Assembly (NCBI GenBank): GCA_948567375.1 | Contig: OX419757.1 | Coordinates: 13,406,974 to 13,470,973, forward strand | Reading direction: 5' to 3' | Origin: Lunularia cruciata | Lineage: Eukaryota > Streptophyta > Marchantiopsida > Lunulariales > Lunulariaceae | DNA: 64,000 bases | In this document: one piece after another, positions 1 through 64,000 of the stretch | Layout: each line of letters opens with the position of its first letter | How positions within the stretch are numbered: position 1 is the first letter of the stretch | Notes under the pieces: generated by a model | Seen by the model: the letters and a program-made list of their open reading frames with translations, nothing else | Database searches by the model: none | What the model was told of the DNA's origin: nothing | Made by a program: the position numbers and the translations under genes

Positions 1-3000
1 GTTTAAAAGGATAAACTTCCCAGCAGGTTGGATTGAGACTAGGAGGGGAGCAAGCAAACAATCAATCAATCAACCTCAACAGTGGATTCGCGTTCCCAGA
101 CCTCGGATTTTGTTAACAACATCTAAGATCGTTTTAGCCTGGCTCAGGAGAAGTAGAGACCATCATGAATGACGAAGAATAAGAACCTCTTGTCACGGGT
201 GACCCACAAGTTCCCTCACTTCTGGCCTTTAATCATTTCAAAGGCGGACGAAGAAGAACAATCTCAACAGAAGAAGAAGCTCAGTTCCTCATTCTCTCTT
301 TTCTTCACTGTGATGATCTCCTAACAGGATGCAGAATGGAATAAGGTTGTAAGTAGCTGTAGCGCTAGCTAGGGTAGGATCAGATCATATCAGAAGATGG
401 TTAGTTAGGAAGAGGTTGCAGTAGTAGTAGCAGACAGTCTATACACTAGAGATAAAGGAGGAAGAAGAATAGAAAAGTCCAATTTAAAGACAGAGCGTGG
501 GGCTGGGCTGCTGCTGCAGAATCGGAGGACATTGAAGCACTACACTACGTGAGAGAAAAGAAGTACTACCACTATCACTAGTGGTTGTAGAGTAGAATTC
601 GAAGAAGAAGCAGTGATGATGAGTGTGATGATGATTCTTATGTTGTGGAAAGGGACGAGAAATGCAGAGCATCAAACACACTTTCGTTGCTCTTCCGTCC
701 TCCCTTTTTGAGACCCTTTCCAGTTCAGTTCAGAAGTCCAGTTCAGTTCAGTGTTCTCTCCCACTAAAGAATAGAATTTCTTCGGAACACTGCAGGGCTA
801 TCCCAGCATACCGTGGAGGCAAGAATACGAATAATAATAATCCACTGACCCCATCGACAGAGCATCTAGGGGGGTTGAGGTCCTAATCAAACTTAAGCTG
901 CTCAGTCGACCTCACGGTAAGTAAAGCAAAGGAGAGAGTTACTGTCTACAGTACCTCCTTACGGTCGTGCTCGCGAGAGATTTCACAACGGAACGCGGGG
1001 GTGAAAATAAAAGAAAGTTGTTAAACTAATTAGAGGAGAGAAGCGGTAAATTAAACAAGCCAACGGGGACCCATAAATGACAACTCCGTTGTCGGCAACG
1101 AAGGGGTCGGCAACCGTACAGACAGATCGCGACGCGTGCCCAAACGACTCTGTTCTTGTTCTAGTGTCGGGCTTAACTCTAAGTCGCGACGACTTAACCC
1201 CAGATTGACCACGGGTGTAGTAGAGACTCGCACCCAGCCCTGTCCAGCACGCAGCACCGGTCGGGGGGTACGGTCGAAGGAAGGAAGCCCAGGCCACGGT
1301 TTGCCGGCGGATACGGTACATGCGTGGCATAATGGCTGCGAGTTTGTAATCGCCGGCTTAGAAAATCGCGGGTCCAGGAACGACCCGGGCCCGGGTCCCA
1401 GCTCGAAGAGCCCGGGGCAGTGGCGGCGGCGGCGCAGTTTGGAAGTGGGAAAATAAGGAAGTCGCCAAAGAAGCGTATTGTGGGCAAAAAGTTCGAAGTA
1501 GTGGCTGACACGTGGGGGTATCGGTTCGGCGAACAGTATTCAGCTAGATGACCGAACCGAAGCGGAGAGGCTCGGTAACGACCGTTCGTCCGGTCCATCG
1601 GACAGAATGAGGTGCTAGAGTTAGCGGAAATGGGAGAAAATAGCGGAGAAGTGCGAAGTAAATGGGGTTCCGGAGGAGGGCCAGGATGCAAATCCTGTGT
1701 GCTGCGGGCGTGCGCCGCGCGTGCGCTCATGCTGTCGTCATCGCACGCCTGTGCATGTGCTGCCGCCCCTTCGGGCCCGCCCTGCCCCCCGCCAGAGCCT
1801 TCCCTCCCGTCTGGAGCCCTTTCCGAACCTCCCCCAGCTCCCCCGGTCCGAGTCATCAGTCTTAAGTCCATTCTCTACTATTTTCTCCTCTATTTCTCCC
1901 TCTACTCCTACAACTCCACGACAACTCGACAGTCTAAACAAACCCAAGAACTTTAACCGGACTGGGGTCTGTTCAAGTGAACGTACTACTACACAACTTG
2001 GCTCGTATTCGACCCTGGTCAGTCGTCACAAGAGTCCGTAAAGGGAAGTGTCAGTACGTGACTCCGTCCGTCCACCGATGCTGGAACGGGGAGTTTCTGT
2101 TCTTCCTTCGGTTCCTTTCGTTTCTCTGTTTCCCTCCCTGACGGACCCACGAACAGTGTCGTCCGGCTTTCTTTAGACATCAGCTTCTACCCTTCTTCTC
2201 CCTCCTGCTTGCTCGCCTTCAGACTTGTATAACTTTCTCGCTCTGCCAGGGATAAAAGGATCATAGCATGACAAAGAGTTGCTGTGCTCAGCTCCGCCTG
2301 GTAGTGGTGGTATAGGAGTCGAGTGCAAGAGAGAGGACCCCAAGCAACAAGCAAAAAGCCCTCACGTGCTCTCTGCTCCTAGCTCATCCTCGGGGTTAAA
2401 CTTTGTCAGCAATATTGCCTAGGCCCGCCCATCCTCTTGTGCGCGCCCGCAACTGTTGATCTCTGCTGCAGTGCTCAAACTTTCTTTCTAAGCTTTTTTC
2501 CCTCTTCTTCTTCTTCTTCTTCTTCTTCTTCTTCTCACCCACAACCCCAGCCCCTTCCCTTCGGTGTGTGCAGTGCGAGCGAGCAAACTCGAACTTGTTG
2601 TTGGCTTGTTTCTAGGTCAATCCTAATTATAGAGCGAGCTCGTCTCTCACCATCATCCAAAGCTTACAGTGTTAGTTCGCGAGGATAAAAGAAGAGAATT
2701 TTGGTACCGGTGCAGCAGCTTGTACGAAATAGTTCGTCTGCAGAGGTGGGTGGTTTACATCAATGAGAAACAACAATTTTCATTGTAATCCGAACTCTAT
2801 GGTGGTTGCTGGTGAAGAAGTTCGCTGCCTCCTGCACAACTACACCGCCTCCTGTGGACAATGAGCCTGCAACACACAGTGCAGTGGGTGGTGTATGGTA
2901 GTTTCACATTGTAGTGTTGGACGGCGCAGCGTCGAGTCGGTTATTCACGAATCTTCCGTCGATATCTGGCTACTTCTGCCGATCGATGCAGTGACGAACC

Positions 3001-3679
3001 AAAGTGTGCTCTATCAAATTGATTGTGGTTTGTGTTTGCAAAGTCCTTTCCGTCTTCTCGTCTTGCCCAGGCCTGATCGGTGGCATATAGCGATAGATCT
3101 TTGCGAAGTCGAGGAGTTCTGAGTTGACTGGTCCATCATACTTTGTCAGCTTCGGGCATCGAGCTACACAGGTTGTTTCGAGGAGTCATTGAACAGGTTC
3201 ACAGGCTCATAAGCAGTTTACGTAGCTGGCTGGCTCGATATCATAGTAGCTAGGTCCTACCATCATACACGATTAGATCTGAAACTGGCGTGAACGTTCC
3301 TCTCTCGGAGTCCAGGGTTCGTTGGCTGCTCTCAGGCCGGATGTGGGCCGGGCTAGCTTGATTGTGCGAAAATGGAGTGAGTTATTCCGTGTGAGGATTA
3401 TTTGGAGTGCAGTTGCGGCTGTTGGCTGATTTAGAGGCGGAAACTCCCATCATCAGATTGGTTACGTTGCTGCAGCAGTTAAAACAGGTGCAGCCTACAT
3501 TGATAGAAAAGCTTGGTGTTGTGGTGCACGATCGTTCGGACTCAGATAGAACGCTCGAGGGACTGAAAACTTCTAGGGCCGGAGTGTACATCAAATCGAT
3601 AGAGAATCCGATCCGCTAGCTCTCAGAAAAACTAAAAACAACCCTACTTCAAAAGTTAGCGAAAATAGAGTCGTTATTC
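1..3679. other. Gene-free upstream region of the ALOG gene
   Basis: I see no convincing protein gene here. The block from about 1130 to 1860 is GC- and CpG-rich, so its long open frames are expected by chance from a low stop frequency. A purine-rich stretch lies at about 230-450. A TATA-like GGATAAAAGG lies near 2250 and a pyrimidine tract at 2503-2535, so the ALOG promoter and a long 5' leader may lie between about 2200 and 3679. That placement is inference: no transcript start can be read from sequence. A good 5' splice consensus (GTAAGT) at about 917 has no partner I can defend. Confidence 0.4.
2503..2535. repeat. (TTC)n microsatellite
   Basis: An uninterrupted TTC/CTT run of about 11 units upstream of the ALOG gene. 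Pyrimidine tracts like this are common in plant core promoters and 5' leaders, so it may mark the leader of the downstream gene. Confidence 0.9.
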
Positions 3680-4552
3680 ATGTTGAGTGACGACCCTCTG
3701 GGTGCCCTCGCGAATGGAGTGGGGCCATCGGGGAGCGGAGGCGGACCTGGTAATCAGATGCAGCTCCACAATACTAGCCATAATGTGGAGCAAGAGGTTG
3801 TCCAGCAGACGAAACCGGCCGCTGCACCGAGTCGCTACGAGTCGCAGAAGAGGCGAGACTGGAACACTTTCGGACAATATCTGAAGAATCACCGACCACC
3901 TCTCGCTCTCGCTCGTTGCAGCGGGACTCACGTTCTGGAGTTCCTGCGTTATTTGGATCAATTCGGCAAGACGAAAGTGCATTTACCTTCTTGCCACTTC
4001 TTCGGGCTGCCTAACCCCCCTCACCCGTGTCCTTGCCCCCTCCGACAGGCTTGGGGCTCGCTTGACGCCCTCATAGGCCGTCTACGCGCAGCATTTGAGG
4101 AGAATGGAGGCAAACCTGAGTCTAATCCGTTCGGGGCACGAGTTGTCCGTCTGTATCTTCGAGAGGTTCGTGAAATGCAAGCAAAGGCTCGAGGGATTGC
4201 ATACGAGAAGAAGAAGCGAAAGCGTCCTCCACCAGCGGGGGCAACATCTTCGGAACAGCCACTACCACAAGGCCATGCTCAGACCAACCCGTTAACGGGC
4301 TATAGTCACCAGGGTCAACATCAACAGCAGAACCCAGGTCTCACGCATCCGCTTAACGGTTATACTCCCAATAGCAACCCTCTGTCACCTTTCTCTCAGC
4401 AGCTACACACAAGCAACCTTCTCCACGGATACACTCCGAATAGCAACCCCCTCAACCCCTTCGCCCAGCCTAATCCCCTCGGTGCTTACCAAGATCTTCA
4501 ACAACACCACCACAACAATCACAATCACACGGCGGGTCCGCTCCTCAGTTGA
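3680..4552 (+). CDS. ALOG/LSH-family nuclear transcriptional regulator
   Basis: A 290-residue single-exon protein with a complete ALOG domain at about residues 51-176. This family (Arabidopsis LSH1, rice G1/TAWAWA1, the liverwort LOS proteins) consists of small nuclear DNA-binding regulators that control lateral organ and meristem development. The domain starts [14 protein letters not shown]. It contains the zinc-ribbon insert with candidate ligands H101, C105, C117 and C119, and ends in a basic nuclear localisation signal, KKKRKRP, at 177-183. The N-terminal 50 residues are Gly/Ser/Gln-rich. The C-terminal tail is Pro/Asn/Gln/His-rich and carries related segments built on GY(S/T) and GYTPNSNPL at about 203-270. 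ATG 3680 is the first start in frame: TAG at 3617-3619 closes the frame upstream. The lack of introns fits the family. Family membership is secure; the exact orthologue is not. Confidence 0.96.
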
Positions 4553-4633
4553 CTCGCGGCCCCGGACTTACAACAACATGACCAACAACAACAACAACAT
4601 CAGCAGCACCAGCAACAACAACAGCAACACTAA
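4553..4633 (+). other. In-frame Gln-rich stretch after the ALOG stop
   Basis: Directly after the TGA at 4550-4552, the same frame stays open for 26 codons until TAA at 4631-4633. It encodes 15 Gln and 4 His, and DLQQH occurs on both sides of the stop. Conventionally this is the start of the 3' UTR. It could instead be a former or optional C-terminal extension (stop readthrough, strain polymorphism or a recently gained stop). Sequence alone cannot decide. Confidence 0.5.
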
Positions 4634-7600
4634 AATCTTGAAACTTTTGCCTTCTTCGCCTGTACTTTTGCCTCACGGGGTCAGGTTTCAAGACTGTTAA
4701 GAGTTACGTTGAAGCTGAAGCAGCTGCTGCGCTGCAGCTGGCTACCTGGCTAGCTTGCTGATGGAAGATAGAGCTCTCCATCATCCGAAGATGGAGTTCT
4801 CTACCATCCATTCCATGTGTCCCATATCTACAAGTGTGTTGGGAAGTCATCGTTGGACTAAGTCCGGGGGATTAGTCGTCATCATCGACAATACTGTGTG
4901 AGTGATGCTACTCCGTTTATTTTTGCTACATTCAAGCTGAACCAATCTTTTTTCCCTCGATATGAGGACGGTGTTACACAAATCTGGAGTCTCGCTCTCC
5001 ATGCGCACCCCCTCTTTTTCAATCTTCAATGTCCGTCCCGGTCCGCCTCTCGGTCTGAGCAGCCCAGTCCAATCTTCACAATTATGTATCAATACCGGTC
5101 GTTGAACACTTGTGTGCGAGTGTCGACTTTATTTTATTTGGGATCTGGGTGCCTTGTTCCTTCCATCAGTCGAGAAGTACTACCGTAGTAGTATTAGTCC
5201 AGTAGCGAGCGGTGGGCGGGTCTCCAATCGAGAACAATCTCAAATCGAAGAGAGCGAGCAACAAATTTCGACAGCCTCACGCCCTCACGACGAGTACCTT
5301 CTGTTTGGTGGAAGCAACAAGTCTTTTGATATGAATGCTCGAAGTGCGAAGCCGGTTCATTTGAGCTAGCGAGCATGCGGACGAACCATTCGTCATCACC
5401 AACATACGCGCGGTGATTCTAGTCAATATTCTACATCGATGATGGATGTTCCGATTCAACGAACGCTTCTCGGAAATGATTGTACAGCGGCGAAGCACTG
5501 TTATTGTTGCAGGCCTGGCCATCTTACCCTTGCGAGGTGTACGGATGAGTACCACATGTTGTTACTTAATTAGTTCGAAGGTCGAAGAAGCTCGAGAGCT
5601 CAGTGTACGTACACCGACTAAGGCTGAGGTTGGCCAGCGTCGACAATTCAGTTCTGCTTCAGTTTTCAAATAAAGGCCTTCAAAGAAGTTTCGATTGATC
5701 TATCTTCCATTCACGATTGCTAGGACTTCACAGTCACTTTTACCAAGTGTACAAAGCAGTGGGCAAGATTTAGCCGTCCTTGGACTCACTAGTTCAGTAG
5801 TTCCACAGTTCCCAAGCCTCTGGAACTGGAATGGGTGGAGAATTGTTCTTCTGTACAAGTTAGGCAGGAAACATTGAAGAATCGTAGATTGTTAGCAAAG
5901 TTTTTCAGTTAGTCGTCAAAGAGATCAGTAGTTCAAATCTCTCAGTCTCTTGGTAGGATGCGCTGCAATCGTCAACAGCCACACGAATCGCTTCTTGCTT
6001 GTAAGTGGACACATCACGCTGCTTACGGATAACGCCGCCGGTGGATGAATATTTCTTGAACCTACCAAAAGTTAGTTAATTTCTCAATGAGTGTGCGCTC
6101 GCGGCTACCGCTTAAGATCCAGACCCAAGACTTATCCCACCTCGGAGCTGCAAGTTCATCAGGATTTCACTCACAATTTGTCTCCGAAGCAACACCGGTG
6201 CCTGCTGTTGTGTTGTCACGGATAAGTGATGATGATATAATGTTAATCTTCGTAGGTTCATTGAGGGATCACTCCGTTAGATACGAGCTGGATCCAGCCT
6301 TACTAATAAAGCTTGGGGATCTTTACTCCGTTGCAGTTCTTTTGGATCTTCTTCCGCGTCCCGTCCCGGTCCATTCAATCTCTTCCAATTTCGCGATCAT
6401 CCGTTGCAATTGTGATGCTGACTTATCCACATTGACTTGATTGATTGAGACCGGGTTAAATACTTCTGTTGATTTATGGACCTCAGCCATCTCACCTCAG
6501 GTTCTTCAATTCGCAATTCCATGATTTTCAAAATTTATTTTCTATTGCAATAGGATTCTTCAGCTTCTGATTTGCTGAGGGCCGGCTCGTTCGCTTCTTT
6601 TAATAATCTGATTTTACCGATCAGAAGTATCTGTGAGCCAACCGCCTAGGTTGATATTCTCACATGGGTCTATTCGGTCTTGACGTGTGCCTTGTATGCC
6701 GTAGATTTCATCGCATTTTGGTATCTCAGATCGATTGCTCGCACATCCTTTTTGTCCACGTGCTCAGCCCTTGAACCAGGAAGAGGAACCACGATGGAGA
6801 TGCTTGGCAGCAAGGAGCGGCTGCGCAGCAGGTACATCTCCTTGGTCAGAGTAGATGAGGAGATGGTGCATCTTCTATCACTCCGACTTCATGAGATTTG
6901 TAAGCCCATGAGGGTTCATGGATGGTTTGTCAGCCTCTGATTTCCAATCGATTGTCTCAGCTTATTGACGACTTTTAAGACGGTGATGGGCATGATCTCT
7001 TGAAATTACGGGGATTCAGATGTATCCGGAGGAGGTTGGATTGAAATTCGCAAGCCCTGGTGGGTGGAAACCCCACACGTGATCCGGAAGGGCTAGTATT
7101 CCGGTGTATTTGGTGACCTTCTAGTTTATTTTTGTTGTGGGTAGCTTTTGGTCTAATGACTGAATTGTAACCATATGCTTCTCTCCTAAAATTTAGTCCT
7201 TTTGAAATTTGAACTACTCCAATGACTGAGTTCAGTTGTGCTTGGGTATAATGACTGAATTCAGTTGATACCTGGCGAATATCTAAATCCTCTGGAATAG
7301 CTCCAATCCTCAATAATTGAGCTGACTGATAACTGATGATAGTTCTTTTTATGGTAATTTTCATTCTCTATCATATCTCTCGGCATGAACCCGATCTAGG
7401 TAGGTTACACCACTAATCAATTAGCCTTGGATTGCAACCTTGACTAATGATTTCTTTATGAGGTAAAACCATATGCAATTGCGGATGTTTGCCATTTGCA
7501 GGAACAGGACATTGATGATCCAATGCCCCTCCGCAGATTAGCAAAACCTACTGCCACTGGACCTTCGCGCCGGTTCGATTCACTAATGATGAAAATCGAA

Positions 7601-8002
7601 ATTTACAAACAGTTGAGTAACGTATCAAATTTTCAGGGTATCGATTTAGTAGTACGGTAGTGATTGCTGTTCTCCATCAACTTTTATAAATCGAATATGA
7701 GCATGGTATGACTGGTGATCCTGGTTTCTCAGGCGCGCGTTTATGTAGAGATATACCTTGAGTGTTCTAATTTGTTGATTATGGATTAGTTTGTTCAAAT
7801 TCTTGATATGTATCTCAGATATAGACATAGAATTATTCAATGAACGGGTAAGGTGAGACCCGAATCTTTGGATTAATGACGTGCTTTGTGTATCATCACA
7901 AGTTCCATGTTACATACAGACCTAGAACTATCCAACGAGTAACATGAGAATGGTGTCACGTCAATTAGATTAGTTTTATGCTGTGTGTCGACCACAAGTT
8001 CC

Positions 8003-8004
<2 letters not shown>
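4634..8004. other. ALOG 3' flank and intergenic DNA
   Basis: No gene is recognisable. The 3' UTR of the ALOG gene should lie in the first part. An AATAAA at 5669-5674 is a possible but distant poly(A) signal. Short open frames throughout lack domain signatures, and several lack an ATG start. Confidence 0.4.

Positions 8005-8067
<63 letters not shown>
8005..8067. repeat. (CT)n microsatellite
   Basis: About 31 uninterrupted CT units, 63 bp in all, in otherwise single-copy-looking intergenic DNA. A run this long is expected to vary in length between individuals. Confidence 0.97.
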
Positions 8068-8069
<2 letters not shown>

Positions 8070-8369
8070 GGAAGTAGCTCGATTTTGTTTCAGTATTACA
8101 ATCGTTTAAATCGGATAGTGGATGATTTCCATCCAGCTGCAGGACTAAATAACTAACTAGAGTACTCTCAATTCACTCACTCGAACTCATCCATAGGCGC
8201 GGTGACCAAATCATTTGCAGCTCTGTGATCCATCCCGAGCATGAGTGTCCAAATCTCCCAGGTTACTCGCTGACTGCGACTATTTTGTTTCTGTAGAGAA
8301 GCTGAGGTCACAATCACTTCGCATATGAAGAAGGTGAATTTTAAAGCATATCACCTCAGGCTGGGTTTT

Positions 8370-9690
8370 GGTGCAAGGTGAGAGATTTACAGATTACAGT
8401 CTAGCTTGTCCTAGCATCTTCTTCTCAGAGTACCGCATTCCTAGTAAAGCAGCTTGTATTGCGGAACGTTTAACAATATCTACACATTCTGAATGTGATT
8501 GTAAAATTCAAATTACCTGGTAAGTATGTTCCATCATCTTCCTTTCTCTCAAAGAAAGCCGATTGTTGGTGATGGATGAGCATTGTTGTTGATGCCGCTT
8601 TGTGAACACGCATTTTCATCAACCTGTGAATGGGTAGGTATTTCTATCTAGCTTGTCATACACGTCACACGTCATCTTCCTTGCTATCTGAGAATCTGCT
8701 AACTTCATGCATTGTTGTGCGATGCCTCGGTGTGCTGTACCAAGGAACGCAATTTGCTACCAATTCGCAGATAAGTGACCAGCGGTACGTATTCCTATCT
8801 TGGTAATCAATCGTCACATGAAATTCCTCTTTCTCTGATACACAAGGAGGCGGATCTTGTGAAAATGTGTGTCAGGTCCGTACAGACGAACGTATGCGAA
8901 ACACTATAATTCCGCTTTTTCCTTCCAATGATGAACCGATATTGGTATGAACGCTCTATCTGCTGTGGATTCATATATAGGCACATCATCTTTCTCTGAT
9001 TGCGCATACTGTTGTTGATGTACCTGCACCAGCGATTTTTGTGGCGGACCCGTACCAACGAGCGAGTTTCTTTCTCACAACTTTTCTGTAGGCAGGCGTT
9101 CATCATATAGCTTGTAACATCATCTTTTCCTGATAATAAGATGATCGTTGTTGATGCAGCAGGATATCTGGCGGATCCGTACCAAAGAAGCTCTAACATG
9201 AACTAAACTCCGCTGCTGTCTCACAAGGAATACGGTAGGCATGGGTTTTATCATCTAGTTTGTCGCACCATCTTTCTCCAGCCGTCCTGATGTTGATAGA
9301 AGGATCCGTGCCGGGCTGTATTTTCCAAGGAGGTTAAGGATGATATATACAAGCTCAGGAAAGATCTGTCAAAGGAATCGGTTTTGGTAGGCATTTATTG
9401 GCTTGTCGCTCAGTTTCTTTTTCTCTGAGTGTAATTCAACAGCAGTTAGCTTGAACTGTTGTTGATGCGCCAGGACGTATGCTGTCGATTCGATACCAAA
9501 GGACGTTGAAGAGGTACACACTGCGCTTCTATCTCATAAAGGAGTTGGTATTGTATCGGTATGTATGTTCTATCCAGCTTGCCACATCATCTTATCTGCG
9601 CTTGTCGCATGAAGCGCAGAAGTGCGTGTGCCAGTCCATGCGTTTTTATCTTGCTTCCATACTAAGTACGTTTCAGTCTCTAATGAAGTG
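8370..9690. repeat. Ancient degenerate tandem repeat, ~150-bp unit, about 9 copies
   Basis: By eye the same ordered set of short words recurs about every 145-165 bp: GGTAGGTAT, then TCTAGCTTGTC, CATCATCTTTCTCTGA, TGTTGTTGATGC, then GGATCCGTACCAAAG and TCACAAGGA. Units begin near 8370, 8519, 8632, 8781, 8937, 9089, 9232, 9379 and 9544. Units are strongly diverged and no unit has a conserved reading frame, so this looks like an old satellite-like or minisatellite array rather than a gene family. Confidence 0.7.
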
Positions 9691-12077
9691 ACCCGATATT
9701 TGTTTCAATCGAATTTTCTACCACTTTTATGAGTAGACTGTTCAACATGTACATCTCTCGGAGGGGCGTCAGCCTTACAAGCCTCAAAATTCGCAACTGG
9801 GTTAACCAAGGGGAACTAGGGGGTTGGGAAGAGCTCCGTTGCAGGTTATGTCGAGGGGGTACAATTCAGCAGGCGGATGATTCCGACGTCAACTTGGCTT
9901 AATTAATCGACACCTTCGACGGAAGCTCCGATCAGAGGGCTCCTTCCAATTCGACAATCAATGTCAATTTCCAAATTCACATGTCCTGTGATTAACGAAT
10001 GGATTCCCGTCATCGCAATCACAACCTACATATAGATTGATCTCTAAATCTACATAGTATTTTAGGATTCCCCGTACATTGAGAATGTTGATTTGCTAGC
10101 CATCTGATGGTGATGGAACTCGAAGTCAATCTCTCGGTGACAGGTAGATGTAGCTCAAGACTGATATAACTACCGTCCGTGTCCGTCTCGATTTGTTGGG
10201 ACCAGTACAGTTCAACGTGATTGAGAATATCGGTTAACCTGGATTGAGAAGAATTGGACTCAATTTGGAGCATCTCTCACACTAGTATCCATATATTTAT
10301 AAATTTGATCTGGCATTCGTCTGGACGAAGCTCACGTCTCTAAAAGTGCGTTCTTAGATGCTCCATATCGGATCTCTTTAATAGGTTTCTGAATGGCTCA
10401 ATTACTGCTTTTCCACACTGGCAAAAATGTGGAGATGTGAGAATGTGGCCATGTGAGCGGGCAACGGGCGGGAAAACTAGAGGGAGCCCGTAACCTCTCG
10501 AGCTCGATATTCGAAAGGGTAACGAGTAGACCCAGTCTCGTTAAGTCTTGAAACACCAAACAAGTATCGCTTTAGAGCTGTGCACTGTCGGGGTATGGAC
10601 CTCGAACTGTTGTCTGTACAGTGATTCTTCAGACGAGAGATGTTTCAGTCACATTGTAAGAGAATGTCTGGACACATACAGGTTGTGTGTCCTCACTATT
10701 TATCATTACTATCTCTCAGATTCTACGATCATGCTGCTCCAAAGGTAAGAAGAAGAATGTTGCACTCGTGATTGATTCAGCATCTTCTTGACTTTCCAAT
10801 AATAGTTCCGATCCAGGGCATCCACCCATCCATCCGTTAGCTACTCTTCCTGTACATGTAGAGGAGATTCTTAACTCATGCAAGTCAACGACAGACAGTC
10901 ATGAGTCATGACAGCAGAAGACTGCACAAAGTATGCAACAACGGGGGCTGGGAGTTGAACATTCCTGGGCCTGGAGCTGCTGCGCATTGTATCAATCTGA
11001 TGGATTCAGAATCTGATCACTAGTGACATGGATATCGTAGTGGGAAATGGCTGTATCAACCGCACGCAAATGATGGGACCCTCGAGCAATCGCAAAGATA
11101 AGCCAGACCAGTTCGAACAAGGATCTTACCAAGTCCAGGGAACACATGCACTTTTCCCTTTAGAAGTTTGATCGACTCAGTCAAACACCAAGAGACTCAT
11201 GCTGCCTGGCCGGCGATTACTTTTTGGAAGTGTATTTAATTACCATTTCCATGAGGTAAACCACCCACCCGTTGCAGCTTTAGACATTGACAAGCAACTG
11301 TAGAAAGTCCTCACTCGATACTGAGACACTGTACTAGCATAATCGGATCCAGGCCAGTCTCAGGAGCCCAATTTGTAAAATCTTATTGTGGACGACCAAT
11401 CATGAACTTTTGAGATGCTACTGTTCGACTCGGATGGACGGCCGGGCGGGAGCATATCAATCTCCTCAAATCGAAGTTATCTGGTCCAGGAACAACCGCT
11501 CGACATGTGTGTTCAAGCACAGTGCCAGGAGTTTCTTGAATGATGTTCAAACGCTTAGTATACCCGACCGATCAGTCTGTTATGCTGTAGATTACATCTG
11601 ATAGTGTATGGGGTCCTGTAGATGTAACTGTTTTCTTCATTTTGGTTTGTACCAATGATTTTGGTAACGAGAGTGATGTATGTACTAGATATGTAGGTTT
11701 TCGTGCATTTGACGACACAATGACGACCCAACAACGTCTCATGTGTTATCCAGTTAAATTTCATGATCAATGCTACCGAAGCTAGCCAAGCCCGGCCCAT
11801 GATACAGTATGGTGTGCTGGCACTAATTCTGTTCCTTAATAGGTACAGATGCTGTTACTGCAATGGAGCTCGGCCTAGCCGCAAAGCATGGGGAGCGGAG
11901 GAGGGTCTACGCCCCGTCCCGTGCTTAATCGACTTCAATTGCAGCTTTGAGCTAGGTCCAAGCTTAAGACAATCCACATCTTTACAAGAGATTCCAGCCC
12001 GACAAAACTTTTTAGACTGCGTATTAACAACGGGCCCCATTATTAATGCCGGTGGATTGTCCAATTCCTAGAATCAA

Positions 12078-12812
12078 TCAAGCCATCAATTCATTACATT
12101 GCAAATTTGATATTGCGATACCTATGTACAACAATAGCTCCAGATATAGTTCTGTTCCAATGGAGGTGAGTGTTACCGTTGTACACGTAAGCTGGGCTGA
12201 CGAGAGGTTTAAAGCGACGAGCCACTGCATGACAATTGGTTGACAATGTGTGGTTCCCGTGAGTATCGATATTCGTGACGGCCACGCAGAGATCCAAAAG
12301 GCACTAGATAATTTTTTCCACGAAATATCGTAGGGGTTTACGGCCAGATCCGGACTCTCCACTGTGCATGTCTTCTGTAACTCATCTCGACGGTTGTTAA
12401 GAAACAGATCTTTCCTAGTACGTTCATAGCTTGTTTTGACCTGTTTTGTCAAAGACCGTCGTGGATTTTCTAATTGCTTGTGTGTGGACTTTTTGGTCCA
12501 ACGAAACGTTGTGTCAGATTTGTTCGTGAATTGGATTAATTGGATGCGGTAGCACCTTCCTTTCCAAGACTGAGTAAGGGCGAGAGGGAGATGAGATGAA
12601 ATTGCTTGCTTAATATGAACACTGTAACTTCTACCAAGAACAACATGAGAAGTTGCCCAGAGAGTACTACTACAAGTGTGACGAATTTCAGATCTTGCAT
12701 GTGTGCGAAACGGCAGCTCCCTTGAGTTCAGGAGCCTTGTCTGCTGAATCCGATGTTCGAGTTCAGTCGAGCTCGTGGAAGGTCCCGAGAGTTGTCCCGA
12801 AGCCAGGAACAT
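12078..12812 (-). CDS. Unassigned 244-codon open frame
   Basis: An ATG-started frame of 244 codons on the minus strand in DNA of ordinary base composition. An interval this long is uncommon by chance in a window of this size. I recognise no domain, signal peptide, membrane segment or low-complexity repeat. The composition is mixed and somewhat rich in Ser, Thr and Arg. It lies next to no other coding feature. It could be a lineage-specific gene, part of a decayed element, or a chance frame. I favour chance or decay, and list it because of its length. Confidence 0.15.
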   Translation of the reverse strand: MFLASGQLSGPSTSSTELEHRIQQTRLLNSRELPFRTHARSEIRHTCSSTLWATSHVVLGRSYSVHIKQAISSHLPLALTQSWKGRCYRIQLIQFTNKSDTTFRWTKKSTHKQLENPRRSLTKQVKTSYERTRKDLFLNNRRDELQKTCTVESPDLAVNPYDISWKKLSSAFWISAWPSRISILTGTTHCQPIVMQWLVALNLSSAQLTCTTVTLTSIGTELYLELLLYIGIAISNLQCNELMA

Positions 12813-12849
12813 GCATGTGGGAGGTAGTCCAAATATATTTTCAGTTCGC

Positions 12850-14330
12850 TTTTTGAGTGGAGAAAGAGAGGAGCACTTTCGGTGGTGCAGAAAGATCGAG
12901 AATGAGTCCGGGGCGAGATAGTGTGTTCAACTGTGTGCGGGGGATAACTACAAGTTGATGAGCCAAACTCGATTTACTCGGGGCAATATTTCCGGGGAGA
13001 AGCAAACGAAGGAAAGGGTAAAGAAAGGAGAAAAGAAAGGTGATGTGTGGTATCGGAAAACTGAGTTCCGATTGGGAATAGGGACCATGGGAATCTGCTG
13101 TTGTGGCTTGTTGCAAGTTCTTTCCCCCCGGCTCCAAGCTAGAGAAAAGTGGAGTGATGCGCAGCAGCCAGCAGGGGACCATCTCCCCAAACAGGAGGAA
13201 GAGATGTGCGAGGAGGGGAAGGGGGGGAGGAAGAAGGAAGGAGGAGTTAAACAAAACCCGTTACAGTAGAAGCTCATTGCGAGCGAAAAGAGACGGATTA
13301 CATCGGAATTACCACCAGGACGACCCAACCAAATAAAGAAGAATCGAATCAAACTGGCATCCGTTCCCGATTATATGGGCGTGCCCTAAAGTTAATAACC
13401 GATGTCAAATGAGTTGTCTGTCCTCCTCGTCCACCGTCTAAACGGGTTTAAGTCGCCTTCCGATTGGAAGCTCCTTATGAGTCCTCAGAACGTTTGAAAT
13501 CAATTCCAGCAGACATGAACTGACACCAGGATGTGCCTAATTACAGCCGAGTTTCCAGCGTCCGTCTTTAATTATAGAAGCTTTGCTCAACAACAAGAGC
13601 TGACAACAACAAGCAATCCTCCTTCATTTTCGTCAACCCTTCCCTCTTCCCCCTCTTCCTTCAACAAAACATGGGCTGGCAAACAAACAACAGCAACAAC
13701 CGATCTCCATCTCCAACACGCTAATCCAAGCACCTTGCACTAGCTAAAACACTCCAAACTGATGGTGGGGTACTCCTGCGTATTGATTTTTCCCTTGTCA
13801 TATGCTCAAGATTCCCTCTCCCTCCCCTTCTCAACTTAAAACTAATACATGCATACTACATATATCCTTCCTACCCATCTCTGCCTTCCACCTGTTCCTC
13901 TTGTCTCTTTGTTTCTTGTACTCTTCCTCCTGAGAAGTCAATCCATTGCTCCTCAGCCTTCTCTTGAAGTCAAGGGGGCCCCTCCCGGTACTCTTTTAAA
14001 AGTATTCCATTCAAGTAAAAAAGAAAAGCACATTTTTCTTGGAGTTCTCTTCCCCCACTTCCCCACCCCTATTCTCCCTACTGTAACCTCTTCCCCCCTC
14101 TGCTCAAACCTCTGCTGCTTCCAACCCTCCACCACACCACCCAACAAAAGATGGGTCAATGGTGAATTCTCGGCCCTTCTCTCTCTAGATCTCTTCCCAC
14201 TGGCCCCACTCGTGTTTACTCCATGCCACGTTCACTGCGACGCTGCATTCGGTGGAAAACGAATCTCCAGCTTCTTTTCGTTCTTCTCTCTCTCAATCTC
14301 GAACTCTAGCTCAACATACACCAAACAACA
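12850..14330. other. Purine-rich then pyrimidine-rich zone (strand asymmetry switch)
   Basis: The + strand is markedly purine-rich from about 12850 to 13340 (GGAGGAAGAAGG-type runs) and markedly pyrimidine-rich from about 13600 to 14330 (CTTCCTCCC-type runs). The long frames here (13849-14337 plus; 12841-13352 minus) are what such skew produces. The mirrored arrangement resembles two pyrimidine-rich leaders reading outward from about 13350-13600, so a divergent promoter is possible. That is inference. Confidence 0.35.
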
Positions 14331-16499
14331 ACTATAACCATGTTTTCCATATGTTTCTCGGACTTCTACAGAATCATGAACAGTGGCTCTTGGTGTTTTG
14401 AAGACATATCTTTGTCTACATGCTACAGCCAAGGGACGTCGACTTCCATCCACATCCATATCCCTCTTCTTTACTTGCTATATTCCGCGGTTCATTTCTC
14501 GAAATTCACAATCGGAGATAACTGTCATTGAACAACAACAATAACAAAAAGGACATCCATGTTGGAAGTAAGGAAGAAATTACATTTCGTAAATCTCGAA
14601 ATCCGATGAGTTCTATCGTGTCGAGCAATTGATACACAAATCGATATTATTATGACAAGCCCATATACTACAGTAATAGAAGCCGGTATGATAGTACCTC
14701 TAGGTCGAAAAAAAGTTGAACTATTGAAATTGCTTTGTAACTAAGATAGTAAATTGTTTACAGCTTCATTTAACAGAAATAGCGTACTGATACAACATCC
14801 GACGAAAGGAGATTTACCTGCAGAGATTTCTGCAACAAACAAAACCTGTAAAAGAAAGCTCATACCAGCACAGTAGTAGACAAGTAACTGTCATAGTTAC
14901 TAGAAGTGCCTTTCCTGCGGAATGTAAGGAATGACGCGCGCTGAGGTTTTACTCGATAGGCTTAATAGAACCCATATTTGGCATTTCGAATTGGCCGAAA
15001 AGTCTCAGCTGGCCCCCTTGCAGCCTTTGACGTGGCGCGTCAGTCCTATTTGGCAGTGGATTTCACAAACCTGATAGTTTTGGGATACAAGAAAATTGGT
15101 TACTCGCAGGAACTCACTATATCTCACGGATGCCACTACGAACTACGTCGCACTTGGAGTCGAAGTGCGAAATATGGGGATTGGTTAAGTCTTTCTCTGT
15201 CGAAAAGTTTATCAACTTAACGAACTCAATCTCCCTATGACGGTGATATTAAAACAGGACTCGCTAGAAAACGTCGGATTAGATTTCTATGAAGGAAGGA
15301 AGAATTCACGTTCCTGAAGTTGGAAGGTATGTCATATATATCATGGACATATATGTAGGTGTTGCTGGATCTAGTTGTTAGCGAATAAGAACCAGGCAAA
15401 AAGAAAATTTACTTTTTATCATATCTTGAAACAAGTACATCGCATCATTACATGATGATGACTTTTACCTTTTCTTGCGCCTTTCCTGGCGAGCTGAGCG
15501 AGGAGGATCGTTGCCACTTATAGTCAGTCAGTCATGGCATCATCCGTAGAATTATAGGAAAAGTGTGTATGATTTGAACTAGATTTTCCATTCACCTATG
15601 TATAGCTAATGATCTCACACGAATTTTGGAGTATAGGCAGCAACTTACTTTATCATGGTCCATTGGTGACTTCCTGACTTCCACCTCTTCTGGACTGAAG
15701 TCAAAGTTAATAGACAATGTTTATCACTCGAGATCGGATGGACTCAAATTGCAGAATTTCTCCCCCTAACTCGGCCACAAAGTATACGTTGGATGTATAC
15801 TTTGATCATGGTATTAGACTCTAAGTCCACACGAATACATGTACATAGAGAGCTGTTCTTGATCTTTGAAAGCATTAGATGTGCGTGTGAAACATGTTCA
15901 TCAGTAGTTGTACGAATCTATAAGTCTATGCTATTGGAGGGTGTTTGAGGCCATCAGGAGCATGTTTTCCTTACTTTCTATCTCTCGGGAAGGTAATGAT
16001 TAAAGCGTATACATATGATTACTTCCACATTATCATCTGTCCTCAAAAATTGTTGCTCGGTCTCCCACCATATCAATGAAATGATATCTTCTGAAGGAAC
16101 TGACATCTCCCTTATGATGGAGATATATATGACACTGTTATGATATGCCCCTACATATATTTTTTGCTCTGTTCATCATATCCTTGGAGAATAGCCGTGT
16201 GAACTTATCTTTATGGGGTCGTCTTGCTTTCTACCGAGTATAATATTCAGCCTACTTTGAACTCATATCAAGCTAAGTCTTGTATATACAATTAGACAAG
16301 CTTCAATAAGTGCAGATAAAAGTCACACCTGCGGCTAGTCCAATTGAATCTTCTGCTTTCTTCTTGCAACAAGTATCGCGTATACTTAACGTGCACATAT
16401 CGTCGCCCTTGCAGATATTTGTTGATGTACTTAGCTGAGTTTATGACCGAAATGGTGCCTGATGATCTTTTATGGTGTAATACCGATTAGTTCGTTGTA

Positions 16500-16949
16500 C
16501 AATTAAAACGCAAACATTTGAACTTTAACAACTTGAAAATTCTTGAGCAACGATTTAACATAACTTTTGGGGATAAAAAAGCATTGACCTTGTTCTCATT
16601 AGGGCATGTCAATAAATATGTTCTTAGAGAAGCCACCAGTGGCAATATTAGGATTTCAGGATACCCAGCTTGCTTTAAAAAAGTCATAATGGGTTTGATC
16701 GATACAACACCTTATAAGGAGCCCGGGGATCTCTTGCACCAAATGAAGAAATTCGATATATTAGATTTTCTATATATCAAAAGTCAAGACACCCAAATAC
16801 TTAGATACTATATTTCCAAAAGTCCAACTAACTATGGAGGTCTGAGTTTGACGAATGGTGCTGAAGGAAAAACCTCCACGATGGCTAAAAGTCTTCAAAT
16901 TACCCCGACCTTAGATACAATGCCTATGTTTACAGAAGATGTTTGCTTA
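16500..16949 (+). other. Probable upstream part of the mitochondrial insertion
   Basis: AT-rich DNA with a long open frame that begins at a non-ATG codon near 16518 and runs into the group II intron-like 3' end at about 16950. I do not recognise its product. Its position directly before the cob exon suggests it is intron sequence, perhaps an intron-ORF remnant, carried in with the same mitochondrial fragment. Confidence 0.35.
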
Positions 16950-17262
16950 CGGTTCTGTGAGAAGGGTTGGGGACGGAAATGGCCCCATTCCCTTACTCTC
17001 GATGGTATTTCTTACCAGTCTATGCGATTCTTCGAAGTATACCTAACAAATTAGGGGTTGTAGCCGCCATAGGACTAGTTTTTGTGTCATTATTGGCTTT
17101 ACCTTTCATTAACACTTCATATGTACGTAGTTCAAGTTTTCGACCAATTCACCAAAAATTGTTTTGGTTGCTTGTAGCAGATTGCTTGCTTTTAGGTTGG
17201 ATTGGATGTCAACTCGTGGAAGCACCATATGTTACTATTGGACAAATTGCTTCAGTGGGTTT
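16950..17262 (+). pseudogene. cob: Nuclear copy of mitochondrial cob (3' exon part) with group II intron 3' end
   Basis: From 17003 the frame reads [18 protein letters not shown] and continues through [20 protein letters not shown] and GWIGCQ to [10 protein letters not shown] at 17262. This is the C-terminal third of plant mitochondrial cytochrome b, the membrane subunit of complex III. The frame is open for about 87 codons and then stops matching, so the gene is a fragment: no N-terminus, no haem-ligand region, no natural C-terminus. The bases before it (about 16950-17001) contain ACGGTTCTGTGAGAAGGG and a hairpin (AAGGG..GGGG / CCCC..CCCTT), which look like domains V-VI of a group II intron. 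Liverwort cob is known to carry group II introns. A nuclear mitochondrial insertion is therefore the best reading. It is not expressed as cytochrome b from here. Confidence 0.88.
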
Positions 17263-18666
17263 AATCCCCTAAGGGTTTAAGAAATAGGCCCCACACCAAA
17301 ATTGTATCTGTTTCCTCTCTTCTTTCTTTGAGAAACTTCCGAATTTTTTCGAATATTTTTTCCACTCATCGAGTGATCCTGATCAATCTTGTACATTAGC
17401 AGTCTCTCGGTTCTATACCCTCTGGTTGTTCCTGCCTACCATGATACATCCATTTCCGAAAAGACTGTCCTCGAAAATCATATGTCAAACCTGATAGCTC
17501 AATAGTCGAAAGAAAAGGTCCCAACAATGCGCTTATATTGTCATCTATTCTGGAGTTTTCCCTTGCAAACTTACGCAATTTTATTTTATCTCAATGAATT
17601 TATTCACCGTGTCGTTCACGCTTTGAATGGAAGGAGGCACGATGCCTATTTCATGGTCATCGACGCTACGTGTTTTAAAGGAAGACAAAGATTCAGGCTA
17701 AAGTCCAAGAAGAAAAATCCACACGTTCGCGACCGACACCGATGCCAGGAAAACAAACAAAGCCCACTGATAAAATATAATATTAAATATCGGCACGCAC
17801 AACCACCTCATGTCGCCAGTGAAAGTTAAAACTGTGCAGCCAATTGCTTCTGCTCCGCGAGAATTCTTTGACTAAGCAAGGACTTTTACAAAAACAAGAG
17901 GGCATAATTACTCCATTTTGCCGACTCAACTTGGCCCCTACTATTTATGGTACTTATTTATGGTATAAGAATATGTGGTGCATTTATTGAGATATACGGT
18001 TTCTCATCCACTCCACTTGTCTGGAATAAGGATAAACATGGTCGCCACATGGTGTATTGCTTCCTATACAATTCTTTTCTTTGCGAGGATAGGTACCTCC
18101 CGGTCTAGCCGCGCTCACGTGGACATGAGCGCGACGAGCGAGGGGCGACGTGGAGGAGAGAGGGTATTGGAACGAACTTTCTATAGTTTAAATGCTTGAT
18201 GGGATCTTTCATCGTTCTTGTTCTCCGTTCCTCTTTTCGGCACTTTCTCGTTTGAAATGAGTCTACAAGTAAAATGGCGATTCTTTTACTTTCCAATATT
18301 AGACGAAAATTAAATTCAAATTTATGGAGAACTCAGTGAAAGATATCAATATCTTTAGTTTTCACTTGAGCTTTTGAGAAATTAATCTAGTACAATGATG
18401 GGTTGAGATTTTTCTTCTGTTTTCTATCTCTTGGTTTTATATCTCGCGTCATGACACCTAGTTTGAGAGAACTACAAAATTATGAGATACAAGTGATGTG
18501 TATAATGTAGGGTTTAAAGAGTTCACCCTTTCTCATATGAAGAGGATGTAACTGACTTATGGTTTTGCAGTAAGGAAAAATATAAGATGGAAGTAAGGAA
18601 AAAATATCCAATATTATTAGAATATAACTGTTTCCTTACTCTCTATGCTATTCTTTAATCTTTTTA

Positions 18667-18671
<5 letters not shown>
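17263..18671. other. Non-coding, possibly more organelle-derived DNA
   Basis: Beyond the cob fragment the sequence no longer matches cob. I recognise no gene. Some of it may still be mitochondrial spacer, but I cannot identify it. AT content rises towards the TA microsatellite at the edge of the retroelement nest. Confidence 0.3.

Positions 18672-18729
<58 letters not shown>
18672..18729. repeat. (TA)n microsatellite 1
   Basis: About 29 TA units. It lies in a family-B LTR start (minus orientation) at the place where other copies have a short TATATA run. Confidence 0.95.
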
Positions 18730-18731
<2 letters not shown>

Positions 18732-19162
18732 ACTGTCAATATCATATATTATAAAAGTACAATTTACGTATAAATTTTATATGAATTCTAAAATATCATA
18801 ATAATCAATTCACATAATAATCATGCATTGACTACAATCAAGCCACAACCACTCTAACTAAAAGACTGTAAGTGATGCTCATAGGTCTCTATCCACCATA
18901 GCCAGGAACTTGAAGACTCAACATCAAAGAATTAAACTCTCTAGAGTTATACTTTGAAAATACACCCCTTTGCTTGACTTAGGTCTTTAACCCTAACGGT
19001 ATTACTAACGGTGCAAGTGATGGTAGGTCTCACCATGTGATCAATAGGCTTAACTTGAAGTAGTCCATGAGTAACTACCAAAATAACTATGACTGCAAAC
19101 GCTACCACTCTAGCATCCAAGCAAATTAGCTTCAATACTACAAATGTCATGATAATTGTCAT

Positions 19163-19164
<2 letters not shown>

Positions 19165-19212
<48 letters not shown>
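19165..19212. repeat. (AT)n microsatellite 2
   Basis: About 24 AT units inside the B0 LTR, at a position equivalent to that of the TA tract at 18672-18729 in the neighbouring partial LTR. Both probably grew from the same TATATA seed. Confidence 0.95.
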
Positions 19213-19214
<2 letters not shown>

Positions 19215-19439
19215 TACACTATAGAAGCACAACTCACACATAAATCATACATGAACTCTAAATTTTAACAATTACCCCCTTAGTTGGTGGTTAGGTCCCT
19301 CTAACTCTAGATAGTCATCTACTCCAAGTATGTGATATGGTCTATGGTGAACCAAGATCAAGAGGCCAGATGCTATTGAGCCCCATCGTTACTTGCCTAT
19401 CTGCAATCTATATTACACAAAGGGTTAACTGATTATAGG

Positions 19440-19590
19440 TCAAGTACATCTAGTAAATAACAAGTATCCTTGAGGATCCACTATGAGAGGAGTCGTCAAA
19501 CACACCATATATCATCCTCTCAAACAACCATCACACACCAATATAGTAGTAGCTCTACCAAAAAAGCCACATAACATACACCGCAAACTT
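19440..19590 (-). pseudogene. PHD-finger-like segment of copy B0
   Basis: On the minus strand a segment starting with LRCMLC and containing LVCDGCLRG is homologous to the PHD-like segments of copies B1 and B2. PHD fingers bind two zincs and usually read histone H3 tails. It lies between integrase and LTR, as in the other copies. This third occurrence argues that the domain belongs to the family and not to one copy. Confidence 0.6.
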
Positions 19591-21122
19591 GCACTTACAA
19601 GCACCAAGCTTGGGTCCATAGTGCCAGCAATTTTGGGATGTGGTATGGCGCATAATTGCACACATGATCCTTCCAAACAACACCATCACATCCTTCCAAT
19701 ATGAGGACTCCAAAAGATAAAACCTCATGCAGTCTCAAGATAATGAGGCATGTAGTAACATCAAGAGTTGTTGGTGTATTTTGCTACACATATACATTAT
19801 AACTTGGATGAAATTGACAGATCAAGGATCTATAACCTCCTCCTTGAATAGTAGCATAGCAAAAATATCCCTATGCTAAGCAATTGCTAAGTTCTCAAAG
19901 GCCATCAACATCACTCTCTAAAAGATTTCTGCGCATTGAGAACATGCACTCACCTATACGTCTAGATCATCCAAGTCCAAAATACAAGAGCATCACGACA
20001 AATGGATGCTAAGTAAATCTGGATCTCATCCATAGAGTAAAAGTTAAGGAGAGAAGGATTTTAAGGAGGCTTGTGGGTTTAATCAATAGCACATGGCCAA
20101 CCAATTTATCTAGAGATCCTAATCTCCCAAGTGCTCTCTCTACAAACCATACTTATGCAATCCTCTCTTCACCATCTGAACCACTATCTTTGCTACCTCA
20201 AGGGGATCTCAAGAAATATTACAATGATCAATCAAGGACTTGTCATATAAGGCCTAAAACTCCCCTAGGGACTCTATACCTTGATCAATCAAAACCTAAG
20301 TTGGTGCATCAAAATGTCTAAGAATCCAAGAACCAATAAATTGACCCTTTACTAGACTTGTCAAGAAGTGTCACCGACCCAATCAACTTGGAGAATTGCT
20401 CAACCATAACCAAAACATACCAAAGGATGTATCACAATCAATAGTAAAGGTCACACAAGGTCCAAACTCCAACGGTAACCCAATCCCATGATAGGTAATG
20501 GATGTAAATATGGCATAAGAGCATTAAATGATGCGCTAACTTGGTAACAAACCACACATCTAGCAACAAATTATTGTATATGGGTCCACATACCGTGCCA
20601 CTAATAATGACTCTAGAGTAAATTATATGTCCACTTTACTCCAAAATGTCCTAGCTCCTTATGAGCATGACATGCCAACTATGGTCTCTAAGATGGAAGT
20701 GGTACTACTTGCAAACTACCATCTTCTCATATACAAAGAATTTATCTGCCATCCAATCTAAACCGCTTGCCTCATTGAAGGACAAGATCTTCCTCCTTGG
20801 CACCAACTATACCACCCACAACACTAGTGTAAAGATAATCCATCACTAAGATATCAAATGAATGTCGCATTGACCAATATAACTATCTCCATCCTCTAGA
20901 TCTATGATGTCAATAACCCCTCTTGTATGTTGAGAGATATACCATCAAAGCCTTAGAAAATGAACATAGAAAGGTAGATGTATGCCAACCTAGCACTAGC
21001 TCCTCATCTATTTCACTATGCCGATGTGCTTTGTTCTGATTTGCTAGCTTGGACATGGGTTTCTATTCAACCCAATTGTATCATGGTTCACCATTGATAT
21101 AACCATGAAATCATACTCTTGA

Positions 21123-23003
21123 GGGCTCCTTCAACCTCTCCCCACTCCTACCCAATGTTGGGAACAAGTGAGTATGGATCTCGTCTGTGAATTACCCAAG
21201 ACCATCTCAAGGTTTGACTCCATTGTGGTCTTTGTGGACCGGCTCAGCAAAATGATTCATGTACGCCCTACCACCAAGGAGGTGACCGCTCCACAACTAG
21301 CTCATGATGCAGTCTTTAGATGCAGTCTTTAAAAGCAGTCTTTAAATGCAGTCTTTAGATGCAGTCTTTGCTCACCATGGCTTGTCTAGAGTACTCATCA
21401 CCGATAGAGGCACCCAATTCACCAGCTTGTTTTGGCAAACACTCTTTGGGTTCTTCAAAACCAAGTTGGCCATGTCCACAGCTTACCACCCCCAAACAGA
21501 TGGCCAAACAGAGCAGGCTAATCGCACAATTGAAGATATGTTACGCGGCTTCACTTTAGAAGAGCAAGAGAGGTGGGACACCCTACTCCCGTTGGTGGAA
21601 TTCACTTACAACAATTCAGTGAATACATCTACCCAGGTCACTCCGTTCTTCCTCATGTATGGTGAGCATCCCTTCACACCTTCTAGCTTGATGAAGATCC
21701 GTCCTGTTGCTACCAATGTCGATGTAGTCAACACATTTGTTTCTAGAATCCAACAAGGTGTGAAGAGCGCCAAGCATAGATTACAGATTGCACAAAATCG
21801 ACAAAAGCAGTATGTTGATGCACACCGTCGGCACATGGAGTTCAATGTTGGGGATCAAGTGTGGCTATCAACAACCAACCTCACATTAGTTGGACCTTGT
21901 AAGCTCAAACCTCGTTTTATTGGGCCTTTCTTGATTCTTTGTCGCATTGGCGCTGTGGCCTATCACCTTGAGCTACCATCACACATGAAGATCCATCCAG
22001 TCTTCCATGTCTCCCTACTACGCATATATGCTCCCCGATCAGGCCAAGGTCATTCCACACCAGACATTTGACCTTGTCCGACACTCATTGATGGCATAGA
22101 GGAATATGAAGTGGAGCGGATTCTCCAAAAACGCATGCGCGGTACTCGCCACCCATGGGTGGACTATCTAGTACAATGGAAAGGTTACTCCCTCTATGAA
22201 GCCACCTGGGAGCCCGCTGCCAATTTGGCACATGCACCTGTGTTGGTGCAAGCATTTGAGCAACAATTGCACAACGAGGACGTTGCGTCTTAAAAGGAGG
22301 GAGGTCTGTAATACCAAGAGCTAGCCATATGATCTAGATGTGAAATTTGGTTTTATAACATCTAGAATGATGTTATACATGATGGTCAAAATAGATCAGA
22401 TAGAAGTATCACCAAAAGAGTACTTCTACTAATAGGGCAGAAACCAAAATAGACTTGAGAACCTTAGAACCAATAGCTAGACATATGATTTAAAGGTGAG
22501 AATTGGTTTGGTAACATCTGGAAGGATGTTACAAATGATGGACTAAACAGATCAAAAAGAGGTATCACCAAAAGGGGACTTCTACTAATAGAGTAGGAAC
22601 CAAAATATGCTTGAAATCTTTGAAGGCAATTTCGGAGGCTTAAACGGATGAATTAGGCCTCAAAAATGTATAAATTCCCCCCCCCCCTACAGAGGAAATG
22701 TTGGACTTCCCTCTACCCTGCTTTGTCTCATCAAGAGCTTTCCAACGGTACCTTACTCACGTGATTCTGAGATTCCTACAAGAAGATTCCTTAAAAGATT
22801 CCCTCCGGTCAAAGCTTGTTTGACCAACCAGATAGGACCTAGACCTGACATGTCACATATTTGTGTCCCTAATCCTATGGTGGAGCTTCCTTTGCAGAGA
22901 TCCTCTTTGTCTATATAATAAAGAGAAGGTGCTCCCTTGGGGCATCGATAGTTTGAGTGTGCAATCTGTATTTTCTCTCTTCTCTTGTCCTTGGAGTATT
23001 ACA
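21123..23003 (+). mobile_element. Family-A Ty3/gypsy chromovirus fossil, 3' part
   Basis: It contains an integrase core (about 21180-22070, with the TDRGTQF and YHPQTDGQTEQANR signatures), then a chromodomain (about 22096-22270, EYEVERIL and WKGYSLYEATWEP), a polypurine tract just before 22307, and a 697-bp 3' LTR (22307-23003). Chromodomains guide integration to methylated-histone chromatin in this clade. Gag, protease, reverse transcriptase and the 5' LTR are absent; the left side abuts copy B0. A fragment with few breaks in its coding part, so younger than the B copies. Confidence 0.92.
22307..23003 (+). repeat. Family-A 3' LTR
   Basis: It starts TGTAATACC and ends GTATTACA, so the ends are inverted repeats with TG..CA termini. 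A second, inverted copy at 38478-39214 fixes both boundaries. The first part holds two tandem units of about 160 bp (near 22311 and 22468), both beginning with an AGCTAG..CATATGAT word and ending with CTTCTACTAATAG..GAACC. A TATATAATAAA-type promoter motif lies near 22913. Confidence 0.92.
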
Positions 23004-23643
23004 ATTGTTCATTTTTTATCCATACATCTTTAGGAGGTGGTTCTACACAATACATCACATGTGGAGAGCTCATTGTCCAAATTCAGCTCAATCATTTGAC
23101 TGATAGCTCTATGGTGAGAGCTCAAGCCATTATGATAGTAGTAGAGTCATATGATATGCTAGTTGGTGGAGTAATATTATACCCCATGGGTTTTAGTAGT
23201 GACTATTGAGATGAGATAAATTCCTATAGGCCAGGTTGGCAATCAAGTGAGGGATAGGTATGTTTACCTATTGATGCACTTTAGTAGTGGCAATCTTGGC
23301 TCACTATCATAGTGACCATAACATCAATTTTAATTTTCTATGGGTTTATTACTTGGCCTAGTGACTTATTGGAAGGGAATGCACATGTAGAGGATCCTCC
23401 AATATTGGAGGAGATCATTTGAGTTTGGAGTACAAGTAGGATTATTCCATCCACCTTGGATGTTCCGTTGTGGAGTTCTAAAGAGGCATTGTAGCATTAT
23501 GTGGATCAATTGGTGCAACAAGTATGGAGTGGAGCCTTTGTACCTTCAAAAGACCAATATGAGGATGAGCATCCAATTATATTACTTTGTCACCTTTGGA
23601 TATCACACTCATTGCTTGGTAATATCTAGTAGAGAGATTATAT

Positions 23644-24470
23644 CTATTAGAGTTGTTTGGTGGGATTAGTATTAAACTAGTTATTATACTACAAGTAGAT
23701 ATATAGATTTAGATCTACTTGTATGTAGATAGAGATGAGATTGCTAGACAAATCTATCTATATCCTATGGCACTCTTGGCCTATTGGTATCTTGAGTTAA
23801 AAATCAAGGGTTACCAGAAGACACTATTGATAGACATTTCTTTGCTAGATGCACAAGATTTGGAGAGAGATGGTCTCATTCATTTAGTGATTTTTGGATG
23901 GCTATGTTAGGGATACACCCATGGTGGCCAAGGTCAAGATCTATAGGATCTCCATTTTGGTGTGTTTTAGGAGATGTTATATATACTAGAACATGTCTAA
24001 ATTCATCAATGTGTTTCTCATGCCTACATTTTGGAGAATGTCCCTTTGATTGGTGATTCTTGTACACAAGTGATGGCGAGTGCACATCAAGTCCATTCTT
24101 TGATGGGACTTGTTGTGTTGTTAGATGAAGCTATAGTGGGATAATGGGTTCATCTTCTTTGACTTTGGTGGATGAACTTCTTACCTAGAGAGGCTCTACA
24201 TCATGCTTATGATGGGATTCAACAACTAGACCACTTTACTATTGATGATATTTTGGATGTTGGGCATTGGTCTTAGATGGTGTTAATGGTTGATATGTCA
24301 CCTATGGCAGTGGTGAACATTGTTGGATAGCCCAAAGCCGCTTTATCCATAGTTATGAGTTTCCCAAGCTCCCATGCTTTCTAAGAGGGAGGTCTTGAAC
24401 TTGATTGGGACTCACAATGATAACAATTGGTGCAACCCAACTCCAATGAGAGGGAATGAGTGATGGTTTT
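23644..24470 (+). pseudogene. C5-cytosine DNA methyltransferase-like domain, copy B1
   Basis: Ordered motifs of the C5 DNA methyltransferase family are visible: motif I (cofactor site) LLELFGGIS at 23644-23670, then the VDRDEIARQ segment near 23730, a motif IV-like stretch beginning LVIFGW at 23884, motif VI AYILENVP at 24022-24045, and a C-terminal PN..ERE region near 24440. Such enzymes transfer methyl groups from S-adenosylmethionine to cytosine in DNA. The region lies between protease-like and reverse transcriptase segments in the same orientation as both, so it is part of the retroelement and not a neighbouring host gene. Fossil; broken. Confidence 0.75.
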
Positions 24471-24726
24471 TTGCACTAGCATTATTGCTATTATAGTAAT
24501 GTCAAATGCATCCAATCATTAAGTGTTAGGTTGTGCTATGGACATGAATATTTTGACTTGGATTGTGAGCCTTGGCTTGGCAAAGAAGTGTAGGGTGCAG
24601 TTGATAGGCATCACAACTCGGAAAATTGTGAGCTCTGTGCTTATCAAGATAATTCAAGCACATGTTGGAGGCAATGGACAGAGTGGGCATGGTATTCTTT
24701 GAACTCAACCTATGGCTAATAGTGAG

Positions 24727-24816
24727 AGTGGTCTACTTGAGGTCCATCCAAGTGAGCGTGGTCTACTTGAGGTCCATCCAAGTAAGCGTGGTCTACTTGA
24801 ATTACATCCTTGGTCT
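24727..24816 (+). repeat. 30-bp tandem repeat in the B1 linker (3 units)
   Basis: Three units of 30 bp, the last diverged, encoding a repeated ten-residue word (GLLEVHPSER type) just before a WSTWD segment. The equivalent linker of copy B2 (about 41406-41470) has two units. The repeat lies between the methyltransferase-like and reverse transcriptase regions. Confidence 0.85.
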
Positions 24817-27707
24817 ACTTGGGATACAATTAGAGGATGTATAGAGCTTGCAACCATAACAAAGGGAGTTTTTTGCATTGATTTTAGGGACTTCAATGTT
24901 TAGAGGTATGAAATTATTGCTCCCAAGGGCCTGGTGTAGTAGCAAGTTAGTATGTCTTCCACTCCTACATGAGTTATAAAGGATATTTTGGAGCCAAACA
25001 TTAGTTCCAAGCTTACAAGAGGGAAAAGGCAAAGAATTTGTAGATTCTTGAGCAGCTATACTAGATGTTTACCTTTAGTATGAAGGATTTGGGTGCTCAA
25101 AAAGAATCTAGTATTTGGATTGAGCTGACTAGTGATACACCAATTTTTAATGTCCCTATAGATATAGTGATTATGAATCAGTGCTCTCTCTCTCTCTCTG
25201 ATTCATAATCAAAGTAGAGACCTTTTTGGGGTTGGTTTGGTGAAGATTTCACATGGAGAGTTTGCTTTAGCTATAGTGATGCCAAGCAAGAAGGATATTC
25301 ATGGAAACTACACAAATAGGCAAATGTATGGAGATTACCATCTTATCAATTGATAGACTAGGGTTAATTGGTATGCTATGCCTACAAAAGTCAAGAATTT
25401 TTATGCGATTTGGCATGTAAAGGTTTTAAGTACTTTGGATCTTTGAGCAAGATATCATCAGTTGTAAATCAAGTAAGAAGACAAGTCCAAAATAAGATTT
25501 GAGGTTATTGATTCTCATGATAAGGATATATTATATAAATGGAGGTTCTTACTATTTGGATTAAAAAACATTCTGGTTGAGTACCAAGGGTCATGGACAT
25601 GAACTTAGCAAGATTGAATTTTTCTTAAGGTCATATTGATGAAATTTTGGTCTATGGCACAATTGAAGAGGAACATGAGAGATATTTATAGGAAGTGTCC
25701 ATATAAATAAATAGTGCCATTGTCAAGGCCTTGGAAATGGCTCACCGATATGCTAGGGATTTAGTGTCATTGCCAAGGCCTTGAGGAAGCTGACCATGCT
25801 TACACAAGAGCGGTGTTGGAGAGATGAGTGAGAGAGCTTTTATAGCCCTCAAGAGACAGATTAGAGGACAACCATTCCAAGTTCATATTGATTGGAGTAT
25901 GTTGGAGTTTGGAACAAGATAATGAGGGAAGGAGCTTGTGGTGGCCTATGGCTAGTTGCTTTAACAATTTAGTGGAGGCAAAGAAAGTTAATATGAGAGA
26001 GAGTACTTGGTAATAGTGTGAATAGTAGCACATTTTCAATGTTATCTATTTTGTAATCTTTTCACACTCATCACTTATCATCAACCATTGAAGGCTTGTT
26101 GGACTTTAAGGGAAGCTTGCATGATGGGCTCTGATTTTACAAGAATATGATTTCATGATTATTCACAAACTTGGAATGGTGAACCATGATGTAGATGGGT
26201 TGAGTAAAAACCCATATCCCAATTAGCATGATCAGACCGGAGCTCATTTGCATGGTGAGATAAATGAGGAGATGGTGTAAAGTTGACATACATCTACCTT
26301 TTTATGTTTATTTTTTGAGGCCTTGATATCATCTCTCTCAACACATATAGGAAGAGTTGTTGAGGTCACAAATTCATAGGGTAGAGATATTATTATACTT
26401 CAATGAGATATTCATGATGATGTCTTAATGATAGATTATCTTTCCATTGGTGTTGTGGGTGATGCAGCTGGTGCCAAGGAGAGAGACCATGTCCTTCAAT
26501 GAGCCAAGTGGTTTAGATTGGAGTGCAAACACCTTCTTCATGTATGGGAAGATGATAGAGTGACAATTGTACCAGTTCCATCTTAGAGACCATAGTTGGT
26601 ACATCATGCTCATGAGGAGCTAGGACATTTTGGAACAAAATAGACATATAGCTTACTCTAGAGTTATTATTGATGGTGTAGTATGTAGACTATTGTATAG
26701 TAGTTTGTTGCCATATGTGTGGTTTGTGACCAAGTTAGAGCATCATTTAATGCTCCTATGCAATAGTTACACTCATTACCTATCATGGGATTGGGTTACC
26801 ATTGGAGTTTGGACTTTGTTGGACCTTTATCATTGACTATGAGATATAATTTGTGTGTTTTGACTATGAGATATAATTGGTGTGTTTTGGTGGATCACTT
26901 CTCCAAGTGGATTGAGTTGTTGGTACTTCTTGACAAGTCTAGTGAAGGGACAACATACTCATTCTTAGATCAAGTTTTTAGTCATTTTGGTGCACAAATT
27001 GAGGTTTTGATTAATCAAAGTATAGATTTCTTGGTGGATTTTTAGGTCTTATGTGACAAGGCTTTGATTGATCATCATATTACCTCTCGATATCACCCTA
27101 AGATAGATGGCTTAGGAGAGAGAGTGCCTCAAATAGTGAAGAGAGGATTGCATAAGTATAGTTTACAAAGAGGACACTTGGGAGATTGGGATCTCCAATT
27201 ACCTTGGCTGACCATGGGTTATTGGTTCATCCAGCAAGCCTCCTTAGTATCCTTCTTTCCTTAATTTCTACTCTATGGATGAGATCCAAATTTACCTTCA
27301 GCCATTCATTATGATGTTATTGTAGTTTTGGACTTGGATGATTCAACCATATGGGTTAGTGCATGTTCTCAACAAGTATAGATCTTTTAGAGAGTGATAT
27401 CAATGACTTTGAGAACTCAGCAATTGCTCATCATAGGGATACCTTATGCTATGTTACTAGTTGAGGAGGAGGTTATAGACCCTTGATCTATTGATTTCAT
27501 CTAAGTGACTATGTATATCTATAATAGTTTGCACCCACAACACTTGATGTTACTGTAGGCCGCACTACTTTGAAATTGCATGAGGTTTTGCCTTCTGGAG
27601 TTCTCATGTTGGAAAGATATGACGGTGTTATTTGGAGGGATTATGTGTGTAATTGTATACCATGCCACCTTCCAAAAATTGATAGCACTATGGACCCAGG
27701 CTTGCGG

Positions 27708-27848
27708 TGTATGTTATGTGGCTCTTCTAGTGGAGTTGCTAGTATGTTGGTGTGTGATGGCTATTTGAGATGATGAAATATGTTGTGTCTGACCCCTCCT
27801 CTCATGGTGGTTCCTCAAGGACAGTGGTTAGATCCTAGATGTACTTGA
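27708..27848 (+). pseudogene. PHD-finger-like segment, copy B1
   Basis: It begins LRCMLCGSSSG, has MLVCDG and later a PP..VPQGQW segment typical of the second half of a PHD finger (the VPxGxW word precedes the last cysteine pair in the family). It follows an integrase-tail segment ending in CHLPKIDSTMDPG. Homologous to 50520-50654. Fossil; broken. Confidence 0.65.
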
Positions 27849-28130
27849 CTTATAACTAGTTCACCTTTTATGTGATATAGATTGCAAATAGGCGACTAAC
27901 GATTGAGCTTGATAGCACATGTTCTCCTAATCTAGGCCCACCATAGGGCATATCATATACTTGGAGTAGATGACTATCTAGAGTTAGAGAAGCCTAACTG
28001 CCAACTAGGAGATGATTATGGCATCTTAGAGTTCATATATGACTTATGTGTGAGTTGTGCTTCTATAGTGTATGATGTTGATATCAATGTATATTATGTA
28101 GTGATGTATATATGCATAACATGTAAGGTA

Positions 28131-28919
28131 GCAAGGATTCAGGATAGGGTTTAGAGGGTAAGGAAATAGGATAGAGAAGGGGTTAGGGGTAATGAAATAG
28201 TTGCAACCTATCATTATTTGTGAATTAGTTTGGGCTTGACTTTCCTTGTAGGTTATCTAGAGCAGTGTGAAATCCACCATGCTTGATGCATCATGGATTC
28301 TTTATCTTATAAGGTAGAAGATTACAAGGATTATTTGGGATGTTCATGTTGAGTTAGGTGACAATATTAATATCATTGGTGTCTCCATTGATTCTTTATG
28401 CTATTGATATCTCTATTGACCCATTTGGATATGCTAATTGAGTCTTTGTAGTGGTTAGCATTCTACAAAAAATTTACTATAGTTCTCTTTAAGACTAGTT
28501 CTAAACAATCCATACTTATTCCAAAGGAGTCCTTGTACATTCTACAATGAGAATAGATAGTTTTCTTACTTACTAACTACTTAATAGATTTATATGTTTG
28601 TTGATTGGGTTCTGATTGCTAGTCAACTTTGCATGATGGAGAAGGACATGGGAGCATTAAAATATTTGATATTAGAAAGGTTTTATTATGCCTTGGTAGC
28701 CAGAATAATGACCTTTAATATCTTTAATATGGTTCTTACTTCTATTGGTAGCTTAACCTATATTAGTTTGGATTTGCTACACCAACAAGTTGTAATGCTA
28801 TATTTGTTGATATTAGAGCACTCTTAGATTTTGTTATCTTGTAGATGGATATTGAGATTAATTTCACACATGTCCATTATATCTTTAAAGTGTCATGCAT
28901 ATCAATATTATTATACAAT
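28131..28919 (+). mobile_element. Unclassified repeat, possible Ty1/copia fragment
   Basis: Between B1 and B3. One frame around 28594-28700 reads MEKDMGALKYLILE, reminiscent of the 'DMKDLGALKYFLG' region of copia reverse transcriptase. The rest is not recognisable. Weak evidence; could be chance. Confidence 0.25.
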
Positions 28920-31900
28920 ATATGTTGTTATCACCATCATACACCATAGAAGCACAACGCATACCAAAACTAATACACAAATTCTAAAGTATCACAATAA
29001 TCAAGAACCAAATTTTTATGTATACTCTACTATTAGGTAACCATGATTATACATAGTCAAGGCATACCTAATCTAACACCAAAGAATCCATGCTACACTT
29101 GCAAGCTTTCTCCACTATTGCCAAGAACTCAAGATCCTTAAAAAAGATAAGAAGGCTTTTTAAGCTCTAATTTAATATAAACCTCTTCTTGGGGAGACCA
29201 GTAAGCCCAAACCTATTAGCACACATAATTACCTTGATAGTGAAAATGGTGGCTCTAATGATACCAAAGGAAACCTAGTACTTTGATTGATCACTACCAA
29301 ACTAGCTAAAGTATTGCAAATGATATGATAATTATTGCTTATATTATCATTGCTACATACATACCTAGCTTCCATCATCATACATTATAGAACATAACTC
29401 ATATGAGATCATGTATGAACTCTAAAGATCCATCTAACTCCAAGTATGTAATATGCTTATGGGGGAGAAACCAAGAAGCCAAGTGCTACCTTGCACAATT
29501 GTTAGTTGCTTATATGCACCCTACACAAAATAAAGAATGAACTGGAAAATTTGTGAAGTAAAACAAGGACATAAAAATTATCTTTGTAGAACCATTATGA
29601 AGAGAGAGGTCAAATATGAAATATTCTATCCACTAACACAACTATCACACACTAGTAGTAGCTCTATTAGTAGAATGACATTATATGCATTAATAGCATG
29701 TACATATAATTACAAAGATTGGGTCCATAGTATTATCAGTATTTGGGAGGTTGCATGATTGTCCATATGATCCTTCCAAAGAACACCATCATTTTCTTCT
29801 AACATGAGAACTTAAGAGGCAAGGTTACACACTCTCAAGATAATGTGGAATGAAATCATATTGAGTGTCATTTAGTGCAATTTGATACAATATAGATAAT
29901 CACTATGATGATATTTATAGATTGATGATCTATACTTCTCATAAATAATTTCATAATAGATGATACCTTTATGTTAAACAATCATGAAGTTCTTTCATGA
30001 AATCAACATAGACCCTTGAAAATCCTTATATGTTGAGAACATGCTCTCATCCATATATCAAGATTATCCATATCCAAAACCATTCTAGAATCACAAACAT
30101 TAGGTATAGTTGAATATAGATTTCATCTACATAGTAAGAAATTAGGAAGAAAAGACACTTGCCGGCTATATCAATAGTCCATAGTCAACCAATGTAATTA
30201 GAGGGTTCGATCTCCCACATGTACTCTTTGCAAACTACACTCGTGCAATCTTCTCTTTAGCACTTGAACAATTCTCTTTATTAAATCATTTGCTTCAAGT
30301 TGATCTTGAGATATAGTATGATGGTCAATTAATACCTTATCACTCAAGACCAAAACTCTCTCAAGAATTCTATACCTTGATAAGCAAAGACCTTGTTTGG
30401 TACAAAAAATGACTAAAATCAAATCCATGAACAAATAAGTTGTCCTTTCATTGGATGTATTGTGAACACTCTACTTGGAAACCATCATGCTAAAATATAT
30501 TAATTATTTTTTATAATTAATAAGAATGGTCAAGCAAAGTCTAAATTATATCAATGACCTAATCCCATCATAAGTATTGGGTATAATTGGGGCATATGAA
30601 CATTAAATTATGCTCTAACTTGGTCAAAAACACACATTTAGTAACCAACTACTGCATATTTATCTTCATATTGCACAACCAGTAATACCATTGAAGTAAG
30701 CTATCTGTCAGCTTTACTCTAAATATCTTTGCTCCTCATCGACATGTTATACCAATTGTTTTCTTTGAGATGGGGGTAGTATTACTTACAATCTACCATC
30801 CTCTTATCCATGAAGCATGTGTTTTCACTCTAATCTGAACCGGCTTCCTTGTTGAAGGACAAGATCTCTCCTTGACACCAATTGTATCAACCTTTGTACT
30901 AAAGCAAAGATATTATATCACTAAGACATTATCATGCATGTCTTTCTAACTTGTCTCATTATCTTTGCTCTCTGTATTTGAGATATAAACAACTCCTCCT
31001 ACACGAAAAGAGTAACCACTTGAACTCTAGACAACATACATAAGAAGACAAATACTTGCCAACTTGATAGCATTTTCTCATCCATCTCACCAATGTGACA
31101 ATTAGCTCTTATCTAATCTTATTTATTGGTATGGGTTTCCACTCAACCTATCTATATAATGGTTCACTCTTCCAGTAACATCAAGTTGGAGCCTCTAGTT
31201 GCCATAATAACTGGAGCAATAAGCTATAATTGATCAAGTTGGAGCCTTCTATAATAATTTAATCCACCATTTGGTTGGGTGAGCTTCAAGCCTAATGTGC
31301 TCCAATGATTATTAGCAGCCTTTGATCGGTCTCTTGAGGATAGAGAAAAATATCAATTTCTTTCAGCTCTACAAAATTTCTCTCTTGCTCATCTTACAAC
31401 ATCATTCATGTTAAAGCTTGGTCAACTTTAGCAAGGCCTTGGAAATAACACAAAATCTTCTAATATATCAGCAATAAAATTCTACCAATCAAATTAATGC
31501 TCACATCTTACTCATACTTTTAGGTCAAGGAATATATATATAAAAGCCTACACCTTTATTTATTGAAGACCAATTCTACCAAGATAGATGATGTAACCTA
31601 AATATTCAACCTGCTCTTTGAGGGGTAGGTGGACTATTTAAGTCTTTTCACGATGTAATTTGAGTCCATGAGATTTCAACCTCTAACACATCTATAAAAG
31701 ATATGTCTCATTGTTTTTCCATGGTAAAACTATAAACTAGAATGTAACCAATACAACAAAAGAAAAATCCAATCCTACTAAAACCTTGTTCATAACTCTT
31801 ATGAACTTGACAAAAATGTGATTTAAATTAAATAATAAGAGCCATTATTGATATAATATATTCTTAATATGAGGATAAATTACCCAAAATTTTATCTTTG

Positions 31901-32510
31901 CCTTGTCTTACTTCCTAATAAAAACCTAGTAGTAATCTAGGTTTTTATTCAAATATTCATATTATCTTTGTAAGCACAATATACCAAAAATCTCACCTAG
32001 TATATGCATAACATAAAAATTAAACTTAGTTTGTTGCTTGATAAGATGATAGTTTCTACACATTTGTCAATTTATATAGTAACCATATATATCCTTCTTA
32101 GCTAATAGTACCATACCAACAAGCATACCTTCCGCGTGAGATCTTTATTAAAATAGTCTCAAATAGGCTTTGATTCTTGTCTCATCAGAGCACTCTCCAT
32201 ATACATACATGGATATCAAAATATCAATACATTACTAATCTGCTTTATCCAAATGCCAAGTCCTTTTTAAAACATCAAAACTCTTCAAAATATAGGCGAA
32301 CTAACTCTTAAGGTTTTTTGAGAACCTCCAAACTCGCTATTTCTCCCCTCTTGGATCCAATGTTTAATACTAAAGTATCATTTGAAACCATATTAGGGGT
32401 GGAAGCCCTAATAATTGATTGCTACACAAGAACTTTAGGAGCAATACTATTTTGCTTCCCAAAACTAGAGTCTATAACATTAAACGGAAATCCTCCATGC
32501 TCTAGCTAGA
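28920..32510 (-). mobile_element. Family-B Ty3/gypsy fossil, copy B3
   Basis: On the minus strand from the right: the linker that precedes reverse transcriptase (about 32300-32510), reverse transcriptase (about 31550-32200), RNase H (near 31150), integrase (30198-30900, with LIDHH and HECSLQR words shared with B1 and B2), the integrase tail, an LTR starting near 29420, and a second LTR start near 29000. It does not reach the methyltransferase region. This is the most decayed copy, very AT-rich, with very many breaks. Confidence 0.7.
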
Positions 32511-33830
32511 AGCTTCACTCATCCCCTAGCTACACCCAGCTACACCCGTACTTGTCAACCCTTTATATTTACCAAAGGCTTGTGTAGTGCAAATGCAACT
32601 TAGTTTTTTATGTACTCTCCTTTGTTTTTAGTCACCATAATGTGAACTGTCAATATTAGTATGTATTCATACTGATTTACATAGCTTTAATATTCTAGAT
32701 TATTCTAGAGGATAAAATTCTCAATATTATATCATGGGGGCTTGGACTTATAGCTCTAACAATCTACGTGCAATAGGACCTATTTCTAATTCCTATACTA
32801 TTGGACTTTAGATTCATTTGATTTTGATATAGTAGTATCGTTGAGTGAAGGTGGTTGTAACAAAAACCACACTTTGATTGGCATTTAGTGATAATCTAAA
32901 CTTGATCATACCTCCTCCTCATACTTATATATCCAAGTCTATTTCCTAAAACTTGCCAGATTTCACAAAATTGGTATTGACTTTCCAAAACCAGCTGCGA
33001 TGTAAATTCCCTCTTTTCACATGACGCATGAAACATTCTTGTCATGTTTCAATTACAATAAATAGGTTCTAGATTGTATCTAGGCGTTCTTGCCTCAAAG
33101 CAAGGATCAGGGGACGAGCACGCCATTTCCACTACATCCAACTCTTGGTTTCAAATCTTTGTTCGGAAAGAGTTCATTTTGTCACCGTATTTTGACAATC
33201 ATGTTTTTGACACAAAATTACAGTACCTGTCACTGAATAGGCTCTGGTTTATATCGTATCGATACATTTAAGCTGAGTTTCGTAACATCATATATGGGTA
33301 CGTACTCTTTATACCCTTTGCTTTGTATGATAAAGGTGAATGCCGCGATTGTCTTACTTAACGTAGATTTTAAGTTGATTTTTAAGTGCAAGTTCGTAAG
33401 TTTCAACTTTCTTTCCTACTGATCTTTTATCTTCTATAATCAATATATAATATAATATCATGTAATATTTTCTCACTTTTTATTGCATTGATTCAAATTT
33501 GGACTGTGTGGTTTTGACCTAAGCTCCGCAACTAGGTGGGCTTTATCGTACAAAACGTACTGATCGGGAAATCTTGGACACCTTTTCTCCATTATGAAGA
33601 TTTATATGGTCTTTCTCAAGTTCTAATTGATTTTTTCACGCAACTTACACCTATCTACTAACATTATAGGGTTCCATTTATTCCATAATTCTTTAGGTGC
33701 GTATGTTGATAAGTGAATATTTCCAGTTATTATAGAGCGTATAAGTGAATAGAACAGACAGCACGGTTTAAACGTTTGCTTGCATGCAATTACTAAAAAA
33801 ACATTTACCTTGAGTATGAGTGATTCACGC

Positions 33831-34106
33831 TAATCATCATTGTTGCAAGCTACTTCCGGGAATAACACATTCTATTTCTTAGTTTATTAGATGCACAGAC
33901 TAAATGGACTACCAGCGCTTGTTCTGAAATGGTGAATGATACATTATGTTGACTTTGTACCATCAATCACTAATCATCATTGTTGCAAGCTACTTCCGCG
34001 AATAACCCATTCTATTTCTTAGTTTATTAGATGCACAGACTAAATGGACTATCAGCGCTTGTCCTGAAATGGTGAATGATACACTATGTTCACTTTGTAC
34101 CATCAA
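33831..34106. repeat. Tandem duplication, 140-bp period
   Basis: Two units, 33831-33966 and 33971-34106, each starting TAATCATCATTGTTGCAAGC and ending TTTGTACCATCAA. I count about six differences over 136 bp (about 96% identity), so the duplication is fairly recent. Confidence 0.95.
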
Positions 34107-36139
34107 AGGATTGGCCCACAACAATGTCCTTATTTAATCAATTATGCTCGATGGATAACAATACAGTTGACTGGATTCTAGCGAAATACCAAATTTGTTC
34201 CCGGCTCGGTGAATCTCTTTAGGAATATAGTGATTAGGATTCATTTCTTTCTTCTTTGTGATATTTCAGGGCTACTTAAGCCGCCCTACTTAGTGTAGCA
34301 TTTGAAGTTGGAACGACTTGAAGAGTTTGAGATTTTTGGCTGTTTATCCTTACTTTATAGTCTCCTTCTATCATCACGGATACTCCTCATGCATCAGCAC
34401 ACATGATTGTTACCACTGCGCTGTCAAAAGCTAACTCTTCCATCATTTGAAAACAAGAAAATATTTGCAGTCGTTGTAGCTAGTAAACGAATTGGTCTCT
34501 TGATCTACGTTTACATATGAAATGTTTATATGGAAAAAACGCAGTGGTCTGTAGCAATTCGTTGGGACCTAATATATAATTACACGTAAAATTCTAAGTT
34601 GCATCAGATCATTTGCAGCTAGACAGGCAGCGGCGTCGAGAACTCCCCAATAAACACATCAGATGAGGAAGGCGGCACCTTATAAGGAACCTACATCACA
34701 ATCAAGAGATAATTCTAAGAGACCCCTTGCAATAAAAAGGCAACGCTTATCCTTTCGTTAGAGTTTCAATAGATTCTAGGTTCTTATGTGTGTTAGCTCC
34801 ATTTAAGGACTTCACATTGCCGTACCAATCGGATTTAGAAGATATAACAAACTTCCTTCTACTTTTCCAAAATTGCCTGATTGACTCATGGGAGAATTAA
34901 GCCGTTATATTTCCTAGCCGTATATGGCAATGGCTTCAACACAGAAGAATAATACGAAAAAATACCCTAATTCTGAGTATACATACGTCGTATTACCTCT
35001 CTTCTCCAGAAAGGGTATATCTCTATTATTAGGGTTTATGAATATACTTATCTTTCAGACCCCAGTATCGTGCGGTTAGTGCAATTCTTTCAGTAATTTC
35101 TTAAAATAGCTATCATAATTTAGTGGTTTAACTATACTGTACAGTCTCCCTTAACAATCAGATTTTTGACATGACTTCATCTTCTAAATCACCATTTCGA
35201 TGCCATACATCTTATGTGAACTACCATACTACGCATTTTCTTCTCGTGGACAACAACGCAGATTTAGAAATTATGAGTCTTGTACAATAAAAGATGCATT
35301 AAACTGTTTTAAATTGCTAATAGACCTTCCAATAAAAATAGTAGCCTGGTCTGAAAATAACACAAAATGGTCTGGGAGGCCATGAATACTATTCCTGGTG
35401 CCCTCGAATGTGATTGGGGAAGTCAGTGCTAAAATTGAATCAACGTAGACGAAAGCGTACATTCAATAATTTCTTGGCTAAGTTATAGAGCTTAAGACAA
35501 GATAGGCCAGAGTAAAAGTTTGACTAGAAAGAAACCAAAGAAAGATGATCACTAAGACAAGAAAACAAGCCCGAGGTCAAGGAAAGCAAACAATGTCTGA
35601 GAGTTCCAATTCATTTAAGGTTGATAAATGTCGAGATATCCACTCTGGAATCTTTTCTAACCTTGAGGTCCCTATTATCGAGCATCGTGAAGTCTAAAGC
35701 TGTCTAGAAAGCCATCACGTAACTTTCCCATTTCCCGCATGAACACAAAGGAGGAAAAGATAGTTGTGGCCAAAAAAACACGTATCCCTAAAGTTAAATC
35801 TACTGCAAAAGCGTACCCGACAAAAGATAGGTAGCCGAAAGGACTGGGTCTGAAATTCGGTATATGAAGTTAATAGTCGCAAAAGTCTACCCAAATATAG
35901 AGTGACTTTGAGTAGTCAACTTGCTCTACAATTTAGGTTGACTTCACGTCGTCTACTGGAGAATATAACCCTAACGGAACACTGGAACTTAATTCGTTCC
36001 ATAAGAGTTAAGATAAGGTAAGTTCCACAAGGTCACCTGCCATGTGGTAAGCAACGAAATGTATTTATAGGAAAAGGGACGGGTGGCCACCAGAAAGTGA
36101 ATAATAAAAATAAATCGTGGAAATTTGGAGATTACAACT

Positions 36140-36352
36140 AGTATACAGGAAACAAATGAATAGACGAAATTTTGATTTTCTATTTTGGTTCTATTGTTTC
36201 TAAATTAAGAGTTCAGTAGAGAGAAGAAAGGATTAGAGAAATTTTGAAATTTCCATGTATATGTTAGATATAAGAAACAAGTGAATAGATAAAAAAATTT
36301 GGATATTTCAATTTTGGTTCTAATGTATCTAAATTGAAAGCTACAGGAATTT
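36140..36352. repeat. Older tandem duplication, ~125-bp period
   Basis: GAAACAAATGAATAGA..TTTTGGTTCTATTGTTTCTAAATT at about 36149-36206 recurs as GAAACAAGTGAATAGA..TTTTGGTTCTAATGTATCTAAATT at about 36274-36336. Diverged, AT-rich. Confidence 0.7.
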
Positions 36353-37149
36353 CAACATAAAGATATGAGGATATTCAACTTTGTAGGTTTTAGAGGGATC
36401 ACTTGAATCAGTTGGCACTTGATCCCTTGGATGAGTTAGTATGGTTCTTATTTCACACAATGATGTTTTCATTATACTAAAGTGGAGAATTCGGAACAAA
36501 GAGAAGTGTTTGCTAGATTTCATAGATTCTAAGGGAGTATGTTATAGAGTATGTTTAGGCTACATATTACATGAGACAAGTTCAACCACAAGATACTACA
36601 AATTCCACTTGATTATGATGGTGTAACATATTAGGTCAGGTTGGAGAATATAGTAGAGCAACACAAGCACTACAACCTTTGCTTATGGTTAATCCCACAA
36701 ATGAGACCATCTCTTCTTTACCTTTATTATATCCTTTGGCAAGAGAGTGAGTACCGGTAGAGGTCTTAGATTATAAGCACAAGGAGCCTTTATGTTTGGA
36801 TAGGTTTTTTTTTCACATGTCTTGTGCGCTACTCCACATCTCTCTTCAAGTGGCTTGTCAAGGATGGTTTATGAGCATCTTAGACATTACTTCCAGGTAG
36901 ACATATCTCTAGTAGTTTTAGTGAGATATTCCAAGTGGGTGTAGTAGTAATAAGAAGAGAGATCCCTATGTTATTTAGTCAAGTGCTAGTTGACTTCTTT
37001 TGATAGAGCAGGACACAAGGAGTGTTAGACTAATTGTTATTGGGAGGTCTTCTTGCATCTTTGTAGTTGTACTACTATCCTTAAGCATAGTTCTCATTTT
37101 CAACAACAACACCTCAATCCATATTACTTTTGAGTTGTTATACCCAGAC

Positions 37150-37594
37150 TCTCATGCCATTTGTAGTGATGCATCTAGATTGCTTGAACACTGGAGTTGT
37201 AGGGATAGTAGTTAGAGGTATTTTAGCAATCACTCAAAGACTACTTTCCAACGGTCAGATTTTGTGTTTGGGGTACTGACTTTATCATGAGGCCCACCAT
37301 CACTTTGCACCGTTTGCACCATTGGGTGTGCCGTCAATGGGACCGTTAAGGTTTCAGACCTAGCTCAAGTTTGGGGGTATACTTTCAAAGTGCAGCTCCA
37401 GAGAGCTCACTTCTTTGATGTTGAGCCTTCAAGTTCCTGGTTATGGTGGATAGAGGCCGGTAGTTGGATTCTCTTAGTTAGAGTTGGTGTGGCTTGATTG
37501 TAATTAGTGCCCAAATGTTGGCAGTTTATAGAGTGACAGATCAAGTATCGATCTGAGTTGAGTTGATTTGAGTGGTGTAAAAAATTTGATTACA
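37150..37594 (+). repeat. 5' LTR remnant of copy B2
   Basis: About 440 bp matching the LTR downstream at 50940-51350, including AGAGGTATTTTAGCAATCACTC and TTTGCACCATTGGGTGTGCC. It ends GATTACA at 37594, pairing with the TGTGAT start of the 3' LTR. The first ~110 bp of the LTR are absent on this side. Confidence 0.75.
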
Positions 37595-38477
37595 TCATAG
37601 AAGTGAGGTCAAGGGGAAATCGGGGTGCAAGAATCGAGAGTGTTGGTGGTATCACCAAGACTCGCTGATCATGGTATCTTGATTGGAGTTCAAGTTTTCC
37701 CTAGTGTGCAGAAGCTTATTTGGTTGATACAAATTTAGTAGTGAGGTAGACGGTGTGCAGAAGCACTGGCCAAATTTTGAGAAAAGAGAGGCAATTTTCA
37801 AGCAGTGGTTGTGATTTTGAGCTCAAGAGGTGAAAGCAAGACCAATTTTTGTGAGTTGGGCTCAAAAAGTGAAATTGAAGGTGGAATTGGGAACCTATCC
37901 TTGTGAATTTGTGATTTAGAAAACTCACTATTTCAGTTTGGCCCAAGTGGAGAGTTAGCGGAGGATTTTGCAGTTAGCCAACTTTAGGGTTTATGTCAGA
38001 TTTTTGTTGAAGTTTACGTCAAATTTTAGCCAGATTTGGAGGAGTGTTGAAGTAAGTGCAGTACCTGCCCTTACTTTTGATACATCCATGGCTATTTGCA
38101 TTGAGCAATTGGAGCAAAGATTGGCTAGCATGGCCATAGCTTAGAGGAAATTAGACTCGGGTATTGAGGCTTCTACCTCATATGTTGGTGATAGAGATGC
38201 CTTGGATTTCATGTGCGGAGCAACACAGGTACCTCTACCACAGTGACTAGGAGTGCAGAACGTGCTCTAGAGCCTAGAGGAGCATCAATGGAGTTGGACC
38301 CAAAGAGAGGAGAGGTTGGGAGACAAGTCAGATGTCCCTAGTCTTTCATGCTCTCTAAGGCATTGCAGATGATTTCCATGGCTCCTAGACGTCCCAATGC
38401 AAGTGTGGTAGGTGGTGATGGGGTGCATGATAGACTACCTGCTAGTCAGTCATTTGCTACTACACAAACTGAGTCTA

Positions 38478-39214
38478 TGTAATACTCCAAGGACAAGAGA
38501 AGAGAGAAAACAAAAATTGCATACTCAAACATTCGATGCCCCAAGGGAGCACCTTCTCTTTATGATATAGACAAAGAGGATCTCCTCCAAGGAAGCTCCA
38601 CCATAGGATTAGGGACACAGATAGGTGACATTTCAGCAAGCTCCACCCTTGGATTACTTACTTGGATGGGTGACATGTCTGGTCTAGGTCCTATCTGGTT
38701 GGTCAAACAAGCTTTGACCGGAGGGAATCTTTTAGGGAATCTTTCTATAGGAATCTTAGAATCATATGAGTAAGGTACCGTTGGAAAGCTCTCGACGAGA
38801 CAAAGCAGGGGGGAAGGAAGGCCAGCCTTTCCTCTGTTGGGGGCATCTGTACTTTTTCAAGGCCCAATTTTATCCGTTTAGGCTTCCAAAATTGCCTTCA
38901 AAGATTTCAGGCATATTTCGGTTCCTACTCTATTAGTAGAAGTCCCCTTTTGGTGATACCTCTTTTTGATTTGTTTAGTCCATCATGTGTAACATCCTTC
39001 CAGATATTACCAAACCAATTCTCACCTTTAAATCATATGTCTAGCTATTGGTTCTAAGGTTCTCAAGTCTATTTCGGTTTCTGCCCTATTAGTAGAAGTA
39101 CTCTTTTGGTGATACTTCTATCTGATCTATTTCAAACATCATGTCAAACATCATTCTAGATGTTACCAAACCAAATTTCACATCTAGATCATATGGCTAG
39201 CTCTTGGTATTACA
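38478..39214 (-). repeat. Solo LTR of family A, inverted, with 5-bp target duplication
   Basis: A 737-bp sequence starting TGTAATACTCC and ending GGTATTACA, the reverse complement of the family-A LTR at 22307-23003. It is flanked on both sides by GTCTA (38473-38477 and 39215-39219), a perfect 5-bp target site duplication. Solo LTRs arise by recombination between the two LTRs of one element. It sits inside copy B2, so it inserted after B2. Confidence 0.95.
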
Positions 39215-40312
39215 GTCTAGCACAATGTTGGAGATAGCTCAACTGATTATGGATTGCCCTTTAATTTCAACCAATGATATATTTACATTGGAAGTTGATC
39301 CAGCCCCAGTGTTCCGGTTGGTTGCCACACTTTGTGAGAGTAGGGATGATGTGGTTCATGCTTCTAGAGTAGAGGTGGTTGATAGTGGAACTGACTTGGT
39401 TGAGGAGCATGGGATCCGCTCAATGAATAGTGGTTTATGGCAGGTAGCAATGGCTAGACTGGAAGTGTTACCAACTAGACCGGCCTTTGAGCAAGCACTT
39501 TTTACTTGGAGTTGTATTGTTGGATAACCAAAGGAGGATTTTTTTTTGGTGGGACCTTCAAGGAAGGTCTATACCACAAAGGGTCTTACTTGACTTTTGT
39601 GTGCAGCCCTTTATGATGGAGAAGACTGCAATTATTGGTCTGGAATTACGGAAGACCAATGTGGAGAGGTGTCCATTTTAGATCCAAACATCTCTATGTG
39701 GTGGTTTGATATAGTACATTGCACGTGGAGAGCTTGTTCTCCAAGTTTAGCCTGGTCACCCGATTGATAGCTTGGTGGTGAGAGCTCAGGCTATTGTGAC
39801 AATAGCTGAGTCATATGACGTGCTAGTTGGGGGAGTAGTGTTATACCCAATGAGTTTCAAAATTGACTATTGGGAGGAGATAGCCTCCTATAGACCTGGT
39901 TGGCAGTCAAGTGAGTGATGAGTATGTTGCCTACCAATATGCTTCAGTAGTGGCAATCTTGGTTCACTATAGTTTGGGATCGTGGCAGCATCAATTTCAA
40001 TTTTTAGTGGTGCAATTACTTGGCTTGGTGATTTATTGGAGGAGAACGCCCATGTAGAGGATACTCCAATACCATAGGAGATCATTTGGATTTTGGAGTA
40101 TGAGTGAGATTGTTCCATCCACCTTGGATGTTCCATTGTGGAGTTTGGAAGAGGCATTACAACAACATGCAAATTAGTTGGTGCAACAAACTTGGAGTGG
40201 AGCCTTTGTACCACCAAGAGATGAGTGTGAGGATGAGCTTCCACAGTTAATAACCTTGACACCTCTGGATACCACACTCATTGCTTGGCACTATCCAATA
40301 GAGTGAATAAGT

Positions 40313-41149
40313 CTATTGGAGTTGTTTGGTGGAATTAGCACCGGACTAGCTACGGTCCTACAAGCGGGTATACAAGTATAGAGGTACTTGTTTGTGGAGA
40401 GAGATGAGATTGCTAGGCAAGACTCTCTACATCATGTGGCACACTTGGCTTATCAGTATCTTGAGTTATTATCAATATAAGCAGTCAGGAGTTACCAAAG
40501 GGCCCTACTAACAAACATTTCTTTGTTGGGGGTGCATGATCTTGAGAGACATGAGCATGTTCATTAGGTGATTTTTGGATAGCTATGTTAGAGACATACA
40601 CATGCTGGCCAAGGTTTAGGTCTTGATACCCGTTCTGGTGTGTTTTGGGAGATGTTACGCATACTTTGACATCTCTAGGTCCATCAGTCCATTTCTCCAG
40701 CTTACCTTTTAAGGAATGTTCCTTTGATGGGTGATTCTCGCACTAGGGTGGTGGCAAGTACACATCAAGTCCATTCTTAGATGGGACCTGCTATTATTTT
40801 AGATGCAACCAAAGTGGGATCACAGGCTCATCATCTTCATCTTTGGTGGACAAACCTCTTACCTAGAGAGGTTCTACAACGCGCTTATGACGGGATTCAA
40901 TGACTAGACCACATCATTGTTGATGCCATCTTGGATGATGAGCGTCAATCTCAGATGGTCATAGTGGCTGATAGGTCATTGATGGTAGTGGTGAACATAT
41001 TTGGATAGACTAGAGTTCTTTTTCCCACACTTATGAGTTTCCCAAGCTCTCATACTTTTTGAGAGAGAGGTCTTGGTTTGGTTTGGAACTCATAGTTACA
41101 GCAATTGGTGGAGCCCAACTACAATGAGAGAGAGTGGGTGATGGGTTTT
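40313..41149 (+). pseudogene. C5-cytosine DNA methyltransferase-like domain, copy B2
   Basis: Motif I is excellent: LLELFGGISTGLATVL from 40313, the S-adenosylmethionine site, followed by a FVERDEIARQ segment near 40395 that matches the acidic motif II region. Downstream, a GQG-containing motif IV region lies near 40610, a motif VI-like VPLMGDSRT region near 40715, and QLVEPNYNEREWVMGF at 41102-41149, resembling the RExxRLMGF region near the C-terminus of these enzymes. All lie in order in the protease-to-reverse-transcriptase interval of a Ty3/gypsy element. The same layout is found in copy B1. In function it would methylate cytosine in DNA; this copy is a fossil with several breaks. Confidence 0.8.
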
Positions 41150-41869
41150 TGCATTGGTATTATGGCTATTCCAGTAGTATTAAAGGCATCCAAGCATTAG
41201 GCGTTAGGTCAAGCTATGGACCTGAACTATTTGACTTGGATTGTGAGCCTTGGCTTGGCAGAGCAATGTAGGATGTGCTTGATAGGCATCACCACTTGGA
41301 CACTTGTGAGCCTTGTGCCCATTGAGACAATTCAAGCACAGGCTAGGGGCGATGGACCGAGTGGGCAGGGTATTCTTGGGACACAACCAATAGCTACTAG
41401 GAAGAGTGGTCTACTTGGAGTCCATCCAAGTGAGTGTGGTCTACTTGGATTACACCCTTGGTCTACTTGGGATACAGCTAGAGGACGTATGGAGCTTGCA
41501 GCCAAATTAGAGGGATTTTTTCACACTAAGGTTGAGAACTCTAGTAGTTGGAAGCATGACACTACTGCTCCCAAGGGTCTAGTGTAGCAACCAATCAGTA
41601 TGTCTTCCACTCCTACAATAGTTACAGAGGATACTTAGGAGTCAGATCTTGGACCCAAGCTTATAAGAGAGGAAAGACGGAGGGTTTGGAGGTTCTTGAG
41701 GAGCTACATGAGTTGTTTTGCCTTCAGTATGAAGGATTTGGGAGTTCTAATAGGACTTGGTACTTGAATTGAGCTGACTAGCAATACACCAATTTTTTGA
41801 TGTCCTTATTGATATAGTGATATGGAGAGGACATTGATTTAGAGTTGGAGTAGAGACCTTTTTGAGGCT

Positions 41870-43080
41870 GGTTTGGTGGAGATTGCACATGGAGAGTATG
41901 CATCAGCTACAATGATGCCAGCCAAGAACAATATGCATGGCAACTACACAAATAGGTGGATGTGTGGAGATTACCGTCCTATCAACCGACAGACTAGGGT
42001 TGATCAGTATGCCATCCCTACACCGGAAAAGATCTTTGATTTGATTGGGCATGCAAAGGTCTTTAGTACTTTGGATCTTGAGTAAGATATCATCAGTTGC
42101 AAATCAAGGAGGATGATAAGTCCAAAATAACATTTTGAGCCATTGATCCTCATGGCAAGGATGTGTTATATTAGTGGAGGTTCTTACCATTTGGGTTAAA
42201 AAATGCTCTTGTTGAGTTCTAGAGTGTCATGGATAGGATTTTAGCTAGATTGGATTTTGCTTGGTGCTATATTGATGACATTTTGGTCTATAGCACTACG
42301 GTGGAGGAGCATGAGAGAATTATTGGAGATGTTTGAGAGGTTGAGATCTAATGGAGTCAAATTACATTCTCGGAAGTGTAGGTTCTTCCATGAGCAAGTT
42401 GAGTATTTGGGTCACACTATCTACCTTGGAGGACTTGGTGTTTAGCAGACCAAGGTGGAAGTTATTGCATGTATTCCTTGGCGCTATAGATGTGAGCAGA
42501 GTGCGAGCATTCCTTGGGTTAGTAAACTTCTATCGCTGATATATTAGAGGATTTAGTGCCGTAGCCAAGGCCTTGACAAAGCTGACCAAGCTTACATAGG
42601 AATGGTGTTGGGGAGATGAGCAAGAGAGAGCTTTTGTAGAGCTCAAGGAGAGGTTGACATATGCTCCTATTTTGAGGAGCCCGATCAAAGGACAACCACT
42701 TCAAATTCACACTGATTGGAGTATGTTGGAGCTTGGAGCAGTGCTTACCCAACATGATGATGAGGAGAAGGAGTTTGTGATGGCCTATGCTAGTAGCTCC
42801 AACAATTCAGTGGAAGCAACATATAGTTCATACGAAGGAGAGTGCTTGGCAGCAGTTTGGGCAGTAGCACATTTTTTATGTTACCTATTTGGTAACCCCT
42901 TCACTCTCATTGTTGATCATCAACCATTGAAGTAGTTGATGGCATCATACAAGCTTTTAGGGAAGCTTGCATGAGGGGCTCTGATTTTACAAGAGTATGA
43001 TTTCATGGTTATTCATAGACCTGGAATGGTGAACCATGATGTAGATGGGTTGAATAGAAACCCATGTCCTAGCCAATAGG
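41870..43080 (+). pseudogene. Reverse transcriptase and RNase H region of copy B2
   Basis: A Ty3/gypsy reverse transcriptase is recognisable from CGDYRPINRQTRVDQYAIP, KVFSTLDLE, a YIDDILVYS-type catalytic word near 42275, and EQVEYLGHTIYLGG near 42405. RNase H follows with LQIHTDWSMLELGAVLTQHD (about 42700), YSSYEGECLAAVWAVAHF and VDHQPLK. The enzyme copies element RNA into DNA and removes the RNA strand. Fossil; broken. Confidence 0.9.
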
Positions 43081-43495
43081 ATCAGATTAGAGCATGTTTG
43101 CATGGTGAGACAAATGAGGAGATGGTGCCAAGTTGACATGCATCTGCCTTTCTCTATATATTTTTTGAGACTTTGGTGATATCTCTCTCAGTACATACAG
43201 GAGGAGTTATTGAGGTCACAAATCCAAAGAGTGAAGATATTAATACAATTCAACAAGACATTCATGATGATGTCTTAGTGATAGATTATCTTTGCATTGG
43301 TGTTGTGGGTGACATAGTTGGGGCCAAGGAGAGAGACCGTGTTCTTTAGCAAGCTAGACGGTTTAGATTGGAGAGTAGACACCTTTGTGTGTATGGGAGG
43401 ATGGTAGAGTATGAGTAGTATCACTTCCATCTCAAAGACCACAATTGGTTTTTCATGCTCACAAGGAGCTAGGACATTTTGGAGTAAAGTGTACC

Positions 43496-43907
43496 TGTAA
43501 CAATATGGAGTTTAGCAACAAAGTTAGTAAGGCTAATGAAGTAGCAAATAAGACAAATTAGTCTAGAATATTCTAGAAGTATCTAGAAAGCTTCTTGGGA
43601 AGCTTTCTTGCTAGCTTAACTTGCACCTCAAGTAAGTAGCTTCTAGAAGGTTCTAACTAGCTTAGCTTACATGCCAAGTAAGTGACTTCTAGAAGAAAGC
43701 TTCTTGAGAAGCTTCCCAATTAACTTAGCTTGCACTCCAAGAAAGCGGCTCAAGGAAGCTTCTTGAGAAGCTTCTCAAGAGCCTTGTATGATCCCTATAA
43801 ATACAAGAGCCAAAGCTCATGCTAGGCATTTGGAGTTTTCCCTCATTCAAATGTCCAAATGTGAGCTTCCATTCTCCTCTTTCTCTCCTTGGTCACAATC
43901 TTTTATA
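43496..43907 (+). repeat. Solo LTR of family C, plus orientation, with target duplication
   Basis: It begins TGTAACAATATGGAGTTTAG and ends near CTTTTATA. GTACC flanks it at 43491-43495 and 43908-43912, a perfect 5-bp target site duplication. It is roughly 85% similar by eye to the reverse complement of 49053-49465. It contains TATAAATAC near 43796 and GAA/TTC heat-shock-like modules upstream. Only 9 bp separate it from the inverted LTR of the full family-C element. Confidence 0.9.
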
Positions 43908-43916
43908 GTACCTATA

Positions 43917-44268
43917 TGTAAAAGACCAAAATCGAGGAGAGAAATAGGATATTTATAGGTAGCATACAAGACTCTTGAAGCTTCTCAAGAAGCTTCCTTG
44001 ACCCGCTTTCTTGGAGTGCAAGCCAAGTTAACAAGGAAGCTTCTCAAGAAGCTTTCTTCTAGAAGCCGTCTACTTGGCGTGCAAGCTAAGCTAGTTAGAA
44101 GCTTCTAGAAGCTTCCTTCTAGAAGCTACCTGCTTAGGGCGCAAGTTAACTAGTTGGGAAGCTTCCCAAGAAGCTTCTTAGATGCTTCTAGAATATTCTA
44201 GGCTATTTTGTCTTATTCTCTACTTTGTAAGCTCGACTAACTTTGTCTCTAAACTCCATATTGTTACA
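43917..44268 (-). repeat. 3' LTR of family C
   Basis: It starts TGTAAAAGACC on the + strand and ends TGTTACA. It is about 60-75 bp shorter than the 5' LTR because of a single length difference near the left end. I count about 11 substitutions in roughly 310 aligned bases. Confidence 0.93.
44098..44115. promoter_or_regulatory. Heat-shock-element-like array in family-C LTR
   Basis: GAAgcTTCtaGAAgcTTC: four alternating GAA and TTC modules at exact 5-bp phase, the consensus bound by heat-shock factors. Further GAAGCTTC and TTCTAGAA modules fill the rest of the LTR (for example around 43985, 44040 and 44065), and the same clusters occur in the 5' LTR and the solo LTR. They lie upstream of TATAAATA in transcription order. 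Confidence 0.6.
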
Positions 44269-47200
44269 TATTCCTTTGCCGCTAGTTGGTGACATCCTCG
44301 TCGCCAGTAAAGCTTCGAAGTCCTTGATGGCCATCTGTGCATTCAGGAGGTGAGAAAGAGGTTCCCATGTGGCATCATGAAGAGGATACCCTTTCCAAAG
44401 GACCTTGTACTCCGTATGTTGGCAACGGCCTTGTTGAATATGGCGACGCGCAAGGATACGATCAACTTTCTACTCCTCATGATCATTGATAGGGATAGGA
44501 AGAGGGGGAGGTTGGACTCGAGAGGAAAAGGAAGAAGGGTTAGGAACAAAGGGTTTTAACTTGGAAACATGAAAGACAAGATGGATACGCATGTGACAAG
44601 GCAAGGCAAGTCGATAAGCAACAAGAGAGACATTGTGGGTGATATCAAAGGGTCCTATCCAATTAGGGGCAAGTTTACAAACTTGGGTATCAAGTGGGAG
44701 AGGGAGGTTACTAGAGGATAGCATGACTTTATCACCAACTTCAAAGGTGAGATCACGACGATAATGGTCCGCATATTGTTTTTGGCGATTCTGAGCAACA
44801 AGGAGGTGAGATTTGGCTTGTTGGAGAGATTGGGATATAGTGGTCAAGAATGTAGAAGTATGAGGAACCTGAGAGGGAGGGGGAGCAAGAAGAGAATCTG
44901 GAACAAGCGGATCTTGGCCAAAATTGAGAAAGAATGGAGAAAATTCGGTGCTTGCTTGTTTGGAATTGTTGTAGGTAAATTTTGCAGCTGCAAGACATTC
45001 ATCCCAGTTGGTATGGTGGACATTGACAAAGGCCCGCAACATATCCTCCAATGTACGATTGGCGCATTTGGTTTGTCCATCAGTTTGAGGATGATAGGTT
45101 GTGGATAAAGCAAGCTTGGTGCCGAGTATTTGGAAGAGTGCTTGCCAAAACTTCCCGGTAAATCGAGGATCTTGGTTGGAGATGAGTACACATGGCATCC
45201 CATGATGCTTGAAGACATTGTCGAAGTAGATTTGCGCTAAGGTTGGAGCATTCATGCTATCACAGGTTGTGCTAAGTGGATTTGCTTACTAAGCTTATCC
45301 ACAAATACCACAATTGCGGTGTGTCCTTGTTTTGTCTTTGGCAAGGATGTGATGAGATCCAAGCTCACATGCTCCCAACGAGCGGATGGAATGGCGAGTG
45401 GTTGAAGGAGTCCACTCGGCTTCTGGTTGCTGGCCTTGTTCCGTTGGCAACTTTCACATGATCAAACAAAGTCTCGAACATCTCGTGTCATGTTAGGCCA
45501 CCACCATTGGCGTTGGAGGGTGCCCAAGGTCTTGTCCACTCCCATGTGACCAACTATTGGTAAATCATGGGCTTCTTGAAGGCGCACAAGTCGAAGATCA
45601 CCTTTGGCTGGAACATAGATCTGGTCTGCATGGAATAAAAGGCCTTCCTTGAAAGAGAAGGTGTTGTACTCCTTGTCGCGTGCTGTTAGACGACCGTGTA
45701 CCATTTGGAAGAAGGGATCTTGTTGTAGAGCTGATTGAAACTCATTATGGACCTTAGGGTCAATGGACATTGTTGTAATTGCCGCCGTGATGAGAGGAAG
45801 ATCCTTCAAATCAGGTCGTCGTGATAGAGCATCGAGGATGACATGGAACCAACCTGGTTTGTACTCAAGTTTGATGTCAAACAATTGGAGTTGCTCTTCC
45901 CATCGATGATGTCAACTCTTCATGTGCTCCAAGTGTAAGGTCTGCAACAATGGTTTGTGATCAGTTTGCATGATCACTTATTTCCCCAAGAGATAATGCC
46001 TCCATACCTTGGTGGCATATACCATTGCAAGTTGTTCCCGATCTTGAGCAAAGTAATTTCTTTCAGCTGTATTTAGTCGGCGAGACACAAAGGCAATAGG
46101 ATGTAGTCCATCGAGAAATTCTTGTTGCAACACAGCTCCAATTGCAAAGTTAGAAGCATCAAAATCAACCACACAAGGTAGTTGAGGATCATATGGTTGA
46201 AGGATAGGTCTTGAAGACACCATATGCTTTAACTTCTGGAATGCTTCTTCATGCTTGGTGGTCCACTGGAAGCTCGAGTTCTTTCCCAAGAGGTCAGTCA
46301 ATGGTGCAGCCACGTGAGCATAATAGTGGATGAATGGTCGGTAAAAACTGGCCAATCCATTGAATGCTCATACTTTTGTAGCATCCTTTGGGGTAGGCCA
46401 ATCAGTAATGGCCTTGATCTTCTCTTCTTCCATCTTGATCTCCTCTAATGAGATCTTATGACCCAAGAAGGTAACCTCCTTCTGCCAAAAAGCACACTTT
46501 GACTTCTTGCAGTAAAATTTCCACTGTCGTAGTTGTCTTAGGACTTCTTGCACATGATTCTTGTGTTCTGCCTCTGTCCTATTATAGATTAAGATATCAT
46601 CTAAGAACACTACCACGGACTGATCCAATAGTCTTTCCAACACACGATGCATCTGATCCATGAAGACTGCTAGAGCATTAGTGAGTCCAAATGGTAGAAC
46701 TCTCTACTCAAAATGTCCATACCTTGTGCGAAAGGCAGTCTTTTGCACGACCTCTCCTTCAATAAGAATTTGCCAATAGCCACTACAAAGATCTAGCTTG
46801 GAAAAGTAGCATGCTCCACTTAATTGGTCAAGCAGGTCATCGATCCGAGGCAAGGGATATGCATTCTTCACGGTTTGCTTATTAAGCCCACAGTAATCAA
46901 TACAGAAACAAAGTCCTCCATCCTTCTTTGGAACAAATAGTACCGGTGCTCCCCACGGAGAGGTACTATGTCGTATGAAATCCTTCTCCAACAACTCTAT
47001 AAGTGTTGTTCGCAACTCCTTTGGTGAGAGCCAATAGATTGGTCTACTCACTGCAGTACTCCCTGGCAATAACTCAATCTTGAAGTGCATACCTCGATCA
47101 GAGGGTAATCCCTTTGGCAGATCATCCGGAAACACATCTGTAAACTCCTAAACTATCCGATCAACCGTTGCTTGATGCGGCACCTGGCCCTCCTCAGATT

Positions 47201-49036
47201 GTTCTTGTGCAATCGGCTTGATCCACACCGCAAATACATACTTATCTTCCTCCAAAGCTTGCTTTATGGCTACTTCATTAACAAACTTCTCTTCTAGGGA
47301 CTCATCTCTCTTCCAAGCTTGCTCCATGGTTGCTTTCTTGGCAAACTTCCCATCTTGGGACTCATCTCCTTTCCAGATTTGCTCTATGGCTACCTTCTCA
47401 ACAAACTTCCCATCTTGGGACTGACTATTCTTAGGTGTCTTACTCAGAGGTGCCAGACAACCTAATCGGAAATTCTTACCTTGGTGTTGTACTTGAATTT
47501 GACGTTGGGTCCAATCGAATTGAACCTTATGACGTTCAAGCCAAGGTAGACCCAGAATGATATCATAGTAGAGGTGCCACTACAAACCTCATACACTCCA
47601 AATACTCCTTCCCAATCTTGAAGGTAACAAGATGCGAGGTGCAGAATGCAAAACCTTTTCTACCATCCGCCATCATCAAACTACTTCCAATCACTGGCTT
47701 GATAGGAATACCCAATTCCTTTGCTACTTGCATAGATATGCAATTCTCTAAACTTCTAGAATCAACCAAAATCCTACAACCCCTATTAGATATCATATCT
47801 TGCAAGTGAAGCAGACTTGCATAGGTCAAGCCTTCAATCCCATTGGAACTAATCAAGCTCCCTGTAGGTGGCTCAAAATCTCATATTGGGATTCTTCATT
47901 TCCCTGATCATTTTTTTCCACAAACTCCATCTGGGCAACTTGTCGAGGTCGCCCATTCCTAAGTGGACATTCAGCAATGCGATGTCCAACTTGGCAACAA
48001 TAAAAGCAACCTCCATTTTGTCATAATCTTTCTCTATCTACTGTGCCAAGTGGTCTTCATTGGATAGCATCAATCTCCATTGGTACCGGTTCTTCCACTC
48101 GTGGTAATGGTAGGTTTTGTGTAGGTCGAGGTCAAGACCAAGTTGTTACAACTAAGGAATCAAAACGCTCAGCCAATTGCATGGCTTCTTCAACGTTTTG
48201 TGGCTCTCGCATGGTCACCTCCAATCTGGTTCTTGACTTCAATCCTCACACAATTGATCCAGAACTTCACCTTCTTGGATATTTGGAATTTGCATGATGA
48301 TATTCTGAAATTGTGTGATGTAGCTTCTCACTGAGCCAATCTGCCTCAACTCTGCCAATTTATCTTGTGCAGCTCGGGTGGCATTTATAGTCTAAAATCG
48401 ACCAAGTATTGCATCCTTGAATTCTGCCCATGTCAAAATTGGTGTAACAATTTGTTGTTCAGCTCTTTCTACTCGGAATTGCCACCAAAGTTTTGCCACG
48501 CCATCCAATTGGCTAGAAGCCAAGAGAATTTGTTTCCGCTCGTCTTGAAGATTGGTGGCTTCAAAGTAACGTTCACAGTCAAACACAAAATTCTCCACTA
48601 TGCTTGGAAGATTCTTGCCTTCAAACACCTTGGGTTTCGGAAATTGAATGCGATCTTCTCCATCTCAAATTGGCACTCTGTCTATCTATTCTCGTTGTTG
48701 CTGGTCTCGTTCATCCAACAATCAAGTAAGATGCTCGATTTGTTGTTGCATTGCAAGGATAACATCCGGTATTGCCACCATCGCTACTACTCTATTCCAC
48801 TACCCTCAATTTATCTAGTTGATTAACACATAGATACAACACGTCCACCGTTCTCCATAAGTTACAACTGGAAGTATCAAGGGTTCCTCTGACACGGTGA
48901 TCATATGTAGAAAATCCTGCCCAAAGCGTGAGGTGATGAATTGTGTGAAACAATGCTTTGGTAATATCTGGACATGAAAGTCCCAATGGTTTGGCGGAAG
49001 TGGATTTGGTGGTCCATAAATTCCATCCATCCCATT

Positions 49037-49052
49037 CCTGCTCTGATACCAA
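49037..49052 (-). other. Primer binding site of family C
   Basis: Read on the minus strand this is TTGGTATCAGAGCAGG, directly inside the 5' LTR. TGGTATCAGAGC is the standard plant LTR-retroelement site complementary to the 3' end of initiator methionine tRNA, which primes minus-strand DNA synthesis. Confidence 0.93.
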
Positions 49053-49465
49053 TGTAAAAGACCAAAACCAAGGAGAGAAATAGGAGAATGGAAACTCACA
49101 TTGGGACACTTGAATGAGGGAAAACTCCGAATGCCTTGCATGAGCTTTGGCCTTGGTATTTATAGGTAGCATACAAGACTCTTGAAGCTTCTCAAGAAGC
49201 TTCCTTGACCCACTTTCTTGGAGTGCAAGCCAAGTTAACTAGGAAGCTTCTCAAGAAGCTTTCTTCTAGAAGCCGCCTACTTGGCGTGCAAGCTAAGCTA
49301 GTTAGAAGCTTCTTTCTAGAAGCTACCTGCTTAGGGCATAAGTTAACTGGTTGGGAAGCTTCCCAAGAAGCTTCTTAGATGCTCCTAGAATATTCTAGGC
49401 TATTTTTTCTTATTCTCTACTTTGTAAGCCCGACTAACTTCATCTCTAAACTCCATATTGTTACA
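49053..49465 (-). repeat. 5' LTR of family C
   Basis: 413 bp; in element orientation TGTAACAATATGG to GTCTTTTACA. It contains a TATAAATACC promoter word (minus strand, near 49160) preceded by many GAAGCTTC palindromes. Confidence 0.95.
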
Positions 49466-49469
49466 TATA

Positions 49470-50310
49470 GCTTACTCTAGAGTCATTGATGGTGCAGTAT
49501 GCAGACCGAGGTACAACAATTTGTTGCTAGATGTGTGGTTTGAGACCAAATTAGAGCATCGTTCAATGCTCCTACGCCATAGTTACACCCATTACCTATT
49601 ATGAGATTGGGTTACCATTTGGACTTCATTTGACATTTACCATTGACTATGAGACATCATTTGTATGTTTTGGTGATGGTGGAGCACTTCTACAAGTGGA
49701 TTGAGTTGGTGGCACTTCTTCACAAGTCCAATGAAAGGACGGCTTATTCATTCCTGGATCAGGTTCTTAGTCATTTTGGTGCACTAGTTGAGGTTTTTAG
49801 TGATCAGGGTATAAAGTTCTTGGGGGAGTTGTAGGTCTTATGTGACAAGGCTTTGATTGATCATTGTACTACCTCTCGAGATCACCCTAAGGTAGATAGC
49901 TTAGCAAAGAGAGTGGTTTAGATGGTGAAGAGAGGATTGCAAAAGTATGGTTTGTAGAGAGGCCATTCGAGAGATCAGGATCTCTAGTTACCTTGGTTGG
50001 CCATGGGCTATCGGTTCAACCGGCAAGCCTTCTTAGCATCCTTCTCTCCTTACTTTCTACTCTATGGATGAGATCCAGATTTACCTATAGCCATTCATAA
50101 ATATGCTATTGTAGTTTTGGACATAGATGATCCAGATGTATAGATGAGCACATGTTCTTAATGGGCATAGATATTTTGGAGAGTGATGTTGATGGCCTTC
50201 AAGAACTTGGCAATTGCTTAGCATACACATACCTTACACTATGCAACTATTCACAAGAGGAGGTTATAGACCCTCAATCCATCAATTTCATCCAAGGGAC
50301 CATGTATATC
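49470..50310 (+). pseudogene. Integrase core of copy B2
   Basis: It contains words of the Ty3/gypsy integrase core: VEHFYKWIELVALLHKS, YSFLDQVLSHFGA and EVFSDQGIKFLGEL (the SDQG word holds the second catalytic Asp), then DKALIDH and VKRGLQKY. It continues the element after the family-C insertion. The enzyme would join element DNA into the host genome. Fossil; broken. Confidence 0.85.
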
Positions 50311-50519
50311 TATAGTAGATAGCACCAATGACACTTGATGTTTCTACATGCCACATTATCTTGAGAATGTGTGAGGTTTTGCCATTTGGAGTCCTTGTGT
50401 TGGAAGGACATGATGGAGTTGTTTGGAAGGATCATGTGCACAATTGTGCACCATGCCACCTCCCAAATATTGATGGTACTATGGATCCTAGCTTGGCACT
50501 TGTACGTGCAGGCTTGAGA

Positions 50520-50654
50520 TGTATGTTATGTCGCTCTTCAGGTGGAGCTACTACTATGTTAGTGTGTGATAGTTGTTTGAGAGGATGGCATATGGTATGT
50601 ATGACTCCTCCCTACATGGTGGTTCCTTAGAGATAGTGGTTATGTCCTAGATGT
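50520..50654 (+). pseudogene. PHD-finger-like segment, copy B2
   Basis: The cysteine and histidine layout of a C4HC3 PHD finger is visible: Cys pair CMLC at 50520-50531, eleven residues, Cys pair CDSC at 50565-50576, His at 50589, HMVC ending 50600, and a last CPRC pair at 50643-50654. MLVCDSCLRGWH and PP..VP match the PHD consensus closely. It follows the integrase-tail segment ending HLPNIDGTMDPSLA and precedes the LTR. PHD fingers usually read histone H3 tails, so it could have steered integration or the methyltransferase. Fossil. Confidence 0.8.
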
Positions 50655-50829
50655 ACTTGACCTATAGCTAGTTCATCCTTTATATGGTATAGATTGCAAA
50701 CAGGTGACTAAAAATAGGGCTTGATAGCACCCAGCCTCTTGATCTTTGCCCATCATAGGGTATACCATATACTTGGAGTAGATGGCTATCTAGAGTTAGA
50801 GGGAACTAACCACCAACTAGGGAGTCAAT

Positions 50830-51366
50830 TGTGATACTTTAGAGTCTATGTACGACTTATGTGTGAGTTATGTGTTTATAGTGTATGATGTTGACAACAA
50901 TGTATGTTGTGTAACAATGTATATACACACAATAGCTATCATGCCATTTGTTATGTCGCATCTAGATTGCTCAAACATTAGAGTTGTAGTGATCGTAGTT
51001 AGAGGTATTTTAGCAATCACTCATATACTATTGTCAAATTTTGTGTTTGGGGTATTGACTTCATGGTGGGGCCTACCATCACTTTGCACCATTTGCACCA
51101 TTGGGTGTGCCGGCAGTGGGACCGTTAGGGTTTCAAACCTACCTCACATCCAAGGGTATACTTTCAAAGTGCAGCTCTAGAGAACTCACTTCTCTGATGT
51201 TGAGCCTTCGAGTTCCTGGCTATGGTGGATAGAGGCTAGTGAGTGTCACCTGGATTCTTTTAGCTAGAGTGTGTATGGCTTGACTGTAATCAGTGCCTAA
51301 ATGTTGGCAATTTATAGAGTGACATATCAAGTATTGATCTAAGTTGAGTTGATTCAAGTGGTAAAT
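50830..51366 (+). repeat. 3' LTR of copy B2
   Basis: It starts TGTGATACTTTAGAGT after a purine-rich tract (CTAGGGAG) and matches the 5' remnant at 37150-37594 over its last ~430 bp. Immediately after it, GTGGCAATTTAGAGTC begins a second copy of the first ~115 bp of the LTR (about 51367-51485). Confidence 0.7.
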
Positions 51367-51485
51367 GAACTAATTATTGTGGCAATTTAGAGTCTATGTA
51401 TGACTTATGTGTGAGTTATGTGTCTATAGTGTATGATGTTGACAGCAATGTATGTTGTATAGCGATGTATATACGCACAACAAGA

Positions 51486-53460
51486 GGTTATGAGGCTATA
51501 TCTCTAGGCACCAAAGAACCCTTTGATATTGATATGTGTGTTGTTTATAGGTGGATGTTGAAAATAAAAATTTTTAATAGCATTTCATGTGCATCTATCT
51601 TTAGAGAGCTTAGGATACCATTGAATCCTTGGCAAGTCTTATTCCTTTTGTGCAATCTTTCTATGGCCCACCTTCTTCCCTTATTTCTAGCATAGTTTCT
51701 CATATGAGGGAGTCATCATCTTGGAGTAAGTTGTCTATCCATGACATGAAGATCCTTTAGGGTGACCTTTATTTGCCATAGCTTACTTTAGAGCTATCTC
51801 ATCTACTACTTTGGCCATGCTAGGTTGTATATTTCTATCCTTGGTAAATGATATACACATCATTGGCCCTATAGATCAAATTAGTAGGCCTTTAATTACT
51901 TTACTACCAAGCTTTGTTATGTAGACTTGAGAATCAAGGTATTAAATTGTAGATCATGAAACCCTTTAGTAACCCTCCTAAACTCTAGCTTTTAGAAGGG
52001 TGTATCACATCTATAGATAGCATACATATTCTTGGAGTGCAAATAGGATTTAATGATCTTGCCACATGCTTCTTAGACATTACCCTTGTAAAGTTTATTC
52101 TTCATGTGGATGACCTTCCTCTACTAGAAGATCAGTAAGTGGTATTTGTTATGCTCTTCTCTAGTATGGCCTGTCAATCAACTTATCTATTACACTTGGT
52201 TTTCTCTTCTTTTACCTTTCTATTGTGTTTGAGAGCTTTTGATGGGATTGTGGAAGTCTTGGGCAATATTATTGGGTGTGTGACAAGGGATTTGGCATGT
52301 ATAGAGATATCTCTACCAATCTTGTGCATAAAGGAAGGCATATTATCTATGGAGTAGATTGCACCAATAGGATTTCTGGGTAATTATGCTCTCTCAACAC
52401 CTCTATGTTCCTCTTGTTTTGTGTTTGTTGATAAGGATTGTCATGGAGATGTATGTGATCAAGGTGGACGAGAGAATCTCTTTCTCTGTAGGTGCTATTG
52501 CGGAAAAAGAGAGATAGCATATCCCCACAAGCATAAGATGGCCTTCTTCTTTTGCCTCCTTGCCTTTTGATTTGGCCCAAAGGTTTGCAATCTTCCTTGG
52601 TGGATGGATAGTTTAGCTATGCACTACATTATCTCTTAGTTGACTAATCTATTTCTTGTGTTATTAGGACATGTCTTTGCTCTTGCTTTGGCAAGGATGC
52701 AGGCTCTTGGATCCTAGCTTGACATTCTATTTGGACATTCCAATTTACACCAAAATTTTCTCTACAATTATAGTAATGAGATTTTGCCTAGTTTTTGTCC
52801 ACCTATCTGCATCTTCATTACTCGCTTGTAAGTGCGGTTCTACACTATTACATCAACCTGTCCACAAGACATGGTGTCCTTTGGGATGATATAGGATAGC
52901 TACCCATGATGTCATTAGAGATATAGTGTTATCCATGGCCTGAGAGAGTGGTGATGTCACTTGGAGGAAGCATGGGAGTGCTTTGCAAACATCACAAGTC
53001 AGTGCAGACTTGTATTTGATCTGAGATAATCAGGTCATAGTAATAAATCTTATGGTTACGGATCTAATACATGATATAGTTTTGGAGGGATTGATTAATC
53101 ATCTTCTTGGATGGATGGCAAGGGGAGCAGCAGTAGCAAAGATCTCCAAGTATAAAGGTATGGAGCAAGGTCACTTCTTTGTTCTTCTAGCCTTGGAGTT
53201 AAATGGAACATTGGATATGGCATTGAGGCATTTGTCAAGGAGTGTGCAAGAAATTATTATAGTAGACTTCAGGGTACCTCTCTCACTTTCCTACTCGGTA
53301 ATGTACTTTAGATAATGTGTGTCCATTGTTCTACAAAGAGCACAACCTGGTGCAATCCATAAGAGAGTAATTGCATTAGGTGCTTTGGATGCTCCATTAG
53401 TATATACATCATGTGAGTTGCATAACATAAATATCGTAGCTACAATATGATAGATTTCGC
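51486..53460 (+). mobile_element. Decayed, unclassified element-like DNA
   Basis: A chain of short plus-strand frames with coding-like character but no family I can name. Around 52860-53320 the words TWCPLG, TSQVSADLYL, VTDLIHDIVLEG and AAVAKISKYKGMEQGHFFVLLALE suggest a nuclease-like fold (Asp in a strand followed by a conserved VTD) of a mobile element; this is a guess. Fossil; broken. Confidence 0.3.
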
Positions 53461-56166
53461 AGATACTATTGGGGCTTAGTCTCATTTTACCTCTTATGTT
53501 TTGTCCTTGACAGGGTCTTGCATCCTTCTTGTTATCCTACACTAAGGTCACCCTTTACTGAAGAGCAAACAATACAAATGCCAGGGTACATAATTATTTT
53601 TTCTCTTGTGACATATTCTATTAACATCTATGATCAAAAGTAAACACTTATTGTGAGGTACAAGGAAGAAACTCTTGACGAATAGGATGTTCTGATAACC
53701 CTCTAGGGGAAGTAGGAGAAGCTAATATCTGGTTTAGTAGAGGAGTTGTCAGTTCTGTCCGTTAGTTAGTTGAAATAGAGTACAACTGACCCCTCGACAA
53801 CCATGTTGTTCATCAAAATATCATCGTGGTGGTTGCTTAATCAAGCAGAATAACGTGTATCTTGGAATTTCATTTCTCCTTGTTTCCTTCAATAATTGAT
53901 TCCTCAAGGTCTTTCCCAGCGTTATCAATTAGAGATAATGCAATCTAAGCCGCAGTGAAGTCAGATGGAGTAATCGCAATACAAAGAGTAAATCTCTATT
54001 CCCTAAACAGGTTCGCGCTTTTTGGCTGCTGCATGAAAATACGATATGTCTGTTCCGGTTGAAAAAATATATTTTTTCAAATGACATCTTCTTACCGTTG
54101 ACTTTCTTTTTCCAGTTGACAAAGAAGGTAGCTCTACCGTGTAGTACATTATGAAACTTTTTGGTCTCCCCACTTCTTCGATAAAATAGAAGCAAAAAGG
54201 GCATAGCTTTTTGCATGAGGATAGTGCAGTTCCTCCAACAGAAGATGCAGACAGTAAGCAAATCAGGACGAAAAGCAAGTTCAAATCTAGACAATTATTT
54301 TATACTTTGTGGGTTATCTCACTGGAAAGCCTTTTGCAAGAGTTATCTTCGTCACACAGAGAGAGAAAGAGAGCGCCGTAGACGAGTGTCTCTCTCTTGC
54401 TGTCGGAGTGCAGTCAGTAACGGCCTTGGAGGAAAATTCGCTGAACACTATTTGATGGCAATGAATAATTTTGTTAAAAAAGTAGAAAATAAACATTACC
54501 TGTGCTGGTCCTTTTACCTGCAGTCTACCACCTTTTTTGTATTGTAAAACCAAGTCTTTTGGAATTGAGTTATGAGCTCAAAGTGATGTGAGATGTGATT
54601 AAACAAGATATAAAGGTAACTTCTTTTTTCTTCCTGAAATGACACTTAGCCTGAAAGTGCTCGTGCTTTTTTAGTTGATTTTTCTTTGTTTGTTATATTA
54701 TGGGAATCATCCAACGTGCATCTTTGTGCTCACGCTCTCAGTTTCAATCATATGGAACATAATCATAATTCTACTTTTCTTGGCTTCATGTAGGTTTTGG
54801 AGCATCATCGTGTCCTCCTGCTCATACGCACCAATTTCCATCTGTGTACAAGATGGGGTATGAGGATAAATGATTTACTTATGCTGTTCTTGACAACATT
54901 CGATCGTAACGTTTGCTACACCTGCTATAAAAGTATGTACGTACACGATTACTCGCACAAAACTTCAAATATATGGCTGCCTACCAAATTTAAGCGATAA
55001 TGATATCTATAATACTGCAATCAGGGTGAATAAATATCCTTGCATAAGTGTCCGGACTGGGCAATGGGAAGAAAATTTTCAAAGCTTTTAATAGACTCAC
55101 TAAACTGTCAAACTCACCTCAATAAACCAATAAAATAAAATTCTCAACAGAAATGGAAGTCTTTATACATTAAAAGGAAAATAGAAAATGTTTTCCTTGA
55201 TAGGATGCCCTTGTGAACACTTTAAAATAATAGAATTATAAAGATATTCATATATCAAATTGAAAGTTTTACTCATCTACTTAAATCTATAAAATGAACC
55301 CAATTCTAGAGATGAAGGCTTCAATATATAAGCCAAAACCCTGATAGTCGGATCCTTGTCTTGATCCTTGCGCACGCCTTTTACAAAAGGTTTTTCTTGA
55401 TTTGTTGTCCTTACCAAACGCATGTTGGAAGAAAAATTGAGATGAAATTAATACTCATATTGTATAGTTTATCCAGTGCAAGTTGCAAACTTTCTAGTCT
55501 GCATTTGACATGTTCTCTAACTATTCGTTTTCTAACTCTGTTTTCTTTTTGAATAAAATACTTCTTTATACAAGAGTTAATCTACAGGAAATTGAATACT
55601 CTTTTCTTCTCCGTTGGATTCTTTTCCAATATTACATGAACACCTTTTCCACTTTTCCACTTTTTCAGAATGATGTGCTGTAGAGAAATCTCAAATTGAA
55701 ACAGAGTACCAGATATACATACTTTCCTACAATGTTTCTCAAGTACCTGGTAGCAGGTGAAGAATACAATACGATTGTAGCCGTAATATATATTTCTCAT
55801 ATAATACACAAGGATTGGAGGCAGGAAGTATGTGCTCCTTGATGATATTTTCGCACCGCAAGCAAATGCGCAATTATACGCATGTGGTGTGCATGTACGT
55901 ACTATCAGACACACGAGATGTACATGCAGCTCGCACATGACATGTCTGCCGCATTTCACATTTGTCAGCCTTACAATTCATGGTGGTCAAATGCACTGTA
56001 CAGAGCATAATAACAGTGCATCTACAGTACCAAATCCATTTTCTTACCATTATAGAGTTCCAATTATTTCTTAATCATCCTTGATACAGTTGCATTTTGT
56101 CCTCCTTCAAAACTGCCTGACTCATCGCACTCCGGCAAATGCGCACTGTGGCATTGTATTGGAAAA

Positions 56167-56264
56167 AGGCGACCGCGTAGGAAAAACGAAGGATGGGAAG
56201 ACCCCCATCGAGCCGTACAAGGGAGAGACAAAAAAAGGTAACATGGGGCTAAGCCCCAAGAGTA
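56167..56264 (+). repeat. Short dispersed repeat, copy 1
   Basis: GGCGACCGCGTAGGAAAAAC begins about 100 bp that continue through GGATGGGAAGACCCCC, GCCGTACAAGG and a small hairpin ATGGGGCTAAGCCCCAAGAG. Related copies lie at 56805-56840 and 58535-58640. Same orientation in all three. Confidence 0.75.
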
Positions 56265-56804
56265 CTTAATCGGTCTGCTTAATTACAATCCTGATTATTT
56301 CTCAATCATCTGGACCTCAACCCCATAGATGATACGGTGTACATCATGTACTCCGTGGATCGCATCAGAGAAAGTTTCACGAACTGTAGAGCGTCAATCA
56401 TTTAAGAGGCCCTTTAATTAACTAGTCGTGAACTGTAGTTGGTGACTAGGTTGATGTCGTTCTCAGGACGTTATGAGAATTGATTTGGAACTTGATCGCT
56501 GTTAATTCAATTGATTTACAAGTTCAACCCACCGATCATGTCGCCCGCTTTCCCAGGAACGAGATTAAAGTTTCATCCTCGTAGATTTTTCAAACTAAAC
56601 CCCAGATCATGTCGAGTTTGCTTCTTCTTAACTGCGAGTTAGAGTTGATAGTTTTCATAATATAGAGTCAATGCAGGTCCCTGAAAACAATCCATTCTCT
56701 AGTTTCTCTTATGGAAACATCAAGAGAGATCTCTGGGTCAAGGACCATGTTGCTTTCCTTTCCAGCACGTAATCTCAGCACAGGAGGGTAAAAGAGAGAA
56801 GAAA

Positions 56805-56840
56805 GAGGCGACCGCGTAGGAAAAATGAAGGATGGGAAGA
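56805..56840 (+). repeat. Short dispersed repeat, copy 2 (partial)
   Basis: GAGGCGACCGCGTAGGAAAA followed by ATGAAGGATGGGAAGAG, nearly identical to the first ~36 bp of copy 1. The hairpin end is missing. Confidence 0.8.
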
Positions 56841-58076
56841 GGGTAAAAATGGATTACTACATGCGAAGGATGAATAAGTTAATCACGCCCGCAACAGAAC
56901 GCATGTCCAAAAGGCGAAGTGAGTCGATGTAAAGATACTGAGAAAGACAAAATAATTTGGGTAAAAGCTTTTCGTTTCATTTCACAGTCCCGAATATATC
57001 TGGCAGCCTCAGAAAGACAAGTCGCCAGTCAGTCAGATTCCGCAGATCTTTTGGTCACCTGGACCAGATTTTGCTAATATTAGGATTTAAAATTATAATT
57101 TTGCGTGCTTGACCTTAATCGGAAGAGATAACAAATTAAAACGTTATCTGATGTTGAATGTGCAGGGTTCGTTATCAGTGATTTACGTAGTCAGAGTAGA
57201 TTATGTCTGTCGTCATTATGGTCCTCCAACGGAAGACAACTTGCCTGCGGTGTAATAAATCTATGTCGCTCTCAAGTGAAGTGAGATTATGAAAAGTCAA
57301 GAGAGACACAAGAAAGGTTCGTACTTTGCATTAAAGTTGGTAGGCTACACCAATTCCCAGGACACCAAAGAACAAATGAGAGTTTCAAGGTAAGTGTACT
57401 TATCAAGCTGTAAGTTGGTGGGATGGTCTTACTCAGATCAAGAGTAATGCTTGGACTTAGAGAAATAATGTCTCCTTCTTCTACTAGTTAATTCTGCCTC
57501 TCCGGTCTGCAGAGAAGAACACTCGGATATTTATTACTTCCAAGTCCAACCAGCAGCAGTTGCGGCTGTTTCTGCTGGTCGCGTCCGCACTGAATGGATC
57601 TGGATCTTCAGAACTGCCAATTAGTAATGATTACTCGTTAATCGGGTGAAAAGTATGTACTACTTAACTAAATCATCCATGACGTCTTGTGGCAACGTCG
57701 ATCTTCCGTTAATTCAAATCTGGCAACAGCTTTTGCTGTTTGTCCATTTGACAGCAAAGCGACTTCTATTGATTGAATTGGTTGGCATAAGAATCTAGAA
57801 CCTACGTGACATTCTTAAATTCTCTTATCCTCTTTGCTTCTGGAAATGCATCATGGAAAAATCATAATTTCATGCTCCAGAATCATATTGGAATCCTCTG
57901 GTAGTTAAAGAAATAAACTCTTTATGTACAGCTTCTGGAACGTCGGATATACAGGAGAATATACAGTTAACGAGGAGAAGGCAAAGAGAAAAGAGAAAAG
58001 TTCTTATCGTATATATTCGAGATCACGGTCGTCGTGAAATTCTATCATGATAAATCTCATGCCAGTGGGTTTCTTG

Positions 58077-58489
58077 CCAGAGATGGAATTACCAGTACCC
58101 AACTTCGGCACTTAGACTTATCTGTACCCCAAGTTGGCAGAATGACTTAACAGTACCCCGAACCTTGACGAGGACGAACGTGGCAGCTAGTTGTCTTAGT
58201 TTGCAGCTTGATGGGGACCAATGTGGCCGCTGATTGTCCTAGTTGGCATTGAATCCGGGATTGATCCAGGCCTTTTCGGGCATGGAGAGTTTTTGTTCTT
58301 AGGAAATATTAGGATGGCCTCGATCTGCGAAGATCTATGCGGAGTTTGCCTGTCAAGTTAATAATGAATGTTTATACAAATAAAATCCAGCTGGCTATGT
58401 GCCAGCGCGACTCCCTAACTCCACGTCAACCTTTGGGGTACTGTTAAGTCTTTCTGCCAAAGTTGGGGTGCTGTTAAGTCCATCTCTGG
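58077..58489. mobile_element. Small non-autonomous inverted-repeat DNA transposon (MITE-like)
   Basis: The left end (58077-58170: CCAGAGATGGA, ..GTACCCC.., GGCAGAATGACTTAACAGTA, ..TTGACG) is the reverse complement of the right end (about 58421-58489: CGTCAAC.., GGGGTACTGTTAAGTC, ..TCCATCTCTGG), with a gap in the right arm. The element is about 413 bp and has no coding capacity. Flanks GTTTCTTG and TTTTCTTG match at 7 of 8 positions, which would fit a hAT-type 8-bp target duplication; long arms could also fit a Mutator-type element. Confidence 0.75.
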
Positions 58490-58534
58490 TTTTCTTGGGA
58501 TCTGTTGATTCCAAAGGTAAAGTACTATAAACGA

Positions 58535-58640
58535 AGGCAACCGCGTGTGATAATAAGAAGGATGGGAAGAACCCCTCATGCCGCACAAGGAAGAGACATG
58601 GGGTAAAATGGAGCTAAGCCCCAATAGTATCGACAAGAAG
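58535..58640 (+). repeat. Short dispersed repeat, copy 3
   Basis: ACGAAGGCAACCGCGTGTGA, then GGATGGGAAGAACCCC, GCCGCACAAGG, AGAGACATGGGG and GGAGCTAAGCCCCAATAGTA: a diverged but full-length relative of copy 1, just right of the inverted-repeat element. Confidence 0.75.
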
Positions 58641-59894
58641 TAAGTACTGTAAGGTTGTGGTAGCGTTGAGCACCCATGATGAAGTGAATGTACGAAATAC
58701 GCTTTCACGTTGATTGAAGCATAATTATTATGTTGTAGAAGTACAACTGAAATGGAAAGACTGGAGTCACCGGACGTTGGTGGTAATGTACCCAGTAGTA
58801 CTCTACTAATACGACTTACTACTGCACTACTAAGATCTAAATCTAAAGAAGATGAATGAATCGGGGTGGGGGTGTCAGCTACTTTCATTCTCACCACGGA
58901 ATCCAATCTGCTTGAAAGCTTCTGGTAAATTGGTAATAATTGTGGCTGATGCCACTACTACTGTCGGAAATTGCACACACAATGGAAACCTGATGAGAAT
59001 CTGCTCGTTGCTCGTACCTTGCCTCTCTCTTCTTTCTCTCTCTGACGACACGGTATCTCCAATCCCCAGGGACTTTGAGGCAAGCATATCTGATGCATAC
59101 ATCTGTAGCTACTGTATGTGGAGGAGAGTTGTTATAGGAGAGGAGGATAACAACTCGGAAACCGAAACTCGAGAGATGTACTGTAGTGAATGAAAGTTCC
59201 TATCGTTGGGGTGGATGTGTACCACAAAAACGGTACAGCACAGGTCTGGGACAATCTGGATCTAAGGCAGAGATTCGTATTAAGTGGAAGAATAGTTCTT
59301 ATAAGGTAGGACTGGGTACAGGACCTGAGGAAATGGGTTTGGTTACCAATGTGAAAGAGAAGATGAGGTAAGAACCTGAAATAGTTACGAGTGGGGTGAG
59401 ATGGAGTGTGTACAAGGTACAGCTTGGTCTGGGTCTCTTAAAGCTTAATGATCCTGGACGTCCTCCTCATGATCAAGTGAGGAGGAAAGGAGTACTGTAT
59501 GGCATTCTACATCGTACAACCTCTTGTCCTTGAGAAAGGGAAACATCCGATTCTTGAGCCCTTTTTCTTCTGTATGCATGACCAACCTGTATACCAAAAT
59601 GAATTTTAACTGGGAGAGATCCGATTCTGTTCTCTCACTCTTCACTATTTTCAATTCTCTGAGCAACGTCCGATTCTTCTACCTTTCCTCCTCCTTATCT
59701 TCAGCAACTAGTGCAAGACAATTGGGCAGTGTCAAACAAAAGAATAATGACTGGCTATATCCGATTCCTTCTTCCTTTATCCTCTTTTAATTCTCAGCCC
59801 CCTGAGCGTTTTAAGGACATATCGGTGAGGAATCTTCGATCAAGAATGTGACGAGGAGGGTTAATAAGATAACTTTCTCCCTCTCCTTTTCATG

Positions 59895-60242
59895 TTACAT
59901 TTCACTTTTGTCTCGGAACCTATTCATGGTGTAAGCTCGAGGGTTAAACTTGGGCTCTCTTTCTCTACTTTCTCTGGTGCTTGGATTCCTCTGACAAGCT
60001 TGAACTGAATTCCTTTCCCCATGGCCATGGAAAAGAATCTGTCCCTTAAGGCGGAAGGGCCTTTGTTGAAGTAGGCCTCCTCGGGAATTTTCAAACTCCT
60101 CGTAAGTGGCCCAGAAATCATCAGATGATTTCTGGCCCACTTCCGAGAAGGCGTGGTCCTCCTGTCTGTTCTGGAACAGTGATTGATTGTACTGCACGTA
60201 CTTTCCCCTGTCTGTGAAAGCGTAAACCGCAGTTACCCACAT
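59895..60242 (-). CDS. Hypothetical small protein, 115 residues
   Basis: An ATG-started minus-strand frame with balanced, hydrophilic composition (MWVTAVYAFTDRGKY at the start; many Arg, Glu and Gln later). No domain, signal peptide or membrane segment recognised. A near-perfect 37-bp palindrome lies inside it (60105-60141). No neighbouring gene supports it. It may be a chance frame. Confidence 0.2.
   Translation of the reverse strand: MWVTAVYAFTDRGKYVQYNQSLFQNRQEDHAFSEVGQKSSDDFWATYEEFENSRGGLLQQRPFRLKGQILFHGHGERNSVQACQRNPSTRESREREPKFNPRAYTMNRFRDKSEM
60105..60141. repeat. Near-perfect 37-bp palindrome
   Basis: Arms AGTGGCCCAGAAATCATC (60105-60122) and GATGATTTCTGGCCCACT (60124-60141) are inverted repeats with 17 of 18 positions matching and a single base between them. 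Confidence 0.9.
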
Positions 60243-60282
60243 TCCCAAACGAATGAGTTGAAAGTTAGAACTGTCAGTCGTT

Positions 60283-60316
60283 TCTTCTTCTTCTTCTTCT
60301 TCTACTACTACTACTT
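60283..60316. repeat. Compound (TTC)n(TAC)n microsatellite
   Basis: About six TTC units followed by about four CTA/TAC units. Confidence 0.9.
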
Positions 60317-62025
60317 CATTTCATTCCTTCTTCAAATGCAGTGGGCGGGGAGGGGATAATGTCACCGCAACCTTCCGGATAGTAATCAATACACTCGTAG
60401 TCAAAGCGAACGATCGAGGGAGCAGAGATGTAGCCATGGAAGGAGGGGCCTGTAACTAGTTACTAGTGTCCGTCTAGCCTAGGAAGCCAGCAATCTCCTC
60501 TGACTGACTCTCACCCGGGACACGACGACGCTGGTAGTGTATTTCCCGATGGAGACGAACGAGCTGATCAAAGCATCCAATGAGAAGAATTCCTCCGCAT
60601 GGCCTCTGATTCACTTCAATTTCAAATCGGATGAATGAATCTATCCATTTACTACTCTACTCCTTCACTATCTCGTCCTAGGGTCAAAGTTTCTGACATT
60701 GACTTTTCTGGGTCCCGCACAATTCCTCGGAGGGGTTCATTTATGGTTACTTGCTGCACTAGTATGCTTGTAGTGCGTAGCTCTGGACAGCTACACTGTT
60801 TGTCTGCTCCATGAACTCATCCTCCTCTGGTTCAGTGACATATCTAAGTCTAGAGTAGTAGCAGAGAGATACTTGTACGAGTGCCTGGCTCTCTCGTTTG
60901 ACTATTACTTGACTAGAGAGAAGAAGAGAAAGGAGTCACCTCTGACTCCTCTTCCTCTTCCACTCTCTCCATCAATCAAGGCACTGAAGGCAGCAGTAGA
61001 GAAATAGATCATGGTGGCGGGGGTGAGAAAGCAGCAGCAGCATTAATAAAGTTATTACTGAAGCAAGTGGTTGTTTCATTGTGTCATCTTCCCCTGATAA
61101 AGGTAGCAGCTATATTAAGTCGGAGCCCAATTATAGACGAGACCACTTGAAAGAGGTCGTCTACTGAGACATTCCATTCAATTTGTCGTGGAAGAGGCAA
61201 ACACACGAGCGCTGGTCGAGCAAGGACTTCCTAACGAAATAGGATGGGACGAGGACGAGAATAGTGCACTACAAATTCGGCTTGGCCGGAAGCTACAGAT
61301 CCAGAAGCTTACGTATTTGAATAATGACTGCAAGTGCCCCCAATATCGTGGAAAAGTAGAACAGTGGTGATGTGGTAGTAGAAATCGTCTTCCTGCTGCT
61401 AACTGCTGCATAGGGTTCTCTTCTCTCTCCCAACATTATTTGCTTATGCTTCCTTGAGTATTTTATAGATAATCTTGCCTGATTCTAATCATGCGAAGCT
61501 CGAGGACATATCTAGTAGTGTAGTCAAAGCTTAAACTGCCAGGCGGATGGCTTGTCTTCTTGGCTTTATTTGACTTAAATCGTCTTGATACTCAATCAAC
61601 TGGATCACTGACCTCACCTCCATTCGACTCTAGCGCAAGTCAAATCCTCTTTAATATTTTGGAGAAAAAGAGAAGAGTTTGACGTTAGTGAAAGGAGAAG
61701 GAGAAACAAACACGCTCCCTTGGATTTCCTGCATTGAAGTCTGAGTGGAGAAAAAGGTAAAGGAATTTCCTTGCACGGAGGGGCTCGCACCTTCAAGCTT
61801 TCCGCATGTGACTATTGATTCTACCCAAAGAAAGAGACGAGGTTCCGCTCGAGGAAATGAAGCAGTAGTTGGATTAGTGGTATTTTTTCTCTCTTATTAC
61901 TGCAATACTCGGGCACCTCAGCTCGCATGAATGATTAGGATCGCATCGAAAACTGAGATCGAATCGGACTGTTGCTTCAGTTGATTTGATTGGAAGAGCC
62001 CTTCGAATCTGTTTTACCGTTCATA

Positions 62026-62289
62026 ATGAACACATATTTAGCTGAAGGTCCCTTTTACGAAGAACTCTTCGCTTCAACTCACTCGTTCTCCTCCACCAAC
62101 AGAAAATTACCCCTCTATATCTGGGAACTGGCAAATCCAGCAGCATGTGACTCTTCATTGCTCCCTGGCAATCTTTGTGATGATGCTTTCTTCCACAACG
62201 ATTCATACTTCCGGCCTAGAAGCTATTCAGAAGTCTACGAACGTTTTGTGTACCTCATGAGCATTCACTCATGCTCCATAAATACGTAG
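62026..62289 (+). CDS. Hypothetical small protein, 87 residues
   Basis: An ATG-started frame (MNTYLAEGPFYEELF at the start) with protein-like composition rich in aromatic residues, and no recognisable domain. It could be a small gene, an exon, or chance. No splice or promoter evidence that I can defend. Confidence 0.15.
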   Translation: MNTYLAEGPFYEELFASTHSFSSTNRKLPLYIWELANPAACDSSLLPGNLCDDAFFHNDSYFRPRSYSEVYERFVYLMSIHSCSINT

Positions 62290-63415
62290 GGGCCACCGTT
62301 GTGTGTGGACCTTGATTTGGGCTGCAAACTGCTGCAGCTCCTTTTTGGTCCGGCAATCTAAGCTTCTTCTGCAGACCCTTCCTCACCATGTATCCCATAA
62401 CAGATAACAGTCAACTGCCAAGTTCATGCTCTCCCCTAATAACCATCGAGTGCCATCATTTCCATTCTTTATGCACGATCTATTTATACGTTTTGCTCCT
62501 TTTGAGGAAACTGGTTCAACTATTTGTCTGAAACACAAACATTGCAGATTTACGCAACTGCTCCAGACATCGTCGAAAAAGAAAAACTACCTTCAGCTTC
62601 CTATTCTCAGCATGGGATCGTAAACTTACCGGAAACATTTACAGTGTCCACCTGCATAGCATATTATTCTCAGCCATGGTCAAGGATTTGGCAAATGCAT
62701 GCATCATACGCTCTCAAAAATCGTAGTCACCTTTTAACCCCATCACGGTGACCTCATCACTTCACAACGTCATGGACCACTCACAAGCTCTTCCATAAGA
62801 AACTCTAAAACTGCAGACATCATCACTTTTTTCCCTTACGAATATCGATTCTGCGTGCGGTAGCCTAAACCTTATCTCCTCCGGCACTGTCGGTTGGCCG
62901 ATGTTGCGTACCGGAAGTCTGCTCCATTAAAATTGGAAATTAAACTGGTGCGATGGATGAATGAATGAAGGATGAGTGAATCGCTTCTAAGCTACAATAC
63001 ACGATATTGCACTTCTCATTAACTTTGTGGATAGGTAATTGCGAAGGATTTACCTTGACAGGAGCAGTGGCAGCAGCATATACTGTAGTAGGTAAGTTTT
63101 ACTTATATTTCGCGGTAGCTGGTTGCATGTGTCATGCGCTTCACATCCGACCACTCCAGACTGATCGTGCATGGAGGTGGATGATATTGACAATGGGTCT
63201 GTGATCATCATGATCAGTGTGTGCAAGGTAAATGTGAATCATGCTCTTGTACCCCATAATGACTAACGGTCAACTGAAAGCAAAAAACTTGAAAAAAGTA
63301 TCAGCTGTTCGAGACTTGGTCACAAGAGAAAGTATTTTGAGTTCAATTCTTGCAATGTATACCCCCAATGGCCGAAGGAGCTGTCAGTAAGTTTCCCACC
63401 ATTGGATGTGACTGG

Positions 63416-63440
63416 GGTGAGGTGAGGTGAGGTGAGGTGA
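63416..63440. repeat. (GGTGA)n short tandem repeat
   Basis: Five GGTGA units in a row, followed by a degenerate GCGAGGTG. Confidence 0.9.
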
Positions 63441-64000
63441 TGCGAGGTGTGCGAGTGCTAGCGTTGTGGAGCACTCAAAAATATCAGAAGACTTGATCGA
63501 GATGCGTGCAACACAAGAGGAGGATGACATAAGACCGGGCCAAATATCACCAACGTGAGGCGGAAAACATTTAAAATCAAGGTTTTTTGAAGTCACAAAA
63601 GGGAAGACGGCCAGTTGAGAAAGCTCAAGAATACGATCACATGAAGAAGAAAAGCTAAATTAAAGCTATAATTGAAATCCTTGTCGATGGGGGGAGTAGT
63701 AGTAGTATAGCTAGTGTCCATGTAAATATCTCGTGCATTGATGCGAATGCCAGTTCAAATCATTGCTAGGAATGTCAACTCGCAGATTCTAAAAGCATTA
63801 CAGGAGCAAAGCAGATAATATCTACTTTTAACATCTGAACCATTTGTTCACCAACACTGTCGGTAGTGTTAAGAGAGAAAATTGGGCTGTGGAAAATATC
63901 CAGAAATTGATTATAAAGTTCTACACTACACACAATGCAGCAGCAGCGGAGCAATGATTTTCTGCTTTGCTTTGCGATGCGTTGCTTTTGGGTGTTTATC

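Follow-up and report, generated by a model that had tools for sequence, protein, structure and literature searches.

Retrotransposons that carry a C5 cytosine methyltransferase have been described from charophyte algae and dinoflagellates (de Mendoza et al., 2018; PMC5890265), as the earlier note on the DNA analyzed here had stated. According to the legend of figure 4 of that paper, the elements of Klebsormidium nitens combine DIRS-like repeats with the domains typical of Gypsy elements; in the yeast experiment reported there, the Klebsormidium enzyme produced no methylation, an outcome that the authors call inconclusive. A later article citing this work (PMC12344493) refers, in the relevant passage, to DNMT3 members in retrotransposons of streptophytes and dinoflagellates, naming Copia and DIRS, and a Marchantia methylome paper gives five methyltransferases in three classes. 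The kind of element reported below is thus already known from algae (dinoflagellates and Klebsormidium).

The window, that is, the whole stretch of 64,000 nucleotides of Lunularia cruciata DNA that was analyzed, contains a decayed copy (copy B) of an element that almost certainly belongs to a Gypsy-type family whose ORF1 includes a full-length methyltransferase. We also have good confidence in the fuller reading, in which ORF1 encodes gag, zinc knuckles, protease and a DNMT3-class methyltransferase and, beyond a conserved TAG codon in a readthrough context, ORF2 encodes reverse transcriptase (RT), RNase H, a DDE integrase and a PHD finger. Plants silence transposons through cytosine methylation; here, a successful plant transposon bears a methyltransferase of the de novo type, under apparent constraint. 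Because relatives annotated only as hypothetical proteins occur in Marchantia polymorpha, a laboratory plant, what a transposon gains from methylating DNA can be tested directly in a land plant. In addition, when PF00145 or DNMT3 genes are counted in a bryophyte genome, transposon copies may be among them.

The methyltransferase element in the window

The motifs that the earlier note had picked out in copy B (LLELFGGISTGL, VERDEIARQ, the motif IV stretch, VPLMGDS and PNYNEREWVMGF) share a single plus-strand frame, in which the motif IV stretch reads FG*LC*RHTHAGQG and is interrupted by stops. By tblastn, the enzyme of an intact copy from the same genome matched 40286-41290 of the window across all 336 of its residues at 74% identity (E 2.5e-154), and a Marchantia enzyme (P0004) and a further relative (P0014) matched the same domain with E values of 4.9e-109 and 9e-70, respectively. 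A family profile made from five rows, all from outside the Lunularia genome under study, scored 330 bits at 40304-41269 in copy B and 244 bits at 23641-24588 in a second copy (copy A); in the six frames of the window, it detected nothing beyond these two methyltransferases up to E 10. The claim of a C5 methyltransferase carried by a Gypsy-type element in a land plant is borne out. Its placement between protease-like and RT regions also holds, with the protease region at 39499-40086 upstream and RT at 41588-42478 downstream. The copy B domain keeps its frame over the full length with the loss of one codon, and that of copy A contains 16 stops; both are pseudogenes, a point to which the earlier note gave little weight.

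The profile check as proposed in the note went against the claim: Pfam, including DNA_methylase (PF00145), matched 0 families in copy B with X at the stops and 0 of the 9 open pieces taken from the two copies. The family profile gave the 330 bits mentioned above. Since intact copies elsewhere in the genome exceed the PF00145 cut-off (31.2 bits against 22), the miss on the window copies can be ascribed to their decay. That miss is what speaks for chance motifs, or for a host gene inserted solely into copy B. Against this stand the match to the Marchantia enzyme, the score of a profile free of the Lunularia genome, and 40 near-identical full-length copies at other sites: the genome-wide search for family members suggested in the note scored at least 40 further full-length copies. 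Together, the tblastn and profile scores and the full-length copies rule out chance and a single host-gene insertion, whose probability we regard as negligible; the bryophyte relatives described below also do not fit an insertion in one copy only.

Table 1. Features of the methyltransferase element family in the window
Feature	Position	Strand	Remarks
Copy B, decayed element end to end	37150..51482	+	Gag largely lost; carries two nested insertions
5′ repeat A1, no B part after it	37150..37571	+	A1-A2 identity 86.3%
Leader	37572..38045	+	Followed by 2.3 kb (most of gag) absent from copy B
Start of linker behind zinc knuckles	38055..38477	+	tblastn, P0001 residues 496-637
Nested insertion	38478..39213		Related to 22306-23003, opposite orientation
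Remaining linker and protease region	39214..40285	+	P0001 residues 636-995; DSG motif in intact copy
DNMT3-class C5 methyltransferase domain (very probable class)	40286..41290	+	14 in-frame stops
TAG then CAA CCA, conserved ORF1/ORF2 stop of the family	41585..41587	+	
Decayed RT, RNase H and first part of integrase	41588..43494	+	Pfam for RNase H and piecewise comparison
Nested insertion with ordinary minus-strand Gypsy element	43495..49461		
Remaining integrase and PHD finger region, decayed	49462..50657	+	P0002 residues 637-1037
Repeat B1	50828..50930	+	
Repeat A2	50937..51352	+	
Repeat B2, right end	51376..51482	+	
Copy A, same family, 5′ truncated	22982..28116	+	Methyltransferase 23617-24612; B repeat 28015-28116
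Further copy fragment: integrase, PHD region, repeats	18825..21121	-	No methyltransferase found

Copy B was mapped by piecewise comparison with an intact copy (Table 1); at the gag deletion, element positions 3-902 are succeeded by 3203-3628. Its flanks, AGAC on the left and AGAG on the right, agree in 3 of 4 bases. The smaller nested insertion and its relative at 22306-23003 are up to 95% identical and represent one insertion type, lying in opposite orientations beside or within the two methyltransferase copies. The ordinary Gypsy element nested in copy B spans 44470-47856 on the minus strand, and no methyltransferase was found there. An older Gypsy relative at 29566-32345 on the minus strand matches ORF2 piecewise, at 28-41% protein identity; no methyltransferase was found beside it, and it is perhaps a methyltransferase-free sister line or a truncated copy. 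Two tandem units of 137 nt, 96% alike, occur at 33830-34106.

Abundance and relatives of the family

A PF00145 search of the 566-Mb host genome gave 123 scored matches from 2161 first-look candidates, and the 30 loci listed from these (L001-L030) were examined. L001 is a host gene with DNMT3A as its best match, and L002 and L015 were judged by eye to be DRM-like genes; 25 of the 28 loci from L003 to L030 contain 93% or more of the retroelement methyltransferase. At the DNA level, at least 40 copies, all full length and 98-100% identical, are spread across eight contigs of 60-85 Mb, the 40 scored matches being a lower bound set against 4667 first-look candidates. The methyltransferase is free of stops in 6 of 29 aligned copies, one of the six covering 94% and another 98%. 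In nine young copies, the terminal repeats A1 and A2 show 97.0-99.8% identity (0.2-3.0% difference), and those of copy B differ by 13.7%. Among 20 stretches sampled at round coordinates, nucleotide matches down to 69% identity accounted for 5093 of 50000 bases and fell in 4 stretches; the family therefore makes up about a tenth of the genome, with a wide error. Its amplification has been recent and wide.

Relatives were sought in several searches, two of them with a ceiling on candidates and one of these giving the best 120 of 203 matches. The named organisms among these are Marchantia polymorpha (72% identity), M. paleacea, Riccia sorocarpa, Calypogeia fissa, Sphagnum fallax, S. troendelagicum, Closterium (four strains) and Haematococcus lacustris; no vascular plant and no Klebsormidium protein is found among the organism-named matches listed. 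Among 98 proteins at least 800 aa long that were surveyed for domain order (two of them from the Lunularia genome), 25 proteins, from Marchantia, Sphagnum and Closterium and including P0052, place the methyltransferase before RT. The reverse order, RT before methyltransferase, occurs in 36, of which 33 reach the integrase and Haematococcus is the single named member; in P0209 and others, Haematococcus included, the methyltransferase lies behind RT and RNase H. A PHD finger is present in 28 of these 36 proteins and in 0 of the 25 database proteins of the methyltransferase-RT order, only 7 of which reach the integrase, so that the claim of a PHD finger is limited to the Lunularia ORF2 and the RT-methyltransferase class.

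The 28 retroelement enzymes in the methyltransferase tree form one clade (100/100), set apart on a long stem from the references, which comprise four rows, two of them long branches. The RT tree, with one outgroup and poorly separated deep forks, speaks neither for nor against a single gain. Sphagnum elements (P0070, P0088 and P0024) fall among those of thalloid liverworts and outside Calypogeia (forks 92/93 and 95/93), a placement that may reflect transfer between bryophytes, a possible but weakly supported reading. Viral contigs yielded 32 stretches matching the search pattern and 0 relatives, and of the 292 pattern matches in prokaryote genomes, 1 was a relative, situated on a 9.3-kb contig from a cyanobacterial MAG. 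We read it, like P0056 from an Obscuribacterales MAG, as probable contamination: bacterial MAG contigs bearing this methyltransferase (L061 and P0056) would represent plant or algal DNA that entered public MAGs.

The earlier note left two histories side by side, persistence of the charophyte lineage into land plants or a renewed gain. The single clade, the methyltransferase-RT order shared by the bryophyte and Closterium members, and repeats laid out like those of Klebsormidium favor one old lineage, and hence persistence from algae over renewed gain; transfer between hosts may also have contributed. The link to the Klebsormidium element rests on its published architecture, since no protein of that alga is among the named matches listed. 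This same absence, together with the second class and its differing domain order (36 of the 98 proteins), is what a separate acquisition of the methyltransferase by the bryophyte elements would have in its favor; with all 28 enzymes in one clade and an A-coding-B-A-B repeat order equal to that stated for Klebsormidium, we consider it improbable.

Coding organization, proposed insertion route and possible role of the enzyme

In an open natural copy, ORF1 (1428 aa) has two CCHC knuckles and a DSG protease motif ahead of the methyltransferase; ORF2, read from a separate copy, encodes RT, RNase H, H2C2, rve and, at its end, a PHD finger. The succession of RT, RNase H and then DDE integrase in a single ORF, as expected of Ty3/Gypsy elements, is seen in the 966-aa ORF of L033. 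The junction of ORF1 and ORF2 was surveyed in 36 sources, five of which fell under the score threshold; an in-frame TAG stands at all 31 sites read and is followed by CAR-YYA in 29. We take TAG-CAR-YYA to be a readthrough context of the tobacco mosaic virus type. With this stop following it, the methyltransferase lies on the Gag side. Among seven parts of ORF1 compared with Marchantia, it is the best conserved (72%), gag being near at 69%. The PHD finger of ORF2 resembles those of CHD4, DPF2/3, PHF21A and UHRF1, several of which read the unmodified H3 tail.

Both by profile and by predicted fold, the best match of the enzyme is DNMT3, and its motifs are in canonical order; it is very probably of the DNMT3 class. 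A bacterial or phage origin was considered and rejected: the PHROG match (phrog_116, 2.5e-16, host row) is weaker than that to DNMT3 in the PDB, a comparison across differing methods and libraries that serves as a hint only. The catalytic residues are kept in most rows (Cys in 171/176, Glu in 196/207 and Arg in 182/203). The proline of motif IV is replaced by glutamate in 76 of 176 rows, comprising 33 of 34 Closterium rows, the Haematococcus row, 42 of 121 further rows and 0 of 20 bryophyte rows. Young copies probably encode an active enzyme. The pooled dN/dS of 0.42 (6 copies) or 0.40 (29 copies), a measure that ignores the tree and CpG and mixes selection in the live lineage with later decay, suggests apparent constraint on the methyltransferase within the family.

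All nine young copies from which the four repeats were fetched have the order A (about 450)-coding-B (107)-A-B, as does copy B of the window. Two equal long terminal repeats are absent, the 5′ end being A alone and the 3′ end B-A-B; the element begins with TG (A1) and ends with CA (B2), as in Ty3/Gypsy LTR retrotransposons. Of 14 copies examined, 10 had both ends readable, and 9 of these show exact 4-bp target duplications on inspection by eye; the exception is L045/L046, where B2 is odd too. Beyond the right end of L042 are additional B-A-B units, resembling a tandem array. Directly behind A1, CATCAGAG occurs in 6 of 6 copies displayed and resembles, over about seven bases, a primer-binding site for initiator tRNA, and AGGGGGG lies just 5′ of B1 in 5 of 5 copies. 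This arrangement suggests a route in which reverse transcription from the primer-like site after A1 and from the G tract before B1 would yield B-A-coding-B-A, which would close into a circle. The DDE integrase would then cut this circle at the internal B|A joint (CA-GC-TG), inserting A-coding-B-A-B with 4-bp duplications and thereby linking the cDNA form with the inserted form.

The decay of the window copies bears a distinct signature. Relative to an intact copy, C-to-T changes in copy B affect 23/68 CG sites (34%), 39/116 CHG sites (34%) and 31/327 CHH sites (9%), against 26/494 T-to-C changes; the values for copy A are 35/66, 52/117 and 47/326, against 34/487. Changes of the C-to-T type suffice for 10 of the 14 stops in copy B and 11 of the 16 in copy A. 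An excess of C-to-T changes at CG and CHG is characteristic of cytosine methylation in plants. The window copies are dead and have decayed largely via C-to-T changes at these two kinds of site.

As to the role of the enzyme, the methyltransferase would be made together with Gag at every round of translation, packaged, and used to methylate the element cDNA before or during insertion, and the PHD finger would read a histone tail and thereby guide the integrase. We rate methylation of the element's own cDNA as the main role at just under an even chance. The C-to-T decay is no proof of it, because host enzymes (DNMT3 exons, DRM-like genes) would probably methylate the copies anyway. That decay, concentrated in copy B at CG and CHG rather than CHH as in methylated plant repeats, would also suit an enzyme that marks the new insertion for silencing, a form of self-restraint, instead of shielding the cDNA; given the recent and wide amplification of the family, and since host enzymes account for the methylation equally well, we consider self-restraint rather unlikely. 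The domain might otherwise have lost catalysis and been retained as a nucleic-acid-binding part of Gag for packaging or as a chaperone, as its position before the stop, with Gag, and the inconclusive yeast result with the Klebsormidium enzyme (de Mendoza et al., 2018) would allow; the retained Cys, Glu and Arg, and a conservation that tops all seven ORF1 parts, with gag near, make such a loss quite unlikely. Returning to cDNA methylation, it is tempting to join the parts into one reading: DIRS-like copying would be coupled to DDE insertion, a DNMT3-class enzyme made at the level of Gag would methylate the cDNA or circle, and the PHD finger would steer insertion, in a lineage that would predate land plants and would have contributed to a doubling in genome size of its liverwort host. 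We offer this joint reading as tentative and somewhat less likely than not.

Comparison with described elements and enzymes

Several properties of the Lunularia family, namely its spread among bryophytes, copy number, readthrough stop, PHD finger and target duplications, along with the existence of a second domain order, seem to be undescribed in the open-licence literature searched. Among host proteins, the plant DNMT3 and DRM enzymes have the DNMT3-class catalytic domain in common with the element enzyme. However, the host DNMT3 of the Lunularia genome consists of exons found as separate open pieces, and the element enzymes form a separate clade. Recent bursts of Ty3/Gypsy elements in L. cruciata, with a genome of 580 Mb, have been reported (Linde et al., 2023; PMC9985172); our data agree in genome size (566 Mb) and in recent Gypsy amplification, and add an element with a methyltransferase, a word that does not appear in the main text of that paper.

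SymbioDIRS-Dnmt3 of dinoflagellates, as described in the text of de Mendoza et al. (2018), likewise encodes a Dnmt3 enzyme in a polyprotein and has A-coding-B-A-B repeats. It uses a tyrosine recombinase, whereas the Lunularia element encodes a DDE integrase and is flanked by target duplications. Split direct repeats are a DIRS-like trait of the Lunularia element; nevertheless, H2C2 and rve are present in its scanned ORFs, a tyrosine recombinase is absent from them, and its target duplications are unlike DIRS-like elements. The closest likeness, compared by description, is to KnitGypsy-Dnmt3 of K. nitens, which shares the Gypsy domain set, a Dnmt3-type enzyme with motifs in canonical order and the A-coding-B-A-B arrangement (de Mendoza et al., 2018). 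The two differ in host (a land plant here, a charophyte there) and in the position of the methyltransferase, which in Lunularia lies in ORF1 before a conserved TAG and in KnitGypsy-Dnmt3 lies, according to the text, in the Pol polyprotein ORF. Set against that published description, in whose main text the word PHD does not occur, the Lunularia element has an ORF2 that ends in a PHD finger and displays 4-bp target duplications.
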